Below, one piece after another: positions 1 through 64,000 of a stretch of 64,000 nucleotides of DNA; the first letter of the stretch is position 1; each line of letters begins with the position of its first letter. The stretch is taken from assembly GCA_007693585.1 (NCBI GenBank), contig REDH01000063.1, forward strand, positions 1-64,000. The letters are read 5' to 3'. This DNA comes from Deltaproteobacteria bacterium (GTDB lineage: Bacteria; Myxococcota_A; Bradymonadia; REDH01). The notes under the pieces were generated by a model. That model ran no database searches, had not been told where the DNA came from, and worked only from the letters and a program-made list of their open reading frames with translations. The position numbers and the translations under genes were made by a program.

Positions 1-96
1 GGTTCGGGCTCTGGCTCGGGTTCGGGCTCTGGCTCGGGTTCGGGCTCTGGCTCGGGTTCCGGCTCGGGTTCTGGTTCCGGCTCCGGTTCCGGTTCG
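1..96. repeat. 18-bp tandem repeat encoding the TonB Pro-Glu spacer
   Basis: Three perfect copies of GGTTCGGGCTCTGGCTCG occupy 1-54, followed by shorter degenerate versions to about 96. On the minus strand they encode alternating Pro and Glu. The repeat may continue beyond the window edge. Such arrays can change copy number by slippage, which would change spacer length without breaking the frame. Confidence 0.85.
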
Positions 97-296
97 ACCT
101 CGAACGCGATGGTGTAGACCAGCGGCTCGTCCGGCGCCCCGTCGTGGCCGAGGAACGCGCGATTGGCGGCGAAGATGCCCACGAGCGCGGCGTGCACGAG
201 TACGGCTGCCCCGAGGATGAGCATGGCGTACACGGGGCGGGGCAGCCGGGTGCCAGGCGTGTGCGCGAGGGGATCATATCGGCGGGGAGCGGTCAT
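1..296 (-). CDS. tonB: TonB-family energy transducer, N-terminal part (cut by window edge)
   Basis: Reading leftward from the ATG at 294-296, the protein has a basic N-terminus, then one hydrophobic segment (about residues 22-43, containing AMLILGAAV), then a long Pro-Glu repeat that runs off the window. This is the usual TonB layout: an inner-membrane anchor followed by a rigid periplasmic (PE)n spacer. The C-terminal domain that contacts TonB boxes lies outside the window. The start overlaps the exbD stop (ATGA), so the two are translationally coupled in an exbB-exbD-tonB operon. Family knowledge: TonB passes ExbB/ExbD proton-motive energy to outer-membrane transporters. A TolA-like role cannot be excluded without the C-terminus. 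Confidence 0.8.
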   Translation of the reverse strand, partial: MTAPRRYDPLAHTPGTRLPRPVYAMLILGAAVLVHAALVGIFAANRAFLGHDGAPDEPLVYTIAFEVEPEPEPEPEPEPEPEPEPEPEPEPEPEPEPE

Positions 297-727
297 CGGG
301 GTGTCGAGGTCCCCTCTGCGGGTCTTCGCTCGATGTTGAGCTGGTAGGAGCGCATGCCGGCCTGGATCACGAGGTCGAGCACATCGACGACGATGCCGTA
401 CTCGGCGCCGCGATCGCCGGCGATGATGGCCTGGGTGGCGGGGTCGTTCGCGACCTCGTTGCGGAGGGCCTGGAGCAGTGCATCGCGCTGGACGGGCGTG
501 CCGTTGAGGCGGAGGCTTCCGTCGGACTCCACGGCGATTCCGACGGTGGAGGCGGTGGCTTCACCGCCGGAGGCGGCGGCGGGGAGGTTCACCTGAATGG
601 AGTGGGAGACGATGTAGCTGCTGGTCACGAGGAAGATGATCAGCAGCACGAGGGCGATGTCGATGAAGGGGATCATGTTGATCGACGCGATCACGTCGTT
701 GTCCCCGGAGTCGATGGGGCCGGCCAT
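293..727 (-). CDS. exbD: ExbD/TolR-family biopolymer transport protein
   Basis: A 144-residue protein of typical ExbD length. A short cytoplasmic N-terminus containing SINMIPFIDIALVLLIIFLV gives the single transmembrane helix, with the Asp that is the family's proton-relay residue. A periplasmic domain follows (IQVNLPAAASG ... AIIAGDRGAEYGIVVDVLDLVIQAG). It lies 5 nt after exbB and its stop overlaps the tonB start by ATGA. It should act at the inner membrane with ExbB and TonB to use the proton gradient. Sequence alone does not separate ExbD from TolR; the adjacent TonB with a PE spacer favours ExbD. Confidence 0.9.
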   Translation of the reverse strand: MAGPIDSGDNDVIASINMIPFIDIALVLLIIFLVTSSYIVSHSIQVNLPAAASGGEATASTVGIAVESDGSLRLNGTPVQRDALLQALRNEVANDPATQAIIAGDRGAEYGIVVDVLDLVIQAGMRSYQLNIERRPAEGTSTPR

Positions 728-732
728 GGGGA

Positions 733-1434
733 TTACTCGCTGTGCTCGGGTGTACGGCGCTCGTGGAGGAGGGCCACGAGGGTTCTCAGCAGCAGGTCGG
801 TGCCGGTGACGATTCGGTTCACGCGGCTCTTGAGCACGTTGAAGAAGATGATGGCCGGTATGGCGACGAGGAGGCCGACGCCGGTGGCGACGAGGGCCTC
901 GGCGATGGCGCCCATGACGCCTTCGGACGGTCCTCCGGCGGCGCCGTCCGCGTCGAGGTTGCGCAGCTGGTCGAAGGCCATGATGACGCCGATGACGGTG
1001 CCGAAGAGTCCGATGAACGGGGCATTGGAGCCTACGGTGGCGAGGAAGGGGAGGCCGCGTTCGTAGCGGAGTCGTTCGGTACCGATGGCGCCACGGCACA
1101 GTTCCTCGACGGCGTGGGGCCCACGTTCCATTTCGCGGACGCCGTAGGCAAGGACTCTGCCTTCCATGGACTCGTCCTGCTCGAGGTGGGCGAGCAGCGC
1201 GTCCGCCTCGCCTTCGGGCACGTGGTCGAGGATGAGTCGTCGGAGGCGTTCGCGGTCCGCGTCGGCGCGCCGGAGGAAGACAAGGCGCTCGACGAGGATG
1301 GCAACGGTCCCGATGCTGAGGAAGACCAGCAGCCACAGGACCCACTCGGCCCCGCCCCGCGCGAAGTCGAGGAGAACGTTGGTGAGCCAGCCGGCCTGGA
1401 CGCCTTCACTGGCGAGCAAGATGGACGTGGGCAT
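733..1434 (-). CDS. exbB: ExbB/TolQ/MotA-family proton channel protein
   Basis: A 233-residue integral membrane protein. One helix lies near residues 28-50 (WVLWLLVFLSIGTVAILVE). A cytoplasmic loop follows, then the family's conserved C-terminal pair of helices (LATVGSNAPFIGLFGTVIGV and EALVATGVGLLVAIPAIIFF). The GLFGTVIG motif and the small-residue third helix define the MotA/TolQ/ExbB channel family. The start MPTSILLAS was chosen because the upstream extension in this frame is arginine- and proline-rich and not family-like. It is the first gene of the exbB-exbD-tonB operon and is divergent from the lipoprotein/nucleotidase operon on its right. Confidence 0.9.
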   Translation of the reverse strand: MPTSILLASEGVQAGWLTNVLLDFARGGAEWVLWLLVFLSIGTVAILVERLVFLRRADADRERLRRLILDHVPEGEADALLAHLEQDESMEGRVLAYGVREMERGPHAVEELCRGAIGTERLRYERGLPFLATVGSNAPFIGLFGTVIGVIMAFDQLRNLDADGAAGGPSEGVMGAIAEALVATGVGLLVAIPAIIFFNVLKSRVNRIVTGTDLLLRTLVALLHERRTPEHSE

Positions 1435-1854
1435 GGGGTGTGGTGTCCGGAGATGGGGGAGATGGGTGCCGCCGGTGCCCCGGCGTTCGGTTCGGTGGAC
1501 GTTGCTAGGTTGGGCTGTTGGTCGCTGCAAGCGACATTTCGTTGCACGAGCAACGGCGTGATGCATTGCGGAGCACCCTCCTCCTGGCGGATTTCCGGCG
1601 GGGGGCCGACTTCATGGGGAGAGAGGGTCGCTCCGTGACGTCGATGCGACGCTGGGGTCAAGTGTTGAACAACGGCGGCAACCGCTTTACTTGCTCCCAC
1701 CACGCGAATACGGGGTGGCTGCAGGTCGCCCGGGGAGTTCCTGGCGGGCCTTGCGCTGCGAGGGGATTGCTCGCGGTCGCTGGATTCACCGGACTCGGGG
1801 TTGCTCGTCATGCGTCTTCATTCACGGTCATGGTTCTTCGGGAGGGGTTCGGCT
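1435..1854. other. 420-bp divergent intergenic region
   Basis: This non-coding stretch separates exbB (leftward) from the five-gene envelope operon (rightward). It holds a possible leftward promoter at 1502-1530, a purine-rich GGAGGGG at 1841-1847 acting as ribosome site for the rightward operon, and an alternative ATG at 1810 for that operon. No convincing rightward -35/-10 pair and no RNA gene was seen. Confidence 0.6.
1502..1530 (-). promoter_or_regulatory. Candidate promoter of exbB-exbD-tonB
   Basis: On the minus strand TTGCAG (1525-1530) is followed after 17 bp by TAGCAA (1502-1507), about 68 bp upstream of the exbB ATG. The -35 box matches well; the -10 box matches only partly. The assignment rests on position and spacing. 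Confidence 0.3.
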
Positions 1855-4656
1855 GTGCAGGCTGTCCGGCTTTCGGTGTTGTTCCTTCTGGTGGTGCTCG
1901 TTGCGGCATGCAGTGGTCGGGAGACATCGGGCGAGGATACGCGCGTTCCGCCGGTGTCGACCTCGAACGGCCCGAGCGATACGTTCACCGACGATCCCGG
2001 GCGCCTGACGGTGTTCGATCTTCGCAATCCGGCATCGGTCAATCGGCCGTCCCTCGGTGCGGATGTCGAGCTGCGACGTGTGGTGATCTCCGCGATCGAC
2101 ACGTTCCAGGAGGTGGATGACGATCGCCGTCGAACGGGGAACTTCTGGGTGCAGGAGCGGAACGGCGGGGAGTTCAGCGGCATTCACGTGTTCAACGGCG
2201 CTGCGGACGAGCCGCCGGTCGTGGACATGGAGGGGTTCTCGGTGGGGGACGAGGTCACGGTGCGGGGTGTGTACGGCGAGGCGTTCGGACGCGCGCAGAT
2301 CACGGTGCAAGCGGTGGAGCGCACGGGTACGGCGACGCTCTCGCCGGCGGTGGTCAGCGCAGCGGACGTGGCGACCGGCGGGTTGCTGGGTCGGGAGTAC
2401 GAGAGTGTGCTCGTGCGCGTCGAGGACGTTGCGGTGCTCGAGGGGAACGCCGGTTTCGGCCGGTTCCGGCTGACCGGGGACCTGTTGGTGGGCAACAACC
2501 TGTTTCGGCGCGCCGACTTTCCGCCACCGACGGGGCTCGCCTTCGAGTCCGTGACGGGGGTGATGGACTTCTCCTTTGACGAACGAGCGATCCTGCCTCG
2601 ATCGGCGGAGGACTTCGAGGACGGGGAGATCCCGCAGGGTGAAGTCTACAGCATCGAGTCCCTGCGGGATCCGGCCAACGACCTGCGGCCGTCCTCCGGG
2701 ACACCGGTGCGGGTCGAGGGCGCGGTGGTGACCGCTGTGGATCGATTCCGTGAGGTGGACGATGACCGGGTCCGCACGGGTTCGTTCTTCGTGCAGAGTC
2801 CGGAAGGCGGCCCGTACAGCGGGATCTACGTGTTCAACGCGGGTGGGGACCGGGTCGATGTCGACACGCTGGAGCCCGGCAACCTGGTGACGCTGGACGG
2901 CATCTACGAGGTGTTCTTCGACTTTGACCAGATCACCGTGACGTCCTTCGAGGTGACCGGCGAGGCTCCGGTGCCCGCAGCGGAGGTGGTGGCCCCTGCG
3001 GACATTGCCACGGGATCGGCCAGCGCGCGGCAGTGGGAGAGTGTCCTGGTGCGGGTGGAGGACGTGGATGTCACGAATTCGAATGCGGGATTTGGCCAGT
3101 TTCAGGTGACGGGCGGGCTGCGGGTCGGCAACAACCTGTATCGCATCCCGACGGCGCAGCGCGAGGTGGGCCAGTCCTTCTCCCGGATCGACGGTATCCC
3201 GGTCTTCACGTTCGACGAGCACGTGCTGATGCCCCGGTCCGAGGCGGACGTGGTGGCGGGGGCGGCCCCGCCTGCGGAGTCGGTGACGGTCGGAGCGCTT
3301 CGGGACCCGGAGAGCCGTCCGGCCTTCGGAACGGTGGTCGAGTTGGAGAGCGTGGTGGTGACGGCCGTGGATCGCTACCGGCAGCCGGGGGTCACGAACA
3401 ACCGGGTGAACCAGTTCCTGGTCCAGGATCAGGGGGGCGGTCCGGACAGTGGACTCTTCGTGTTCAATCAGTATCGCAGCCAGTCATCGACCTGGACGGT
3501 CGACATCGGCGACCTTGCGGTGGGCGATGTCATCCATCTGCGGGGCAGTTTCACGCGCTTCCCGGACAACGAGTCCGGACGGCTTCAGCTGCAGGTTCAG
3601 GCATTCGAGCGAGTGGCCACGGCCGACGCTCCGATCGTGGCGGATCTCTCGCTCGATGATTTCGTGTCGGGTGATTCCGTGGTTCTCGGACCCCTCGTGG
3701 ACAACCTGGTCTCGATCCCGGCGTTCAGCGTGACATCCACGGCAGCCTACGCCGACGGCGGAGATGTCGGCATCACCGACGGTGGTATACTGAACAACGA
3801 GTTCATGGCGCTTTCGACGCTGTCCGAGGGGGACAGCTTCGACGGAGCCGTGGGCATCCTCGTGCGCACGGTCTCGGGAGGGGAGACGACCTTCAAGCTT
3901 CTGCCACGCAGCGCGGAGGACCTGGACGGGGAGTTCGTGGAGCCGACGGAGCCGACGGAGCCGACGGAGCCGACGGAGCCCGAGTTTCTGACGGTGCGCG
4001 CGCTGAAGGATCCGGCGCTGGCATCCGACCGTCCGGCCTTCGGCGCTCGCATTCGCCTTGAGGGGGTTGTCGTCACGGCCGTCGATCGGTTCCTGCAGCC
4101 TTCGACTGGCTCGAACAACCGGGTGAACCAGTTCTGGGTCCAGGACCCGGAGGGTGGTGCCTGGTCGGGGATTTACGTCTTCAACCGCTTCAGCCAGGGG
4201 AGTCATGAGGTTGACCTCGGAGAGCTTGCCCCGGGGGACGTCGTCACGGTCGAGGGCAGTTTCTCGCGCTTTCCCGACGATGATCGGGGCAAGCTTCAGG
4301 TGGTGGTATCGTCCTTCACGGTGACCGGAACAGCGCCGGTGCCGGAGCCGGTGCCCCTGGACGCGGCGGAGCTCGGCAGCAACGATGTCGAGACCCTGGC
4401 TCCCTGGGAGGGGCAGTTCGTGGTCCTCGAAGACGTGGAGATCGTCAGCGACGCCAATCTGGCCGGCTTCGGGGATCTTGAGCTGGAGGGCGGTGGCTTG
4501 CTGCACGAGGAGATCTTCGGGCTTGCCGACGTGCCGGTTCCATCCGCGTGGCAGCGGGTCACTGGACTCCTCGACCACATCGCGCCCGGATCCGGCCCGA
4601 GGATCTACAAGGTCCTTCCTCCCGACGCGGAGGCCATGATCCCGGCGGAGGACTAG
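1855..4656 (+). CDS. Lipoprotein with four tandem OB-fold-like repeats
   Basis: A 933-residue predicted lipoprotein: signal sequence LSVLFLLVVLVAAC with the acylated Cys at 19. The GTG start at 1855 is preferred because GGAGGGG sits 7 bp upstream; an in-frame ATG at 1810 would add 15 residues. The mature part holds four units of about 215-230 residues starting near residues 50, 263, 475 and 710. The first half of each reads like the OB-type domain of secreted nucleases of the ExeM/YhcR kind (VVVTAVDRF, FWVQDPEGG, SGIYVF, GDVVTVEG). In units 1, 2 and 4 a second half follows with (W/Y)E(S/G)-x(2)-V-x(2)-E-D-V. The second half of unit 3 is divergent. An EPT linker precedes unit 4. No nuclease catalytic domain is visible, so binding of nucleic acid or another polyanion at the surface is inferred, not shown. 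Confidence 0.75.
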   Translation: MQAVRLSVLFLLVVLVAACSGRETSGEDTRVPPVSTSNGPSDTFTDDPGRLTVFDLRNPASVNRPSLGADVELRRVVISAIDTFQEVDDDRRRTGNFWVQERNGGEFSGIHVFNGAADEPPVVDMEGFSVGDEVTVRGVYGEAFGRAQITVQAVERTGTATLSPAVVSAADVATGGLLGREYESVLVRVEDVAVLEGNAGFGRFRLTGDLLVGNNLFRRADFPPPTGLAFESVTGVMDFSFDERAILPRSAEDFEDGEIPQGEVYSIESLRDPANDLRPSSGTPVRVEGAVVTAVDRFREVDDDRVRTGSFFVQSPEGGPYSGIYVFNAGGDRVDVDTLEPGNLVTLDGIYEVFFDFDQITVTSFEVTGEAPVPAAEVVAPADIATGSASARQWESVLVRVEDVDVTNSNAGFGQFQVTGGLRVGNNLYRIPTAQREVGQSFSRIDGIPVFTFDEHVLMPRSEADVVAGAAPPAESVTVGALRDPESRPAFGTVVELESVVVTAVDRYRQPGVTNNRVNQFLVQDQGGGPDSGLFVFNQYRSQSSTWTVDIGDLAVGDVIHLRGSFTRFPDNESGRLQLQVQAFERVATADAPIVADLSLDDFVSGDSVVLGPLVDNLVSIPAFSVTSTAAYADGGDVGITDGGILNNEFMALSTLSEGDSFDGAVGILVRTVSGGETTFKLLPRSAEDLDGEFVEPTEPTEPTEPTEPEFLTVRALKDPALASDRPAFGARIRLEGVVVTAVDRFLQPSTGSNNRVNQFWVQDPEGGAWSGIYVFNRFSQGSHEVDLGELAPGDVVTVEGSFSRFPDDDRGKLQVVVSSFTVTGTAPVPEPVPLDAAELGSNDVETLAPWEGQFVVLEDVEIVSDANLAGFGDLELEGGGLLHEEIFGLADVPVPSAWQRVTGLLDHIAPGSGPRIYKVLPPDAEAMIPAED
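3940..3975 (+). repeat. 9-bp tandem repeat (GAGCCGACG x4) coding an EPT linker
   Basis: Four perfect in-frame copies of GAGCCGACG encode Glu-Pro-Thr repeats (residues about 696-707) between the third and fourth domain repeats of the lipoprotein. This is a flexible, extended linker of the kind found in secreted proteins. Confidence 0.9.
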
Positions 4657-4660
4657 AGGC

Positions 4661-6907
4661 ATGGTGATGAGGGCTACGGATGGACGACCCGCCTTGGGCC
4701 CCTGTTCCCGACCGATTCTGGTGGCCGGGTTCACGGTCCTCGCGTTGCTCCTTGCGGGGTGTGCCATCCAGGAGGGACAGCCGCGCGAGCTGCCGGATGC
4801 GCTCTCCCTGACGATTCTTCATACGAGTGACTGGCATTCCCGTCTGCTGCCGTACGACATGGACGTCGTGCGAACTGACCAGAACCTCGGACTGCTGCCG
4901 GAGAATGCCCCGTTCGGAGGCGTCGCCCGTCTCGCCCACGTCATCGAGCGGGAGCGGGCGAACGCCGGCCGGTCCATCTACCTGGACTCCGGTGACTGCT
5001 TTCAGGGCGCGCCGATCTTCAATCTCTTCCGGGGCGAGGTGGAGATTCGTGCGATGTCCCTGCTTCGTCCGGACGGCGTGGCGCTGGGCAACCACGAGTT
5101 TGACGAGGGGACGGCCCGCCTCGTGGAGGTATTGCACGAGTTCGGTGACTTCCCGATGCTCGCGGCGAACTACCGGTATCGGCCACCGACCCGGGACCCC
5201 CGGGATCCTGAAGGCCCCTGGCTGGATCACGTCCTGCGTCCGTTCAATGTCGTGGAGAAGGATGGGCTTCGCATCGCGATCATCGGCGTAGGAAACTTCT
5301 CCTCGCTGTCGTCGATCACGTTCGGGGACAATTCGATGGGCATCGTCCCGATCAACACGGTCGAGGCGGTGCAGCAGTACGCCGACCTGTTGCGTCCGAC
5401 GGTGGATCTCGTCGTGGTCACGTCGCATGCGGGCCTCGCCGAGGACGAGTTCCTGATTCGCAATACACGAGGAATCGACGTGGTGATGGGCGGCCACCTC
5501 CATGTCATCCTCGATCCCCCGCGGGTCATCGAGGATGCCGAAGGCGAGCCGGTGGTGCTGTCCCACGGAGGAGCGTTCACGAAGTATGTCGGTCGACTGG
5601 ATCTGGCCATCGAGCGAAGCCCGGACCCGATTCGTCCGTTCCGGGTGGTGAGCCACACCTATCGGGCGATCCCGATCGACAGCCGGCTTCCCGAGTGGAC
5701 ACCGATGGTGCGGTTGCTCGAGCCGTACGTCATGGAGATGGCGCGCACGCTGGATCTGACCCGGATCATCGCGTATGCCCCCCAGCGCGTGATGAGATTC
5801 GGGGCATCCGGAGGGGACAGCCCCCTCGGCAACATCGTCTCCGACTCGATCCGGTTTCGCAACCGGGTCGAGACGCAATTCGCCGCCACGAACTCTCTTG
5901 GCATTCGGGCGGACATGCCACAGGGGCCGGTCACGCTCGAGCAGATGTACAACGTGTTCCCGTTCCCGAATTCGATCACGACGCTGAAGATGTCGGGCAA
6001 CGAGGTTCAGGAGTTCCTCAACGTCAACGCGCGGCGCTCCAGCGGTCGCGGGTGTGCGACGCAGCTCCAGGTGTCGGGGATCAGCTTTACGATGGACTGC
6101 AGCGTCAGCCCCGCCGTGGCCACGGACATCCTGATCGATGGCGAGTCGCTTTACGCGAACCGCTTCTACACCCTGGCCACGAACGACTACATCTCCCGCG
6201 GTGGCTCGGGGTTTCGGCTGCTTCAGTTCAACAACACGCAGCAGGACACCGGGGTACCCATCCGCGACTCGACCATCGACTACATGAACCAGTTTCCGTC
6301 CTGCCTGTCGCGGTGCAGCGATCGCGGACTGGACGAGGACACCTGTCCACTGCTCGCCGACTGCAGGCGGGACCTCGCCGCATACAACGGGCGGGTCTGT
6401 GATGGCTTCGAACCCCTGGGTGACCGTGAGCACTGCATTCGTGACCAGGCACCGCGTTGTCTGTCGGCGGAGTTCTCGTCCGAGAGCCTCCTGGAACGCT
6501 GCATCCGGACCGCGGCCGACGCGGCGGAGGGCTGCGACGGGTTGTTCCGGCGGGCGGACCGGGAGGCGTGCGTGGAGCGTGCGAGAGACGCCGTGCTGGA
6601 TAGCGGCGTGTGCGATGGACGCGACCCGGTCTCTCCGCGAGAGGCCTGTGCGAGAGAGCGGGGGGCAGAGGCCTGTCTGGCGCTGGCCGCGGAGTCCCCT
6701 CGCGATCGGTGCAGGCGTCGGGCCGCGGATGACGCGGAAGAGATCTGTCTCACGGTTCCCTGTCTCGTCGGGGAGAGCGAGGGGCGAATTTCGCGTCGCC
6801 TCCCGACGAACAAGTCCTTGTGGGAGTTGGAGCATCAGGGGGGGATGGATGCTGCGGAGTTCATGGACTGGATCCAGGCCGAGTACAACGATGAAGCCTG
6901 TTACTGA
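4661..6907 (+). CDS. 5'-nucleotidase / metallophosphoesterase lipoprotein with Cys-rich C-terminus
   Basis: A 748-residue lipoprotein (VLALLLAGC, acylated Cys 34) of the UshA/CpdB/NT5E family, which hydrolyses nucleoside monophosphates or 2',3'-cyclic nucleotides outside the cytoplasm. Dinuclear metal motifs are visible in order: SDWHS (near 54-58), GDCFQGAP (near 111), GNHEFD (near 143), TSHAG (near 256) and GGHLHV (near 277). The C-terminal substrate-binding domain follows to about residue 540 (NSLGIRADMPQG, YNVFPFPNSITTL). The remaining 200 residues are an unusual Cys/Arg/Asp-rich tail. It starts 4 nt after the upstream lipoprotein and overlaps the next lipoprotein by 17 nt, so one operon is likely. 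Substrate specificity cannot be read from the sequence. Confidence 0.9.
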   Translation: MVMRATDGRPALGPCSRPILVAGFTVLALLLAGCAIQEGQPRELPDALSLTILHTSDWHSRLLPYDMDVVRTDQNLGLLPENAPFGGVARLAHVIERERANAGRSIYLDSGDCFQGAPIFNLFRGEVEIRAMSLLRPDGVALGNHEFDEGTARLVEVLHEFGDFPMLAANYRYRPPTRDPRDPEGPWLDHVLRPFNVVEKDGLRIAIIGVGNFSSLSSITFGDNSMGIVPINTVEAVQQYADLLRPTVDLVVVTSHAGLAEDEFLIRNTRGIDVVMGGHLHVILDPPRVIEDAEGEPVVLSHGGAFTKYVGRLDLAIERSPDPIRPFRVVSHTYRAIPIDSRLPEWTPMVRLLEPYVMEMARTLDLTRIIAYAPQRVMRFGASGGDSPLGNIVSDSIRFRNRVETQFAATNSLGIRADMPQGPVTLEQMYNVFPFPNSITTLKMSGNEVQEFLNVNARRSSGRGCATQLQVSGISFTMDCSVSPAVATDILIDGESLYANRFYTLATNDYISRGGSGFRLLQFNNTQQDTGVPIRDSTIDYMNQFPSCLSRCSDRGLDEDTCPLLADCRRDLAAYNGRVCDGFEPLGDREHCIRDQAPRCLSAEFSSESLLERCIRTAADAAEGCDGLFRRADREACVERARDAVLDSGVCDGRDPVSPREACARERGAEACLALAAESPRDRCRRRAADDAEEICLTVPCLVGESEGRISRRLPTNKSLWELEHQGGMDAAEFMDWIQAEYNDEACY

Positions 6908-8291
6908 TGCCCGGTGGTCGCACCGCGGACACCGCGTCGTCCAGCACGTTGTCCTCGTTGGCAGCCTCGTGCTGCTCGCGGCGTGTGCGGAGGACCCCGT
7001 GGTTCCGGATCGTGGGGCGCTGAGCGGTTTCGAGGTTCGTCTCGTCGCGCCGGTCGAACCGGGTTCCCCTGCTTTCCCCCTCCCCTTCACGACGATGCCC
7101 CTGGAGGTGGAACTCGACATCATTGCGCGGGACCGGCGTGGGGAGCGCATGAGGGGGTTCGACGGGGAGGTTCGACTGACGAGCGTGCCGGGCAGGATTG
7201 CCGAGGCCGAGCGAACGGTTCGGCTTGTCGAGGGACGCGGATCTGCGCGTGTGGGGCTGCAGTACACCTATGGCGACACCCGAATCTGGGTCCAGGAGCA
7301 AGCGCCGGAGGGGGAGATGTCGTCCTTCGGGCTGGGCATCAGTCCGCCGCTCTTCTTCGCCGAGCCTCGTGTGCGCAACGTGAGGTTCAACCCGGACAAT
7401 CCTGCCGGGTTGTCGCCGCTCTTCGGCCGTGAGGCGCGGATCGGCGAAGGCATCCTGATGGTGACCAATGTGGTCGCCAACGGGTTCTATGCGACCGATG
7501 TGGGCGACGCGCTGCCTGACTGGAGCACGGGTCGGGAGCCGCGCGGAGTGGGTCAGGAGCCGTGGACATCTCTGTTCGTCTTCACGTTCAACTTCCCGGA
7601 CGGGATCACCATCGGGGACCGCCTGTGCAGTCTGGCGGGCGGGGTGGCCGAGTTTCAGGGGCAGACGCAGCTGACGTTCCCGAACTACATCATCCAGGGC
7701 GTCGGGCGGGTGGGCGAGGTGCCTGACGAGGCCTTTCTGGACCCGGCCGACCCCGGTGCTCCGGGCGCCTGTGCCTACCGGACCGAGGTGGACGGGTCCC
7801 TCGTGCAGGTCCTTCCTCACGTCCTTGACGAGGCGACGCTGGGCGACAACACGCTCGTGCGCGCATGGGACAGCGCGCTGGTGCGCATCGAGGGGGGCGT
7901 GCTGAGCACGCGCTTCGACGACTGCGACTTCGACGGCTCGGGCCAGATCGAGGGCGCGGACGAGCGGGCGTGCCGGAGTCGATGTCAGCGCGATCTCACG
8001 TGTACCGAGATGTCCAGTCTTCGTCAGTTCGACCAGTTCAGCGCATCGGTGGGTGGGATCGCGTTCGAGGTGGCCGATGCGACCCGTGCGGCTGGGTACG
8101 ACCCGCTTGCGGGCTGCGCACCGCACGCGGGGGTGGAAGGTGATCCGGACGATCCGCCGGGTTACCGGTGTGGCGATGCCGGCCGGCAGCTTCGGTCGGT
8201 GACCGGTTCGCTGCGGCTCGTCGACCTCGGAGGTGTGGTGCTTCGCGTCGTCATTCCCCGGTTCGAGACCGACCTGGTGTTCGCTCCATGA
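6891..8291 (+). CDS. Lipoprotein of unknown function with an EF-hand-like loop
   Basis: A 466-residue protein starting at ATG 6891 inside the end of the nucleotidase gene. It begins with a signal sequence ending in LVLLAAC (acylated Cys 32). The mature protein looks largely beta-rich. Near residues 343-358 it has DCDFDGSGQIEGADE, whose D-x-D-G-S-G-x-I spacing resembles a calcium-binding loop, flanked by Cys residues. No family was recognised. The overlap with the upstream nucleotidase and the ATGA overlap with the downstream barrel protein suggest it works in the same envelope complex. An extracellular or surface location is likely but not shown. Confidence 0.75.
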   Translation: MKPVTDARWSHRGHRVVQHVVLVGSLVLLAACAEDPVVPDRGALSGFEVRLVAPVEPGSPAFPLPFTTMPLEVELDIIARDRRGERMRGFDGEVRLTSVPGRIAEAERTVRLVEGRGSARVGLQYTYGDTRIWVQEQAPEGEMSSFGLGISPPLFFAEPRVRNVRFNPDNPAGLSPLFGREARIGEGILMVTNVVANGFYATDVGDALPDWSTGREPRGVGQEPWTSLFVFTFNFPDGITIGDRLCSLAGGVAEFQGQTQLTFPNYIIQGVGRVGEVPDEAFLDPADPGAPGACAYRTEVDGSLVQVLPHVLDEATLGDNTLVRAWDSALVRIEGGVLSTRFDDCDFDGSGQIEGADERACRSRCQRDLTCTEMSSLRQFDQFSASVGGIAFEVADATRAAGYDPLAGCAPHAGVEGDPDDPPGYRCGDAGRQLRSVTGSLRLVDLGGVVLRVVIPRFETDLVFAP

Positions 8292-9991
8292 GGGGCCGTT
8301 CCACTTCCCTTCCCTTCTTCCGTTCCAACCGCCCAGCGAGAACTGCCTTGAGTCCCAAGCGTCTGACAGCCATCGTTCCGCTCCTCGCCCTTCTCATCCC
8401 CGGCACTGTTCTGGGCGAAGAGTCGGTGGAGGAGGCGCCCGAGCGCCGCGGCAGCGACTTCGTGGATACGCGCATCACGTTCGTGTTTTCCGACGACAAC
8501 GTGTTCGCGGGCCCCGGGGAGACGCTGGTGAACAGTCCGGCGCCGGATTTCGGGCCGCGCGACGGAAACTTCTTTCCGTTCGAGAATCTGGACAGCCGCG
8601 ACAGCGGTCAGGAGACGCTGTCGCACCTGGTGCTCTATCGGCAGATGCCCGGCTATCTCCCGAACCTTCACACGGAGGCGGCGCTGGTGCTGCGAACGAG
8701 GCTCTTCGGGCCGGGCAACGTCTCCTTGCAGGACGACGGGTCGTACATCCGGATGGCGCTCGATGTGGGAGGGGGGGGGCGCTCGGCCCTGCCGGTTGAC
8801 CCCGGGCAGACGTCCGCCGACGGGGACCCGGAGGCACTTCCGCGCATGGAGACCGGGGATCGCAACATCGAGCTGGTGCTGTTTCCGTACACCTCGGAAC
8901 GGTTCCGGCTGGGATACGCCTGGGATCTCTCGTGGGGCGGGCGGGATATCTTCACGGAGGTCAATCGGCGCCCGGTGCCTGCGCTTCGCCTGCAGTTCAA
9001 CCACCCTGTCTTCTACGCGTTCGGCGGCGTCAAGACGACGCAGCAGGTCCAGGCCACGGCGGACCCGAGCGACGACGGCTACAACGAACTGCAGGCGTTC
9101 TACGGGTTGCTCGGTGGCTTCGGGTTTCGTCCGATCGACCTGATGACCTGGGAGGTCAACGGGGGCTACTTCCAGTCGGGCACGAACCGGAAGGGGGATG
9201 TGGAAGGTGAGCCGGTCGACACGGCGGGCGTGTCGACACGACTCAGCCTGCATCAGGGCTTCCAGGCGCGGGCGAGCGCGGACTTTCGGCTCGTGCGGAA
9301 CACCCCGGAGCTCTTCGACAGCTTCCTGCGCCCTCCCCCACCGACCCACGAACGCCTGGCATGGCGTCTGAGCCTCGAGGGGTCCATGGTCATGCAGAGT
9401 CTTGGAGACCCCGACCGGATAGGCGGTACCCGGGTCCAGCGGGCGTACGCGGGTGCAGTGAGCGGAACCCTCGGGTTCGGCAACACCAGGATCGGTGTGG
9501 ATGTCCTCAGCCGCAGTCTCGGCTACATGCTGATCAACGTCCCGGGGCTCGACCCGTTCAACGCCTTCTCGGAAGACAGCGAACAGACGCCGGAGGTGCT
9601 CGCCGCGCTCAGTGCGCAGTATACCTTCCGTGGCCCACGCCTGACCCCGGGAGCCCTGGTCGGGGTGCAGTTCCCCGCCACGTACCAGGGCCTCATTCCG
9701 CAGGTGCCCAACCAGCCCGAACAGCTCGCGGGGGAGCAGGTGGTCGTGGTCCGGAGTGCGGACAACTGGGAGCTGCTGCCCACCGGCGAGGACGCGAGGC
9801 CGATCCCCAGCTTCAAGCTGTCGCTCCGATGGGACGCGAGCCCGATGCTGGGCTTCGTCGGTCAGGTCGTTGGCAGTTACGACGACAATCAGGTACGACT
9901 GGTGCGGGATGATCGCACGGGGATCCCGCGACGCGAGTTCCGCGATCCCCTTGTCCTCGGCTTTGCCCTCCTCGCCCAGGCCCGGTTCTGA
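8288..9991 (+). CDS. Putative outer-membrane beta-barrel protein
   Basis: A 567-residue exported protein. The N-terminus has a long basic region, then a hydrophobic core (AIVPLLALLIPGTVLG) and probable cleavage before EES; a TTG at 8348 could be a shorter start. The mature chain alternates polar and hydrophobic residues with aromatic-rich strands (LRLQFNHPVFYAFGG, TWEVNGGYF, AALSAQYTF) and ends in ...LLAQARF, a C-terminal Phe as in many barrels recognised by BamA. No plug domain or TonB box was found, so this is not a classical TonB-dependent receptor. It is coupled by ATGA to the upstream lipoprotein and may be the membrane anchor or porin for the secreted components. Confidence 0.65.
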   Translation: MRGRSTSLPFFRSNRPARTALSPKRLTAIVPLLALLIPGTVLGEESVEEAPERRGSDFVDTRITFVFSDDNVFAGPGETLVNSPAPDFGPRDGNFFPFENLDSRDSGQETLSHLVLYRQMPGYLPNLHTEAALVLRTRLFGPGNVSLQDDGSYIRMALDVGGGGRSALPVDPGQTSADGDPEALPRMETGDRNIELVLFPYTSERFRLGYAWDLSWGGRDIFTEVNRRPVPALRLQFNHPVFYAFGGVKTTQQVQATADPSDDGYNELQAFYGLLGGFGFRPIDLMTWEVNGGYFQSGTNRKGDVEGEPVDTAGVSTRLSLHQGFQARASADFRLVRNTPELFDSFLRPPPPTHERLAWRLSLEGSMVMQSLGDPDRIGGTRVQRAYAGAVSGTLGFGNTRIGVDVLSRSLGYMLINVPGLDPFNAFSEDSEQTPEVLAALSAQYTFRGPRLTPGALVGVQFPATYQGLIPQVPNQPEQLAGEQVVVVRSADNWELLPTGEDARPIPSFKLSLRWDASPMLGFVGQVVGSYDDNQVRLVRDDRTGIPRREFRDPLVLGFALLAQARF

Positions 9992-10020
9992 CCCTGCACC
10001 TTCCATCCGCCGGCCGACCA

Positions 10021-10938
10021 GTGCTGGCCCTCCTTCCCCTGCTCGTCCTTGCCCTCCCGGGGATGATGTCGTCGTGCTCCCGTTCGACGACCGACCCGGC
10101 GCAGGAGATTCCCGCCGAGCTGGTCCTCCCGGAGTGGACCGGTCCATCGAGCGCAACGCTGGCCCTCTGGGCGGAGCGCGATGCGCGAACCGTCGACCTC
10201 GAACTCGGCGGTGAGCTTGGCCGAAGGTTCCTGAGCAGTCGACGGGCCATCCTTCACGACGCGCTGGATCTCCCGCTGCCTGGGGAGGCCGGGGAGCCTC
10301 CACCGGACGCCGAGTCACTGGCAAGAAGCTATGCGGGCGGACTGGAGGCCTGGGCGGCCGCGGAGGGGCCGGAGGCCTTCCACGACATGGGAGCCGCGGT
10401 CTGGCGTGAGTTCCGGCACGCGCTGGAGGCCGGCATAGCGGCTTCGCAGCGCGCGGGCCTGCCGGTGCTGGAATGGGTTGCGTCGAACCCCGAGGAGCCG
10501 ACTGCCATTCGCTTCGCCAGCTGGACCGGCGATTACTTCTTCGCCGCCGAGCGGTTCCGTGTGCGGGCGCCGGATGGGAGCGCCCTCCGGGACGCGGGTA
10601 CAGAGCGCCTGCTGTTCGAGGACTGGTGGACCGCACAACTCCGGGGATCAGGCCGGATCAGCGTGACCATGCCCGAAGCCGTGGAGCGCGATCTGCTGCT
10701 CTTCCGACTGCTGGCGGTACCGGATGCGCCCATCGACGCGCAGATGCGCTGGATCAACCAGCTTCAGCGCGACCATGGCGGGCTCGACGGCCGGCCGGTC
10801 ACGCTCGTGCGGGCCGCCGCCATGATGCGCAGCCGGCAGTTCCGCGAAGCCCGAATGGCCGTGGAGGCAGCTTCGTCGCTCCCCGAGACTCGACGCGAGG
10901 AGCTTCTGCGTCATGTCGATCGTGCCGCCGCGCGCTGA
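10021..10938 (+). CDS. Small putative lipoprotein of unknown function
   Basis: A 305-residue protein starting with GTG at 10021, 29 nt after the barrel gene. The N-terminal hydrophobic stretch ends in PGMMSSC, a plausible though atypical lipobox (Cys 19). The rest looks helical, rich in Ala, Glu and Arg, with a C-terminal RSRQFREARMAVEAASSLP that could be part of a TPR-like hairpin. No family was recognised. It is the last gene of the five-gene rightward envelope operon. Confidence 0.65.
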   Translation: MLALLPLLVLALPGMMSSCSRSTTDPAQEIPAELVLPEWTGPSSATLALWAERDARTVDLELGGELGRRFLSSRRAILHDALDLPLPGEAGEPPPDAESLARSYAGGLEAWAAAEGPEAFHDMGAAVWREFRHALEAGIAASQRAGLPVLEWVASNPEEPTAIRFASWTGDYFFAAERFRVRAPDGSALRDAGTERLLFEDWWTAQLRGSGRISVTMPEAVERDLLLFRLLAVPDAPIDAQMRWINQLQRDHGGLDGRPVTLVRAAAMMRSRQFREARMAVEAASSLPETRREELLRHVDRAAAR

Positions 10939-10973
10939 GCCCTTCGTTGCTCACTCTCCACCTCAATTGAGCA

Positions 10974-11003
10974 TTGACAGCGTTCGGACTCACGTGCTAC
11001 CTC
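10974..11003 (+). promoter_or_regulatory. Candidate promoter of tRNA-Ala
   Basis: TTGACA (10974-10979) is separated by 18 bp from TACCTC (10998-11003), which is immediately preceded by TGC as in an extended -10 element. The tRNA begins 43 bp after the -10 box. The same arrangement occurs upstream of nuoA and of the lipoprotein gene at 28920-29753. Confidence 0.5.
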
Positions 11004-11046
11004 GCCGCTCCGTTCTCGGGGATGCCCGGGAACGACATTACCTCTC

Positions 11047-11119
11047 GGGGCCATAGCTCAGCTGGGAGAGCGCTACACTGGCAGTGTAGAGGTCAGGGGT
11101 TCGAGCCCCCTTGGCTCCA
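11047..11119 (+). tRNA. tRNA-Ala, anticodon GGC
   Basis: A 73-nt cloverleaf can be folded by eye. Acceptor GGGGCCA pairs with TGGCTCC (one G-U). The D arm is GCTC/GAGC, the anticodon stem CTACA/TGTAG around loop CTGGCAG (anticodon GGC, reading GCC), and the T arm AGGGG/CCCCT around TTCGAGC. The discriminator base is A; the CCA end is not encoded. It stands alone between two protein genes. Confidence 0.97.
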
Positions 11120-11280
11120 CTCGAGATTGACAGATGACGCGCGGGCATTGCGTTCGCGATACGCGCTTCGATGCTCCCGAACTGTCCCGAGCAGCGAACC
11201 CTTGCGCTCGCAGCCACTTGCCACCCGATAGGGGGCTGGAACCCGGGGACCGCATCCGGTAGGGTCTTCGCCACGGCGCG

Positions 11281-11298
11281 CGGGGCCGGTCGGCCCCG
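11281..11298 (+). other. Perfect GC-rich hairpin between tRNA-Ala and a lipoprotein gene
   Basis: CGGGGCC-GGTC-GGCCCCG forms a 7-bp stem with a four-base loop, 35 bp before the ATG at 11333. No T-run follows, so it is not a canonical intrinsic terminator. It could end transcription from the tRNA or affect translation of the downstream gene. Confidence 0.5.
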
Positions 11299-11332
11299 TG
11301 GCGGCAGGCCATGTTCGTCATCGGGGGAATTC

Positions 11333-12937
11333 ATGCAGCTCGCAACCAGGCTTCAATCGCTTGCGGTACCGGAGAACCATCACCGGTGCCGTGCACTGCG
11401 CCGCGCGGTGGCGCTGGCCATCGTGGCGCTGTGCTTCGCGCTGCTGGGTGGTTGCGGGAGCGACAGCCGTGGTGAGGCGATTCCCGCGTCGTCGTCGGAT
11501 GTGGAGACCGGACCGGTAGCGGATGCAGCACCGTCCTCTGCGGGCCAGGCGTCCGGGTCGGAGAGCGACGAGCCCGGGCCGTGTACGGTAGACGAGGAGT
11601 GCCCGGGTGGCGGGGTCTGCGAACGTGGGTCGTGCAGCTATCCCTGTCTGTACGACGCGGATTGCGACATACCGCTCCCGGTCTGCGATGCCATCTCGCG
11701 TCGCTGCGCGGAGTGTCGGATGGACGAGCACTGCGAGGAAGGGGAGCTGTGCATCGGGGGGCGCTGTCTCCCGCCTTGCCGCGATCAGGCCGGGTGCGAG
11801 GACCTGGATGCCTACTGTGATGTGGTCGGGGGCTTCTGCCGACCGCGCGAGTGCGAGGGGGATGCCGACTGCGAGGTGGGTGAACGCTGCGACACGGAGT
11901 TCGGTCGGTGTGGGCTGCCGGACTGTCGGCAGAGCGTGGATTGCGGTGACGAAGGGCCGTGCGTTGACGGCCGATGCGCGGGTGCGGAGCCGCCGTGCAC
12001 GCCCGGTGCGCGGGAGTGCTCCGGCTCGCGGAGTCTCCGCGTATGCACGTCGGATCGCCGGTGGACGGAGCAGCGCTGCCCCTCGGCCTGTGCGGACGGG
12101 GAGTGCACGGAGGACCTCAACCCATGCGGGGGAGCGACGCTCCTGCCGGCGGACCCGGGTGACCCCTGTGGTGCCTGTGGCCTATGGCGCTGTGCCGGGA
12201 GCGATCGGCTGACCTGCGAGGAGGTCGAGGAAGCGAACGCCTGCGGAGGATGTGGTCTGCTCCCTGCCGACCCGGGAACGTCATGTGGGCCGTGCGGAAC
12301 GTGGCGGTGCACCGACGAGGACACGGTGGTGTGCGAGGACCTGGGGGAGAACGCCTGCGGTGGGTGCGGCTCACTGGAGGGAAGCCCGGGGGATCGGTGC
12401 GAGACGTGTGGCGTGCTGGAGTGCCGGGGAGACACGCTCGCCTGCAACGATCCGGGACGGAACGCGTGCGGCGGATGCACGAGCCTGTCGACCTTCCCCG
12501 GCGCACCGTGTGAGGCCCCGGGCGAGATCCATGTCTGTTCCGGGCAGAACGCGCTGACCTGCCGAGCGGACACCACCGAGAGCTGCAGCTCGGCGTTCGG
12601 GTGCATCCAGTGGGCGCAGCGCTTCGGGATCACGAATCCGCTCGCGATCGGATGTGACGACGAGGTGGGGTGCTACATGAAGGGCACCTGTTCGCGTTCC
12701 GGGGAGCCGACCGCTTCCGACCCCTTCGGCTCGACGTGTCCGTCCGGCACATTCTGCGCCGGAGACATTCCGTTCGTGGACATTCAGGCGGGCTGCGTCG
12801 GCTGCGATCCGGATGACAATTCGACGTGTCGTGACGGAGAGGTATGTCGCAGCCTGTTCGGGTTGCTCGACCTCTGCCAGGACCCGCTCTCGCTTCCTCC
12901 CGGGCTTCCGGGTCTGCCCTTCCCCCTGCCCTTCTGA
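11333..12937 (+). CDS. Cys-rich repeat lipoprotein
   Basis: A 534-residue predicted surface lipoprotein (lipobox ALLGGC, Cys 41). After a low-complexity linker the protein carries many Cys pairs: first short C-x(n)-C units of the kind found in myxobacterial Cys-rich proteins (CTVDEECPGGGVC, CRMDEHCEEGELC), then four repeats of about 38 residues beginning N-x-C-G-G (residues about 263-412), then a Cys-rich end and a Pro/Leu tail (PGLPGLPFPLPF). Regular disulfides and export are implied. Such proteins are common in Myxococcota-type genomes, usually with unknown function. The start at 11333 gives a normal signal peptide; the longer upstream frame does not look coding. Confidence 0.75.
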   Translation: MQLATRLQSLAVPENHHRCRALRRAVALAIVALCFALLGGCGSDSRGEAIPASSSDVETGPVADAAPSSAGQASGSESDEPGPCTVDEECPGGGVCERGSCSYPCLYDADCDIPLPVCDAISRRCAECRMDEHCEEGELCIGGRCLPPCRDQAGCEDLDAYCDVVGGFCRPRECEGDADCEVGERCDTEFGRCGLPDCRQSVDCGDEGPCVDGRCAGAEPPCTPGARECSGSRSLRVCTSDRRWTEQRCPSACADGECTEDLNPCGGATLLPADPGDPCGACGLWRCAGSDRLTCEEVEEANACGGCGLLPADPGTSCGPCGTWRCTDEDTVVCEDLGENACGGCGSLEGSPGDRCETCGVLECRGDTLACNDPGRNACGGCTSLSTFPGAPCEAPGEIHVCSGQNALTCRADTTESCSSAFGCIQWAQRFGITNPLAIGCDDEVGCYMKGTCSRSGEPTASDPFGSTCPSGTFCAGDIPFVDIQAGCVGCDPDDNSTCRDGEVCRSLFGLLDLCQDPLSLPPGLPGLPFPLPF

Positions 12938-13239
12938 GCGGCTGCGCCGGGTCGAGTGTGATGCTCGTCACACCCACCGGCGACCCGGCCGGCGTCATCC
13001 GCTGCCCTGCAGGGCGTGTGCACGATCGACGGGATCCGCGGAGATCCGGGGCGCACGCAGGGAGCGGCCGTGCCCGGTCGGGCGGAGCGGGGGAACTGGT
13101 CACGGTTCCTGGCTCCGGAGCCGTTGGCGAAGCCTTCCCGAAGCAGTCCACTCGGTCCGGCCCCATCGTCGAACAGGGTCCGCGCGCGTCTTGCGGTGAA
13201 CGCTGTCCGGAGGACGCTGGCCGTGTGCGTCGCTCCGGG
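12938..13239. other. Intergenic region between convergent genes
   Basis: About 300 bp separates the Cys-rich lipoprotein (+) from the barrel-like protein (-). Apart from a nested inverted repeat at 12946-12989, no gene, RNA or repeat was recognised. Its base composition resembles the coding regions, so a decayed gene cannot be excluded. Confidence 0.5.
12946..12989. terminator. Nested inverted repeat, possible bidirectional terminator
   Basis: An outer stem GCCGGGTCG / CGACCCGGC (12946-12954 with 12981-12989) encloses an inner stem GTGTGA / TCACAC (12956-12961 with 12968-12973) with a 6-nt loop. It begins 9 bp after the stop codon of the Cys-rich lipoprotein gene, between two convergent genes. 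No T-run follows. Confidence 0.45.
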
Positions 13240-14253
13240 CTATTCCTCCCCGAAGCCGGCCGCCCAGCTCAGGCTCAGCAGCAGGTTGTTGGAGACCTGC
13301 CAGTCCTCGACAAGGGCGGGGATTCGTGCGGCGCGGAACTGGTAGTCGAGGGAGGCCCAGGTCACGAGGCGGAAGGAGAGGGTCGCGGCCACTTCGACGT
13401 TGGCGAGGTCGATGGCGCTTCGGTCATCGTTGGCGAGGCTGTTGTAGAACGGGATGAGTGTCTCCGCCTCGATGCTGTACGTGACGTTTCCGCCCTCGAA
13501 CTCGCCGGTGGCCTCCAGTACGGCCTCGGCGCCGATCTGGTTGAAGCTGCGCAACTCGGCGAGTTCGATGATGTCCGGCGTCTCCTCGTCGTCGGCGACG
13601 ACGAGCTGGCCGTCGGCAAAGACCTGCCTTGCGCCGACGCCGAGCCGCAGCATCGATCGGATCATCGGGTCGTTGCTGGGACGAACGAAGGCACCGACGG
13701 ACTCGCGAAGCGTGAGGGGGCGGAGTGCGTTCGTGAGCCGGATGCGGTCGTCGATGGCCACGGTATCGCCGTCGAGGGAGTAAGCGACATCGTCAGGTCG
13801 CACGTCGAAGCCATGGAACAGTGCGGTATTGAGCTGTGCTCTGGTGAACGGGCCGATCCAGTCCACCTCCGGAAAGTGGTACAGGTAGAGGCTTTCGATG
13901 CGGAGCTCGTCCGCGGTCTTGACGAGTTCCGGGATGGTCGGGGTTCTGCTGAAGGTCTGGCTGGCGCGCAGGGTGTTTCGCAGGCTGTGTCCGTTGCGGG
14001 CGAAGCTCAGCCGGCCATTGACGTTCGTACCGAGGGCGATGGTCGTGCCGTCGCTCTGTCCGACAACCCTGTTGTTGTGGGTGAGCGAGAAGTTTCCGGA
14101 CAGGGACAGGCGTCCGGACCATCCGCTCTCTTCGGGAGCGGCCTCGGGTGCTTCCTCGATCACGAATTCCTGTGCGGCGACGACGGCCGGGGCGGCCAGC
14201 ACGCCCCCGAGGGCCAGGAGGAGCAGAGCGACGACATGGGTGAGTCGGGACAT
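13240..14253 (-). CDS. Exported beta-rich protein, probable outer-membrane barrel
   Basis: A 337-residue protein. Signal peptide: hydrophobic core VVALLLLALGGVLAAPAVVA, cleaved before QEF. The mature part has alternating strand patterns (GRLSLSGNFSLTHNNRV, GTNVNGRLSFARNG, LRNTLRASQTF, FRLVTWASLDYQFRAA), a look shared with the DUF481/DUF3078-type outer-membrane proteins; this is impression, not a match. The start was set at MSRLTHVV because AGGA lies upstream and the earlier frame is Arg/Pro-rich. It is transcribed convergently with the Cys-rich lipoprotein and lies downstream of the IgGFc-like gene on the same strand, 210 bp away. Confidence 0.6.
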   Translation of the reverse strand: MSRLTHVVALLLLALGGVLAAPAVVAAQEFVIEEAPEAAPEESGWSGRLSLSGNFSLTHNNRVVGQSDGTTIALGTNVNGRLSFARNGHSLRNTLRASQTFSRTPTIPELVKTADELRIESLYLYHFPEVDWIGPFTRAQLNTALFHGFDVRPDDVAYSLDGDTVAIDDRIRLTNALRPLTLRESVGAFVRPSNDPMIRSMLRLGVGARQVFADGQLVVADDEETPDIIELAELRSFNQIGAEAVLEATGEFEGGNVTYSIEAETLIPFYNSLANDDRSAIDLANVEVAATLSFRLVTWASLDYQFRAARIPALVEDWQVSNNLLLSLSWAAGFGEE

Positions 14254-14463
14254 GGGGCATCCTGTCAGGCGGAACGGGGACCGGTGGAGCCGTGGTGCTG
14301 GCTTGCGCGGCCGCAGGCGGGGTAGGCACACAGGCGCGAGCGAGAAGTGCTGATCCCCTCGGTGTCAAGGGGGGATGTCGGGTCCGCGCCTGCTCCTGTG
14401 TCCATTCGGAGCACGATCGGTCGTGGCCCCGGACGGTGGCGCTACCCGGCCAGCTCGCGCCCG

Positions 14464-16551
14464 CTACTCTTCGGTCAGGTTCAGGCCGCCGGGGTAACCG
14501 TAGGAGACGGCACCGGAGTAGCCCGTGACGTAGATGCCGAAGACGTCCGCGCTCTCCACGCGGACAGCGCCCGCTTCGACGGGTACGTACCCGACGCGCC
14601 AGCCGGTGTTGGCAATCTCGGTGAAGGACGACTCGGGCACGGGCTGGTTGTTGACGCGGATGATCTCGTCGCCGGGCTTCACGATGGAGAGCCAGTTCTG
14701 ATTGTAGTTGCGCGGAACGGCGACGAGGTAGTCGCGCCGGAACTGGCTGCGGGGGACCTGGAGGATGAAGGTGGGATCGCCGATGCCGCCGGCGCCGCGG
14801 GTCTGCTGGCTGGTGAGGAACTGGCCGATCATGACGGGTTCGGTGGCGATCAGCTCGAACGACTGCGGAGTGGAGAATTCCACGAACTCGCCTGCGTTGA
14901 GGGTCTGCCCGTGGACTCCGCTGATGGTGGGGTTGGTGGTGATGGAGGTGTTGTCGCGCGCGGCGATGACCCGGTAGAAGTCGGGTTCGGTTCCGCGCGG
15001 CGCGGCCTTGACGACGAGGTACTCGCTGCCCCAGGTGGAGACCGGAAAGAGCTGTTGTTCGAGTCGGTCGGCGCAGCAGGTCTGGTCACCGTCCGGGCCT
15101 CCGCCTTCTCCGAGCACGGCCTGCTTGTGGCCGGCGAACACGGCGATGGGCTGGGTGGACGTGACTCGGGTTCCGGTGAAGTCGCGCGAGGTGGCCCGGG
15201 GAATGAAACCACCGATCAGCTCGATTTCGGAGGCCGATTCGAAGTTGAGAACCTCTCCCTGCTGAATCTCGAATTGCTGGACGGATCGGGCCGGGAACGC
15301 CGGCATGTCCGGTCCGGGCAGGGTGTCGGTGGAGAAGCGCACGGTCACCGTGGTGGTTCCCGGCGAGGTGCCCACGATGGTGAAGTAGCCGAATTGCCCG
15401 TCGTCGGTATCGAGGGGATTGCTCCCGCCTCCGGGCAGGAAGTCGCCGAGGAAATCGAGGTCGGTGCCGGACGGCCAGGTGACGACGAAGTACTCGTTGC
15501 CGAGGGAGGTGTCGGGGAGAAGAAGCGAGGCGTCGTTGGATGCCGCGCCCACGTTGTCGAGGGGCTTGAACTGGTAGGCGGTGACGGGGAGCGAGGTGGT
15601 GATGTGGACGCTGTTCATCGTGCTCCCCGACCCGGAGATGTTCTGGTCCGGGAGCTGAATGGTCGTCGTGCCGTTGGGCGGGATGGTGTAGGTCGACTGC
15701 TCGGGCTGCGCTTCTCCGTAGCTGACGACCTGCACCTCGGTGGTCCGTTCGCTGAGGTTTGCGAGCACCACGGCGGCGAATCGCTGGTCCGGTCGCGAGA
15801 AATCCGTCGGGTCGGCGAACATGGGGAGGTCGACGGCCCAGTAGGAGCAGCCGATGTAGGTTCTCTCCTTGGAGAAGAAGTCGCACGGGTCGTCGCAGAA
15901 GCCCTCGCTGCAGACCTCACCTTCGGCCTGGTTGCAGACGGGACCCGGCGTCCAGCCGGTTCCGTCCTCGTTGCAGATCTCGGTGTCGAGGTCGCTGGCG
16001 CACCGTCGGGAGCCGGGACGGCACGCCAGCTCCTGGCATTGCCCTGCCCAGCAGGTGAGTCCGTCCTCGCAGGGTTCGGTCAGGAAGGTGTTTCCATCTT
16101 CCCCGCAGACGAGCAGTGCGAAGTCGCTGGCGCATCCCTGGACGATCCCCGGTTCGCAGTCCGCAGGTGGAACGCAGCGACCACCGCTGCAGATCTCGTT
16201 TTCGGGGCATGGTCCCGACACGACGAATTCGTCCTCGGGGCAGTCGAGCACCTCTCCGGAGGGAGAACAGGCTCGCTCGCCGGGGCTGCAGGGATCGCCG
16301 GGACGGGCCGCGTCTTCCTGGACGGGGAGATCCGACACGCTGCTGCCTGCCTGTGACCCGACGGCGGTTCCGGCGGTTGGGTCTTCACCCGTCCCGTTGC
16401 CGCCGCGACCGGGAAGGTCGAGGCACTCTCTGGACGTGCACGTCTCCGAAGCGCTGTCACGGCAGCCAGGCACGAGTACGAGCAGGAGGGCCGCCGAGGA
16501 GACGAGCAGGACGAAGCGGATGTGGACCTGCGTGAGAGCGTGGCGAGACAT
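14464..16551 (-). CDS. IgGFc-binding-like Cys-rich lipoprotein
   Basis: A 695-residue lipoprotein (lipobox LVLVPGC, Cys 30). Residues about 70-230 are Cys-rich units (CSPGERACSPSG, CRPGSRRCASDLDTEIC). The remaining part is a long beta-rich region with features of the IgGFc-binding N-terminal domain (YIGCSYWAVDLPMF, FAAVVLANLSE, TTIQLPDQNISGSG, VTAYQFKPLDN, IAVFAGHKQA, GVYVTGYS-like end). This family is frequent in Myxococcota as large surface proteins; binding of immunoglobulin is only the origin of the name. GGAG lies just upstream of the ATG. A good promoter candidate (16635-16663) precedes the gene. Confidence 0.8.
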   Translation of the reverse strand: MSRHALTQVHIRFVLLVSSAALLLVLVPGCRDSASETCTSRECLDLPGRGGNGTGEDPTAGTAVGSQAGSSVSDLPVQEDAARPGDPCSPGERACSPSGEVLDCPEDEFVVSGPCPENEICSGGRCVPPADCEPGIVQGCASDFALLVCGEDGNTFLTEPCEDGLTCWAGQCQELACRPGSRRCASDLDTEICNEDGTGWTPGPVCNQAEGEVCSEGFCDDPCDFFSKERTYIGCSYWAVDLPMFADPTDFSRPDQRFAAVVLANLSERTTEVQVVSYGEAQPEQSTYTIPPNGTTTIQLPDQNISGSGSTMNSVHITTSLPVTAYQFKPLDNVGAASNDASLLLPDTSLGNEYFVVTWPSGTDLDFLGDFLPGGGSNPLDTDDGQFGYFTIVGTSPGTTTVTVRFSTDTLPGPDMPAFPARSVQQFEIQQGEVLNFESASEIELIGGFIPRATSRDFTGTRVTSTQPIAVFAGHKQAVLGEGGGPDGDQTCCADRLEQQLFPVSTWGSEYLVVKAAPRGTEPDFYRVIAARDNTSITTNPTISGVHGQTLNAGEFVEFSTPQSFELIATEPVMIGQFLTSQQTRGAGGIGDPTFILQVPRSQFRRDYLVAVPRNYNQNWLSIVKPGDEIIRVNNQPVPESSFTEIANTGWRVGYVPVEAGAVRVESADVFGIYVTGYSGAVSYGYPGGLNLTEE

Positions 16552-16634
16552 GGAGGACTCCGGGTGGACTCGGTGCGGATGCTGTCGAAGGTCTGGCAAG
16601 TGCGCGACGTGCCGCCGGCATGAAGGCGCCGGAG

Positions 16635-16663
16635 AGTCTACCGAAGTCCCTGTTTCGCGCCAA
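16635..16663 (-). promoter_or_regulatory. Candidate promoter of the IgGFc-like lipoprotein gene
   Basis: On the minus strand TTGGCG (16658-16663) and TAGACT (16635-16640) are 17 bp apart, 84 bp upstream of the ATG at 16551. The -10 keeps the TA...T positions. Confidence 0.45.
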
Positions 16664-16675
16664 GCCGGACGAGAT

Positions 16676-16692
16676 TGCACTGCGTCAGTGCA
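16676..16692. other. Perfect 17-bp palindrome between dnaJ-like gene and lipoprotein promoter
   Basis: TGCACTG-CGT-CAGTGCA lies 28 bp beyond the dnaJ-like stop codon and 13 bp upstream of the -35 box of the next gene. It could be the 3' hairpin of the chaperone transcript or an operator for the lipoprotein promoter. No T-run follows it on the minus strand. Confidence 0.55.
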
Positions 16693-16719
16693 TCGCGTCA
16701 GCGGCGTGCGCACCGGCTC

Positions 16720-17754
16720 CTACGCCTCTTCCTTCGTGTCCTTGCTGCGGGTCGACTCGAGGTGTTCCTGCAGCGCCAGCGCCAGTCGTCGTCCTTCCTC
16801 GTCGAGGGGGGAGAGTCCCCCGTCGATGACGATCTCGGCGAGCAGGTTCCCGGTGCGTTCCCCGCGCTGCACGCCCTTTCCGGTGATGCGCAGGCGAGTT
16901 CCGGACTTCACTCCGGCGGGGAAGCGTGCCACGAACGTTCCGCCGAGCCCATCGACGTCCACGGTGCCCCCGAGCATGGCGGCCAGCGGCGAGATGCGGG
17001 CCTCGGTCACGAGATCGAGCCCCTCTCTCGCGAGGGACGGGTGGGGCTTCACCTCGAGGCGCAGCACGAGGTCGCCGGCGCCCTGTCCTCCGCGCCCTTC
17101 CGCTCCCTTGCCCCTGAGCCGGATGACGTCACCGGTCTCCGCGCCCGGCGGGACCTTGACCGTGAGGGTCTTGCGGGTGTCGACGGTACCGCGACCGCCG
17201 CATGAGGAGCAGCGGCGGCCACCCTCGGCTCCGCTTCCGGCGCAGCGGTTGCACCGTTCCGGTCGAGCGTAGGTGAATCGAGTCTGGAATCCTTTCGCAG
17301 CCTGTTCGAAGTCTGCGGCAAGGCCAAGGTTGATGTCCCGTCCGCGACCGCCCCCGAACGGATTGCCGCCGACGTGGAATCCAGCGCCGTGCGCAGCAGC
17401 GCCGCCACCGAACAGGTCGGACAGGTCGAAGCCTTCGAACATCGACGGGTCGAAGCCTTCGTACGAGAACCCGGCAGGTCCCCCGGCTGAACGGCGGGCC
17501 TGATGGCGCTCCCAGGCTGCGGCGTCGAATCCTTCCTGGAGACCGATGTGTCCGTAGCGGTCATAGCGGGCGCGCTTGTCCGGGTCGGAGAGAACGGCGT
17601 AGGCCTCACCGATGCGCTTGAACTGCTCCTCGGCGTCCTGCCCGGGGTTGGCGTCGGGATGGTGCTCCCGTGCCAGCTTGCGATAGGCCTTCTTCAGGGC
17701 GGCGTCGTCGACGTCCCGCTGGACGCCGAGTGTCTTGTAGAAGTCGTTCTCCAT
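16720..17754 (-). CDS. DnaJ-like (Hsp40) co-chaperone with reduced zinc finger
   Basis: A 344-residue type-I-like J protein. The J domain lies at residues 4-68 (FYKTLGV, HPD at 32-34, RYDRYG), followed by a Gly/Phe-rich stretch (DLFGGGAAAHGAGFHVGG). Only two C-x2-C-x-G-x-G motifs follow (CNRCAGSG and CSSCGGRG) where DnaJ normally has four, enough for one zinc site. Then come the C-terminal substrate-binding domains (VKVPPGAETGDVIRLRGKG, GTRLRITGKG). It should stimulate the ATPase of an Hsp70. The start MENDFYKTLG matches the family. No dnaK or grpE is adjacent, which suggests a specialised rather than housekeeping DnaJ. Confidence 0.88.
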   Translation of the reverse strand: MENDFYKTLGVQRDVDDAALKKAYRKLAREHHPDANPGQDAEEQFKRIGEAYAVLSDPDKRARYDRYGHIGLQEGFDAAAWERHQARRSAGGPAGFSYEGFDPSMFEGFDLSDLFGGGAAAHGAGFHVGGNPFGGGRGRDINLGLAADFEQAAKGFQTRFTYARPERCNRCAGSGAEGGRRCSSCGGRGTVDTRKTLTVKVPPGAETGDVIRLRGKGAEGRGGQGAGDLVLRLEVKPHPSLAREGLDLVTEARISPLAAMLGGTVDVDGLGGTFVARFPAGVKSGTRLRITGKGVQRGERTGNLLAEIVIDGGLSPLDEEGRRLALALQEHLESTRSKDTKEEA

Positions 17755-17824
17755 GATTGCTTCCGGACCTGTCGGGGATTGGGTGGTTGGCGCGGGGCAG
17801 GCGCCTCTCCGTTCGTTCTGCTGG

Positions 17825-17852
17825 AAGCTAGCCACCTCGAGCGGTGCGTCAA
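17825..17852 (-). promoter_or_regulatory. Candidate promoter of the dnaJ-like gene
   Basis: On the minus strand TTGACG (17847-17852) is 16 bp from TAGCTT (17825-17830), about 70 bp upstream of the ATG at 17754. A vegetative sigma-70-type promoter is suggested; no CIRCE-like repeat was seen. Confidence 0.4.
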
Positions 17853-17976
17853 AGGAGCCGTCGTGCTGGGCGTCTGTACAGCGCGAGGGGCGCGTGGTAC
17901 GTCCCGGCAGAACCCCCAGGGGCCTGTGCTCCCGCGAGGAGCGGGCGCGGCCCGGCCCGTCGGAAAGGATGCGTCA

Positions 17977-20900
17977 ATGGCGGAAGAATGGATGGCGAAG
18001 GTCGAGCGCTGGGAGGCCTCTCCCGGTGGCGAGTCGGAACACCTCGTCCTGCTCCGGGAAGCAGGCGCTGCGGGTCAGCGTGACGCGCTCGAGCGCCTTC
18101 TCCGCACGCCTGCCCGCGGGACGTCGCCCGAGGATGCTGTCCGGTATCTTCTCTCGCTGGACGCCGGGGATGCCGAGCCCGGACAGCGCGTGGAGCTGTG
18201 GCGTGGGATCGGTGGCGTCGCCTGTTCGGTGCCACGGGTGCTGGACGCCATCGAGGAGCACGCGGTCGCCACGGAGGATGCGGTCGCTCTGCTCGGCCTT
18301 GCGGCCGCCTGCATCGAGGCGTCCGTGGGTCCTGCCGGCCGAACGCTGGATGCGGCGCGACGCATCGTCGAGTGGCCGGAGCACGTGTCGCTGTCGATTC
18401 AGCTCGATGCGTGGTTGCATCTTGCGAAGGCCGAGGTTGTGAGCTGGCGGGATGCGCATGAGCACCTGCTACCGGTTGCCGAGGGAATGGAGGAGTCTGC
18501 GTTGCGACGCTTCGTTGACTTCATCCGGGACGCCGGGGACGCACGGTCCCTGCTCCCGCTTCTGGAGACTCGACGGCGCGGGTTGACCGATGCCGCGCCT
18601 GCCCGTCGCGTGCCGGTGTTGCTCGAACTGGCCGAGACCTCGTTCACGGCGACTCGGGACGGCGAGATTGCCGTGGAGTATTTTCGCGAGGCGCTGGAGG
18701 TTTCGCCGGCTGCGCTCGGCGACGTTCGGGAGCGGACCCGTGCGATGGTGTCCGAACACGCCGACCCGGTGCTGGTGGACTGGCTTCAATCGCTTGCTCG
18801 CCGGGGTGGATCGGCGCCGCGCCAGCTCCGGGAGGCGATGGAGGCAGCCGAGCTGGTTCCGGACGGTGCGCGCCGCCTCGAGGTGCTTCTCGGGCTGCTG
18901 CGGGATCTTGGCCCCGAGGTGGAGGCCGGCGATCGGCAGCAGCTCGTGGAGGCGGCGTTGGCCCTCGGAGTCGGTGCGCCGGCGGCCGTCGGTCGCGCCA
19001 TCGCCGAGACGCTTCCTCGTCTGGATCCGGAGGGGGCGAACGCACTGGCGGAGTTCTTCCTGTCCCGGGTCTGCGCGGCCGACGAGCCAGGAGCCGTGCA
19101 TGGCGTGCTCGAGGCGCAGCTCGAGCGGTGCAGTGACGAGCGTGTTCGGTCTGGCGTTCTGCTGGAACTCGCGCGAACCGAGGCGGTGGAGCTTGGTCGA
19201 CCTGATCTGGCTGCCGGACGCCTCCTTCCGCTGCTTGCCGATGCCCCCGGGCTGCTTGCGGAGTCGAAGGCCGGTGCGGAGCTGGTGCTCTCCCTGATGG
19301 AGCCGCTTGCGGAGCGCGATGCCGAGCTCGTTCTGGCCTTCCTGCTGGATGGTGAGCACTGGCAGGACGCGGTGGACCTCATGGCCGTGCTCCAGAGCCG
19401 GTCGGTCGACGCGTCGGAGACTTCGGAGCTGGCGCTGCGCTCCGCACGGATACTCGAGGAGCGGCTCGGCGATCCGGAGGGCGCCGCGGCGAGACTTCTG
19501 GAGGCCATGCAGGCCCGTCCCGAGGAGCGGATCGCGCTCGGCCGCTACCGGGACCTCATGCGGCGGCTGGATCGGGCCGAGGAGGAACACCTCGCCGTGG
19601 AGCGTCTGCTCCGGAGCGTCATGGATCCTGAGGAACGGAGTCAATTGCAACGCGATCGCGTGCAGCTTCTGCTCCGTCTCGGCCAGGCGGATATCGCGGT
19701 GCTGGAAGCGTGGCGGCTGCGTGCGTCGGATTCCACGATGCGGGAGGAAGCGGAGGAGCTGCTGCGGAAAGCCCTCGATGGGGAGGACATCGTCCCGAAG
19801 CTGCCCGGGTTGCTCGACCAGATGCGCGAGGTCCTCGACCAGGAAGCCGGCCCCGATTTTGCTCGGTGGCTTCTGGAGGTGCAGCCTGCCGAGACCCCGC
19901 TGGGGCGAGCGGCCGCACGCTACCTGGCCACGACGGGCGAGCTCGATGCGGAGGGTCTTCGTGGGTTCTGCAGGCAGCTTGGGAACGATGCGGAGACCGC
20001 TCCGGAGCGAGCGCGCCTTCTTCAGGCGATTCCGCCCGCCGAGCGCGACGAGGAGGACTGGCTGGCGCTGGCGCAGGTTCTGGAACAGCAGGGAGAGTCG
20101 GAACGGTCGGAGCAGGCGTTGTTCGACGGCTGGGACGCCCTGCCGGAGTCGAGTGTGCTGCTCGAACGGGCACGGGCGCTCGTGGATGCCATGGATGATC
20201 CTGCTGCCCGGGTCGGGTTCCTCGAACGCGCGGCTCGGCTGGAGTCGCGTGGTGTAGCGGATCGCGTCGCCGATCTCCGCGCGCTTTCTTCGACCTTCCG
20301 GGTGCTGGGGCGTCCCGATCTCGCGTTCGGGGTGGATGCGGAGACGCTCGCCCTCCAGCACTCGTCCGATGTCGTGGACGCGGTTCGTTCCTGGGCCCTG
20401 GAGAAGCGGGCGTACGGTCGGCTGTACGAAGTACTGGACGCGTCGGCCAATGCGGTCCCGGACGGGGCGGAGCGTGCGGAGCGCGAGCGCGAGCTGGGCG
20501 CCCTTTCGGAGGACCGTCTCGGACGAGGGGATCTTGCGGCGGCGCACTGGCGCAGAGCTCTGGCCCACGCAACGCCGGGCACGTGGGCGCGTCGCGAGGC
20601 GGCCGATCGACTGCTTGCGGGTGCGGGTGATCTGGATGACGTGATTGTGGTTCGCGCGCTGGAGGCGCTGCGGGCGGAGGTGGGGGACGAGAACGCGCTG
20701 GAGCGTGTGGTGTCGCTCGGCCGCGCGGCGGTGGCCGAGGAGTCGCTGGACGCGGTTCGGGCGCTCTGCGACGCGGTGGAGGAGCGGTTCGGTGCAGACC
20801 AGGCGGCACTGCGGCCGTTGCGGATCGACCGGAGCATCCTGCTTGGGGACCGCACCGCAGCGATCGAGGAGATGGACGGATGGCTCGCCGCTTCCGGAGA

Positions 20901-23900
20901 GCTTCCCGGAGTCTATCGCTCCCAGCGCTGGGCGTTGATGCTGACCTCGAAGGACCGGGTTGCTGCGGCAGTGAAGGAGGTCGCCGAGGCGTTGCTGGCA
21001 GACCCGGAGGACGAGGCGGTTCATGAGGTGCTGGTTGATCTCCCGGCGGAAGGTGGCATTCGCACGCGGATTGCCGGTTCGGTCGAGAGCGGGATCACGG
21101 GTGCGATGGCGGATGAGGATGCGTGCCGTGTGCTGTTGCGCGTTGGCGATCTTCACCATGCGGATGGGGCTCTGGCAGAGGCGGTGACGGCCTGGCGGAC
21201 CGCGCTGTCCCGGTCGCCCGGTGAGGAACGGCCGTTCTCGCGTCTTCGGAACGCATACGCGACCTCGGGCGACACGGAGGAGCTTCGTTCGTTGCTGCAG
21301 GAGCGGACCACGCGGGTGTCCGACGAACGGGAACGCTCGGAGCTGTTCCGGGAGCTGGCCCGGATAGCGCCTGATGATGCCGCGCGGGTCGTCGCGCTGC
21401 AGGGAGTGATCGCGGCGTTGCCGGCGGATCTCGATGCGCTGCGGGCGTTGTCACGATTGCTTCGGACGGCGGGACGGGAGGAGGAGCTCGCGGAGGTCCT
21501 GCGTACGCTTGGGAATGTCGAGGAAACTCCGGAGACGCGAAAGCGGCATCTCTTCAGTCTGGCACGGCTTCTGGCGGGGCCGTTGCGCGACGCCGACCGG
21601 GCCGCGGACGTGCTGGAGGAGATTCTCACGCTGGACCCTTCGGAGGAACGGGCGCTGCGTGATCTGGAGCGTTCGTGCCGTCAGCGGGACGACGTGGAGC
21701 GTCTCGCGCGGATCCTTCGGCTTCGTGTGGAGCACGAGGTTGATGATGACGCGCGGGTGGAGCTTTTGCGAGAGCTCGCGGGCCTCGAGGAGTCGAAGCT
21801 CGACAACCCGGACGGTGCGGTTCGGCACCTGGAGCGCATCATTGGGTTGGAGCCGGGGAACCTGTCGGTGCTCGAGGAACTGGCCCGTCTTCACGCCGCG
21901 GCGGAGCGCTGGGAGGAGCATCTGGGCGTGCTCGAGATGCTCGCAGACGCGTCCGGTCTCGTGGACCTGAAGGCGGAGGTGTTCCTTCGTGCGGCGCGCG
22001 TGCTCCATCACCGTCTGGACCGGCACGGAGAGGCCCTCGACCTGCTGGCGACCGCCGAGACGATGGTGCCGTTTCGCGCGGAGCAGGTGGAACTTGCGCG
22101 TCAGGTGGCGGAGAAAGGTGAGCTTTGGCGGGAGTGGGCCACGCTGCTGAAGCGCTTTGCAGACCGGGATCGCGACGAGCGTCGCCGTTCGGAGCTGTAT
22201 GCCGAGCTCGGTCGGGTGCTCCACCGGAGGCTGGAGGACCCGGTCACCGCCCTCGCGGTGCTCGGAGAGGCCTTCGACATGCTCGGGGAGCCGGGTCCAG
22301 TGCTCGACATGCTGGAGGAGGTGGCGGAGGCGTCGGAGAGTCGGCAGCAGCTCCTCCCCGTCTATGTGAAGCTCCGGGAGCGGGCCGGTCGCAACGAGGA
22401 GGTACTGTGGCGGGCCATGCACAGCTCGGCGCGCATCGCCGAAGAGGTTCTCGGGCTGCCGGAGAAGGCGTTCGACGTGCTGGCGGAGGCCGCCCGTCAG
22501 CGGGGTCTGCGTGCTCGCGCGGAAGTGGAGCTCGAGCGGATTGCCCGGGACCACGATCTGTGGACCCGTCATCGTGACTGGCTCGAGCGCCGTTGGCAGG
22601 AGGAGGGGGAGCCGGACGCCGAGACCGACGTGCTGCTCTCGAAGGCGCGCGTGGAAGAGCAGGAGCTGGACAACTGGGAGGCCGCCTTCGAGACGCTGAT
22701 CGCCGCCACACAGAGCGCGCCGACGAACGTGCGGGTTCGTTCCGAGCTGTATCGGCTGGCGGAGGCGCATGAGCAGTGGGAGATCGTGCTGCGGCTCATG
22801 GAGGCCCTGCAGGAGTCCGTGGAGACGAATGTCCGGGTCGAGTTGCTGCAGGAGATGGCGAACATCTTCGATACCCGGAAGCAGGCGCCGGGGAGTGCGT
22901 TCGAGCAGATTCTCCGTGCGTGGGAGCTCTCACCGGACGACGAGGCGCTGCGCACGAGGCTCCAGGAGCTGGCGCAACGTGCCGCGCGACAGGAGGATCT
23001 GCTGAAGGCGTGGCTCTGGGACGCGTCTCGAACGGAGGTGTCCGAGACGGCGGTTCCCGCGCTGGAACGGTCGTGGCGGCTCGCGGTCCAGCTCGGGGAT
23101 GGTCAGGTCGCGATCGCGGCGCTCGGGCGCCTGTGTCGCTACCGGCCGGAAGACGCCGCCTTGCGGGAGGAGCTGTCGGCGTTGGCGCTGCGATTCGACG
23201 AGCCGGAAGCCAGCCTGGTCGAGATGGAGGAGGCCCTCGCGTCGATGGAGGTTGGCGAGCTTCGTGTGTCGTGGTTGGCCGAGGCCGAGGGTCTCTGCGA
23301 ACGTGCCGGGATGGCGGACAGGCGTCTGGTGTTTCTCGACGAGCTGGTGGAGCGTTGTCCGGGCGAGGAGAAGTGGGAGTCGGCTCGGCGTGCGGTTCTG
23401 CTCGAGGTGGGTCGGGTGGATGCCCTGGAGGCTGACCTTCGCGCGAGTCTTGCCTCGTGCGAGGACGCCGTATCCGCCCTGCCCGTCGCTCTGGAGCTTC
23501 GCGACGTGCTGCTTCGCGAGCGGGGCGATCCGGAGCGTGCGGCGGAAGCTCTGGCGCTGGCTGCCGAGCGATTCCCCGGCGACGAGGAGATCCGGACCGC
23601 CTGGGTGGAGCACCTCGAACAGTACGAGATGTGGGAGCGGCTGGTTCGCGTTCTGGTGGAAGCGACGGACCGGATCGAGGATCCGGAGGTGCAGCGCGAG
23701 CAGCTTCTGCGGGCGGCGTCGATCGCCGACGAGTACCTGGGCAACGCGGAGCTGGTTCTGCTTGCCTCCGACGCCATTCTGGAGCGTTCGCCGAGTGATG
23801 TCGAAGCACTGGATCTGAAGGTGCGCGCGTTGGCCGCAGAGGGTTCATGGGGAGCCCATGTGAAGACGCTCGAAGCCATGGCCCGGTCCATCGCGGAGGG

Positions 23901-26823
23901 GGCCGCTGCGGCGACGGCGCTGGGGCAGGCTGCCCGCGTCGCGGAGACCGAGCTGGCGAGTCCCGAGCGCGCCATAGGCTTGTGGAAGCAGGCACTGGAC
24001 CGGGACCCGGAGTCGCTCAGGCCCTTGCTCGAGCAGGCGCGACTCCTCGCGGAGTCCGGAGCCGCGGAGGAGGCCGAGGGCCTGCTCGAGCGTGTCGTGG
24101 AAGCGGCCGGGGAGGATCCGAGTCGGGCCCGCGATGCGGCGGACGCGCTCGTTGCGTGGGCGAGAATTCGGTCGAGCCGCGGAGATGCGCTTCCGGAGAT
24201 TGACGGACTTCTGGAGCGGGCGAACGCGCTCGATCCGAACCATCAGGAAGCACGCGAGCTGCGACTGGCCCTTCTGGGCGAGGCGGGGGATGCAGGCGGG
24301 ATGCTGCGCGTGCTCGAGGAGCAGGTGGCGCAGGCTGCGAACGACGCTCAGCGCGCGCGGGCGCTGTGCGACCGCGCGAGCTGGAGAGTGCGCAACACGT
24401 CGGGTTACCGGATGGCGCTCAAGGACCTTCAGGACGCGCTGCAGCTCCTGCCGGACGACACCGAGATCCTGACGCTCCTGGCGGACACGCTGCTGCTGGC
24501 CGGGCATCCCACGGAGGCCGCCGCGCTGTATGGCGAACTGCTGGAGAGCGTCCCGGACGGCGCTCCCATTTCCGATGCAGCAGGTGCGGTGGTGCCCGGC
24601 GAGAGCCCGAGTCCGTCGATCGGGGTGCGACTCACCCTCCGGCTGGCCTACGCGTTCGAGCTCGCCGGAGCCTTGCAGGAGGCCTTCGACCACTACACGG
24701 ACCACAATCTGGAGCATCCCGACGACATCGCCGCGACGGCCGGTCTGGCGCGTGTGGCGGCTGCCCGGGGCAACGCGGCGGCGGCCGAGCGCTACGCGAG
24801 CGAAGTGTTCGCGTCCCTCGGCAGCATCGAACCGGGGGATGCCCTGGCGCCCCTCGCCTCCGGGCTGTTCCGCGTGCGCGCCCTCGCCGCCGAGGAAGAG
24901 CAGCGCTCCGACGCGGCGCTCGAGGCGTTGCTCGAGGCACTGAAGCTGGACCCCGCCACGGTGTCCGATCGTCTGGACTATGCGTTCGATGCGGCGTTGC
25001 GTTCCGAGGATGCGGCTCTTCGCGGACGTGCCCTCGATGCGCTGGCACGCCAGGACGTCGATCCGGAGGCGCGGGGCCGTGCCCTCGTCGAGGCGGCCGA
25101 GGCAAGGTTCCGAGACGATGCGCCGCGGGAAGAGATCCTGGCGGCCGTCACGCGTGCCCTCCTCGCCAGTACGCAGGCCGAGGTGCTCGACCCCATCTTC
25201 GCACTGCTGGACCGTCTCAATGCTCCGGACGCCATCGAACGCTTCCTCTCGCCGCTCATCGAGCACGCCGAGGGAGCCTATGCAGGGAGGCTGCTTCATG
25301 TGCGGTCCGGCGCAAGACAGCAGCTCGAGCGATTCGCCGAGGCGTTCGACGATGCCTGCGCTGCGCTCGAGAGGCTCCCCCATTCGGCCACCATTCTGCG
25401 GCAGGTCGTCTCGCTGGGCCGCGCGTCGGGTCAGTCCGAGCGCCTGGCCGAGTCGCTGCAGCGCTTCCTCGAGGAGACGCCTCCCGACGAGACGGGCACG
25501 GTGGCCCAGGCGCAGCGTGCGCTCGCCGAGGTGCTCCTGGACGATCTGAACCGACCCGAGGATGCGCGGATCTGGCTCGAGGCGCTTCGAGCCACCTTCC
25601 CGAACGATGTTCGCGTGCTCGAGTCACTGCTCCGGATTCTCGACGAGCACGAGGAGGGGGACGACGCCGTCGCTCTCGATGTGGCGTCCGATCTCGTCCG
25701 CCTCGGAGCCCTGAGCGAGACCGTTCTGCGTACCCTGGAGCGCGTGTACTACGCCAGCGATCACATCGACGGCGTGCTCCAGGTGCTCCAGGTGCTTCGA
25801 CTGGCCGGTGCTGCCGATGACGAGTCCATTGAGCTGCTGGAGTCGCTGCCCGCCAACCTTCCGGCCCTCGGAGACGGTCTGTTCACCGGCGAGTTCTGGG
25901 ATCGCACGTTGCGCCCGGCTCCACTCGACGCGGGCGTGATTCAGGTCGTTGCCGACGCTACCCTCGCCGTGCTCCCCCATGCAGCCGTCCCGCTCGATGA
26001 TGCATGGACCCCCCCGGCAGCTGACCTGGCTGCGGCGAAGGTGTTCCGCGATCTGGCACCCGCATTTGGCCTTCCCGACGCCCTCTTCCTTCTCGACACC
26101 GCGCCCGGCGCACGGGTGCGTGCGATTGCAAGCGCCGAAGGGCGTGTGGTTCTGGTCCCGCAGGAGCTCGTGGCCGAGGAGCAGGACGAGGCGCTGCTCC
26201 GCTTCGTTCTGGCACGCGGCCTCGCCCTCGCACGCAACGAGAGCCTTCTGCTCCACACACTCTCCCCGTTCGAGTTCCTCGCGTTCCTGGAGGCGGCGCT
26301 CGAACCGCTGCTCACGGACGCCGAGCAGCAAGAACCGGGGGACGCTGCACTCGCCGAGAAGGTGCGGGTGTGGCGCGAGCGCATCGGTCCTGCGGACAGG
26401 CCCCCGGCGAACCGAAGGCAGCCCCGGCATCGCCTCCCGGCCGCTGGCACATGGCGCGAGCTCATGAGCGCCTCCGCCGTGCAGGCGGGAGTGCTCGCGA
26501 GCTACGAGAGCCGGAGGACGTTCCACCGCCTTCGCGAAGCCGCAGAGGAGCCTGCGCCCTCGAGCGTGGTGTCGCTCCGGGATCTCATCGGTCGACAGCC
26601 GGAGCTTCGCGCGATCGTGGTCTTCCTGCTGTCGCCCCGCTATCTGGAAGCCCGTCGGGAACTCGGACTCGCCTTCAGTGACGCCGCAGCCGTGGTGAGT
26701 GCTCGCGCAGATGGGGACGATGACGAACCCGCCGAACACACGGCAGTCGGTGCGCCCGCTCCCGAAGGAGGCGATCCGCCGGAGGATGCGGACTCGTCCA
26801 ACGACGAGGCCTCTGACGAGTAG
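17977..26823 (+). CDS. Giant TPR-repeat protein (2948 residues)
   Basis: Starts at ATG 17977 with AAGGA upstream and no signal peptide, so it is probably cytoplasmic. Almost the whole chain is helical hairpins rich in Leu, Ala, Glu and Arg with TPR-like spacing. The clearest TPRs are near residues 1230-1700 (LARLHAAAERWEEHLGVLEML, AVLGEAFDMLGEPGPVLDML) and 2140-2200 (ALKDLQDALQLLPDDTEILT, LLADTLLLAGHPTEAAALYG). The last 330 residues differ: a beta/alpha segment, then RFVLARGLALARNESLLL and SPFEFLAFLEAALEPLL, then a charged Asp/Glu tail. The same C-terminal block occurs in the 1630-residue protein at 38017-42909. Giant TPR scaffolds are typical of Myxococcota; the partner is unknown. The stretch reads open without frameshift for 8.8 kb. 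Confidence 0.88.
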   Translation: MAEEWMAKVERWEASPGGESEHLVLLREAGAAGQRDALERLLRTPARGTSPEDAVRYLLSLDAGDAEPGQRVELWRGIGGVACSVPRVLDAIEEHAVATEDAVALLGLAAACIEASVGPAGRTLDAARRIVEWPEHVSLSIQLDAWLHLAKAEVVSWRDAHEHLLPVAEGMEESALRRFVDFIRDAGDARSLLPLLETRRRGLTDAAPARRVPVLLELAETSFTATRDGEIAVEYFREALEVSPAALGDVRERTRAMVSEHADPVLVDWLQSLARRGGSAPRQLREAMEAAELVPDGARRLEVLLGLLRDLGPEVEAGDRQQLVEAALALGVGAPAAVGRAIAETLPRLDPEGANALAEFFLSRVCAADEPGAVHGVLEAQLERCSDERVRSGVLLELARTEAVELGRPDLAAGRLLPLLADAPGLLAESKAGAELVLSLMEPLAERDAELVLAFLLDGEHWQDAVDLMAVLQSRSVDASETSELALRSARILEERLGDPEGAAARLLEAMQARPEERIALGRYRDLMRRLDRAEEEHLAVERLLRSVMDPEERSQLQRDRVQLLLRLGQADIAVLEAWRLRASDSTMREEAEELLRKALDGEDIVPKLPGLLDQMREVLDQEAGPDFARWLLEVQPAETPLGRAAARYLATTGELDAEGLRGFCRQLGNDAETAPERARLLQAIPPAERDEEDWLALAQVLEQQGESERSEQALFDGWDALPESSVLLERARALVDAMDDPAARVGFLERAARLESRGVADRVADLRALSSTFRVLGRPDLAFGVDAETLALQHSSDVVDAVRSWALEKRAYGRLYEVLDASANAVPDGAERAERERELGALSEDRLGRGDLAAAHWRRALAHATPGTWARREAADRLLAGAGDLDDVIVVRALEALRAEVGDENALERVVSLGRAAVAEESLDAVRALCDAVEERFGADQAALRPLRIDRSILLGDRTAAIEEMDGWLAASGELPGVYRSQRWALMLTSKDRVAAAVKEVAEALLADPEDEAVHEVLVDLPAEGGIRTRIAGSVESGITGAMADEDACRVLLRVGDLHHADGALAEAVTAWRTALSRSPGEERPFSRLRNAYATSGDTEELRSLLQERTTRVSDERERSELFRELARIAPDDAARVVALQGVIAALPADLDALRALSRLLRTAGREEELAEVLRTLGNVEETPETRKRHLFSLARLLAGPLRDADRAADVLEEILTLDPSEERALRDLERSCRQRDDVERLARILRLRVEHEVDDDARVELLRELAGLEESKLDNPDGAVRHLERIIGLEPGNLSVLEELARLHAAAERWEEHLGVLEMLADASGLVDLKAEVFLRAARVLHHRLDRHGEALDLLATAETMVPFRAEQVELARQVAEKGELWREWATLLKRFADRDRDERRRSELYAELGRVLHRRLEDPVTALAVLGEAFDMLGEPGPVLDMLEEVAEASESRQQLLPVYVKLRERAGRNEEVLWRAMHSSARIAEEVLGLPEKAFDVLAEAARQRGLRARAEVELERIARDHDLWTRHRDWLERRWQEEGEPDAETDVLLSKARVEEQELDNWEAAFETLIAATQSAPTNVRVRSELYRLAEAHEQWEIVLRLMEALQESVETNVRVELLQEMANIFDTRKQAPGSAFEQILRAWELSPDDEALRTRLQELAQRAARQEDLLKAWLWDASRTEVSETAVPALERSWRLAVQLGDGQVAIAALGRLCRYRPEDAALREELSALALRFDEPEASLVEMEEALASMEVGELRVSWLAEAEGLCERAGMADRRLVFLDELVERCPGEEKWESARRAVLLEVGRVDALEADLRASLASCEDAVSALPVALELRDVLLRERGDPERAAEALALAAERFPGDEEIRTAWVEHLEQYEMWERLVRVLVEATDRIEDPEVQREQLLRAASIADEYLGNAELVLLASDAILERSPSDVEALDLKVRALAAEGSWGAHVKTLEAMARSIAEGAAAATALGQAARVAETELASPERAIGLWKQALDRDPESLRPLLEQARLLAESGAAEEAEGLLERVVEAAGEDPSRARDAADALVAWARIRSSRGDALPEIDGLLERANALDPNHQEARELRLALLGEAGDAGGMLRVLEEQVAQAANDAQRARALCDRASWRVRNTSGYRMALKDLQDALQLLPDDTEILTLLADTLLLAGHPTEAAALYGELLESVPDGAPISDAAGAVVPGESPSPSIGVRLTLRLAYAFELAGALQEAFDHYTDHNLEHPDDIAATAGLARVAAARGNAAAAERYASEVFASLGSIEPGDALAPLASGLFRVRALAAEEEQRSDAALEALLEALKLDPATVSDRLDYAFDAALRSEDAALRGRALDALARQDVDPEARGRALVEAAEARFRDDAPREEILAAVTRALLASTQAEVLDPIFALLDRLNAPDAIERFLSPLIEHAEGAYAGRLLHVRSGARQQLERFAEAFDDACAALERLPHSATILRQVVSLGRASGQSERLAESLQRFLEETPPDETGTVAQAQRALAEVLLDDLNRPEDARIWLEALRATFPNDVRVLESLLRILDEHEEGDDAVALDVASDLVRLGALSETVLRTLERVYYASDHIDGVLQVLQVLRLAGAADDESIELLESLPANLPALGDGLFTGEFWDRTLRPAPLDAGVIQVVADATLAVLPHAAVPLDDAWTPPAADLAAAKVFRDLAPAFGLPDALFLLDTAPGARVRAIASAEGRVVLVPQELVAEEQDEALLRFVLARGLALARNESLLLHTLSPFEFLAFLEAALEPLLTDAEQQEPGDAALAEKVRVWRERIGPADRPPANRRQPRHRLPAAGTWRELMSASAVQAGVLASYESRRTFHRLREAAEEPAPSSVVSLRDLIGRQPELRAIVVFLLSPRYLEARRELGLAFSDAAAVVSARADGDDDEPAEHTAVGAPAPEGGDPPEDADSSNDEASDE

Positions 26824-26970
26824 ACTACGCGGGGCATGGACAACGGCTGACGGCCGTCGGTCCGGGCTGCGGATTCAGGCGGCCCGCGGCTGGACACGGA
26901 CTGTGGATGGTCTTCGCGTTCGGTCGCCCAGGACCGCCCGGGACGTACCCGAAACCTCCGGACGAGCCCC

Positions 26971-27732
26971 CTACTCCGATGGTTCGGTATCCGCGGCCGC
27001 ACTCGGTGGAACCACCGTAACCCATCTTCTGAGCGAATCGAGGTCACTGGGCCGGATTCCGTCCACGCCGAGAAGACTCTCGATCGCGACGAATCCCTCC
27101 ATCTCGTCGCGCTGCCGGAGAATCTCCTCGGCGATCGCCATGTTGATTCCGGGAACGCGGAGAAGTCGATCGCGGCTCGTTGTGTTGAGGTCTTCGCGAA
27201 CCGTGATCCACTGGCGGATCCCCTCCACGGTGGCCGGGCCGATGCCACTGACACGTTCGATGTCGTCCGCGCTCTCGAAGGGACCGTTCTGTTCTCGCTC
27301 GGTGATGATGGCCTGCGCGCGGGTGGGGCCGATTCTCGGCAGCGCCACCAGTTCATCGAGCGACGCGAGGTTGACGTTCACGGGCGCGATGGGCGTGCGC
27401 TCTGGTGGGTCGACGTGCGTGGAAACGATGTGGGGCCCTACCTCGGTCCCGTCGCAGCCCTGGACGTCGCCGGCGCGAATGCGATGGCAGAGCTGGGACA
27501 GGATCCCCGGGCCGATACCACTGACCCGCTGCAGGTCGGCCGGCGTGGCGAAGTGACCGTTCCGATCCCGATCACGGAGGATGGCGTCGGCTCGTGCTGG
27601 GCCAATGCCCGGGAGGGACTCCAGCTGCGGTCCGGTGGCCGTGTTGATGTCGACGAGGTCCGCGCCGCGGACAGTGCTCGGGGGCAGCAGGAGAAGGACC
27701 AGCAGCAGGAGGACATGGGCGAATCTGGTCAT
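26971..27732 (-). CDS. Exported ComEA-like protein with three helix-hairpin-helix domains
   Basis: A 253-residue protein with a signal peptide (FAHVLLLLVLLLLPPSTVRG, cleaved before ADL). Three HhH units follow: DINTATGPQLESLPGIGPAR, NVNLASLDELVALPRIGPTR and DLNTTSRDRLLRVPGINMAI, each with a second hairpin (VSGIGPGI, VSGIGPAT, VDGIRPSD). ComEA binds incoming DNA outside the inner membrane during natural transformation but usually has one such unit. It lies 14 nt downstream of a ComEC-type metallo-beta-lactamase lipoprotein, so the pair probably acts on extracytoplasmic DNA. The ATG at 27732 is used; a GTG directly before it is possible. Confidence 0.85.
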   Translation of the reverse strand: MTRFAHVLLLLVLLLLPPSTVRGADLVDINTATGPQLESLPGIGPARADAILRDRDRNGHFATPADLQRVSGIGPGILSQLCHRIRAGDVQGCDGTEVGPHIVSTHVDPPERTPIAPVNVNLASLDELVALPRIGPTRAQAIITEREQNGPFESADDIERVSGIGPATVEGIRQWITVREDLNTTSRDRLLRVPGINMAIAEEILRQRDEMEGFVAIESLLGVDGIRPSDLDSLRRWVTVVPPSAAADTEPSE

Positions 27733-27746
27733 CACGAACCAGGGGT

Positions 27747-28766
27747 TCAGGGCAGCTGCTGGGGATGGGCGCTCAGGATCTCCCCGTTCGAACGGACTTC
27801 AACGTAACCATGGATGTCGGTGCGGTAAATGGCCTCCACGCCAGCTGCTTCCAGCCGCTGGAGGGTCTCGGTGCCGGGGTGTCCGTAACTGTTGCCACGT
27901 CCGACACCGATGAGTGCCAGTCGCGGACGAACCGCCGCAAGGAAGGCTTCGGTGCTGGAGTGGTTGGAGCCGTGATGGGCGACCTGAAGCACATCGACGG
28001 GTCGCAGGTGCCCTTCCGCGACGAGTCTCTGCTCGGTGGCGGCCTCGGCGTCTCCCGTGAGGAGGAAGGTGTGATCGCCGAAGTGGATGTAGAGCACGAT
28101 GCTGTTGGAGTTCACATCGGATCGGGTTCCACTGAGGAATGGCGGGCTGGGGAAGATGATCTCCGCTTCGGTGAAGCGGTCGATGCGCACGCGCCTTCCC
28201 GCTTCGGCGAGGAACACCGGGACCTCGAGTTCTTCGAGCCGGTTGAGGAGCCGCAGATAGACATTGCTGGTGTGGGGGAAACCGGGATCCAGAAACCGGG
28301 CTGTGGGGAACTCCTCGATGATGTCGATGAAACCGCCGAGGTGGTCGTTGTGAGCATGGGACATGACGGCGAGGTCGACGCGTTCCACGCCGACCTGACG
28401 CATCAGGCTGCGGATGTTCTCTCCGCCGCCGCGGGTTCCGGCGTCGTAGACGACGACGCGGCCTTCCGGGCTGATCAGGAACATGCCGAGTCCCTGGCCC
28501 ACATCGGCGAGGAAGAGCCGAAGGACGTCGTCGGGCCCTGGTGTATCGCGCGCAGGACGTTGTGTGGCCGTCTCGGCGAGCGCCGCAGGAGCGACCGTGG
28601 GCGAGGCTTCCCCCGTTCCGGAGGGCGCGAGCTCGCCAGCGTGCGTGCGATTGGCCTCCTGCGTCGGCGCGGTCGTGTGGGAAGACTGCGAGGCGGGTGC
28701 GCAGGCCGCGCCGAGCATGAGCCCGACGGTCAGGACGAGGCGAATGATGGCTGAATGTGGGGTCAT
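27747..28766 (-). CDS. ComEC/Rec2-type metallo-beta-lactamase lipoprotein
   Basis: A 339-residue lipoprotein (VGLMLGAAC, Cys 22), then a Thr/Ala-rich linker, then a metallo-beta-lactamase fold: FLADVGQGLGMFL, SHAHNDHLGG (metal ligands), NSNSIVLYIHFGDHTFLLTGD and VAHHGSNHSS. This pattern is that of the C-terminal domain of ComEC, thought to degrade the non-transported DNA strand. The integral membrane ComEC channel is absent here, so this is a stand-alone secreted form. The start at 28766 gives a GGAG at good spacing and a compact lipoprotein signal; an ATG at 28784 adds six residues. It is cotranscribed with the ComEA-like gene. Confidence 0.85.
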   Translation of the reverse strand: MTPHSAIIRLVLTVGLMLGAACAPASQSSHTTAPTQEANRTHAGELAPSGTGEASPTVAPAALAETATQRPARDTPGPDDVLRLFLADVGQGLGMFLISPEGRVVVYDAGTRGGGENIRSLMRQVGVERVDLAVMSHAHNDHLGGFIDIIEEFPTARFLDPGFPHTSNVYLRLLNRLEELEVPVFLAEAGRRVRIDRFTEAEIIFPSPPFLSGTRSDVNSNSIVLYIHFGDHTFLLTGDAEAATEQRLVAEGHLRPVDVLQVAHHGSNHSSTEAFLAAVRPRLALIGVGRGNSYGHPGTETLQRLEAAGVEAIYRTDIHGYVEVRSNGEILSAHPQQLP

Positions 28767-28919
28767 GGGCTCCGGCGGGGTCATGGAGCGGCGCGATGCT
28801 GGCGCCGGTGAGAACCCGATCGAACGAAGCCATGCTCGCTGACGTGCGTGTCGGGCTGTTGACGGCGAGAAGGACTCTGACTGCAGCCTGGCGGTTCGTT
28901 GGTCATGCCCTGCGCACCG

Positions 28920-29753
28920 TCAGGGACGGTCCTCGAATGCGACCTCGGTGGCGGCCACGCGCGCGCGAAGGTTCCACCCGGTCCGGTCTGCGGGGGATGC
29001 GTCGGACGGATAGTTCTTGGTTCCGAGCAGGCTGGGAAGCTCTCGCATGCTTCCGGCGAGTTCGAATTCGATCCCGTCCGCATCTTCCTCGAGGATGGCG
29101 CCGGTGAGTCGTGCACCGCCGTCGGCGGCGGCGATGGCGGCCACGCCGTCGATCTCGGTGAACAGTCCTTCGATGGAGATGTTCTTGAGCGGGAGAACCA
29201 GCAGGGTGGGTTCGGTCTCGTCACCGGTGGGGGGCAGGAGGGCCGGAAACAGGAGATCGAGGGTCTCGGTGTTCACGAAGCTTCGGTCGGACTGCATGAT
29301 TGCGGGGCGCCACTCGACGGACTCGACGGAGTCGGACCAGGTGTAGGTCAGCGTCGAGGGTGGCGCATCGCCTGCTTCGCCGTCCGTGGGGTCGGCCGCG
29401 TTGCCCGTGATCTCGAAGCGGGTCACTCCCCCCGGGCAGTCTTCGAAATTGCGTGTTACGATCAACACGTTGAGGAGGCCTTCGTCGATGTCGTCGTCGA
29501 TCAGCCCCTGGAGCAGGGACAGCGTTCCCGGCTGACTGATCGCAAGCCCCTCGATGCGGTACGCCCGTCCTTCCTCGGTCGTGGATGGGGTGCAGGCGTC
29601 GCTGTCGATATCGCTCGGGACAACCCCGGTCGGGGGCACTTCCGTGGAGGACTCGGGGTCGGCACCCCCGTTGTCGTCATCGCCGCATGCGGCAAGCATG
29701 GCGAAGGCCGGAACGAGGAGCGCGATGAACAGGCGCGTGTGGATGTACTTCAC
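28920..29753 (-). CDS. Small lipoprotein of unknown function
   Basis: A 277-residue predicted lipoprotein. The GTG start at 29753 has GGAG just upstream and gives the signal LFIALLVPAFAMLAAC (Cys 23), followed by an acidic Asp/Gly/Ser linker (GDDDNGGADPESS). The mature domain contains one Cys pair candidate (DSDACTPST ... NFEDCPGG) and beta-rich text (LTYTWSDSVESVEW, TLLVLPLKNISIEGLFTEI, ARLTGAILEEDADGIEFELAG). No family was recognised. It has its own promoter candidate (29841-29870). Confidence 0.7.
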   Translation of the reverse strand: MKYIHTRLFIALLVPAFAMLAACGDDDNGGADPESSTEVPPTGVVPSDIDSDACTPSTTEEGRAYRIEGLAISQPGTLSLLQGLIDDDIDEGLLNVLIVTRNFEDCPGGVTRFEITGNAADPTDGEAGDAPPSTLTYTWSDSVESVEWRPAIMQSDRSFVNTETLDLLFPALLPPTGDETEPTLLVLPLKNISIEGLFTEIDGVAAIAAADGGARLTGAILEEDADGIEFELAGSMRELPSLLGTKNYPSDASPADRTGWNLRARVAATEVAFEDRP

Positions 29754-29840
29754 GAGGGCTCCGCAGATGAGGACGGGATGGTGATGCAGGGTGACGAAGG
29801 GATCGCGCTCGATCCGCGTGGCCACGCGGTTGCATCGGAT

Positions 29841-29870
29841 ACGGTAGCAACGTGGCGTCGCTCCGGTCAA
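29841..29870 (-). promoter_or_regulatory. Candidate promoter of the lipoprotein gene 28920-29753
   Basis: On the minus strand TTGACC (29865-29870) is 18 bp from TACCGT (29841-29846), directly preceded by TGC. It lies 88 bp upstream of the GTG start and has the same architecture as the tRNA-Ala and nuoA candidates. Confidence 0.5.
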
Positions 29871-29940
29871 CGACGTGTGACCCTGGCTCCCTTGCTGCGG
29901 CGCGCCACGCTCGCGAACCGCCCATCGATGTCCGGCGGAC

Positions 29941-30873
29941 TCAGCCAGGAAGCGACCGCACCGCCTCGAGGCCCCGGAAGTGGGTCAGTCGTCGGAACTC
30001 CTGCGCCCGCTGGGAGATGGCGGAGACCTCGAGCGAGGTCATGCGGTGGACGCTGAAGCTCTCCACGCAGAACGATGCCAGGGTGGACCCCGCGACGACC
30101 GCCTGGCACACCGCCTCCCAGGACAGATCATCGGCCTGTGCAAGGTAGCCCATGAAGCCGCCGGCGAACGCATCGCCCGCTCCGGTGGGGTCGACCACGT
30201 TCTCGATCGGGAACGCGGGAGCGTAGAAGAAGGACTCATCGCGGTAGAGCAGCGCGCCGTACTCCCCGCGCTTGATCACGACGAGCCTGGGGCCCATCTC
30301 CGTGATCTTTCGTGCCGCCGTGACGATATTGGCCACACCGGCGAGCTGGCGTGCCTCGCCATCGTTGAGCAGGAGGGCATCCACGCGCCCGAGGACCTTG
30401 CGCAGTGCGTCCGGCTTCCCTTCGATCCAGAAGTTCATGGTGTCCATCGCGACGAAGCGCGCCGAGGACACCTGCTCGAGAACCTGGAGCTGGAGCTCCG
30501 GGTCGATGTTTCCGAGGAACACCCAGCGTGCGTTGACGTAGTCGGCGGGAAGGCTGGGGCGGAAATGTTCGAAGACATTCAGGTGCGTGAAGAGGGTGTC
30601 CCGTTCGTTGAGGTCGAAGCCGTAGCGTCCTCCCCATCGAAAGGTCTCGCCGGGCGCCTTCTCGAGGCCCTGCAGGTCCACGCCGTGTCGTTCGAGCAGC
30701 CGGATTCCCTCGGCGGGGAAGTCCGTGCCGACGACTCCAACGAACCCAGGCCGATGGAAGAACGCGGAGGCCATCGAGAAGTAGATGGCCGAGCCTCCGA
30801 GCGCCCGCTCCACCTTGCCGAAAGGCGTCTCGACATCGTCGAGACCCACGGAACCAACCACGATCAGATTCAT
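29941..30873 (-). CDS. PfkB/ribokinase-family carbohydrate or nucleoside kinase
   Basis: A 310-residue cytoplasmic kinase. The N-terminal part has the family's small-residue GG motif (VERALGGSAIYFSMASAFF). The C-terminal PfkB signature DPTGAGDAFAGGFMGYL (near residues 228-244) contains the catalytic Asp and the anion hole. KRGEYGALLY lies in the ATP-binding part. The family phosphorylates sugars, nucleosides or related alcohols; the substrate is not evident, and the sequence does not look like PfkB itself. It lies 81 bp downstream of the sirtuin gene on the same strand and may be part of that operon. Confidence 0.88.
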   Translation of the reverse strand: MNLIVVGSVGLDDVETPFGKVERALGGSAIYFSMASAFFHRPGFVGVVGTDFPAEGIRLLERHGVDLQGLEKAPGETFRWGGRYGFDLNERDTLFTHLNVFEHFRPSLPADYVNARWVFLGNIDPELQLQVLEQVSSARFVAMDTMNFWIEGKPDALRKVLGRVDALLLNDGEARQLAGVANIVTAARKITEMGPRLVVIKRGEYGALLYRDESFFYAPAFPIENVVDPTGAGDAFAGGFMGYLAQADDLSWEAVCQAVVAGSTLASFCVESFSVHRMTSLEVSAISQRAQEFRRLTHFRGLEAVRSLPG

Positions 30874-30954
30874 GTTGCAGCGTAAGTGCGGGGAGGGACA
30901 TGGCCGCGCTGGTCCGCGGGGCGCGCGACGCGTAGCACGAGCCCGCGAAGACGG

Positions 30955-31719
30955 TCAATCCCGCGACCGGACACCGAGGCGAGCCACTTCCCCCTGCAGA
31001 GCCGACAGGACCTCCGACGCGCGGCCCGGCAGGAAGATGTCCGTGACGCCATCGGTCAGCGCGCTCGGCTCGAGGTTGACCTCGATGACGCTGGCCCCGG
31101 CTTCACGGGCCATCACCGGCAGGGATGCCGCAGGCTCCACGAGTCCGCTGGTGCCGACCACCAGAACCGTTCGCGCGGACGCCGCGAGTGCTTCGGCGCG
31201 CTCCCTGGCCTCTCGGGGGATGATCTCCCCGAAGAGCACCACGGTTGGCTTCAGCGGCCGGCCACAGGCGCAGTAGGGGACCCCGTCCTCGTCGGCGGGG
31301 TGGCTACCGGGATACCGGGCGCCACACCACAGGCAATGCAGGAGCTGGGCGTTGCCGTGGTAGTCGACGACCCGCCGGGACCCGGCCCGCTGATGCAGGT
31401 TGTCGATGTTCTGGGTCACCACCCCCTGCACGACCCCTGCGCGCTCGAGCTCCATGAGGCTATGGTGTGCGGGATTGGGCTCCGACCGGGACAGTACCCG
31501 GTGCACTTCCCGGAACATGGCCCACACCCGGGCGGGCGCGGCCCGGAACGCATCGATCGTGGCGTGGTCCATCGGGTCGAAGCGCTCCCAGAGCCCACCA
31601 CCGCTGCGGAAATCCGGGATTCCGCTCTCCACCGAGATGCCCGCGCCCGAGAACGCCACGACCCCCCCCTCGGCGATGCGTGCGGCGGCCTGTTCCAATG
31701 ATGGGGTGATTCTGCTCAT
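30955..31719 (-). CDS. cobB: Sirtuin, NAD-dependent protein deacylase
   Basis: A 254-residue Sir2-family enzyme that removes acyl groups from lysine using NAD. Visible motifs: VAFSGAGISVESGIPDFRS (NAD binding), TQNIDNLHQRAG, the catalytic His in VVDYHGNAQ, a zinc site formed by CLWC and CACG, and LVVGTSGLVEPAASLP. Its ATG overlaps the stop of the upstream MopE-like lipoprotein gene (ATGA), so it is translationally coupled to a secreted-protein gene, which is an odd pairing. The upstream in-frame extension was rejected as non-coding. The class assignment (deacetylase or other deacylase) is open. Confidence 0.93.
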   Translation of the reverse strand: MSRITPSLEQAAARIAEGGVVAFSGAGISVESGIPDFRSGGGLWERFDPMDHATIDAFRAAPARVWAMFREVHRVLSRSEPNPAHHSLMELERAGVVQGVVTQNIDNLHQRAGSRRVVDYHGNAQLLHCLWCGARYPGSHPADEDGVPYCACGRPLKPTVVLFGEIIPREARERAEALAASARTVLVVGTSGLVEPAASLPVMAREAGASVIEVNLEPSALTDGVTDIFLPGRASEVLSALQGEVARLGVRSRD

Positions 31720-33890
31720 GGTCCGGTCCAGACATGGCCCACGATGCCCTCGTCGAGCGCCCCGAAGTCCTCGACCCGGGTGCGGTGTTCCACGAAGCTC
31801 GTCGTGTAGAAGTGCGTCGACACCACCGGCTCGAAGGAACGGTACAGGGGCACGGTGTTGTCCAGCGGGAACGGCGACATGTAGCCGATCGGACGCTCGA
31901 GGTGTTCGGGCTGCCACCGTTCGCAGGCGGAATCCGCCGTGAGGAAGTGCCGCCCCGACTCCCGGATCTCGGGGTTGAAGCACCGGTAGAAGGGGATCGC
32001 CCTCCCCTCGGCATCCGAGTCGTACAACCAGAAGACCTGCTCCGCATGGAGCGCGAAGCCGGGGATCGATTCCCCGATCTCATCCGTGTATGCCCAGTTC
32101 CCGCTCGCAGGGCGCAGCAACCGGTGGACGGCACGTCGACACGCCAGCCCCGTGTCGAGCGTTCCGTCGCAGAGGTCGTCGAAGAGGTTGCAGCGCTCCG
32201 GCGCCGGCACGCGCGCCGTGCATCCGGTCCAGCCGTCCGGGGTGCAGAACTCCGTACCCTCCTCGCAGATCGTTGTGCAGGTCCGTGTGGCGTTGATCAG
32301 CGGCGCACTGCAGTTTCGCCATCCTTCCTCCGTGCACATCTCCTCGCCTTCTCCGCAGGTGCTCGCGCAGCGTCGCGTCTCCCCGAGCGCAGGAGCCGAG
32401 CAGCCCGACCAGCCACCTTCCGTGCAGGTGAGCACGCCGCTGCCGCACGGGCTGGCGCAGGGTACGGTGCTCCCGAGCGCCGTCGCCGAGCAGGGACTCC
32501 AGCCCGTCTCGCCGCAGGTCTGCCGCCCGCTGTCGCACGGGCCGTCGCAATCCCTCGTCACTCCGGCCGCCGGTGCCGAGCAACCGACCCATCCGTCCTC
32601 CGTGCACGTCTCGATCCCTTCGCCGCAGGGGCTCTCGCACGGCCTCGTGGTTCCGGGCTCGCAGCTCGTGCGGACGCAGCCTCCGTCGATGCAGGCGAAT
32701 CGCGCTCCGCAGACGACGCCGCATTCGCCGCAGTGCTGGTTGCTGGTCTGCAGGTCCACGCAGCGCTCCCCACACTCGGAGAGCCCCGGAGCACAGGCGC
32801 ACGCGCCGTCCCGACAGTCGAGGTGGTCGGCACACGCGTTCCCACACGCTCCACAATTCCTGCGGTCCGCGGACAGGAGCGACGGGTCCACGTTGTCCAC
32901 GACTCCATCGCACCCGTCGTCCTCGCCGTTGCACCGCTCCTCCCGAGGCAGCACCTCCCCTTCGCAGGCCGTCGTCCAGTCGCCACCCTCACAGCGTTGC
33001 GTTCCTCCCCGGCAGCGCCCTACGCCCTCGGTGCCATCCGCCCCGCTGTAACAGGTGCGTTCCAGAAGCACCCCATCCGCATCACGGTCCACACTGCCGT
33101 CGCAGGTTCGGTCGAGGGTGTCGCAGCGTTCGATAGCCTCCGGCTCGCGAACCGCCTCGCACACCGTGCTGCCGCTCACGCAGCGCCATCGCCCTTCGCT
33201 GCATACCCCGGGCGAGCCCGTATCGCACGGATCTCCGATGCGTACCTCCATGTCATCGACGTCCCCGAACACCGGCTCGTGATCGATCCGCCCGTTGCAG
33301 TTCGTGTCGCGTCCGTCACAACGCTCCGTCGCACCCGGGTAGACCAGGGGGTCGGTGTCGTCGCAGTCCGGACCGTCACAGCCGGGGCCGAAGCCGTATC
33401 CGTCACCGTCCTCGTCGATGCACAGATCGATGTCCACGCAGAGCGCCACGGCGTCCGCCCCGAAGCTCCTGAACACGATGCAGTCGAGCCCGTCCGGGCA
33501 GTCCGCATCGCTCGTGCAGTAGCGGGTGCAGAGTCCTGCGGCGTCGCCGACCTGCCACAGCGAGAGACAGAACCCATCCGGGCAGTCCCCGTCCTCATCG
33601 CAGGGGTCCCCCAGCTCACCGCGCGGGCCGGACGTCATCGGCGGCGAACCCGAGCTTTCGGTGTTCCGGGAATCCGGCTCAGCGGACGTCGTGTCCCCCA
33701 GCCCTGGTGGCTGGCCGGCAACGCCGGAAGAGGCGTCGTCATCGGCTCCGCTCGCCGCAACGCTCGTTGCGGGTGTCGGGGTGCCAGAGCTGCTGGTTCC
33801 TTCTGCGCAGCCGGCCGCGGGCGCGACGCCGAGGAAACCGCAGAGTGCCAGGATCGCAGGGACTGACGGGGAGAGGCCGTGGGAAGTCAT
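31716..33890 (-). CDS. MopE-like Cys-rich lipoprotein with DUF5648-like C-terminus
   Basis: A 724-residue exported protein with a probable lipobox (APAAGC, Cys 28). It contains DGDCPDGFC-type units, then putative metal-binding MopE/Stigma-type repeats (DEDGDGYGFGPGCDGPDCDD, YPGATERCDGRDTNCNG), then NCGACGNAC-type units. Five repeats of about 30 residues follow (about 410-558; pattern C-x(2)-P-C-x(2)-G-x(3)-C-x(3)-G-W-x(2)-C-S-A). The last 130 residues carry IPFYRCFNPE and VPLYRSFEPVVSTHFYTTS, the aromatic repeat seen in DUF5648. A disulfide-rich, possibly Ca- or Cu-binding surface protein is likely. It is coupled by ATGA to the sirtuin. Confidence 0.83.
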   Translation of the reverse strand: MTSHGLSPSVPAILALCGFLGVAPAAGCAEGTSSSGTPTPATSVAASGADDDASSGVAGQPPGLGDTTSAEPDSRNTESSGSPPMTSGPRGELGDPCDEDGDCPDGFCLSLWQVGDAAGLCTRYCTSDADCPDGLDCIVFRSFGADAVALCVDIDLCIDEDGDGYGFGPGCDGPDCDDTDPLVYPGATERCDGRDTNCNGRIDHEPVFGDVDDMEVRIGDPCDTGSPGVCSEGRWRCVSGSTVCEAVREPEAIERCDTLDRTCDGSVDRDADGVLLERTCYSGADGTEGVGRCRGGTQRCEGGDWTTACEGEVLPREERCNGEDDGCDGVVDNVDPSLLSADRRNCGACGNACADHLDCRDGACACAPGLSECGERCVDLQTSNQHCGECGVVCGARFACIDGGCVRTSCEPGTTRPCESPCGEGIETCTEDGWVGCSAPAAGVTRDCDGPCDSGRQTCGETGWSPCSATALGSTVPCASPCGSGVLTCTEGGWSGCSAPALGETRRCASTCGEGEEMCTEEGWRNCSAPLINATRTCTTICEEGTEFCTPDGWTGCTARVPAPERCNLFDDLCDGTLDTGLACRRAVHRLLRPASGNWAYTDEIGESIPGFALHAEQVFWLYDSDAEGRAIPFYRCFNPEIRESGRHFLTADSACERWQPEHLERPIGYMSPFPLDNTVPLYRSFEPVVSTHFYTTSFVEHRTRVEDFGALDEGIVGHVWTGP

Positions 33891-34168
33891 CCGTTCTCAT
33901 GGTTGGGGGCCGCGCTTCGTGCAGGCCCTTTCGCGTCGCGTGACACGCGGAAGCCACCGGGGTGTCCCGCAGCGCGCACGCGCAGTCTAGCAGAGCCCTG
34001 CGGCGACCGGAACCATGGCTGTCGGCTCTGCGTGGGCAGCACACGCTGACGGTCTCCGGCCGGGAACTCTCGTGTCGTGGAGGGGTCCGGCCTTGTGGCG
34101 GCGCCACCCGGCGCTACATTCGACCGGCCTGCATCGCGCGGGCCCATCCTTCATCCACCTCCAGCCGC

Positions 34169-35263
34169 ATGCCCGGAACGCCCGACAGATCCGAGCGACC
34201 ACGCCGGTCGGCGCGCCTGCTGCCCTTCGCGCTGCTCGCGCTGCTCCTGCACACGTTGGTGCTGCTCCTGGTCGGGCCGCTCCTCGTGCGGCAGGCGGAC
34301 TCGGACACCTCGGCGCTCCATGCGTTCGAACTCCTCGCCGTCTATGATCGGGCCGAAGATCAGCAGGAGCAGCCGGACGAGGAGCGCGCGCAGTTCGTTG
34401 CGCTCCCCGCCCCCGACGTTGAGGAGCGCCCCGATCGCGCGGACTTCCGCGACCAGTTCGAGCGTCGCGTCGAGGAGGAGACGGTTTCGCCGGACGATCG
34501 GCCTGGCGACGGGTCAGCACCGGAGAGGCCTGCTCCACCGGAGGTGCCATCGCCGGCCCCGTTGCCGCGTCCCCCCGCGCCGGACCGCCGTGCGCGTGCG
34601 CGCGAGGCGCCACGGGAACCGGAGCCGGAAACGGAGTTGGTGGAGCGGGAGCGTGAAGACGAACAGGAGCAGGCCGATCAGGTTGCCGTGGTGGACGACA
34701 CGGCCGCGGCGGACGACACGGGCGCCGAGGACAGCGCCGAGGCCGGGGTGGAGTCATCGACCGAGGAGGCGGGAGAGCAGGCGCCGGCCGTGGACTTCCA
34801 GGCCTTCCGCCCTACCCCGGACCGGATGCGGGTCATCGGGGATTCGCCTGGTGGGCGCAGCGACTACCTGGACTTGCCCGAGGGGGAGCGAACGCAGATC
34901 AATTCGTTGACCTCGTTGTACTGGAGCTTCTTTCAGCGGATGCGCGAGGCGCTCATGCGGGAGTGGGATCCCGTTCGTGTCCTGCGGCGGGAGGACCCGC
35001 AGCAGGAGCTCTACGGAACCCGGGATCGCTACACGGTTCTCGGGATCACGCTGAACCCCGACGGCAGCCTTCGTCATGCGATCGTGGAACGGAGCTCGGG
35101 GCTCGACTTTCTCGATCAGGAGGCCGTGCGGGCCTTCGAGCGCTCCGCGCCCTTCCACAATGTGCCCGAGGGGATGAAGGACGTGAATGGCCGCGCATCG
35201 TTCCGGTTCGGCTTCTACGTGCAGTACAACCGCCGCTCGACCCGAATCCAGTGGCTTCACTGA
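34169..35263 (+). CDS. TonB-family protein (energy transducer-like)
   Basis: A 364-residue protein: basic N-terminus, one membrane helix (LLPFALLALLLHTLVLLLVG), then a long Pro/Glu/Arg/Asp-rich periplasmic spacer (about residues 60-210), then a TonB C-terminal-like domain (LGITLNPDGSLRHAIVERSS, LDFLDQEAVRAFERSAPF). This is the layout of TonB/TolA-type proteins in Myxococcota. It stands alone, divergent from the MopE-like lipoprotein and convergent with gcvH, and is distinct from the PE-spacer TonB at the left edge. It may serve another transporter or a machinery other than iron uptake. Confidence 0.82.
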   Translation: MPGTPDRSERPRRSARLLPFALLALLLHTLVLLLVGPLLVRQADSDTSALHAFELLAVYDRAEDQQEQPDEERAQFVALPAPDVEERPDRADFRDQFERRVEEETVSPDDRPGDGSAPERPAPPEVPSPAPLPRPPAPDRRARAREAPREPEPETELVEREREDEQEQADQVAVVDDTAAADDTGAEDSAEAGVESSTEEAGEQAPAVDFQAFRPTPDRMRVIGDSPGGRSDYLDLPEGERTQINSLTSLYWSFFQRMREALMREWDPVRVLRREDPQQELYGTRDRYTVLGITLNPDGSLRHAIVERSSGLDFLDQEAVRAFERSAPFHNVPEGMKDVNGRASFRFGFYVQYNRRSTRIQWLH

Positions 35264-35326
35264 GGGCGAGGGGCGTCCGCGCCGAATGTGGGGAGAGATG
35301 ACGTGCCGCGCGCGGGGACGCTCTCC

Positions 35327-35341
35327 GCGCCGTGGTGGCGC
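35327..35341. terminator. Short hairpin between convergent tonB-like and gcvH genes
   Basis: GCGCC-GTGGT-GGCGC lies in the 81-bp gap between the two stop codons. The stem is only 5 bp and there is no T-run, so the assignment is weak. Confidence 0.25.
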
Positions 35342-35344
35342 ATG

Positions 35345-35743
35345 CTAGTCGCCGCTCTCCATCACCGCCCGGTAGCCTGCGGCGTCGAGCAGGGTCTCCC
35401 AGGCGTCTTCGGTCTGCGGCCGCAGGCGGATGAGCCAGCCCTCGCCGTAGGCGTCCCGGTTGATGAGGCTGGCATCCTCCTCCACCGCCGCATTGGTCTC
35501 GGCGACCTCACCCGCCACGGGTGCGTAGAGATCGCTGAAGGTCTTCACGCTCTCGACCACGCCGAAGCCCTCGCCGGTGTCGAGGGTTCGCCCGGTTTCG
35601 GGAAGCTCGGCGTAGGTGATGTCGCCGAGTGCGTCCTGGGCGAAGTCCGTGATTCCGATGGTCAGCAGGCCGTCCTCTTCGCGACGCGCCCACTCGTGGT
35701 CCTTCGTGTAGCGGAGGTTGTCGGGCACCTTGAAGTCGGTCAT
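35345..35743 (-). CDS. gcvH: Glycine cleavage system H protein
   Basis: A 132-residue lipoyl carrier of the glycine cleavage system. The lipoylated Lys sits in GFGVVESVKTFSDLYAPVAG, with typical YTKDHEWAR at the N-terminus and GDITYAELPETG in the middle; full family length. AGGAG stands 7 nt before the ATG. It is the last gene of folD-gcvT-gcvH, 31 nt after gcvT. It shuttles the aminomethyl group from GcvP to GcvT; gcvP is not in the window. Confidence 0.97.
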   Translation of the reverse strand: MTDFKVPDNLRYTKDHEWARREEDGLLTIGITDFAQDALGDITYAELPETGRTLDTGEGFGVVESVKTFSDLYAPVAGEVAETNAAVEEDASLINRDAYGEGWLIRLRPQTEDAWETLLDAAGYRAVMESGD

Positions 35744-35774
35744 GATTCACTCCTGGGCGATGCGGCCGCGAGAG

Positions 35775-36872
35775 TCATGCGTCGCGGCGATAGAAGGGCT
35801 TTCGCGTGACGGCGACGGGTAGCCGGCGCCCGCGGATTTCGACGTCGAGGCGCTCTTCCGAGGCGACGTCCACGCGAACGTAGCCGAGGCCGATCGACGC
35901 GCCGTCGAGGCTGGGAGCGATGCCCCCACTGGTGAGCGAGCCGACCTGTTCGTCGCCCTTGAACAGGGGATAGCCTGCGCGGAGCATCCCGCGCTCCTCG
36001 AGGACGAAGCCGCGCAGTCGTCGCGACACGCCGTCCTCCCGGATCCGTTCGAGCGCATCGCGGCCGATGAACGGTCCCTTGTCCATGCGAACGACCCACG
36101 AGAGTCCTGCTTCGACGGGATTGGTTTCGCGAGAGATGTCGTTGCCATGGAGCAGAAGGCGAGCCTCGAGCCGCAGTGTGTCGCGGGCGGCGAGGCCGAC
36201 GGGGGTGATTCCGTGTGCCTCGCCGGCTTCGAGAAGCCGGTCGAGCACGGGCTCGGCGGCCGCTGCCGGAATGTAGAACTCGAAGCCGTCTTCGCCGGTG
36301 TAGCCGGTCCGGGCGACAAGGAGCGCATGGTCGCCCAGTCGGGCACGGGCGACGCCGAAGGTCGGGAGGTCCTCGAGGTCAGGCGCGAGGAGGGGGAGCG
36401 CGATGGTCCTCGCGAGCGGCCCCTGCAGGGCGAGCTGGGCCCATTCGTCGCTCTCGTCGGCGACGGTGGCGGCGTCGCCCACGACCTCCCGAATCCACGC
36501 CACGTCCTCGTCGCGGTTGGCGGCGTTGACGCAGAGGAGCCAGTCATCGTCGGCGAGCCGGTACACGATGAGGTCATCGATGATGCCGCCTTCGGGGGAG
36601 CACATGACCGTGTAGAGGGCCTGGCCGTCCTCGAGGCGGGCGACGTCGTTGGTCACGAGTTGCTGAAGGGCGGCGAGCGCGCCTGGGCCTCGAAGGAAGA
36701 CCTCGCCCATGTGGGACACGTCGAAGAGACCGGCGCCTGTGCGGGTCGCGTGGTGCTCCTCGACGGTGCTGCCGTATCGCAGGGGCATCTCGTAACCGGC
36801 GAACGGCGCCAGCCGTGCGCCGAGCGCGATGTGGCGGTCGTGGAGCGGAAGCCGTCGTGTGGCGGAGGTCAT
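35775..36872 (-). CDS. gcvT: Aminomethyltransferase (glycine cleavage T protein)
   Basis: A 365-residue enzyme that transfers the methylene carbon from aminomethyl-GcvH to tetrahydrofolate, releasing ammonia. Family motifs: PLHDRHIALGARLAPFAGYE, GLFDVSHMGEVFLRGP, ARTGYTGEDGFEFY, GLAARDTLRLEARL and the C-terminal barrel (GSLTSGGIAPSLDGASIGLG). The length is normal. It lies 21 nt after folD and 31 nt before gcvH. The methylene-THF it makes is the substrate of FolD, which explains the operon. Confidence 0.97.
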   Translation of the reverse strand: MTSATRRLPLHDRHIALGARLAPFAGYEMPLRYGSTVEEHHATRTGAGLFDVSHMGEVFLRGPGALAALQQLVTNDVARLEDGQALYTVMCSPEGGIIDDLIVYRLADDDWLLCVNAANRDEDVAWIREVVGDAATVADESDEWAQLALQGPLARTIALPLLAPDLEDLPTFGVARARLGDHALLVARTGYTGEDGFEFYIPAAAAEPVLDRLLEAGEAHGITPVGLAARDTLRLEARLLLHGNDISRETNPVEAGLSWVVRMDKGPFIGRDALERIREDGVSRRLRGFVLEERGMLRAGYPLFKGDEQVGSLTSGGIAPSLDGASIGLGYVRVDVASEERLDVEIRGRRLPVAVTRKPFYRRDA

Positions 36873-36893
36873 CGTACGTCACCCGTTCGGGGG

Positions 36894-37844
36894 TCAGGAG
36901 GGCGGCCGGAAGAGACTAGTCGCGGTGGCGCCACCGGTAAAGCGGGGCCGAAAGCGGTCGTCGAGGAACTCGGAGCGCCGGGCGGCCCCGGCCAGCACGG
37001 TGTTCCAGAGCAGCATGGCGACCGTCATCGGGCCGACGCCACCGGGCACGGGCGTGATGGCTGCTGCCCGGCCGAGCGCTTCGGCGAATCCGACGTCACC
37101 GACCAGGGTGCCGTCCGCCAGTCGGTTGATTCCAACGTCGAGGACGACGGCGCCCTCCTTGACCCAGCCTCCCGGCACGAGGCCCGGAACGCCGGTTGCG
37201 ACGACGAGGATGTCGGCGCGTCGCACGTGGTCCTCGAGGTCGGTCGTATGGCGGTGGCAGACGGTCACGGTGGCGTCCGCACGGATGAGGAGTTGGGCGA
37301 TCGGGCGTCCGACGATCACGCTGCGCCCGACGACGACGGCGTGCCGTCCGCGCGGTGGGAAGCCTGCTGCATCCAGCAGCGTCATCATTCCGGCGGGGGT
37401 GCAGGGTCGGAGGAGCGGGTTCCGCCCGACGAGCAGTCCGAGGTTCCACGGATGAAAGCCGTCGACGTCCTTCATGGGGTCGACGGCGTCGATGATGCGC
37501 TGCGCGTCGAGGTGCGGGGGCAGCGGGAGCTGGACGAGGATCCCGTCGACCCGCTCGTCGCGGTTGAGCGAGTCGATGAGTTCGAGGAGATCCCGCTCCG
37601 AGACGTGGGCGCCGAGATGGTGCACGTCGGAGGCGAGTCCGACTTCGGCACACGCTCGGTTCTTGCCGCGAACGTACACTTCGCTCGCCGCGTCCTCGCC
37701 GACCCGGACGAGCGCAAGGCGGAGCCGGACGCCGCGCCTGGCAAGCTCGGTCACCTGCGCGGCGACCGCTGCGCGCACGTGTCGCGCGACGACTGTACCG
37801 CGCAGCACGCCGTCGACGACCACTTCCCGACGTTCAAGCTCCAT
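36894..37844 (-). CDS. folD: Bifunctional methylene-THF dehydrogenase / cyclohydrolase
   Basis: A 316-residue FolD, slightly longer than the usual 280-300. Seen: the catalytic Tyr-Lys pair in YVRGKNRACAE, DGILVQLPLPPHLD, PMKDVDGFHPWN, the NADP site VVVGRSVIVGRP and the closing PGGVGPMTVAMLLWNTV. It interconverts 5,10-methylene-THF and 10-formyl-THF in the cytoplasm. The last 25 residues (after AARRSEFLDD) are a non-conserved extension. It is the first gene of folD-gcvT-gcvH and lies 172 bp downstream of the giant TPR gene. No glycine riboswitch was recognised in that gap. Confidence 0.96.
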   Translation of the reverse strand: MELERREVVVDGVLRGTVVARHVRAAVAAQVTELARRGVRLRLALVRVGEDAASEVYVRGKNRACAEVGLASDVHHLGAHVSERDLLELIDSLNRDERVDGILVQLPLPPHLDAQRIIDAVDPMKDVDGFHPWNLGLLVGRNPLLRPCTPAGMMTLLDAAGFPPRGRHAVVVGRSVIVGRPIAQLLIRADATVTVCHRHTTDLEDHVRRADILVVATGVPGLVPGGWVKEGAVVLDVGINRLADGTLVGDVGFAEALGRAAAITPVPGGVGPMTVAMLLWNTVLAGAARRSEFLDDRFRPRFTGGATATSLFRPPS

Positions 37845-38016
37845 TCATGCCATCCGCTTGCTGGTGTCGCATCCCGGGAACGCGGTCCTGGCCGGTGACC
37901 GATCCGCGTTCGTTCGCCGCGCGGCCCTTACCAGCCCGCGGCATGGCTGCCAAGGGCGCCACGCCGGCGTTGCACGCGCACTGGGGCGGTACCGTTGTGG
38001 CGTCGGTGTCCGCGAT

Positions 38017-41000
38017 TCAGACGCCGGCCTCGAGCGGAAGTGGTCGCCGCGCGGCGCCAACCTCGAACCGGGCCTGTTCGAAGCGATCGGAGAGGGCGAA
38101 CCGGAGCAGGTCGGAGATGCGCTGTTCGGCCTCTCGCGCTCCGGCGGTCTGGCGGATGACGGCCACCGATGCGCTGAGGTCTCCGCAGCAGAGGAGGCCG
38201 ACCCGGTCGGAGAAGGCGACCAACGCCTGGACCCACCCGTGGTGTCGTTCGACGACCTCGGGCGCGTCCCGCAGGGCCTGAGCTGCTTGCCTTCGCGCAC
38301 CGGCGAGCAGAATTCCGCCGATCTCCTCCCCGAGCATGGCATCCCGGTAGGTATCGTCCCCGAGCACCCTACCGGCGATCGCCTGCCAGAGTTCGCAGAT
38401 GCCCCCGTCGCCGGCATGGAGGAAGATCCCGGTTCCCAGCCAGGCCTGTGCGGCGGCGACGCCGGCGAGGTGTTGGAGGACGGCTTCGTCGTCCGACTCG
38501 CAGAGATCGCGCGGGACGACGACGTTGCCGTTGTCGAGTGGTTGGACCCGTTCGCCGCCATCGACGACCCAGATGCGGGGCGGCGCGGCGTCGAGCCAGG
38601 CGCACGCCTGTTCGAGGGCGTCGGAGAAGAGGGGTGCCTGCTCGGCGCGGAAACGTGCGGCCCCGATCTGCCGTCTGTCGGGCAGCCGATCCGCGAACAC
38701 CCGTTCGCCGAGTGCGGTGGCTTGCTGGAGGGCATCCAGGTGCCCCTGGGGGAGATGGTCCCGTCCGAGGAGATGCCATGCGACGGCGCGCTCCATCGTT
38801 CGCTGTGGCGTGGCGGCGGCGGCACCTCGGACGCGCTGTCCTGCGAGCGCTGCCCTGGCCTGCCGCACGATGCGGAGGCGCGCGCCGTCCTGGAGTTGTT
38901 CACAGGCGTCCTCGAACACGGCGAGTCCCTGTTCCCAGATGACGTTCGACACGTCGGGAAGCGAGAGCATGTCGAGAAGCCGACGGAGCGCGTCGGCTCC
39001 GCGGTCGGGTTGGCGGGCGATGGCGCGTGCCTCCCGCAGGCGGATGTCGGCGCTGTCGGGCCGTCCGCGCCGGGCGTGTCCGAAGGCCTCCTCGGCGCGC
39101 CGCCAGTCCGTCAGCACGGTCGCGTTCAATTCGCCGACGTAGACCCAGAGGTCAGTGGCCCGGTCGGGCGCATCGTCGAGCGTCCCCTCGAGCAGGAGCT
39201 GGGCGAGGTGACCGGCGAACGCGCCGGCGTCGTCCAGATGGCGGTGGTGGTCCTCGAGTCCGGCGAGGACCTCCTCGCTCTCGGGGAAGAGGCGGAAGAG
39301 CTCCCAGAGGAGGGAGCGTGCTCCCTCCACGTCGCCGAGCCTTTCTCCCCGGAGACGGGCGAGGAGCAACCAGTGGTGGAGATCGTTCGTTTCGGGGGGG
39401 CCCTGAAGGGCTTCGGAGAGGAGCCCGGCCGCCCGCTGCGGGTTGCCACCTCGCGCATGAGCATGGGCCAGACGCAGGGCCTGTGCGGGGGCGTTGTCGG
39501 AGAGTGTGCAGGCATCCTCGAGACAGCTGATGGCGCGTCGCATGTCGCCACCGCGACGTTCGTGGAGCTCGGCGAGTCGTCCGAGCACCGCGATGCGCTC
39601 CGCTCCGGGGACTCCTCCGTCCAGGCAGGATTCAAGGGTTTCGCGGGCGTCGTCGAGGAGGTCGTGTCCGGCTTCCAGCCGGGCCTTCTCGAGCGCGATC
39701 CGCGCGTCGGCCGGAACATGGACGGCCGCATCCCGCAGGATGATGACGGCTTCGTCGACGTGGCCGCCGGATACGAGCGACCGAGCTCCGCGCAGGGCAA
39801 GCCCCACGCGGACGGCCGCGTCGAGGTCCCGGACCACCGTCAGGTGCTCCCGGATGGCCGAGGCGAGCGCGTCGTTCTCCCGGGCTGCTTCGAGCCGATC
39901 GTAGAGGTCGCGACGGAGCGGGTGCTCATGGAGCCCGAGTCCGGCGGCTTCCACCAGCGCACGACGGCTTACCTCGGGAGCGATCAGCGGGTCTTCGGCG
40001 AGGTCGAGGAGGGCCTGCAGGCGGAGCACCGGGGTATCGAGGGCATCCACGTGCTGCAACCAGACCGACGCCAGATCGTCCTGGCGTCCGAGCGCGCGGG
40101 CTGCATGGATGGCGAGCCGGCGTTCCACGTCGGTGGCCGTGCCCTGCAGCAGCTCTCCCACGGTGACCGAGCCAGCGGAGATGCGGGCGAAGAGCTCCCG
40201 TTCGTCGGCCCCGGCGAATGCGACGTCCCAACGCCCGAATTCGAGAGCCAGCAGCGACCGCAGCGGTTGTAGCCCAACACCTTCCCATGTCTGGGGGGAG
40301 GCGCACCCCTGCTCGAGCGAGGACCACTCGACGAGCAGCGCATGAAGGGCCCCGCGCACGTTCGTCGAGCGAAAGCCATCCGCGGCCGCGACCTCACCGA
40401 AGGCGAGGGCGTGCTGCGCACAGACCTCGCCTGCGACCACGTCGCCCGGCCACTCGTCGGCGATGGTGGTCCAGAATTCCAGCCGCTTTTCAGCATCATC
40501 GACGAGACGTTCGGCCAGAAGGCGCAGAACGCGATGGCGGAGTTCGGGGACCGAGTCCGCGACCTGTTCGAGGACGGCCACGCACTGCTTGCGGACGGCC
40601 GAGTCAAGTCCCGGGAAGGTCCAGAGGCGATCGAGGGCATCCACGGCGAGACCGGTGCAGACGGGCTCACCGAGGGACTCGAGGTATCCTTCGAAGGCTT
40701 CGGCCGGCTCATTCGCGGCGAACTCGAGCAGCGAGGCGATGCGCCAAGCCAGCCGAGCCCCGGATTGCGGGTCGGTCGCTGTCGCGTGCCGTTCGCGGAG
40801 TACAGCGAGGGTGCTCTCGGCGTCGCCCTCGGCCTCGTGGATTCTCTCGAGCCAGATCAACGCGAGCTCGCGGTGGCGTGGGGCGCTGTCCCGAAGGCGG
40901 ACAAAGCATTCGCGGGCGCGCTCGAGGTTGCCGACATCGACCGCGTAGAGCTCGGCCAGCCGGAGCAGCGTGGGAGCGCGTTCGCGATCATCGACGACGG

Positions 41001-42909
41001 TGCGAAGCGCCTGTTCCAGGAGCTGCGCGACGTCGTCATGGCGCTGCTGTTGGGCACAGAGGTCCACAAGTCCGGCGATCGCACGGGGGTGCCCGGCCTG
41101 CTCCCTCAGCGCGGTGCGCCACCAGCTCTCGGCGGCTACCGGATCGCCGAGCGGGCCCAGACAGATGGAGGCGGCCTGACACGCCACCGCAGCGCGGGCA
41201 CCCGGGTCGGATTCGAACTGGGTGAACTCGGCTTCCAGCAGTGCGAGCCGCTCCTCATGGCGCGACTGCCGCTCGAGCAGGGAAGCGAGCTGTCCCACAG
41301 CGGCGCTGTGTTGCGGGTAGCGTTCGATCAGTGTCGCGAGGAGCTCGGCGGCGAGATCCCCATTGCGCAGTTCATGCTGCGCGACGGTGGCCGCCCGGAC
41401 CAGCCAGTTTCCGCGTTCTCGGGGGGAGCCGATCTGTTCGGCGGCGGTGACGAGGTGGTCCACGAGGTCGACGTGCCGTCCCTGGGACTCGAGCAGCTCG
41501 GCGAGCAGCTCGATCGCCTCACGGTTCGGTTGGTCGTCGAGGATGGCGCGGAGGCAGGATTCGGCGTCCTCTGTGCGCTGAAGGCGCTGTCGGGAGAGGC
41601 GCGCGAGCCGTAGCCGCAGCCGGATGCGTTCGACCGGTGCGTCGATGACCCCGATCCACTCCTCGAGGTGGCGCGCCTGCGCCTCGAAGTCGCCGGAGCG
41701 GTCGAGGGCGTCGTCGAGGAGGCGTCGTGCGGCGAGGTGTGCGGGATCCTCCCGGATTGCCTCCTGCGCAAGGTCAATGACCGTTTGCGCCACGCGGGCA
41801 TCCTTCGCAAGCGCGAGGCCCATGCGGGTGAGCAGGTCGGCGCGCTCCACGTTGCTCGCGGCAAGCTCGAGGCGCGCGCCGAGCGCTTCCACGGCGTCGG
41901 CGGAGTCGAGGCTTCCCTGGAGTCCGCGCGCCACGGAGAGATAGCTGGCCGCGGCCACGGGCGCGGAGTCCCCTCCGCGGAGAGCCTCTCCCCAGGCCTG
42001 CAGGGCGCCGGGGCGGTCTCCGAGTTTCCACGCGCGGAGCTGGCCGAGCAGGACCTGTGCCCGTCCGCGCTCTGCTGGGTCGTCGAGCCGGGACACCGCG
42101 TCCGAGAGCAGCGCTTCGGCGGTGGCGGCGTCATCCTGATCGAGGGCGTCTCGCACGAGCGGGCGGAGCGCGTCGGCGGTGGCTTCCGCCTCCAGGGAGA
42201 CCCCGTACCAGTCGAGTGCCGCGTCGCCGGCGTCCACGTCGTGATGCGCGGCGGCAGCGGCGATGGCGAGGGCTGCGCTGGCCGCAAATCGATCGCCTTC
42301 CTCGCCCAGGATCTCGGCCTCTTCGCCCCACAACCTGGCGCGGAGGCGATGGGCTTCGGCCGGGCGGCCGAGGACATCAAGGGCTTCGGAGCGTGCTGCG
42401 GCGATCGCGAGCTGGACCTCACGGGAGAGGTCAGAGGCGATTGGCTGCAGTGCATCGAGAAGCGCGAGGACGTCTGCGGGTTGCTGGGTGTGACGCAGCG
42501 CGAGTCGTGCGGCGCCGAGTCCGGCCCATGCCCGCTGGAGGTCGTCACCGGCGCGTTCGAATTCGCGCTCGTAGAGCACGGTCACGGCGGCGGGGTCGCC
42601 GTCTCGTCGGGCCCGGCGGCGAAGGCCACCGAAGGCGCGCGGGTCCGCGTCGGGGTGCTCGGCGGCCTGCTCCTGGAGCACGAAAGCCCGGTCCGTGTCG
42701 CCGAGACCGAACTCGGCCGCTTCTGCGGCGCCCGCGAGGAAGCGCCCTGCCCCGGCCGAATCTCCGAGCAGCCATGCGTCGCGCACCCTGCCCTGCATGA
42801 GGTGCTCGAGGAAGCGAACGGGGCTTCGGGTGTCGCTGTGCGGAACGGTCATCTCCGCCCGACGGTCACGGGCGCTCGCGGTGGCTGTCCTGGACTTCTC
42901 GTTGCTCAT
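38017..42909 (-). CDS. Large TPR-repeat protein (1630 residues), paralogue of the 2948-residue protein
   Basis: No signal peptide; long arrays of TPR-like helical hairpins rich in Ala, Leu, Arg and Glu (SYLSVARGLQGSLDSADAVE, AELLATLIERYPQHSAAVGQ, LLEQALRTVVDDRERAPTLL). The last 220 residues break the pattern (PRIWVVDGGERVQPLDNGNV, LQHLAGVAAAQAWLGTGIFL, HAGDGGICELWQAIAGRVLG) and resemble the C-terminal block of the giant protein at 17977-26823. That block has the look of a degenerate zincin-type fold without HExxH. It lies 21 nt downstream of a membrane metallopeptidase gene in one operon with proC, the YggS-type gene and maf, so it may scaffold or regulate that peptidase. Confidence 0.87.
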   Translation of the reverse strand: MSNEKSRTATASARDRRAEMTVPHSDTRSPVRFLEHLMQGRVRDAWLLGDSAGAGRFLAGAAEAAEFGLGDTDRAFVLQEQAAEHPDADPRAFGGLRRRARRDGDPAAVTVLYEREFERAGDDLQRAWAGLGAARLALRHTQQPADVLALLDALQPIASDLSREVQLAIAAARSEALDVLGRPAEAHRLRARLWGEEAEILGEEGDRFAASAALAIAAAAAHHDVDAGDAALDWYGVSLEAEATADALRPLVRDALDQDDAATAEALLSDAVSRLDDPAERGRAQVLLGQLRAWKLGDRPGALQAWGEALRGGDSAPVAAASYLSVARGLQGSLDSADAVEALGARLELAASNVERADLLTRMGLALAKDARVAQTVIDLAQEAIREDPAHLAARRLLDDALDRSGDFEAQARHLEEWIGVIDAPVERIRLRLRLARLSRQRLQRTEDAESCLRAILDDQPNREAIELLAELLESQGRHVDLVDHLVTAAEQIGSPRERGNWLVRAATVAQHELRNGDLAAELLATLIERYPQHSAAVGQLASLLERQSRHEERLALLEAEFTQFESDPGARAAVACQAASICLGPLGDPVAAESWWRTALREQAGHPRAIAGLVDLCAQQQRHDDVAQLLEQALRTVVDDRERAPTLLRLAELYAVDVGNLERARECFVRLRDSAPRHRELALIWLERIHEAEGDAESTLAVLRERHATATDPQSGARLAWRIASLLEFAANEPAEAFEGYLESLGEPVCTGLAVDALDRLWTFPGLDSAVRKQCVAVLEQVADSVPELRHRVLRLLAERLVDDAEKRLEFWTTIADEWPGDVVAGEVCAQHALAFGEVAAADGFRSTNVRGALHALLVEWSSLEQGCASPQTWEGVGLQPLRSLLALEFGRWDVAFAGADERELFARISAGSVTVGELLQGTATDVERRLAIHAARALGRQDDLASVWLQHVDALDTPVLRLQALLDLAEDPLIAPEVSRRALVEAAGLGLHEHPLRRDLYDRLEAARENDALASAIREHLTVVRDLDAAVRVGLALRGARSLVSGGHVDEAVIILRDAAVHVPADARIALEKARLEAGHDLLDDARETLESCLDGGVPGAERIAVLGRLAELHERRGGDMRRAISCLEDACTLSDNAPAQALRLAHAHARGGNPQRAAGLLSEALQGPPETNDLHHWLLLARLRGERLGDVEGARSLLWELFRLFPESEEVLAGLEDHHRHLDDAGAFAGHLAQLLLEGTLDDAPDRATDLWVYVGELNATVLTDWRRAEEAFGHARRGRPDSADIRLREARAIARQPDRGADALRRLLDMLSLPDVSNVIWEQGLAVFEDACEQLQDGARLRIVRQARAALAGQRVRGAAAATPQRTMERAVAWHLLGRDHLPQGHLDALQQATALGERVFADRLPDRRQIGAARFRAEQAPLFSDALEQACAWLDAAPPRIWVVDGGERVQPLDNGNVVVPRDLCESDDEAVLQHLAGVAAAQAWLGTGIFLHAGDGGICELWQAIAGRVLGDDTYRDAMLGEEIGGILLAGARRQAAQALRDAPEVVERHHGWVQALVAFSDRVGLLCCGDLSASVAVIRQTAGAREAEQRISDLLRFALSDRFEQARFEVGAARRPLPLEAGV

Positions 42910-42930
42910 CGCCTGCTCCGTTCGGGCGCG

Positions 42931-43887
42931 TCAATCGCTGGTCGCGCCGAATGTCGCATCGTCGGGATCGAAGTCAAAAATCCGCGCCTCGGCGCGCTCC
43001 ATCTCGGCGAGGCGCGCCCGGTCTCGCGCCCGTTTCCTGCGCAGTACCCAGAGGAAGAGGAAGGCGAGGAGGGTCCATGCCATTCCTCCCCCGGCGGCGA
43101 CGGGGATCCATCGGGCTCTGCTGCGGACCTGTTCTTCCCACGCCGCATAGGCGCTGCCCGTGGAGCGGCCGGTGCGGTGGAGGAAGGCGTGTTCCCAGGT
43201 CCATCCGTTCTCTCGCATGTCCCGGAGGATGTAGCGAAAGACGTCGTCCCCGTGGGCTTCGAGGATGAACCGGACGAGCGCCGTGGACTGTGCGTAGGCG
43301 AGCTCGGCGGTGGCGGCCCCGTGCGGGAAGCCGTTCTCGAGCTCCGCGAAGTCGAGGTGTCGACCGAGGACGTTGGCGCGCAGGAGGACGGTGGCCCTGT
43401 CGAGTCCGTACTGCTCGGCGATCTGGACAGCCTGTCCTTCGTCGAACCAGCGAGGGACGCGTGCGTCGCCTGCGGCGATGGCCACGGCCACGTGGGACAA
43501 CTCGTGGACCATGGTGCGTTCCCACTCGGGGTTCCTTGGAGCCAGGAGGATGACGCGGCGGCTGGGGATCGCGAGGCCTGCGGCCCACTCGGGGGAGCGT
43601 GCGGGCAGTCCTTCCCGTCGAAACCAGTCGTGCAGGTCGGTCTCGATGTGAACGTGAAGGAGTTCACCGTCGGGCGCGCCGATGGACTCCTGTACCCTGG
43701 ACCACTCGTTTTCGATCACGCGCGCGGCCTCTCGGACGAATCCGGCCATGCCTCGGGGAGCGTCGATGGAAAAACGGGTGTTCTGGACGGTGATGACGGC
43801 CGGTTCAAGACGGGTCGATGCGCTCGCGGGTGCGGCGAGGAGCAGGAGGAGCGTCGCCAAGCCGAGGATGCGGCATGCGGAACTCAT
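42931..43887 (-). CDS. Membrane-anchored metallopeptidase of the MA-like type
   Basis: A 318-residue protein with a signal peptide (ILGLATLLLLLAAPASA). The catalytic site HELSH near residue 130 (TMVHELSHVAVAIA) is followed by VPRWFDEGQAVQIAEQ, whose Glu is the likely third zinc ligand. A C-terminal membrane helix (GGGMAWTLLAFLFLWVL) and a basic tail (RRKRARDR) place the peptidase domain outside the inner membrane. This is the arrangement of Peptidase_MA-like gluzincins. Its start overlaps the proC stop (ATGA) and it lies just before the large TPR gene. The substrate is unknown. Confidence 0.83.
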   Translation of the reverse strand: MSSACRILGLATLLLLLAAPASASTRLEPAVITVQNTRFSIDAPRGMAGFVREAARVIENEWSRVQESIGAPDGELLHVHIETDLHDWFRREGLPARSPEWAAGLAIPSRRVILLAPRNPEWERTMVHELSHVAVAIAAGDARVPRWFDEGQAVQIAEQYGLDRATVLLRANVLGRHLDFAELENGFPHGAATAELAYAQSTALVRFILEAHGDDVFRYILRDMRENGWTWEHAFLHRTGRSTGSAYAAWEEQVRSRARWIPVAAGGGMAWTLLAFLFLWVLRRKRARDRARLAEMERAEARIFDFDPDDATFGATSD

Positions 43888-44726
43888 TCCTGTCCGTCGC
43901 CGGAGGCGAGGTCGCGGGAGCGTGCAGCGGCGGCGCGGACGGCATCGATGGCGGTGGCGCGGAAGCGTCCGTTTTCGAGCATGAGGAGTCCGGCGATGGT
44001 GGTGCCTGCAGGGCTGGCGACCGCGTCCTTGAGGTCGGCGGGAGATGAAGTGATGCCATCCGCACACAGGAGTGCGCCGGCGCCCTGGATGGTGTGGGCG
44101 GCGAGGGTGCGGGCGAGGATTCGGGGCAGTCCTTCGGCGACGGCTGCGTCGGCGAGGGCTTCGGCGAGCGTGAAGAGAAACGCCGGGCCGGAGCCGGCGA
44201 CGGCGGTGGTGGCGTGCATGTCCTCCTCCCGGTCGAGGAGAATGGCGGTGCCGAGCGCGCTGAAGAGATGGGTGGCGAGCTGTCGCTGATCGTCGGTGGC
44301 GTCGGGGCCTGCGGCGAGGGTGGTGAGGCCCATTCCGACTGCGGCGGGGGTATTGGGCATGGCCCGGACGATCGGTGCGGGGAAGCTCGGGGCCAGCGCT
44401 CGGAGTCGGGCCAGGGGGATGCCGGCGGCGATGGAGACGAGGAGTCCTGGTGCCGCACCCTCGCGGTTGTGGAGCTCGCACAGTCGGGCGAGGATGTGGG
44501 GGATGGTGGGTGGCTTGACCGCGAGGACGAGGACGTCGGTGCGGGTGACGGACTGCAGGTCAGCGGCGCACGCGCTCAGGTCGACGGCGGCGTCCGGGTT
44601 GGAGTCATGGACGAGGATTCTTTCGCGCGGCACGCCGGCGGAGGTCCAGCCCCGAACGAGGGCGGAGCCCATCCGGCCGGCTCCGACAAGCCCGATGTTC
44701 AGGTTGGAGGAAGCGAGAGGGTGCAT
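43884..44726 (-). CDS. proC: Pyrroline-5-carboxylate reductase
   Basis: A 280-residue enzyme catalysing the last step of proline synthesis, with NAD(P)H-dependent reduction of pyrroline-5-carboxylate. The N-terminal Rossmann motif NIGLVGAGRMGSALVRGW, VLAVKPPTIP, RAMPNTPAAVGMG, AVAGSGPAFLFTLAEAL and VASPAGTTIAGL are all present; length is normal. It lies 18 nt after the YggS-type gene, a common pairing in bacteria, and overlaps the metallopeptidase start. Confidence 0.95.
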   Translation of the reverse strand: MHPLASSNLNIGLVGAGRMGSALVRGWTSAGVPRERILVHDSNPDAAVDLSACAADLQSVTRTDVLVLAVKPPTIPHILARLCELHNREGAAPGLLVSIAAGIPLARLRALAPSFPAPIVRAMPNTPAAVGMGLTTLAAGPDATDDQRQLATHLFSALGTAILLDREEDMHATTAVAGSGPAFLFTLAEALADAAVAEGLPRILARTLAAHTIQGAGALLCADGITSSPADLKDAVASPAGTTIAGLLMLENGRFRATAIDAVRAAAARSRDLASGDGQE

Positions 44727-44744
44727 GGTGGTCCGTGGTTCGGG

Positions 44745-45452
44745 CTATTCGGTCGGGCGGTTGCCGAAGAGTGCGGTGCCGATTCGAACGATGGTGGCGC
44801 CTTCCTCGATGGCGACGGCCATGTCGTGGCTCATGCCCATGGAGAGGTGGCTGAATCGGGCCGCTGCCCAGTCGTCGGTCGCGGCGATGCGGTCGCGGAG
44901 CCTGTCGCGCAGTTCACGGAGTGCGCGAAAGTGCGGGCGGGCGTGCTCGGGGTTCTCGACGGCGGGTGGGAGGGTCATGAGGCCGACGGGCCGGAGTGTG
45001 CTGGATCCGGAGACGCGGTCGAGGAGGGCCTGGACATCTTCGATGGCGCAGCCCGACTTGGAGCTTTCGCCTGCGATGTTCACCTGCAGGAGGACATCCT
45101 GGGGGGCGTCGGCGTGTCGTTCGAGCGCCTGGACGAGGCTGGGCCTGTCCACGGCGTGGATGAGCGCGACCTTGCTCACGACATGGCGGGCCTTGTTGGA
45201 CTGGAGGCGTCCGATGAAGTGCCAGCGCAGGTCGCCGGGCAGGGTGACGCGCTTGTGCTGCCACTCCTGCACGTAGGACTCGCCGATGTCGGTGAGTCCC
45301 CGTGAGGCGAGTTCCTGGATGCACCGTGCGGGGTGACCCTTCGAGACGCCGACGAGGGTAACGTCGTTCGGTTGGCGTCCGGCACGCTCGCAGGCAATCT
45401 GGATGCGCTGGCGGACGTGTCGCAAGCGGGAGGGCAGGTCGTCGAGGGACAT
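44745..45452 (-). CDS. yggS: YggS/PROSC-family PLP-binding protein
   Basis: A 235-residue PLP homeostasis protein. The PLP-binding Lys lies in TLVGVSKGHPA. Other motifs: DIGESYVQEWQHKR, WHFIGRLQSNKARH, LLQVNIAGESSKSGC, LRPVGLMTLPP, FSHLSMGMSHDMAVAIEEGA and VRIGTALFG. It is a single-domain alanine-racemase-fold protein without known catalysis that buffers PLP and affects amino-acid metabolism. It lies between maf (9 nt) and proC (18 nt) in the same operon. Confidence 0.94.
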   Translation of the reverse strand: MSLDDLPSRLRHVRQRIQIACERAGRQPNDVTLVGVSKGHPARCIQELASRGLTDIGESYVQEWQHKRVTLPGDLRWHFIGRLQSNKARHVVSKVALIHAVDRPSLVQALERHADAPQDVLLQVNIAGESSKSGCAIEDVQALLDRVSGSSTLRPVGLMTLPPAVENPEHARPHFRALRELRDRLRDRIAATDDWAAARFSHLSMGMSHDMAVAIEEGATIVRIGTALFGNRPTE

Positions 45453-45461
45453 GGGGCAGGT

Positions 45462-46082
45462 TCAGGGAGGGCTGTGAGGGCGCCACGGCACGACCGGGAA
45501 CGCCCCGAGTTCGCGGAGGGTAGACACGACTTCGGTGAGGGGAAGGCCGACGACGTTGGTCCACGAGCCGTGAATGCTCTCGACGAAGGTTGCCGCCCTG
45601 CCCTGGACGGCGTAGGCCCCGGCCTTGTCCCAGGCTTCGTCCCCGTCGAGGTAGGCGTCGATTTCTTCCGGGTCGAGGGGACGAAAGCGGACGTCGGTTG
45701 CGATCGCGAAGCACGTTGCGATCCGTCGGTTGCGGGTATCGAGGATGGCGACGCCGGTGCGGACCTGGTGGGTGCGTCCGGAGAGGTCGAGCAGCATGGA
45801 GCGGGCGTGTTTCCGGTCCCGGGGCTTTCCGAGGGGAGGCCTTCCGGGCAGATGGACGAGGGTGTCCGCGGTGAGCCCGAATGCGGGTGCCTCCGGATCG
45901 GGCGTGAACGGATTCAGTGCTGCGTTGGCCTTGGCGCGTGCGAGCTCCAGGACGAGGTCCTCGGCGGGCTGGTCGGGGATCGTTTCGTCGACGTCGACGG
46001 GTCGGACGAGGGGGTCGAAACCGGCGGTGCGGAGCAGGCGCTCGCGCCGGGGGGAGGCGGAGGCGAGGAGGATGCGGGTCAT
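45462..46082 (-). CDS. maf: Maf-family nucleotide pyrophosphatase
   Basis: A 206-residue protein with the Maf hallmarks: RILLASASPRRERLL at the N-terminus, GLTADTLVHLPGRPPLGKP and GYAV-type segment KAGAYAVQGRAATFVESIHG. These enzymes hydrolyse dTTP/UTP or modified nucleotides to monophosphates. AGGA sits 5 nt before the ATG. It is the first gene of the leftward operon maf-yggS-proC-peptidase-TPR and is divergent from lexA. Confidence 0.93.
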   Translation of the reverse strand: MTRILLASASPRRERLLRTAGFDPLVRPVDVDETIPDQPAEDLVLELARAKANAALNPFTPDPEAPAFGLTADTLVHLPGRPPLGKPRDRKHARSMLLDLSGRTHQVRTGVAILDTRNRRIATCFAIATDVRFRPLDPEEIDAYLDGDEAWDKAGAYAVQGRAATFVESIHGSWTNVVGLPLTEVVSTLRELGAFPVVPWRPHSPP

Positions 46083-46105
46083 GGCGGTCCTGCGGGTCGA
46101 GGAGG

Positions 46106-46136
46106 TTGACAGGTCACGGATGTTCAGTAATGAACA
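46106..46136 (+). promoter_or_regulatory. lexA/maf divergent promoter with palindromic operator candidate
   Basis: TTGACA (46106-46111) is a good -35 box for lexA. About 10 bp downstream lies the perfect palindrome TGTTCA-GTAA-TGAACA (46121-46136), which would cover the spacer end and the -10 box (TAATGA at 46128 with a 16-bp spacer). It has the GTTC...GAAC half-site content typical of LexA-type operators, so autorepression is the likely role. It lies 42 bp upstream of the lexA start. Confidence 0.6.
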
Positions 46137-46178
46137 GTTGTTGAGGATTTCGCGTACCCGGTGGACGAGGAGGACGAC

Positions 46179-46847
46179 GTGGCGAGAGCACTGACGGACA
46201 GGCAGCGACAGGTTCTCGAGTTCATCGCAGAGCGTGTGGGTCGGGACGGGTTTCCGCCGACCCTTCGGGAGATCGGTGAGGCGTTGGGTATTCGTTCGAC
46301 GAACGGTGTCAACGACCATCTGAAGGCCCTTGAGTCCAAGGGTTTCATTGACCGGGCGTCCACGAAGAGCCGAGCGATTCAGCTCACGGCCCGGGCGGAA
46401 TCGATGCTGGGCCCGCCGTCTTCGGGACCGTCTGGCGACGTGCCGGATGCGGTTTCGGTTCCGCTGATCGGCCGCATCGCGGCGGGTCAGCCGATCGACG
46501 CGGTGGCGAGCGAATCCGAGCAGATTGCCGTGGATGCGTCGCTGCTCGGTTCGCGCGGTGGTGAGATCTTCGCGTTGAAGGTGTGTGGCGAGAGCATGAT
46601 CGGGGAGGGGATTCTCGATGGCGATGTCATTTTCGTGCGCAAGCAGTCCGAGGCGCGCCGTGGCGAGATGGTGGCAGTGATGGTGGACGGTGCGGCGACC
46701 GTGAAGCGGTTCTATCGGGACGGGGAGCGGATTCGGCTGGAGCCCTCGAATCCGGAGATGGAGCCTATCTGGGTGGCGGAGGCGGATGCGCGGGACACGG
46801 CGGTGGTCGGAAAGGTGGTGGCAGTCTTTCGGCAACTGGCGCATTGA
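46179..46847 (+). CDS. lexA: LexA repressor
   Basis: A 222-residue SOS repressor. A winged helix (ALTDRQRQVLEFIAERV, PPTLREIGEALGIRSTNGV) is followed by the self-cleaving S24 domain: cleavage Ala-Gly in RIAAGQP, nucleophile Ser in CGESMIGEGILDGD, and general-base Lys in AATVKRFYRDGE. The GTG at 46179 is preferred over the GTG at 46161 because AGGAGG precedes it and the N-terminus then matches the family. The palindrome at 46121-46136 lies just upstream. RecA-stimulated autocleavage is expected. Confidence 0.96.
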   Translation: MARALTDRQRQVLEFIAERVGRDGFPPTLREIGEALGIRSTNGVNDHLKALESKGFIDRASTKSRAIQLTARAESMLGPPSSGPSGDVPDAVSVPLIGRIAAGQPIDAVASESEQIAVDASLLGSRGGEIFALKVCGESMIGEGILDGDVIFVRKQSEARRGEMVAVMVDGAATVKRFYRDGERIRLEPSNPEMEPIWVAEADARDTAVVGKVVAVFRQLAH

Positions 46848-46961
46848 GTGCGGGAGCCTTGCGAAAGCGGTTCACGGCACTTAGCCGAGCAGGGCTTGGA
46901 CGGCCCGGGTACGCCAGTGCGGAGGGGGGGGAGCGCAGCCGGGTTCGGGGTGTGGTCGAGG

Positions 46962-46991
46962 TTGACCATGCTCCGCGGGCCATGCTAGTCG
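46962..46991 (+). promoter_or_regulatory. Candidate promoter of the nuo operon
   Basis: TTGACC (46962-46967) and TAGTCG (46986-46991) are 18 bp apart, with TGC directly before the -10 box, 60 bp upstream of the nuoA ATG. The -10 is weak, but the layout equals that of the tRNA-Ala and 28920-29753 promoters. Confidence 0.4.
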
Positions 46992-47050
46992 AGCGTGCCC
47001 TTTCTGCAGAGGGGGCAACGACCGATGCTCGCGTATGCGGAGAGTAGTGC

Positions 47051-47404
47051 ATGATCGATTACGTGGCGATTCTGATGCTGGGTCTCGTGGGGGTCGCGAT
47101 GTGCGCGACCGTCGTGGCGCTCAGTGTCCTCTTCGGTCCCCGCAATCCCTCGCGCTGGAAGGGGACGGCCTACGAGTCCGGCTCTGAGCCGTTCGGTGAT
47201 GCGCGCATCCGACTCGACGTGAAGTATTACATGATCGCGATCTCGTTCATCATGTTCGATGTGGAGGCGGTGTTCCTGCTCCCGTGGGCGGTGGTGGCGA
47301 AGGACTATGGGGCCTACGGGTTCGTGGTGGCGATGGTGTTTGTCACCATACTCGTGGTGGGCCTCGTGTACGAGTGGCAGAAGGGAGGTCTCGAATGGGA
47401 CTAG
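47051..47404 (+). CDS. nuoA: NADH-quinone oxidoreductase subunit A
   Basis: A 117-residue membrane subunit of complex I with three helices. The conserved loop is YESGSEPFGDARIRLDVKYY, and the second helix region is IAISFIMFDVEAVFLLPWAV with the family Asp-Glu pair. It is the first gene of the nuo cluster. The stop overlaps the nuoB start by 10 nt. Confidence 0.96.
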   Translation: MIDYVAILMLGLVGVAMCATVVALSVLFGPRNPSRWKGTAYESGSEPFGDARIRLDVKYYMIAISFIMFDVEAVFLLPWAVVAKDYGAYGFVVAMVFVTILVVGLVYEWQKGGLEWD

Positions 47405-47901
47405 AACGCAACATTCCCGGGGCGGTGACGTCGAAGCTGTCGACAGCGCTGAACTGGGCCCGGAAGAACAGTCTGTTCCAGTACCCGTTCGTCACGGCGT
47501 GCTGTGGAATGGAGTACATGGCCACCCTGTCGAACCGATACGACCTCGCGCGCTTCGGGGCCGAGATTCCGCGGTTTTCGCCTCGGCAGGCGGATCTGCT
47601 CTGGGTGGTCGGCACGGTGAACCACAAGCTCGCCCCTTTCCTGGGGCGGATCTACGACCAGATTTCGGATCCGAAGTGGGTGATGAGCTTCGGGGTGTGC
47701 GCGTCGACCGGGGGCTTCTACGACAACTATGCGACTGTCCAGGGCATCGACAAGATCGTGCCTGTGGATGTGTACATTCCAGGCTGCCCTCCTCGGCCGG
47801 AGCAGGTGATCGATGCGCTGGTGATGCTGCAGGAGAAGATTCAGCGGGAGAAGTTCGAGGAGCACTACGATCGGCTCCCTGCGATGGGGGATGAGCGATG
47901 A
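47395..47901 (+). CDS. nuoB: NADH-quinone oxidoreductase subunit B
   Basis: A 168-residue subunit carrying the N2 4Fe-4S cluster next to the quinone site. The four Cys ligands are seen in VTACCGMEYM, GVCASTGGF and PGCPPRPEQ. The ATG at 47395 has GGGAGG upstream and matches family N-termini. It overlaps nuoA by 10 nt and nuoC by ATGA. Confidence 0.97.
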   Translation: MGLERNIPGAVTSKLSTALNWARKNSLFQYPFVTACCGMEYMATLSNRYDLARFGAEIPRFSPRQADLLWVVGTVNHKLAPFLGRIYDQISDPKWVMSFGVCASTGGFYDNYATVQGIDKIVPVDVYIPGCPPRPEQVIDALVMLQEKIQREKFEEHYDRLPAMGDER

Positions 47902-48443
47902 GCGGCAAGGCCCTCAAACTGGTGAAGAAGAAGTTCAAGGCTCACATCCTGGACAGCCACGATCGACTGGGGAACGAGACGGTCATCGTGGCGCGAGACG
48001 GGTTTCGGGAGTTGTGCGAGCATCTGCGGTCCGAACCGAAGCTGGACTTTGATTTCCTCAAGGATGTCACGGCGGTCGACTATCTCAGCCGGCGTCCCCG
48101 GTTCGAGGTGGTTTACGTGCTCTACTCGATGACGCACCGGCACCATCTGCGGTTGCGGGTGCCCCTGGAGGAGGATGATCTGCACCTGCCGACGGTCTGC
48201 GACATCTGGCGCGCGGCGAATTGGGGGGAGCGGGAAGTGTGGGACATGTACGGTGTTCGTTTCGACGGTCATCCGAATCCCCTTCGCATCCTCATGTACG
48301 AGGAGTTCGAGGGGCATCCGCTCCGGAAGGACTATCCGATCCAGCGGAGTCAGCCGCGGATGGACCTGCGGCGTGCCGAGCGGGATGCGGTCGAGGAGCA
48401 TCGGCACTTCTACGTGGAGGGACACTCGCCGTCGGACGGTTGA
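47898..48443 (+). CDS. nuoC: NADH-quinone oxidoreductase subunit C
   Basis: A 181-residue hydrophilic arm subunit, here separate and not fused to NuoD. The signature is YSMTHRHHLRLRVPLEEDD, then ANWGEREVWDMYGVRFDGHP and GHPLRKDYP. It follows nuoB with a 4-nt overlap and precedes nuoD by 21 nt. Confidence 0.96.
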   Translation: MSGKALKLVKKKFKAHILDSHDRLGNETVIVARDGFRELCEHLRSEPKLDFDFLKDVTAVDYLSRRPRFEVVYVLYSMTHRHHLRLRVPLEEDDLHLPTVCDIWRAANWGEREVWDMYGVRFDGHPNPLRILMYEEFEGHPLRKDYPIQRSQPRMDLRRAERDAVEEHRHFYVEGHSPSDG

Positions 48444-48464
48444 GTGCTCCGTCAGGAGAGGTCT

Positions 48465-49682
48465 ATGAAGGACAATCTTTCGCCCCTGAGCCCGATCGAC
48501 TTCGACCACATGTCCAGTGAGGACGTGATGGTGCTGAACATGGGGCCATCTCACCCCGCCATGCATGGTACCGTGCGAATGGTGCTTACGCTGGACGGGG
48601 AGACCGTGGTCAAGTGTGACGCGGAGATCGGTTATCTCCACCGGGGATTCGAGAAGCAGTGCGAGAACGCGACCTGGACCCAGGTGTTTCCGTACACGGA
48701 CCGTCTCAACTACGTCTCGCCGCTTCTCAACAACTTCGGCTATGCCCTCGCGGTCGAGAAACTGCTGGAGATCGAGGTTCCGGACCGCTGCAATTATGTG
48801 CGGACGATCCTGGGTGAGGTGAGTCGGCTGTCGGATCACTTCACCTGTGTCGGAGCTGGAGCACTCGAGCTGGGGGCCATGAGCGCCTTCCTCTATGCGA
48901 TCGAGGCACGTGAACTGCTGTGGGACCTCGTCGAGGAGGTGACCGGGGCCCGATTGACCGTCACCTACGCGCGGGTTGGCGGGCTGAAGGACGACCTGAC
49001 GGAAGACTTCCCCGAGCGCTGGGCTGCGGTCGAGCCGAGGCTGCATTCGACCATCGACCGGCTGGACCGGATGATGACGAAGAACCGGGTGTTCATGGAC
49101 CGGATGCAGGGAACCGGCGTGATCAGCCCGGAGGATGCGATCAACTACGGCTTCACGGGACCGGTGCTCCGCTCGACAGGCGTGGCCTACGACGTCCGCA
49201 AGGACCACCCCTATTTCGCCTATGACCGTGTGGACTTCGATGTTCCCGTCGGCACCACCGGCGACAATTTCGATCGCTATCTCGTCCGGGTGGAGGAAAT
49301 GCGGCAGTCGATCCGGATCATCAATCAGGCGCTGCGTGATCTTCCCGACGGTCCGGTCAGCGTGGACGACCCACGGATCATGCTTCCGGAGAAGGAGGCC
49401 GTCTACAACACCATCGAGTCGATGATCGCCCACTTCAAGATCATCTTCGAAGGCGTGCAGGTCCCGGCGGGTGAGGTGTACAGCTTTACCGAGGCGGGCA
49501 ACGGCGAGCTCGGCTTCTACATCGTGTCCAACGGAACGGGGAAGCCGTGGAAGCTTCGCGTTCGTCCGCCCTGCCTCTACCTCATGGGAGGCATCGACCG
49601 CATGGTCGAAGGCGGCATGGTCGCGGACATCATCCCCACCTTCGACACGATCAACATGATCGGCGGCGAAATCGACCGCTGA
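48465..49682 (+). CDS. nuoD: NADH-quinone oxidoreductase subunit D
   Basis: A 405-residue subunit lining the quinone pocket. Motifs: VLNMGPSHPAMHGTVRM, GYLHRGFEKQCEN, PYTDRLNYVSPLLNN, LGEVSRLSDH and, at the end, DIIPTFDTINMIGGEIDR (full-length C-terminus). AGGAGAGG lies just before the ATG at 48465. It is followed after 24 nt by the NuoG-like gene rather than nuoE and nuoF. Confidence 0.97.
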   Translation: MKDNLSPLSPIDFDHMSSEDVMVLNMGPSHPAMHGTVRMVLTLDGETVVKCDAEIGYLHRGFEKQCENATWTQVFPYTDRLNYVSPLLNNFGYALAVEKLLEIEVPDRCNYVRTILGEVSRLSDHFTCVGAGALELGAMSAFLYAIEARELLWDLVEEVTGARLTVTYARVGGLKDDLTEDFPERWAAVEPRLHSTIDRLDRMMTKNRVFMDRMQGTGVISPEDAINYGFTGPVLRSTGVAYDVRKDHPYFAYDRVDFDVPVGTTGDNFDRYLVRVEEMRQSIRIINQALRDLPDGPVSVDDPRIMLPEKEAVYNTIESMIAHFKIIFEGVQVPAGEVYSFTEAGNGELGFYIVSNGTGKPWKLRVRPPCLYLMGGIDRMVEGGMVADIIPTFDTINMIGGEIDR

Positions 49683-49706
49683 CTCGAACGACCCCGCAGG
49701 AAGCAC

Positions 49707-51233
49707 ATGCCCACCCTGACCATCAACGGAAAGGAAATCACCGTAGACCCGGGAACGACAGTCCTGCGGGCTGCCGCGATGCTCGGGATCGACATCCCGC
49801 ACTTCTGCTATCACCCGGCGCTCTCCGTGCCTGCGAATTGCCGGATGTGTCTGGTGGAGATCGAGAAGGCGCGGAAGCTGGAGCCTTCGTGCTACGCAAA
49901 GGTCGGTGAAGGCATGGTGGTTCACACGGAGAGCCCCAAGGTCATCGCGGCGCGGCGCGCCGTGCTCGAGTTCATTCTCGTGAACCACCCCGTGGATTGC
50001 CCGATCTGCGATCAGGCTGGGGAATGCAAGCTTCAGGACTACTATGTCGCTTACGATTCGCAGCCGTCCCGCGTTGCGGTTCCGAAGGTTGGCAAGGCCA
50101 AGGCCTACCCCATCGGTCCCCGGGTGGTGTTCGATGGTGAGCGCTGCATCCTCTGTACGCGCTGCGTCCGCTTCTGTGACGAGATCACGGGCACGAGCGA
50201 GCTCACGGTCGCGGAACGCGGAGATCATTCGGAGATCCGAACGTTTCCGGGCAAGGAGCTCGATAACCCCTACTCCATGAACGTCACCGACATCTGCCCG
50301 GTGGGTGCGTTGACCACCCGTGACTTCCGCTTCAAGTGCCGGGTCTGGCTGATGAGCAGCACCGACTCGATCTGCACAGGCTGCGCCAAGGGGTGCAATG
50401 TTCATCTCGAGCACTTCCAGGGCGAGGCGCAGCGCTACCGTCCGCGGTTCAACCCCGAGGTCAACGAGTACTGGATGTGCGACGCAGGCCGCATGTCCTA
50501 CCTCGAGTTGCATGCCGATCGCCTGCCATCCCTGCGTGTCCTGGAGGACTCGGAGCTGAGCTGGCCCCGCGCGGCACGAAAGGTCGCGGCGCTTCTCGGC
50601 GAGAAGGCGACTGGAGAAGGCGTGGCCTTCGTCGCTTCGGCGCAGTCCAGTTGCGAGGGGCTCATGGCTGGCCGGGAGTTTGTCCGGACCATGCTCGATG
50701 ACGCACCGGTGTTCTGGACCGGCCGGCCGGACGGCGACGGCGACGCATTCCTGATCCGCGCGGACAAGAACCCGAACCGGGCCGGACTTGCCGGCATCTT
50801 CGGGGTCGAGGTTCTCGCGCAGGACGCCCATCGCCTGCTGCAGGAACTCGAGCGCGGCGCCATTCGCGTCCTCTACATGATGGATAGCACGCTACCCTTC
50901 ACGTCGGACGAGATGAAGCGGTTTCGCGCAGCCGTCGAGAAACTCGAATTGTTCGTTCTGCAGGCTCCCCGTCGCGGTGGGCTCGACGATCTCGCGGACG
51001 TCCTGCTGCCGTCCACGACCCACGCCGAACAGGACGGCAGTTTCGTGAACGAGGATGGCCTGCTCCAGAGCTTCTGGGCGGCCTACCGACCACGAACCCA
51101 GGCCCTCGCCGACTGGGAGGTGTTCGTTCGACTCGCACGCGGAGCTGACCGCGAGCTCTCCTTTTCCGACTTCGAGTCCCTTCACGGCGCACTCCACGCG
51201 GAACAGGGTGCCGCACAGGACGCTGGCGAGTAG
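49707..51233 (+). CDS. nuoG: NADH-quinone oxidoreductase subunit G (short form)
   Basis: A 508-residue Fe-S subunit. The N-terminal 2Fe-2S ferredoxin ligands lie in FCYHPALSVPANCRMCLVE and SCYAKV. The His-Cys3 cluster is HPVDCPICDQAGECKLQ. Further 4Fe-4S ligands lie in CILCTRCVRFCDE and DICPVGALT, and an additional C-x2-C-x3-C set in ICTGCAKGCNV with WMCDAGR downstream. The molybdopterin-like C-terminal domain is shortened: family members are often 700-900 residues. No nuoE or nuoF lies nearby, so electrons must enter from a subunit encoded elsewhere. Confidence 0.93.
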   Translation: MPTLTINGKEITVDPGTTVLRAAAMLGIDIPHFCYHPALSVPANCRMCLVEIEKARKLEPSCYAKVGEGMVVHTESPKVIAARRAVLEFILVNHPVDCPICDQAGECKLQDYYVAYDSQPSRVAVPKVGKAKAYPIGPRVVFDGERCILCTRCVRFCDEITGTSELTVAERGDHSEIRTFPGKELDNPYSMNVTDICPVGALTTRDFRFKCRVWLMSSTDSICTGCAKGCNVHLEHFQGEAQRYRPRFNPEVNEYWMCDAGRMSYLELHADRLPSLRVLEDSELSWPRAARKVAALLGEKATGEGVAFVASAQSSCEGLMAGREFVRTMLDDAPVFWTGRPDGDGDAFLIRADKNPNRAGLAGIFGVEVLAQDAHRLLQELERGAIRVLYMMDSTLPFTSDEMKRFRAAVEKLELFVLQAPRRGGLDDLADVLLPSTTHAEQDGSFVNEDGLLQSFWAAYRPRTQALADWEVFVRLARGADRELSFSDFESLHGALHAEQGAAQDAGE

Positions 51234-51310
51234 CGCCGAGTCCCTCTCCCCGCATCCGTCCTCTCCTCCCCCAACGGGCCTGCAGGCTCGTGACACGCCA
51301 CAGGGTGACC

Positions 51311-52462
51311 ATGGACCTGGTCTGGGAACTCCTCATCATTCTGCTCAAGATTGTGGTCGTCGTGCTGCTCTTCGCGTTCCCCATCGGATCGCTGATGACG
51401 CTGCTCGGTGACCGGAAGCAGTCGTCGCTGATCCAGAACCGCATCGGGCCGAACCGCGCACGGCTTCCGGGTATCAACCATCCCCTGGTGGGTATCCCCC
51501 ACTTCCTGGCAGATGGCCTCAAGATGATCTTCAAGGAAGACATCATCCCCCGTCAGGCGAATCGGTTCTGGCACACGCTCGCGCCAGCGATTTCGCTCTT
51601 TCCCGCAATTGCGCTCTGGGCGGTCATCCCATTCTCGGACCACTACTGCACCGGCACCGCGACGATGGTGGACTATCGCGACGTCTGTGTAGATGGCGCG
51701 TTCTACAATCTATTCTCGATCAGCAATCTGGAGGCCGGACTCCTGTATGTCTTCGCGATCTCGGCGGTCTCGGTCTATGGCGCGGCCATCGCCGGCTGGG
51801 CGTCCAACAGCAAGTTCTCCCTTCTGGGTGGGCTCCGCTCGAGCGCCCAGATGATTTCGTACGAAGTCACGATGGGACTCTCCCTCGCGGGCATCCTGAT
51901 CATCTACGGCACCCTCAATCTGAACGAGATGGTCGTGGTGCAGGGACAACTGCTGTGGGACTGGTTGCCCATGTGGGGCATCGTCGTTCAGCCATTGGCC
52001 TTCTTCCTGTTCCTCGCCGCGATGATGGCGGAGACCAAGCGCGCTCCGTTCGATGTACCGGAGGGCGAGTCGGAAATCGTCGCTGGCTACTTCACGGAGT
52101 TCTCCTCCATGAAGTTCGCGGTCATCCAACTCTCCGAATACGTGGCGACCGTCTTCGTGGGGTCACTCGTGAGTACGGTCTTCCTGGGTGGATGGCAGGT
52201 ACCGTGGCTCTACGGTGACGGGTTCTACTTCGGGAACACGGACGAGCCCTCCATCCCCCTTCCCTACTGGCTGGTCATCGTTCTCCGTGTGGGCTCGTTC
52301 TCCATCAAGACCCTGTTCATCCTGTGGCTCCAGTTCATGCTCCGATGGACGCTGCCGCGCTTTCGATACGATCAGATCATGACGCTGGGATGGAAGATTC
52401 TTCTTCCCCTCTCCCTCGCAAACCTCGTGATCACCGCCTTCGTCGTCCTCGTCCTGCTCTGA
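51311..52462 (+). CDS. nuoH: NADH-quinone oxidoreductase subunit H
   Basis: A 383-residue membrane subunit at the quinone entry channel, with eight or so helices. Family loops: QNRIGPNRARLP, GIPHFLADGLKMIFKEDIIP, GWASNSKFSLLGGLRSSAQM, MMAETKRAPFDVPEGESEIV and GYFTEFSSMKF. The ATG at 51311 gives the family N-terminus MDLVWELL; a GTG at 51290 is possible. It is followed by nuoI after 26 nt. Confidence 0.96.
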   Translation: MDLVWELLIILLKIVVVVLLFAFPIGSLMTLLGDRKQSSLIQNRIGPNRARLPGINHPLVGIPHFLADGLKMIFKEDIIPRQANRFWHTLAPAISLFPAIALWAVIPFSDHYCTGTATMVDYRDVCVDGAFYNLFSISNLEAGLLYVFAISAVSVYGAAIAGWASNSKFSLLGGLRSSAQMISYEVTMGLSLAGILIIYGTLNLNEMVVVQGQLLWDWLPMWGIVVQPLAFFLFLAAMMAETKRAPFDVPEGESEIVAGYFTEFSSMKFAVIQLSEYVATVFVGSLVSTVFLGGWQVPWLYGDGFYFGNTDEPSIPLPYWLVIVLRVGSFSIKTLFILWLQFMLRWTLPRFRYDQIMTLGWKILLPLSLANLVITAFVVLVLL

Positions 52463-52488
52463 CCGCCTTCCGCGCTTCAGGAGTCGCC

Positions 52489-53028
52489 ATGTCGACCCAT
52501 AACGTCACCGTCGTCGAACGCCCGCGTCGCAACCTCTGGGTACAGTCCTACCTGCCCGAGGTGGCGAAGGGGCTCGCCATCACGAGCCGGCAGTTCTTCA
52601 AGAACCTGCTGACTGGATCGGACATCCAGACGGTTCAGTATCCCGAGGTGAAACGAGACTACCCGCTTCGCTACCGAGGGCTTCATCGTCTCACCTACCG
52701 GGATGACGGGCAGGTCCGTTGCGTGGCCTGCATGTGCTGCTCCACCATTTGCCCCGCCAACTGCATTCACATCACTGCAGCCGAGCACGAAGACACGAGC
52801 ATCGAAAAGTACCCGGCGGAGTTCGTCATCGACGAGCTCCGGTGCATCGTTTGCGGTCTCTGCGTCGAAGCCTGCCCTTGCGATGCGATCCGCATGGATT
52901 CGGGGATTCACGCGCATCCCTTCTACGAGCGGGACAAGGCCTTCCTGAACAAGGACTATCTCCTGGACCTCGGCGGCCCCTCCACTGCCGTCCAGGGAGG
53001 CGTGCTCGGATCGAGGTCCGCACGCTGA
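52489..53028 (+). CDS. nuoI: NADH-quinone oxidoreductase subunit I
   Basis: A 179-residue subunit with two 4Fe-4S clusters (N6a/N6b): CVACMCCSTICPANCI and CIVCGLCVEACPCDAI. The typical GLHRLTYRDDGQVRC and DELRCIVCG context is present. AGGAG lies before the ATG. It is the last recognised complex I gene; nuoJ-N do not follow, and an unknown gene starts 20 nt downstream. Confidence 0.97.
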   Translation: MSTHNVTVVERPRRNLWVQSYLPEVAKGLAITSRQFFKNLLTGSDIQTVQYPEVKRDYPLRYRGLHRLTYRDDGQVRCVACMCCSTICPANCIHITAAEHEDTSIEKYPAEFVIDELRCIVCGLCVEACPCDAIRMDSGIHAHPFYERDKAFLNKDYLLDLGGPSTAVQGGVLGSRSAR

Positions 53029-53048
53029 CGGAGCGGCGGACGGGGACC

Positions 53049-54062
53049 ATGAAGAGCGAGTCGGTGCAACAGTTCAACGAGAGCGAACCACCCGACCGCA
53101 AGGACCGGGCGCGGGTTGCCGCTGTGCGAAGCCGGCCAATCGGGGCGACCGCACGACGACTCCTGCCGCTGCTCGCTTTCGTGGTCACGGCTGTCCTGCT
53201 GACCGGTCTTCAGCTCAGCGATCGAATGCGCATGCCTGCGCGCGAAGCGCTTCTCGAAGCGTCAAGGCACCTTCAGGAAGCAGCCGGTGAGGACAGCCTC
53301 ATTCTCGTCCGGCCTCCGTGGTTCAACGAGGGCAGGATAGGTCTCGAGGGGTTGCATCTACACCCTGCGACTCCGCTTGACCCCCTGGAATTGCATCCGT
53401 TCCGTGAGGTCTTCGTCGCACAGGGGCGAGGCCGCCGGTCGGCGCTCGAAGTCGAGTTGGCAGCGGTGCTCGAGGAGGAGGGTCCCCTCTTCGAGTCACC
53501 GCGCTGGCGCGTGAAAAGATACCGCACGGCGCTTCCGTGGCTTGTGCACTGGGACTCGCTGGCCGCCCTGCAGGACGCGACCATTCGGCGTCATGCAGAG
53601 GGCGCTGCAGGCGTGTCCTGCAGGTTGGGGCACGGTCGCTCGATTCACTGCGGGCGTGTCGACCCGTGGGTGTATGCTGCGGACACGTGGCGAGAGATGG
53701 AAGATCTGCGCCCCCAGTGGTGCATCGGTCTGGCTGTTCCTCACGACCAGGAGCGCATGACCTTCGAGTGGGACGAGGTGCCGCTCGGCAGCCAGCTTCG
53801 AATTCGGGCCGGGAACGATGTTCATGCGACGCGCTCTCCGCGAGGGGCCGATGTGACCATGACCGTGTCACTCGACGACACGGTGGTGTGGGAGCGAGCC
53901 TTCCCTCCCCGCGAGGAGCCGTACCTCCTCGAGGACATCGAGGTTCCGGGCGGAAGTGACGCCGCTCGACTCGGCGTGTCCCTGCACACGGAGGACGCGC
54001 TGGATCGTTTCTTCTGTTTTCGAGTCTTCAGCTACACCGAAACCGGCGCTCCGCAACGCTGA
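53049..54062 (+). CDS. Unknown membrane-anchored protein at the end of the nuo operon
   Basis: A 337-residue protein with a basic cytoplasmic N-terminus, one membrane helix (LLPLLAFVVTAVLLTGLQL, residues about 37-56) and an extracytoplasmic part of about 280 residues. The region LVRPPWFNEGRIGLEGL and the beta-rich C-terminus (SQLRIRAGNDVHA, ADVTMTVSLDDTVVWERAFP) could form a jelly-roll, but no family was recognised. Two Cys (VSCRLGHGRSIHCG) may form a disulfide. It follows nuoI by 20 nt on the same strand, so it is probably cotranscribed with complex I, with no visible functional link. Confidence 0.68.
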   Translation: MKSESVQQFNESEPPDRKDRARVAAVRSRPIGATARRLLPLLAFVVTAVLLTGLQLSDRMRMPAREALLEASRHLQEAAGEDSLILVRPPWFNEGRIGLEGLHLHPATPLDPLELHPFREVFVAQGRGRRSALEVELAAVLEEEGPLFESPRWRVKRYRTALPWLVHWDSLAALQDATIRRHAEGAAGVSCRLGHGRSIHCGRVDPWVYAADTWREMEDLRPQWCIGLAVPHDQERMTFEWDEVPLGSQLRIRAGNDVHATRSPRGADVTMTVSLDDTVVWERAFPPREEPYLLEDIEVPGGSDAARLGVSLHTEDALDRFFCFRVFSYTETGAPQR

Positions 54063-54134
54063 ACCGCCGTTTTGCCGGTCGGTGCATCGCGAGTCCAGCC
54101 CCAGGTTCTCCCGCACCGGTCGCATTGGACGGTT

Positions 54135-54893
54135 TCACCGGTCCGATGGTGCGTCCGTCAACTCTCCCGGATCATGTGCAGCGGCCACAGTGAGCAGCCG
54201 ACGAAGGACCTCCGTGTACGTCTCGACCAGATCACCGAGGTCACGCCGAAAGACGTCCTTGTCCATGCGGCGCGAAGGATCAGTACGGTCCCAGAGTCGT
54301 GACGTATCGGGACTGATCTCGTCGGCGAGGAGAAGGCCACTGTCCGTGCGACCGAACTCCAGCTTGAAATCGACGAGGGTCAGCTCAGCGGAGGCCCAAA
54401 GGGGCTGTAGAACATCGTTCACTTCCAGGGCCATCCGCTTGAGTTGCTGAAGTTCTGCATCGGTGGCGAGTTGCATGACTGCGGCGTGATCCATGCAGAT
54501 CATGGGGTCGCCCAGATCATCGCGCTTGTAGTAGAGTTCGACGATGGGATGTCGAAGCGCGACGCCTTCGTCGAGTCCGAGTCGTGTGGAGAGGCTGCCG
54601 GCGACGACGTTGCGCACGACCACCTCGAGCGGAACGATGCGGACCGCCCGTACGCCCATGTCGCGTGTGTTGCGGGTATCCACGTAATGGGAGTCAATGC
54701 CGGATTCCCGAAGCAGACGGAAGAGAATGCTGGAGATGCGGTTGTTCAGCGCGCCCTTTCCGGGGAGGGTGGCGAACTTCCTTCCGTTGAAGGCCGTGGC
54801 GGAGTCCTTGAACCGCTGGACGAGAATTCCCTCTCTGTCGGTTGTGTAAAGGGACTTGGCCTTGCCTTCGTAGAGGGGGGACGTTGTGCTCAT
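54135..54893 (-). CDS. purC: SAICAR synthetase
   Basis: A 252-residue enzyme that joins aspartate to CAIR in purine synthesis, ATP-dependent. Motifs: LYEGKAKSLYTTD, FKDSATAFNG, VRIVPLEVVVRNVVAGS, LVDFKLEFGR and ADEISPDTSRLWD. A GGGAG stands 6-7 nt before the ATG. The start overlaps the purB stop (ATGA). The product SAICAR is the next substrate of PurB, consistent with coupling. Confidence 0.97.
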   Translation of the reverse strand: MSTTSPLYEGKAKSLYTTDREGILVQRFKDSATAFNGRKFATLPGKGALNNRISSILFRLLRESGIDSHYVDTRNTRDMGVRAVRIVPLEVVVRNVVAGSLSTRLGLDEGVALRHPIVELYYKRDDLGDPMICMDHAAVMQLATDAELQQLKRMALEVNDVLQPLWASAELTLVDFKLEFGRTDSGLLLADEISPDTSRLWDRTDPSRRMDKDVFRRDLGDLVETYTEVLRRLLTVAAAHDPGELTDAPSDR

Positions 54894-56218
54894 GCATGCT
54901 CCCGGGGGCGATCGTCGCCCTGCTCTTCGAACACGCGTGCGAAGATGGCGTCGAGGTGGCGAAGGTTGTGCTGAAGGTCGAAGCACTCTTCGATGTCCGT
55001 CTCGGAGAGGTTGGCGCGAATGTCGTCGTCCTCGCGCACGAGCGCGGGGAAGTCGAGTTCCTGCTCCCACGCCCTCATGGCGTTGCGCTGCACGAGGCTG
55101 TACGCGGTGTCCCGTCCAACTCCCGCCTGAATCAGGGCCATGAGAACGCGCTGACTGAAGACGAGACCTCTCGTCTTTCGAAGGTTTCGCATCATGTTGT
55201 CCGGATAGAACACGAGCTTGTCGATGAGTCCCGTGAGTCGGTGGATGGCGAAGTCGAGCGTGACGGTGGCATCCGGCGCAGCGACGCGCTCGACACTGGA
55301 GTGCGAGATGTCCCGTTCATGCCAGAGGGCCACGTTCTCGAGAGCGGGCATCACGTAGCCCCTCACGAGACGGGCGAGTCCGGTGACATTCTCGCTGAGG
55401 ACCGGATTGCGCTTGTGAGGCATGGAGCTCGAGCCCTTCTGTCCCTTGTGGAAGAACTCCTCGGCTTCGGACACTTCGGTTCTCTGCCAGTGGCGCACCT
55501 GCACGGCGAACTTCTCGAGGCTCGAAGCGATCAGGGCCATCGCACAGAAGTACTCCGCGTGGCGGTCTCGCTGGATCACCTGGTTCGATGCGGGCGCGGG
55601 CCTCAGGCCGAGTTGCGCACAGACTCGCTCTTCGACCGAGGGAGGCACGTGTGTGAACGTTCCGACCGAGCCGCTCAGTTTGCCCACGGAAACGGTTTCG
55701 ATCGCGGCGACGAGTCGGCGGCGGTTGCGCTTCACCTCATCGTACCAGATGGCCAGTACATGCCCGACGGTGGTCGGCTCGGCATGAATTCCGTGGGAGC
55801 GTCCCACCATGACGGTATGCCGGTGCTCGACGGCCCGTTTTCGGATGGCCGTGGCGAGCGCATCCAGCCCCTCGATCAGGATGTTGCCGGCCTGGACGAG
55901 CTGGAGCGCGAAGGCAGTGTCCAGGATGTCACTGGAGGTGAGACCGAAGTGGATGAATCGACCGTCTTCGGCACCGACGACTTCTTCGATGGACTGCACG
56001 AAGGCGGCGACATCGTGGCGGGTGATGGCCTCGATCTCCTGCACCCGCTCCACGTTCACGGATGCCCGCTCCCGGAGCCTTGCTGCGGCGTCGGCGGGCA
56101 TGAGTCCGATTTCCGCGAAGGCGTCGCAGGCGGCGAGCTCGATGTCGAGCCACCGCGCGAGCTTGTTCTCTTCGCTCCAGATCTCCCGCATCTCGGGCCG
56201 GCTGTATCGGTCAATCAT
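54890..56218 (-). CDS. purB: Adenylosuccinate lyase
   Basis: A 442-residue lyase of the fumarase/aspartase superfamily that splits SAICAR and adenylosuccinate. Seen: MIDRYSRPEMREIWSEENKL (typical N-terminus), VGRSHGIHAEPTTVGHVL, the family signature GSSSMPHKRNPVLSENVTGL and WHERDISHSSVERV. The start at 56218 matches family members; longer upstream frames do not. It overlaps the FGE-like gene upstream by 8 nt and purC downstream by ATGA. Confidence 0.97.
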   Translation of the reverse strand: MIDRYSRPEMREIWSEENKLARWLDIELAACDAFAEIGLMPADAAARLRERASVNVERVQEIEAITRHDVAAFVQSIEEVVGAEDGRFIHFGLTSSDILDTAFALQLVQAGNILIEGLDALATAIRKRAVEHRHTVMVGRSHGIHAEPTTVGHVLAIWYDEVKRNRRRLVAAIETVSVGKLSGSVGTFTHVPPSVEERVCAQLGLRPAPASNQVIQRDRHAEYFCAMALIASSLEKFAVQVRHWQRTEVSEAEEFFHKGQKGSSSMPHKRNPVLSENVTGLARLVRGYVMPALENVALWHERDISHSSVERVAAPDATVTLDFAIHRLTGLIDKLVFYPDNMMRNLRKTRGLVFSQRVLMALIQAGVGRDTAYSLVQRNAMRAWEQELDFPALVREDDDIRANLSETDIEECFDLQHNLRHLDAIFARVFEEQGDDRPREHA

Positions 56219-56858
56219 CGTTTCCCCGTGGTTTGTGGGCATCGAGGCAGCATCTGGCGCCCGGGAAGGTAGGCATGTCGTCGATGGCCGGGTTGACGCG
56301 CGCAGTACACCTCGACTCGAAGGCCCCCCCGGTGGCGTCCCCTCCCTTGAGGAGTCCTTCGGCAGTCCACTCTGCCACGTTTCCACTTGCGTCGTGAATC
56401 CCGAAGTCACTTCGGCAGTCGAGTCGGCGCCCGGCGGGCACCGGATGCGCTGTCCCCGTCACGCAGCGCCCGCTAACATAGGCGTCACCGTACGGGTAGC
56501 GGCTTCTGGCGCGTCCGCGGCAGGCCAGTTCCCATTCGTACTCGTGGCAGAGTCGCATGCCAATGAGCTGGCAAGCTTCTTCCGCCTCCGCATGGGTCTG
56601 AAGCAGCGTGGGGAGTTCGTTCCAGCCGGGCAATGGGAAGCGGTGAACGCAGACATTCACGCTGTCGTCCGACACGCGCTGGGTGGAGCCTGGGCAATGG
56701 TCAGGCCTGTCCAGCAACGCCGGCTGCCGCAACTCCACTTCGGTCAGGGGTGCAATTGGTGGGGTTCGTTCGAGCCAGGTGTCGCCCGGACAACCGGCTG
56801 TGCCCAGTGCGAAGAGCAGGAGCGCATGGAGGAACGAGAGGGTGCGACAACTTCCCAT
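56211..56858 (-). CDS. Formylglycine-generating-enzyme-like (SUMF1-type) lipoprotein
   Basis: A 215-residue putative lipoprotein (ALLLFALGTAGC, Cys 23) with a shortened FGE-sulfatase fold: NVCVHRFPLPGWNELPT, AEEACQLIGMRLCHEYEWELAC, YPYGDAYVSGRC, GIHDASGNVAEWTAEG and GARCCLDA. These are landmarks of the domain (family: the tail usually reads GFRC). The enzyme family oxidises Cys to formylglycine, but many members are binding proteins without that activity. Its small size and extracytoplasmic location favour the latter. The end overlaps the purB start by 8 nt. Confidence 0.8.
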   Translation of the reverse strand: MGSCRTLSFLHALLLFALGTAGCPGDTWLERTPPIAPLTEVELRQPALLDRPDHCPGSTQRVSDDSVNVCVHRFPLPGWNELPTLLQTHAEAEEACQLIGMRLCHEYEWELACRGRARSRYPYGDAYVSGRCVTGTAHPVPAGRRLDCRSDFGIHDASGNVAEWTAEGLLKGGDATGGAFESRCTARVNPAIDDMPTFPGARCCLDAHKPRGNDD

Positions 56859-56922
56859 ACGCGCCTTGAGAGCCGATACCACGGTGCATCTTCGCCGCGG
56901 CCTGCGAAGCACCGGGCGGACA

Positions 56923-57423
56923 TCAGTCGGTGTTGGTCACGATGCTGTCGATGACCTGCCCCAGGACCGGCCCGAGGCTCTCCACGTCGCTGACGGGGAT
57001 GTACGATACGACGAGCCATGCGATGTCGTTCTCGACGAACTGGAAGACGGTGATGCGGAGCTCCACGCCCGAATGAGAGAAAGCGTAGATTGTCTCGGTT
57101 CCGGTTCGGCTGCCATAGCTCCGTTCGCTCTCCTGTGGATTCAGGAACTCGGCACCTCTGACCGTCTCATGGAAGGTTCCGAAGAAGATGTCTGCGACAT
57201 CGGCCGTGATGAGCTGCGTGCCGATGATCTCGATCTGGCTCTGCGACTCCGGGTGCCGAAACGTGAACGTGGTCCTGTCGCTGCCCGTTGCGGTGTTCCA
57301 GCCGTCGGGCTGCGTGACCTGCGTATTCAGGGCTTCATTCTGAAGCACTTCCTGCGCCATCGCCGGCGAAACGAGCAGCAGGGTCACGAGGAGGATGAGC
57401 GGAGTGATGCGGGCCATGGTCAT
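56923..57423 (-). CDS. Small exported protein of unknown function
   Basis: A 166-residue protein with a clear signal peptide (ITPLILLVTLLLVSPAMA, cleaved before QEV). The mature 140 residues look like a small alpha/beta domain (FTFRHPESQSQIEIIGTQLI, AWLVVSYIPVSDVESLGPVL) with the flavour of PsbP/DUF1795-type periplasmic proteins; the likeness is weak. The ATG at 57423 has AGGAG 5 nt upstream. It lies 64 nt upstream of the FGE-like lipoprotein gene and probably heads the operon with purB and purC. Confidence 0.75.
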   Translation of the reverse strand: MTMARITPLILLVTLLLVSPAMAQEVLQNEALNTQVTQPDGWNTATGSDRTTFTFRHPESQSQIEIIGTQLITADVADIFFGTFHETVRGAEFLNPQESERSYGSRTGTETIYAFSHSGVELRITVFQFVENDIAWLVVSYIPVSDVESLGPVLGQVIDSIVTNTD

Positions 57424-57550
57424 TGCTGCTCCTGTCGTCGTTGACGAGAGGTTGGGCGGGGCGGCCGGTTGTTCGCCCCCTGAATCGTGCCTGTCCTATC
57501 CGACACGATCTGCCGTGTCCAGCCTCGTCCGTCGGCGGTTGGGTCCGGAG

Positions 57551-60046
57551 TCATCGCTCGCCTACCCCGAGGCGTTCGAACGGGGATCGGGATGCGGCGT
57601 GGAACGTCGACGCCCGGAGGTGTCCAGCGATCGCGCTGACATCCCGGAGGTGTTCGTGTGCCTTTCGGTCCATGGGCGAGAGGAAGACGGCGACCTGCCG
57701 GACGACGTCACCGTTGTCGCCGACGCCGATGGCTGCCTCGCACTCCGCCACGAGCAGAATCGGTTCGTTGACGATTGGGGAGTGACCATCCAGAAGGAGG
57801 ATCGATGGGCCGATGAGTTCGAGGGCGTTGCCGTGGCGCGCGAGAAGCTGTTCGCGCAAGCGCTGGACGGCGGTGGGCGAGTTCGGAAAGTGGGCGCGCA
57901 GCAGATCCGAGAGCACGGCCTCCACGGTCGCGGCGGCGACCTGATGGCGCACCTCGCTGACCCGCACGCCGAGGGTGGCGGGCAGGGTCTCGCTTCTGGC
58001 CTGCTGCAGCGTCTCCACTCCGGGAGGATAGGCGATCACGAAGTTGAGCTCCGAGAAGCGCTGCCCGAGTTCGAACGGGAGGGCGATGAACTCGGGTTGC
58101 CATGCGAGGGTTCCCTGGCGTGCGGTGATCACGATCAGGAGGTCGTCCTTCCTCACGTGCCGGCCGATGGCATCCGTCATGTGACCCCATTGACCGATGG
58201 CCACGGTCTCCGTCTCGACGTCCGGTCCGACGGCATTGATTCGTTGGTCCACGCGTTCGAAGCACTCGTCCGAGGTCAGCACGAGAAGAGACGCGCTGCT
58301 CCGAGCGGCGAGACGGCGCGCGGCACGAACCACGGCGCCGAAGCCTGGGTCCCTCTCGGCGAATGGAGGCACGGCCAGCACGACTCGCTCCGTCACGCTC
58401 AGGGGACGGCAGAGGTGGCAGACGAGCGTGGTGGCGGCGGTGTCTCCGATGAGCTGATCGAGAACGGATCCGAACATTCGGTCCCGCGTCGTGACCTTGC
58501 CGTTCCATCCGATGACGATGGTCGAAGCCCTGCGCTCCTTCACGGCCCGAACGATGCCGGCTGCCACGTTCATGTCGACGCGGGTCAGCGGATTGACCGG
58601 GACATCCGCCGCCGCCGCATGCTTGACAGCGTGGGCGAGGAGGCGCTCGCTCGCCGCGACCTGAGCGTCCACGTCGGCGCCGTCTCTGGCGACCGTCAGA
58701 GGAAAGAGCGGTTCGTTGCCCCGTCGGATCATCAGGGACAGGTCGATGAGGGCATCCGCGGTGGCGGGGTTGGCAAGCGGGATGAGGATCCTCTCCGGGG
58801 CATCGCTCGGGTCATAGGGGCGCTCCTCTTCCGCGAGCGCGAGCTGGCGCCCGAACCGCTCCACGAGTGACGGGCCGACCAGGCAGGTCGCGAGGATCAT
58901 GATCACGACCCCGTTGACCATCTCGGCGGAGAACACCCGTTCGCCCGACGGGTCGAACAGCTCGAACGCGATCAGCGTCACGGCGAGTGTAGCGGCGGCC
59001 TGAGGAATGGTGAGTCCGGTCATCGTCCACGACTCGAACGAACGCATCCGCAGAACAAGGCCGGCGGTCCATGCCGCCGAGGCCTTTCCGATCACCACGA
59101 GCCCCGTGAACACAGCCGCGGTGATCCAGACGCCGAGTTCCCCGAAGAGCACGCTGAAGTCGACCAGCATGCCCACGCTGAGCAGGAAGAACGGAATGAA
59201 GAGCGCTTCGCCGACAAACTGGATCCGTCCCATCAGGGTACCGGTGTCGGGGACGAGGCTGTTGAGCGCGAGTCCGGCGGCGAATGCGCCGACAATGGGT
59301 GCGAGGCCAGCGACTTCCGCCAGCACGGCGGTGACGAACAGGATGACGAGGAGAAAGCCGAACTCGGTCGTCGGCTCGTTGCGCACCGTCCGGAAGAACA
59401 GCCGGCCAACGCGGGGCACCACCACCATGATGTAGATCAGGAAGGCGACCAGCCCTGCACCGAAGGTCACCCAGAAGGCTCGGTCCGCGTCCCCGGCCGC
59501 ATTCGCGACGACGACGGCGAGAACGAGAAGCGACAGGGTGTCCGTCACGAGTGTGCCACCCGTCGTCACGGTCACCGCCGGACTCTGTGCGATCCCGAGG
59601 CGAACGGCCATGGGATAGGCAAGAAGGGTGTGCGATCCCACGACGGAGCCCAGAAGCAGACTTGTGGCCATCGAGTAGCCCATGACCTGCGTGCCAACGA
59701 TGAGCGCGAGCACCATGGGGATCGCGAACGACACCAGTCCGAAGCCGACACTGCGTCCGCGCAGCTTCTGGAACTGCCCGAGGTCCATGCTCAGGCCCGC
59801 AGTGAACATGAGATACAGGAGCCCGACCGTGCCGAGGAGCTGAATCGTCTCATCCCGCTCGAGCCAGCCGGCGGCGCTGGGGCCGACGAGTGCTCCGACG
59901 ACGATCAGACCGACGATTCCCGGGATGCGCAGGCGCGTGAACACCAGGGGGGCCACCAGGATGATCACCATGACCAGCGCGAATATCTGCACCGGATCGG
60001 AGAGCGGTCCAATCTCCCGGATGAGTTCGACGAATGACTGGATCAT
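57551..60046 (-). CDS. CPA2 cation/proton antiporter fused to USP-like and EIIA-like domains
   Basis: An 831-residue fusion. Residues about 15-410 form a CPA2 Na+/H+-exchanger-type membrane domain (LLYLMFTAGLSMDLGQF, GSVVGSHTLLAYP, VGAFAAGLALNSLVP, FFLLSVGMLVDFSVLF). Residues about 418-680 are two universal-stress-protein-like alpha/beta domains (ERILIPLANPATADALIDLS, STIVIGWNGK, TERVVLAVPPFAERDPGFG). The last 135 resemble the PTS EIIA fructose/nitrogen domain (VRVSEVRHQVAAATVEAVLS, NEPILLVAECEAAIG). The usual phospho-His position reads LLLDGHSP and does not align well with PHA/PHG, so phosphotransfer ability is doubtful. It would exchange K+ or Na+ for H+ with stress- or nucleotide-linked control. 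Confidence 0.87.
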   Translation of the reverse strand: MIQSFVELIREIGPLSDPVQIFALVMVIILVAPLVFTRLRIPGIVGLIVVGALVGPSAAGWLERDETIQLLGTVGLLYLMFTAGLSMDLGQFQKLRGRSVGFGLVSFAIPMVLALIVGTQVMGYSMATSLLLGSVVGSHTLLAYPMAVRLGIAQSPAVTVTTGGTLVTDTLSLLVLAVVVANAAGDADRAFWVTFGAGLVAFLIYIMVVVPRVGRLFFRTVRNEPTTEFGFLLVILFVTAVLAEVAGLAPIVGAFAAGLALNSLVPDTGTLMGRIQFVGEALFIPFFLLSVGMLVDFSVLFGELGVWITAAVFTGLVVIGKASAAWTAGLVLRMRSFESWTMTGLTIPQAAATLAVTLIAFELFDPSGERVFSAEMVNGVVIMILATCLVGPSLVERFGRQLALAEEERPYDPSDAPERILIPLANPATADALIDLSLMIRRGNEPLFPLTVARDGADVDAQVAASERLLAHAVKHAAAADVPVNPLTRVDMNVAAGIVRAVKERRASTIVIGWNGKVTTRDRMFGSVLDQLIGDTAATTLVCHLCRPLSVTERVVLAVPPFAERDPGFGAVVRAARRLAARSSASLLVLTSDECFERVDQRINAVGPDVETETVAIGQWGHMTDAIGRHVRKDDLLIVITARQGTLAWQPEFIALPFELGQRFSELNFVIAYPPGVETLQQARSETLPATLGVRVSEVRHQVAAATVEAVLSDLLRAHFPNSPTAVQRLREQLLARHGNALELIGPSILLLDGHSPIVNEPILLVAECEAAIGVGDNGDVVRQVAVFLSPMDRKAHEHLRDVSAIAGHLRASTFHAASRSPFERLGVGER

Positions 60047-60392
60047 GTGTGGCTCGTGCTGGCGTCGTCGCTCGGCGCGCAGGTGCGGGGTGGGCCAGCC
60101 CGGGCCGCACCTGCGCAGCGCCAGGGTGATGTCCCCGATTCGTCGGGGCACTGCAAGATCGAAGTCAACCAGCGGAGCGGCGAGAGGCGGCGTGTCGGGG
60201 AAGCGTTCCGAACGTGGAGCACAGCGGACGGAACGGTGCCAGTCTCCGGACCCGCTGCAATGGGGGGCCTTCCCGCTTCAGTGGGCACGGTGACTGCGTC
60301 CTTGCATGGCATGGGCGCAGGCGGTAGCACTCCGCGCCGGCCGGGCAAGGTTCCCCTGCCGCTTTCACCATCTCGACAATCCGGTGCATTCC
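60047..60392. other. 346-bp divergent region between the antiporter gene and carB
   Basis: Holds a strong hairpin (60133-60148) and no clear promoter boxes. No carA, leader peptide or riboswitch was recognised. A weak TTGACT on the minus strand (60163-60168) lacks a matching -10 box. Confidence 0.5.
60133..60148. other. Perfect hairpin CCCCGA-TTCG-TCGGGG
   Basis: A 6-bp perfect stem closed by a TTCG loop, 87 bp upstream of the antiporter start and 245 bp upstream of carB. It may be a 5' UTR structure or a terminator remnant; no T-run follows on either strand. Confidence 0.5.
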
Positions 60393-63300
60393 ATGCCAAG
60401 GCGCGACGATCTTCAGACCATCCTTGTGCTCGGTTCCGGTCCCATCGTCATCGGTCAGGCGTGCGAGTTCGACTACTCGGGCAGCCAGGCCGTGCAGGCG
60501 CTGCGACGAGAAGGATACCGGGTGGTGCTGGTGAACTCGAATCCGGCGACGATCATGACGGATACGGAGCTGGCGGACGCGACCTACATCGAGCCGCTCA
60601 CCGTTCCGTACGTTCGGGAGGTCATTCGCAAGGAACGTCCGGATGCCATCCTCCCTACCATGGGGGGGCAAACGGCCCTCAATCTGGCCAAGGCCCTCCA
60701 TGAAGAAGGAGTCCTCGCCGAGTTCGGTGTCGAGCTGATCGGTGCCGCATATGACGTCATCGAGCGGGCCGAGGATCGAACGCTGTTCAAGCGCGCCATG
60801 GAGGAGATCGGGGTCGACATGGCGCGCAGCGGGTTTGCGCACAATCTCGTCGAAGCACTGGATGTCGTCGAGCAAGTCGGGTTCCCCGCGATTCTCCGCC
60901 CGTCGTTCACAATGGGCGGAACCGGTGGAAACATCTCCTACAACCGCGATGAGTACGAGCAGTACATTCGCTGGGCCCTCGACGCGTCACCCACGCGGGA
61001 GGTGCTCGTCGAGGAGTCTCTGATCGGATGGAAGGAATTCGAACTCGAGTTGATGCGGGACCACATGGACAACGTGGTCATCATCTGCTCGATCGAGAAC
61101 CTCGACCCGATGGGGGTCCATACCGGGGATTCCATCACGGTGGCTCCGGCCCAGACGCTGACCGACGCAGAGTATCAGGCGATGCGAGACGAAGCCATCG
61201 CCATCATCCGGAAGATCGGTGTGGAGACAGGGGGATGCAACATCCAGTTTGCCGTCTGCCCGCGCACGGGCCGACGGGTGGTCATCGAGATCAATCCAAG
61301 GGTGTCCCGTTCCAGTGCGCTCGCCTCGAAGGCGACAGGTTTCCCCATCGCCAAGATGGCCGCCCTTCTCGCCGTCGGCTTCAGCCTCGACGAGATTCCG
61401 AACGACATCACCCGGGTCACGCCGGCCTCGTTCGAGCCGGTCATCGACTACACCGTGGTGAAGATTCCTCGGTTCACCTTCGAGAAGTTTCCGGGCGCCC
61501 GCCCCGTCCTCACCACGCAGATGAAGTCCGTTGGCGAGGTCATGAGCATCGGCCGCAGCTTTCCCGAAGCGATGATGAAGGCCACCCGGTCCCTCGAGAC
61601 GGGTCGCGCCGGACTCGTGCCGCTCCTGGCACCGCCCGGCGAGGACGGGGTGCCGGCTGATGTGTCTTCCCTGCGCGAGTTCTTCGGGGACTTTCTGCGC
61701 GTGCCGGGACCGGATCGGTTCTGGTACATCGCGGACGCGTTGGGATCGGGCCTCTCCGTCGACGAGGTCGCCGAGTTGACGGGCGTGGATCCATGGTTCC
61801 TGGATCAGCTTCTCCAGGTCATCGAGCTGGAGAACGAGATCAAGGACTGGAATCGGGTCGGTGGGCATCTCGAGTCACCGGAAGGTCAGGACCTGCTCCT
61901 CCGGGCGAAGCGCTTCGGGATCTCGGACGAAGAGCTGGGGCGACTGCTGGACAGGAGCGAACTCGCCGTACGTCAGGCGCGGCTTCAGGCCGGCCTGCGG
62001 CCGGTGTACAAGAAGGTGGATACCTGTGCCGCCGAGTTCGAGGCCCAGACCCCTTATCTCTACTCGACGTGGGAACGTGTGGACGAAGTCGAGGTCGAAA
62101 CCTCCGATCGTCGCGTGATCATCCTGGGCGGCGGACCCAACCGGATCGGCCAGGGCATCGAGTTCGACTACTGCGCCGTCCACGGCGTCAAGGCGCTTCG
62201 GGAAGCCGGCTACGAGACCATCATGGTCAACTGCAACCCCGAGACGGTGTCCACGGACTATGACGTCCCGGACCGACTCTACTTCGAGCCGCTCACGTTC
62301 GAGGACGTGATGGAGATCGTCGAGCGGGAAAAACCGACGGGCGTGATTCTGCAATTCGGTGGGCAGACGCCCCTCAAGCTGGCCCTGCCGCTCATGCGTG
62401 CTGGTGTACGAATCCTCGGAACCCATCCGGACATCATCGACAAGGTCGAGGACCGCAAGCGCTTCGGTGCACTCATCGAGCAGCTCGGTCTTCAGCAGCC
62501 CCCGGGAGGCACCGCACAGCAGTTTTCGGAAGCGCTTCAGGTCGCCAGAGGAGTCGGCTATCCGGTTCTGGTGCGGCCGAGCTACGTGCTCGGTGGGCGA
62601 GCCATGCAAATCATCCATGAGGAAGACGAACTCCTCGAATTCTTCGAGATGGCTCGTGCTGCAGGGGGCGGGGGAAACATTCTGATCGACCGCTTCCTCG
62701 ACGACGCCATCGAGGTCGACGTCGACTGCATCGGAGACGGCGAGGACTTCGTCATCGGCGGAATCATGCAGCATATCGAGGAAGCGGGGGTCCACTCCGG
62801 TGACTCGGCGTGTTCGTTGCCGCCCTATTCGCTCGCACCCGAGGTGGTGGACACCATCGCGCAACAGACCGTGGCCCTGGCCAGGGCGCTGGGCATCGTC
62901 GGGCTGATGAACGTCCAGTTCGCCGTTCGGCAGGGCGAGGTCTTCGTACTGGAAGTGAACCCGAGGGCGAGTCGGACAATCCCCTACGTCTCGAAGTCCA
63001 TCGGCCATCCGCTGGCCAAGTACGCTGCCCGCGTCATGGTGGGCGAGTCGCTGCGCGAGATCGGCTTCACGACGCCCGTTGTGCCCGAGCACTTCGCCGT
63101 GAAGGAAGCCATCCTTCCCTTCAAGAAGTTCCCGGGTGTAGACAGCCTCCTCGGGCCCGAGATGAAGTCGACCGGCGAGGTCATGGGAATCGACAGCACG
63201 TTCGAGGGGGCCTTCTGGCGCGCGCAGATTGCGGCATCCAACCCCTTGCCGAGCAGTGGGCGCGTCTTCGTCTCGGTTCGCGATCGCGACAAGGCCGCCG

Positions 63301-63668
63301 TCGTCGAGGTGGCCCGCAGGCTGGTGGACCTCGGCTTCGAGATCGTCGCCACTCGGGGAACGGGCAGTCTCCTCCGCGAACAGGGCCTCCCCGTCACCCA
63401 CGTCAACAAGGTCAAGGAGGGCCGGCCGCACATCGTCGATCGGATCATCAACGGCCAGATCGCCATGGTGGTCAACACCACGATTGGCCGACAGGCCATC
63501 GAGGACTCCAGGTCCATCCGCCGCGCAACCGTGGAGCGCGACGTGCCCTACTTCACCACCGTCGCCGGTGCACGCGCAGCCGTGGGTGCCATGCACGCCC
63601 ATTCCTGCTCGCGCGCCCTTTCCGTCCGCTCGATTCAGTCGTACCATGCGTCCATGAATTCGGACTGA
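60393..63668 (+). CDS. carB: Carbamoyl-phosphate synthase large chain
   Basis: A 1091-residue enzyme that builds carbamoyl phosphate from bicarbonate, ammonia and two ATP for pyrimidine and arginine synthesis. It has the family's two homologous halves: [20 protein letters not shown] and [20 protein letters not shown] start the two pre-ATP-grasp domains; ATP-grasp motifs include [36 protein letters not shown] and [22 protein letters not shown]-terminal MGS-type regulatory domain follows ([20 protein letters not shown]). It is full length. The start MPRRDDLQ was chosen from family N-termini. carA is not in the window. greA follows after 33 nt. Confidence 0.97.
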
Positions 63669-63701
63669 CCCTCCTGAACGTCCACATCGGAGCAGCCCAT
63701 C

Positions 63702-64000
63702 ATGCAGAGATTTCCCATGACCCCGGCAGGGAAGAAGCGGCTCGAGGCAGAGCTCGAGCGACTCCGGACCGTGGAGCGACCCGCAATTGTCGTCGCGATT
63801 GAGGAGGCGCGTGCGCACGGGGATCTCAAGGAGAACGCGGAGTACCACGCAGCGAAGGACCGTCAGGGCCAGATCGAGGCGCGGATCCGGGAGTTCGAGA
63901 CCAAGGTCGGCCTGGCCGAGGTCATCGACCCGACCAGCCTCTCCGGAGACCGTGTGCGTTTCGGCGCAACCGTCCGGCTCCTCGACCTCGATAACGACGA
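63702..64000 (+). CDS. greA: Transcription elongation factor GreA, N-terminal part (cut by window edge)
   Basis: The first 99 residues of GreA are visible. The N-terminal coiled coil ([17 protein letters not shown]) holds the acidic tip motif [18 protein letters not shown], whose Asp and Glu reach the RNA polymerase active site to restart backtracked complexes. The start of the FKBP-like domain follows ([13 protein letters not shown]). The ATG at 63702 is used; an in-frame ATG at 63717 also fits family length. It follows carB by 33 nt, a common arrangement. Confidence 0.95.

Follow-up and report, generated by a model that had tools for sequence, protein, structure and literature searches.

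A conserved nucleotidase, lipoprotein and barrel operon of the Myxococcota with a possible role in TonB-independent nucleotide scavenging

A 5'-nucleotidase lipoprotein (N), a second lipoprotein (L) and a predicted outer-membrane beta-barrel (B) are encoded together in a conserved operon of the Myxococcota, and on balance we favour the view that their products scavenge nucleotides at the outer membrane without the participation of TonB. The operon was studied in the window, a stretch of 64,000 nucleotides from a genome labelled Deltaproteobacteria bacterium. A first-pass annotation of this DNA had suggested a TonB-energised surface system for nucleotides or nucleic acids, composed of five envelope genes and a divergent ExbB-ExbD-TonB operon. 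The idea of coupled envelope genes with a link to nucleotides was borne out by the N-L-B gene order, by the co-occurrence of the genes and by the intact site of N; the proposed five-gene unit and its energisation by TonB were not.

Gene layout and recurrence of the N-L-B operon

The open reading frames, strands, coordinates and couplings of eight genes in the window were re-examined in the sequence and verified, and the list, order, strands and domains given earlier for an ExbB-ExbD-TonB operon divergent from a five-gene envelope run were found to be correct. The five genes on the forward strand encode an OB-repeat lipoprotein (1801..4656, with the start possibly at 1855), N (4661..6907), L (6891..8291), B (8288..9991) and a small lipoprotein (10021..10938). 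The ORF coordinates confirm their tight coupling, with a gap of 4 nt between the OB-repeat gene and N, an overlap of 17 nt between N and L, and an ATGA overlap between L and B. Lipobox-like sequences are present in the OB-repeat protein, N, L and the small lipoprotein.

Searches for L and for B, performed separately in 58 relatives, returned the identical 16 genomes, and the fetched neighbourhoods carried the nucleotidase, L and B in that order. Genes outside the window were called with a simple home-made caller. Among 81 distinct loci the order N-L-B was found in 56 and N-L-B-B in 6, together 62; four more had an additional gene between L and B, which in three of them was an OB-repeat gene, and many of the remaining loci were without some of the genes owing to contig ends. 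Median gaps within N-L-B were 7.5 and 53 nt. A profile scan showed the order L-N-B at two loci (L122 and L144) and L-B-N at one (L126). In an even sample of 379 Myxococcota genomes, most of them MAGs, there were 129 with B, 123 with L and 120 with the two together (Fisher p 2e-83, a value that ignores shared ancestry and is therefore overstated). Since the order recurs across the phylum, it is not due to chance; N-L-B is a real module and a conserved Myxococcota operon.

The contig scan for B kept 80 relatives, the best half of 156 matches, and their records were named Myxococcota, Myxococcales, Polyangium or Labilithrix, or carried older Deltaproteobacteria or Proteobacteria labels. In the tree of these barrels the one Oligoflexales-labelled record nested beside a Myxococcales record, and B of the window was sister to the barrels of families f3 and f4, which belong to the same class (support 100/99). 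Two tandem barrels were found in f2 genomes. The tree would fit vertical descent with losses, and transfer is also possible. By eye, the recurrent flanks of N-L-B appear to be a PTS/rapZ/rpsO/pnp neighbourhood, which resembles a chromosomal context. A membrane protein following N-L-B in f3 genomes was considered by eye as a nucleotide carrier and dropped, having no Pfam match, and no inner-membrane nucleoside or phosphate carrier linked to N-L-B was found. No description of the module was found among open full texts, in agreement with the earlier statement that no named system has this gene set.

The search for the gene order across the Myxococcota thus supported three of the five genes as a core and not the full run, and the five-gene unit was ruled out. 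OB-repeat homologues lie inside the operon at three loci (L108, L111 and L159), most N-L-B loci have no OB-repeat gene, and homologues in relatives are mostly located at other places; judged by this distribution, the OB-repeat lipoprotein belongs to N-L-B as an optional accessory. A single-sequence search with the small lipoprotein gave no match among 57 relatives. Its weak homologues, recovered by neighbourhood, include ones beside ExbB in relatives without the module, and it appears to be a loosely linked neighbour of N-L-B.

The signals of the lipoproteins are of the outer-membrane type. The four lipoproteins of the window carry Ser, Ala, Ala and Ser at position +2 and Ser, Gln, Val and Asp at position +7, that is, Ser or Ala at +2 and never Ala at +7. 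Of 12 inner-membrane lipoproteins of Myxococcus xanthus, 8 carry Lys at +2, and the extracellular-matrix lipoproteins of this species carry Ala at +7 (PMC3222651). With a crude scan, a lipobox was detected in 49 of 76 sequences of L and in 39 of 68 of N; the sequences missed by the scan carry no weight against lipoprotein status, and Lys at +2 was seen once in L and once in N. The 5'-nucleotidase lipoproteins MXAN2470 and MXAN5361, which can be likened to N at the family level only, were found in the outer-membrane fraction of M. xanthus (PMC3222651). Placement of N-L-B at the outer membrane is consistent with these signals.

The nucleotidase and the OB-domain lipoproteins

N consists of a Metallophos domain (PF00149, 4e-9) and a 5_nucleotid_C domain (PF02872, 1.4e-28), and matched 5'-nucleotidase structures, the best being 2z1a (3.9e-49) and a CD73-type entry, 4h2f, scoring 3e-35. 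In a wide alignment of 69 sequences, in which 63-65 rows have a residue at the metal, catalytic, Arg and Asn positions, D57, H59, D112, N144, H145, D148, H256, H279 and H281 were unsubstituted, so that the metal ligands and the catalytic His/Asp pair of the two-metal UshA/CD73 family are intact. The nucleotide-site residues R354, N390, R395, F417 and F500 of CD73 align with R379, N411, R416, F435 and F518 of N. No substitution of R379, N411 or R416 was seen in rows with a residue there, F435 was Trp in one row and F518 was Tyr in four. The equivalent of CD73 D506 is Asn (N524) in 69 of 69 sequences, and the substrate range of N may therefore differ. N shares with UshA, CD73, Vibrio NutA and NadN the domain pair, the metal ligands, the catalytic pair and the nucleotide-site residues, but differs from them in its lipid anchor, its Cys-rich C-terminal extension, its operon-locked position with L and B, and this Asn. 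By sequence, N has the domains and nucleotide-site residues of a 5'-nucleotidase of the UshA/CD73 type, and with the enzyme site intact the handling of nucleotides by N is well supported. It is not the only 5'-nucleotidase of the cell, as a second one is encoded on contig C205 of the same genome.

The OB-repeat lipoprotein is built of four double-OB units of ~215 aa (1996-2640, 2641-3285, 3286-3975 and 3988-4653). Its OB domains are of the ExeM/NucH type by a partial match to NF033681 (1.3e-17), and PF01336 matched with 1e-5, slightly below the cut-off of that model. With the full-length ExeM/NucH model the protein scored 63.9 bits, below the cut-off of 300 set for this model, and no nuclease domain was found in it. 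L has an Ig-like N-terminal domain (~7020-7361) followed by a double-OB unit (~7371-8288). A profile of 76 L sequences aligned by hhalign with 15 OB units with a probability of 98.8 (E 4e-17), and the OB profile directly matched the L proteins of L111 (E 3e-5) and L108 (E 3e-4); L had no match with the four OB units of the window alone, the match appearing only with wider profiles. In the hhalign alignment a Ca-binding-like Cys loop, DCDFDGSGQIE...C...C (7917..7973, forward strand), is an insertion in the OB unit of L. The C-terminal half of L is one copy of the OB unit of the OB-repeat lipoprotein into which this loop was inserted. C345, D346, G349, I353, E358, C361, C365 and C371 of L were invariant in 15 sequences. 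The model of L had a pTM of 0.58, the fold search returned weak Ig-like matches only, and no Pfam family was found in 15 members beyond marginal matches.

The same type of OB module is present in the nucleases ExeM, NucH, Xds and YhcR, and the Ig-like plus OB arrangement of L resembles that of ExeM and Xds, in which a lamin-tail domain (Ig-fold) is combined with OB. Unlike these enzymes, neither OB protein has a nuclease domain, and the OB unit of L carries the Ca-like loop. The module could instead serve the capture of nucleic acids, the OB units binding DNA or RNA, an unlinked nuclease cutting it, N removing phosphate and B importing the products. OB domains of the ExeM/NucH (YhcR-like) type occur in extracellular nucleases (PMC6085458, PMC6746945), four such units precede N in the window, and related genes lie inside the operon at the three loci named above. 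However, the module is without a nuclease, the only PF03372 gene of the genome (the one family searched for nucleases) is a 274-aa ORF elsewhere that is too short to include OB domains in addition, and the OB-repeat gene is missing from most N-L-B loci. We regard this explanation as unlikely, although it is the best placed of those that compete with nucleotide scavenging. Of the earlier proposal of nucleotide or DNA/RNA handling, the nucleotide part stands with the intact site of N, and for the DNA/RNA part the OB modules are the one pointer; with no linked nuclease found, DNA or RNA is a possible but so far unsupported starting material.

The barrel and the proposed route of nucleotides

Modelling of B with AlphaFold, one of the checks proposed earlier, gave a plug-less porin-like barrel (pTM 0.71) with several loops at low confidence and about 16-18 predicted strands by our own reading of the secondary structure. 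Foldseek matched it with a probability near 1 to MOMP, AlgE, LamB, ScrY and OprD/Occ. TM-scores to porins were ~0.36-0.45 by query length at ~10% identity, and with scores this moderate the substrate of B is not readable from the porin matches. The C-terminal residue was Phe, Tyr or Trp in 85 of 88 barrels. No porin family of Pfam or NCBIfam was found in B, the phage OMP-like barrel PF24653 being the only match, in 6 of 21 sequences, and no plug domain was found. Both the predicted fold and the targeting signal identify B as a probable porin-type outer-membrane barrel, and the first impression of a barrel with no visible plug agrees with the model. B is predicted to share the plug-less barrel of ~16-18 strands with LamB/ScrY, OprD/Occ, MOMP and AlgE, but differs from them in its low sequence identity, in belonging to no Pfam porin family and in being tied to two lipoproteins.

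The strict co-occurrence of L with B could also mean that B is a dedicated pore for display or export, threading or anchoring N and L at the surface in the manner of Slam or of another complex between an outer-membrane protein and lipoproteins, with any channel function secondary. The well-conserved loop between strands 1 and 2 (residues 70-112), modelled at low confidence, could serve for docking. On the other side, the Foldseek matches were mainly diffusion or substrate porins with no lipoprotein exporter among them, and the sole exporter-type match, AlgE, exports alginate. A display or export function is rather improbable, a little more so than nucleic-acid capture.

If N-L-B scavenges nucleotides, as we are inclined to think, N would act as a lipid-anchored enzyme of the CD73/UshA type that dephosphorylates nucleoside 5'-monophosphates or related nucleotides, yielding nucleoside and phosphate. 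L would hold the substrate or tie N to the pore, B would provide passage for the substrate or for the products, nucleoside and phosphate, and the OB-repeat lipoprotein, where present, would be an additional binding arm. If N and L face outward, B would import the products; if they face inward, B would admit nucleotides and N would trap them by removal of the phosphate. Against scavenging, sugars and proteins are also among the ligands of OB folds, and neither a carrier nor a nuclease is linked to the operon. The relatives UshA, CD73 and NadN also take purine-signalling, NAD or UDP-sugar substrates (PMC8475336), and N-L-B could accordingly serve extracellular purine signalling or the turnover of NAD or UDP-sugars and not nutrition. 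However, a partner pore is better suited to uptake, and no signalling genes were seen beside the module, so that we consider such a role improbable.

More tentatively, nucleotide scavenging by N-L-B may take a specific form throughout the phylum, with N and the OB-domain protein L in a stable complex and direct contact with a private TonB-independent pore. Such an arrangement, as yet undescribed, would be a nucleotide-handling counterpart of SusCD that is built on a porin-type barrel, and we hold it to be possible and not probable. Like SusCD-type and other TonB-dependent systems, N-L-B combines lipoproteins with an outer-membrane protein for, as proposed here, nutrient uptake, but it has no plug, no SusD and no link to TonB.

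The neighbouring TonB operon

The reverse-strand genes ExbB (733..1434; PF01618, 5.7e-31), ExbD (293..727; PF02472, 9.9e-27) and the N-terminal part of TonB (3..296) lie outside the N-L-B module. Contig C74 ends at base 1 of the window, and the TonB gene is therefore cut, in a Glu-Pro repeat. A search of the same genome found a TonB C-terminal domain on contig C95 (499-732), its reading frame uninterrupted back to the first bases of the contig, and C95 opens with EPEPQPEPEP..., the type of repeat seen at the C74 break. Downstream of this TonB are a 918-aa protein with CarboxypepD_reg, Plug and TonB-dependent-receptor barrel domains (PF07715, PF00593), a putative lipoprotein and a gene resembling PurM when its sequence is read by eye. 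Two genomes of the same family without N-L-B (G001 and G002) have ExbB, ExbD, TonB, receptor, lipoprotein and the PurM-like gene in this order on a single contig, the identity to our genome being 35-64% for G002. From the repeat, the frame, the order and the synteny, it is likely that C74 and C95 join across the unsequenced junction. In G001 and a third genome, G003, the divergent gene beside ExbB is a weak homologue of the small lipoprotein of the window (E 3e-6 and 5e-6). ExbB and the small lipoprotein therefore adjoin in relatives, and in the window they are separated by the OB-repeat gene and N-L-B, these having been either lost in the relatives or gained in this lineage.

No ExbB or ExbD was found beside N-L-B at any other locus, and a genetic link of B to ExbB, ExbD or TonB was not seen across relatives. 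Judged by synteny, the ExbB-ExbD-TonB operon is a neighbour of N-L-B and independent of it. Import by B driven by ExbB-ExbD-TonB, for which the divergent adjacency in this window speaks, is very improbable and already largely refuted, since the operon is accompanied by a receptor of its own, complete with plug and barrel, both are conserved in G001 and G002, and B is modelled as a porin-type barrel without the N-terminal plug PF07715 that is present in the C95 receptor; TonB dependence of the module was rejected on the synteny and the C95 receptor.

This corrects a tempting misreading, as genes that happen to lie side by side at the edge of a contig do not make up one system. L and B, two unnamed families in about one third of the Myxococcota genomes searched, gain a concrete and testable role. 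N-L-B suggests a way in which members of the Myxococcota, those from animal gut included, may regain phosphate and nucleosides independently of TonB.

A giant open frame with TPR matches

A giant open frame of 3106 aa was found on the forward strand at 17503-26823, marked by its GC codon bias and by TPR matches, which are located in the C-terminal third. GC by codon position was 0.81/0.48/0.79, a bias as in a real gene. The product is probably a giant TPR protein.

Other proteins encoded in the window

A lipoprotein-like protein (14464-16551, -) carries an IgGFc_binding domain with a strong match (PF17517, 2.5e-64). An additional barrel-like candidate with a signal-like N-terminus is encoded at 13240-14253 (-), its sole domain match being a sub-threshold one to DUF3078. 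DUF5648 and a MopE-type copper-binding motif are combined in one protein (31716-33638, -), and a second TonB-like protein of 364 aa, with a TonB_C domain, is encoded at 34169-35263 (+).

Barrel loci in other genomes

In several nucleotidase-lipoprotein-barrel loci of family f3 (L076-L080), the genes downstream of the barrel encode a membrane-type protein, which is conserved but had no match in the Pfam search, and an AAA ATPase; genomes with this arrangement include MAGs from animal gut. Genomes of family f2 carry two barrels in tandem (L081-L086), which fell into separate clades of the barrel tree.

Follow-up and report, generated by a model that had tools for sequence, protein, structure and literature searches.

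A C-terminal domain with a predicted degenerate M48-type peptidase fold is shared by large TPR proteins and the GltI-type giants of Myxococcota

Two very large TPR proteins, g1 and g2, encoded 11.2 kb apart on opposite strands of a 64,000-nucleotide stretch of DNA from a Bradymonadia genome (the window), end in homologous C-terminal domains, as confirmed by comparison of sequence profiles. The same domain closes giant TPR proteins encoded close to gltG, which gene order identifies as the gliding scaffold GltI/AgmK, and predicted structures are best read as a degenerate, presumably inactive M48-type peptidase fold. The features of the window concerned are the following:

17977..26823, + strand: g1, giant TPR protein of 2948 aa, with the TPR array at about residues 1-2630
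25873..26712, + strand: C-terminal putative pseudo-peptidase domain of g1, residues 2633-2912
26713..26820, + strand: acidic tail of g1 after the domain, presumably disordered
38017..42909, - strand: g2, TPR protein of 1630 aa
38020..38790, - strand: C-terminal putative pseudo-peptidase domain of g2, residues 1374-1630
42931..43887, - strand: peptidase-MA membrane protein of 318 aa, directly upstream of g2 (Pfam Peptidase_MA_2, E 2.2e-16)

Genes were called with a home-made predictor, and some gene names were assigned by eye. The g1 frame runs from the ATG at 17977 to the stop codon at 26821-26823; a longer frame from 17503 is possible, the extra part of which overlaps a divergent DnaJ-like gene. 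No signal peptide was seen in g1 by eye. Pfam recognized TPRs in both g1 (TPR_19, E 1.1e-7) and g2 (TPR_6, E 1.3e-7). Elsewhere in the window, inspection by eye found a row of TonB-, ExbD-, and ExbB/TolQ-like genes, which make up a proton-channel motor set and lie 16 kb away from g1 (1-1434, - strand), a ComEA-like helix-hairpin-helix protein beside a ComEC-like metallo-beta-lactamase lipoprotein (26971-28784, - strand), and a cysteine-rich lipoprotein with repeated C-x-E-x-G-W-x-x-C-S units (31716-33890, - strand).

A terminal domain on TPR proteins of different length

In single-sequence searches, the C-terminal block of g1 seemed to be an orphan. It retrieved itself and a chance match (E 0.145) from its own genome, two weak matches outside this genome, both in genome G009 (2 of 38 genomes searched, its own included), and no matches in a scan of the genome collection. 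BLASTP detected no similarity between the C-termini of g1 and g2 (best C-terminal piece, 41 residues, E 2.3), and Pfam reported nothing above cut-off for either block. Orthologue profiles changed this picture. A profile of 15 g2-type C-termini (A1) matched a profile of g1 and its G009 relative (A2) over 214 columns with E 6.8e-10 and a probability of 96.6, and it matched the g1 block alone with E 1.8e-6. A third set, consisting mostly of proteins of 4,000 aa (A3), matched both other sets (E 5.3e-8 and 1.8e-17), and a 16-row profile of mostly glt-type C-termini (A5) matched g1 with E 7.3e-6 and g2 with E 4.4e-10. Controls gave E-values of at least 0.086: ten 280-residue segments of g1, the last of which overlaps the start of the block, scored 0.086-0.67, six shuffles of the g1 block 0.13-0.9, and the reversed block 0.12. 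The weakest link counts against the relationship: compared on its own with profile A2, which has two rows, g2 reached only E 0.0079. The computed alignment places RFVLARGLALAR over LQHLAGVAAAQAW, the register in which an earlier note on this DNA had paired these two stretches when it proposed that both proteins end in a similar block, and the profile comparison that it suggested thus bears out this proposal.

The earlier note had also envisaged a shared terminal domain on scaffolds of different size, and members of about 740, 1,700, 3,000, and 4,000 aa were indeed found. A joint profile (A4) detected five proteins in the genome of the window: g2 (1,637 aa in this search) and g1 (3,110 aa) on contig C74, which holds the window, a 4,043-aa protein on contig C83, a 735-aa protein on contig C24, and, weakly, a 959-aa protein on contig C93. 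Relatives of the g2 C-terminus, counting any paralogue, occur in 32 of the 38 related genomes, its own included (E <= 0.01), and with the joint profile the domain was detected in 37 of them; the single miss is a genome that is 77% complete (G005). Beyond these, the sampled phylum is Myxococcota, as GltG has the same coordinates in phylum genome G213 and in a named Polyangium fumosum record. There, the joint profile found the domain in 77 of 143 genomes at E <= 1e-6; in a different draw of 143 genomes, the A5 profile found it in 106 at E <= 1e-4. A clade of members of about 1,500-1,950 aa is widespread in the phylum.

The domain is almost always terminal: of 148 unique copies that are near-complete, 147 lie within 60 residues of the end of the frame. 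Only the G009 relative of g1 departs from this, with a low-complexity tail of about 340 residues at the same place as the g1 tail; 41 residues remain in g1 beyond the profile-matched part. The two proteins are collinear over residues 1068-2891 in a whole-length comparison (E 7e-31, 23%). A quick tree of 61 of the 148 domains (62% identity filter, SH-aLRT only) separated a side with GltI, kinase-linked, and short members from a side with g2 and g1 (split support 97). On the g2 side, g1 pairs with the G009 protein (91), although long end branches make its place unsure; the 735-aa member of the same genome also falls on the g2 side. A 748-aa member in genome G010 is preceded by genes for MlaD, a transglutaminase-like protein, and, by eye, an MlaE-like protein (locus L079, 2586-9338), which suggests a link of this member to an Mce/Mla-type envelope system. 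The 735-aa member in the genome of the window has a similar transglutaminase-like gene upstream, at a distance of about 2.8 kb.

Sequence databases offered no name for the domain. NCBIfam was empty for three C-terminal blocks, and a PDB sequence search with the block returned only two AI-designed TIM barrels (E 0.012 and 0.015, 38 positions), which were dismissed as chance matches. No description of this C-terminal domain was found in the open-access papers on AgmK/GltI that were searched. The domain is thus uncatalogued, being absent from Pfam and NCBIfam as tested, whereas GltI and its multiple copies are already known.

Giant members beside gltG and the standing of g1 and g2

In Myxococcus xanthus, the gene order is gltD-E-F-G-H-I, with GltI listed as a TPR protein of 4,132 aa in Table 1 of Luciano et al. 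2011 (PMC3169522); gltI carriers named there include Sorangium, and some genomes hold several copies. Upstream of the gene for the 4,043-aa protein, the genome of the window encodes a 1,098-aa TPR protein, a 424-aa TPR protein matching NCBIfam GltE (E 2.2e-35), and a 573-aa protein with Pfam FHA and TonB_C domains matching NCBIfam GltG (E 1.7e-91), both matches lying under NCBI's cut-off. The order of this cluster agrees with the gltD-gltE-gltG-...-gltI arrangement given in PMC3169522. We refer to frames of at least 3,300 aa as giants; among the domain matches listed there are 83, for 79 of which a GltG match is listed as well and for 4 of which it is not. In 65 of these 79, GltG shares contig and strand with the domain and is located 10.4-14.8 kb upstream of it, one giant gene away, and the same spacing is found in Sorangium cellulosum So ce26 and So0157-2, Minicystis rosea, and Polyangium fumosum. 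In 13 of the 14 remaining cases GltG was found only on another contig, and in one (G110) it is 18.9 kb away. In these 65 cases, the giant member is encoded one gene downstream of gltG, and on this gene order we therefore assign the giant form as GltI/AgmK, a scaffold of the Agl-Glt gliding machine, the copy of this genome being the one on C83.

GltG itself was detected at E <= 1e-20 in 126 of 143 genomes, compared with 106 of 143 for the domain, so that some glt systems lack a recognizable copy. Genomes with a strong GltG match in which the domain was not recognized include G040, G044, G052, G060, and G075; GltI may be absent there, may be divergent, or may lack this end. GltG matches above NCBI's cut-off occurred in 0 of 143 and 0 of 377 genomes, and a search for Myxococcaceae-type GltG over the 377 genomes gave no match.

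The earlier note had regarded the partners of these proteins as unknown, which is too pessimistic for the giant members: as GltI encoded close to gltG, they would belong to the scaffold of GltI and GltG that links the Agl motor with the MreB track, as outlined in a review (PMC13104615). According to PMC12288465, it is untested in what way GltG and GltI pass through the envelope.

Both g1 and g2 carry the C-terminal domain of the glt-linked giants, as recognized with the A5 profile. Like the giants of the family, GltI/AgmK of M. xanthus is described in PMC3169522 as a giant TPR protein without a signal peptide, downstream of gltG; g1 (2,948 aa) and g2 (1,630 aa) differ from it in being shorter, below the GltI size of 3,300-4,200 aa, and in lying outside a glt cluster. 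The tie to M. xanthus GltI is drawn from gene order and description, the domain having been read in the glt-linked giants of other genomes. Among the gene calls of the window, judged by eye, no FHA-TonB neighbour of g1 or g2 was found, and no GltG match occurs on contig C74. With no glt cluster around g1 or g2, the role of GltI cannot be transferred to them. The idea that g1 is the GltI orthologue was rejected, since the genome has its own GltI on C83 and, in the tree, the partner of g1 is the G009 protein (91), both standing with g2.

Predicted fold and the place of the active site

AlphaFold2 modelled the g1 block with a pLDDT of 86.6 and a pTM of 0.87, as helices followed by strands 69-74, 83-87, and 90-96, a helix at 106-119, and further helices. 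The elements in the model of the g2 block (pLDDT 72.3) follow a similar order, although the middle is poorly modelled (121-166, largely under pLDDT 50). M48-type peptidases came out on top for both models in VIA-align. The g1 model matched BepA (Z 9.4), 6sar (9.0), 3c37 (8.8), Ste24p (7.8), and BlaR1 (7.5), and the g2 model matched 3c37 (8.4), BepA (7.2 and 7.1), and Ste24p (6.2), where Z-scores of 7-9 are not far above the background quoted for the tool. Minigluzincins and ZMPSTE24 scored 6.2-7.1 with the g1 model, and scores outside the M48/M56/minigluzincin group dropped to 4.8. The best match of the g1 block, BepA/YfgC (PDB 6ait, 6sar), is an M48 metallopeptidase with TPRs and thus pairs the same two folds. 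In BepA, a periplasmic enzyme, the peptidase is N-terminal and the TPR part C-terminal, whereas in the present family the TPRs come first and HExxH is absent. The M48-type zinc peptidase Q74D82 of Geobacter (PDB 3c37), best match of the g2 block and third of the g1 block, differs in that identity is 12% and the present family is devoid of zinc ligands.

None of the 148 domain sequences contains HExxH. M48 peptidases have the pattern E-L-A-x-V-L-A-H-E-L-A-H, and we presume that it sets the register of helix 106-119 over H-E-x-x-H. In this inferred register, R-G-L-A-L (R-G-x-x-L) takes the place of H-E-x-x-H in g1, the column of the first histidine is K or R in 116 of 148 sequences, and histidine is not among the letters listed for the column of the second. 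The domain is best read, from these models, as a degenerate, presumably inactive M48-type peptidase fold. The earlier description of the block as a metallopeptidase-like helical bundle that has lost HExxH stands as regards the metallopeptidase likeness and the missing motif, but not as regards a pure helical bundle, the g1 model being an alpha+beta fold with three strands before the "active-site" helix.

It is improbable, but worth weighing, that the domain is instead a TPR cap or a helical end piece and resembles M48 peptidases only through a common arrangement of helices; the family would then be real and the dead protease would not. The Foldseek E-values are poor (BepA as the best match of the g1 model, at only 0.063, and nothing better than 1.1 for the g2 model), Pfam peptidase models gave no match at E <= 10 against 76 family members, and the VIA-align scores lie close to the quoted background. 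However, two separate models built from different first sequences both rank M48 peptidases (BepA, 3c37, Ste24p) at the top, the g1 scores are 6.2-9.4 within the M48/M56/minigluzincin group and drop to 4.8 beyond it, and the strand-strand-helix order together with the motif E-L-A-F-x-x-G-[KR]-x-L matches the M48 pattern, all of which favors the degenerate peptidase.

Proposed roles of the paralogues

Directly upstream of g2 lies the gene of a peptidase-MA protein that, judging from its sequence, looks active: HELSH and WFDEG are followed by a hydrophobic stretch (by eye) and a short C-terminal tail. Including the window, 12 loci had sufficient flanking sequence, and in nine of them a peptidase-MA gene stands directly upstream of the g2-type gene; it was not found beside this gene in the other three (L135, L136, and L140). 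The peptidase-MA profile was built from eight of the nine positive loci, so that only L080 is independent. Past the membrane stretch, the tail has a conserved motif, about D-Y-D-x-S-R-Y-P-L-P-G in class-mates and about D-P-D-D-x-T-F-G in the family of the window. In genome G013, a DivIVA gene (E 4.4e-30) precedes the pair of peptidase-MA and g2-type genes; DivIVA-similar genes were also seen by eye in G126, G027, and G024, and none in the window.

We consider it probable that g1 and g2 are paralogues of GltI, that is, cytoplasmic TPR scaffolds that dock through a dead-peptidase end and are each adapted to a separate machine of the envelope. Their shared domain measures about 260 residues and would descend from an M48-type zinc peptidase or share its fold, with the zinc-binding and catalytic residues lost. 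The TPR superhelix would act as a long arm whose length can be adjusted, and the pseudo-peptidase at its end would bind a protein or peptide and so dock this arm to one machine. GltI would dock in the scaffold of motor, GltG, and MreB, g2 would partner the peptidase-MA membrane protein encoded just upstream, and g1 would serve a further complex, distinct from those of GltI and g2. We infer the cytoplasmic location, the docking role, and the choice of partner, as well as any assembly by g1 and g2.

A role of g1 and g2 as sensory or regulatory proteins in kinase-linked TPR signalling, rather than as scaffolds, appears even less probable to us than a mere TPR cap. It is prompted by one form of the family in Sorangium cellulosum So ce26, a fusion of protein kinase, TPRs, and the domain (locus L203, 2-4798, + strand; Pkinase E 7.9e-15; 1,599 residues covered), but Pfam found no kinase domain in g1 or g2, and the review PMC13104615 describes GltI, the member that is understood best, as a scaffold. 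That the domain has remained a zinc enzyme through a non-canonical site, using for instance the E and H of an R-P-E-H stretch after the helix, is very improbable: columns 120, 122, and 123 are R (85), E (81), and H (82) of 148, in only part of the family, but they read R, E, and S in g1 and W, G, and T in g2, and HExxH is missing from every domain.

Returning to the docking scaffold with a dead-peptidase end, it is tempting to speculate, though this is rather improbable, that the pseudo-M48 pocket reads peptides. A possible ligand in the g2 branch is the conserved C-terminal tail of the peptidase-MA protein, whose binding would join a giant cytoplasmic TPR arm to an active periplasmic protease through the inner membrane, and the same dock on GltI may hold the gliding scaffold. 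If true, a single dead protease, once domesticated, would serve several trans-envelope machines of Myxococcota as their common plug.

GltI is among the least understood parts of the gliding machinery, a scaffold of 4,000 residues annotated only as TPR. A defined end domain gives a small soluble piece, a precise deletion, and partner candidates to work with, and its predicted fold suggests a binding groove. The paralogues elsewhere suggest that the GltI-type scaffold has been reused outside motility.
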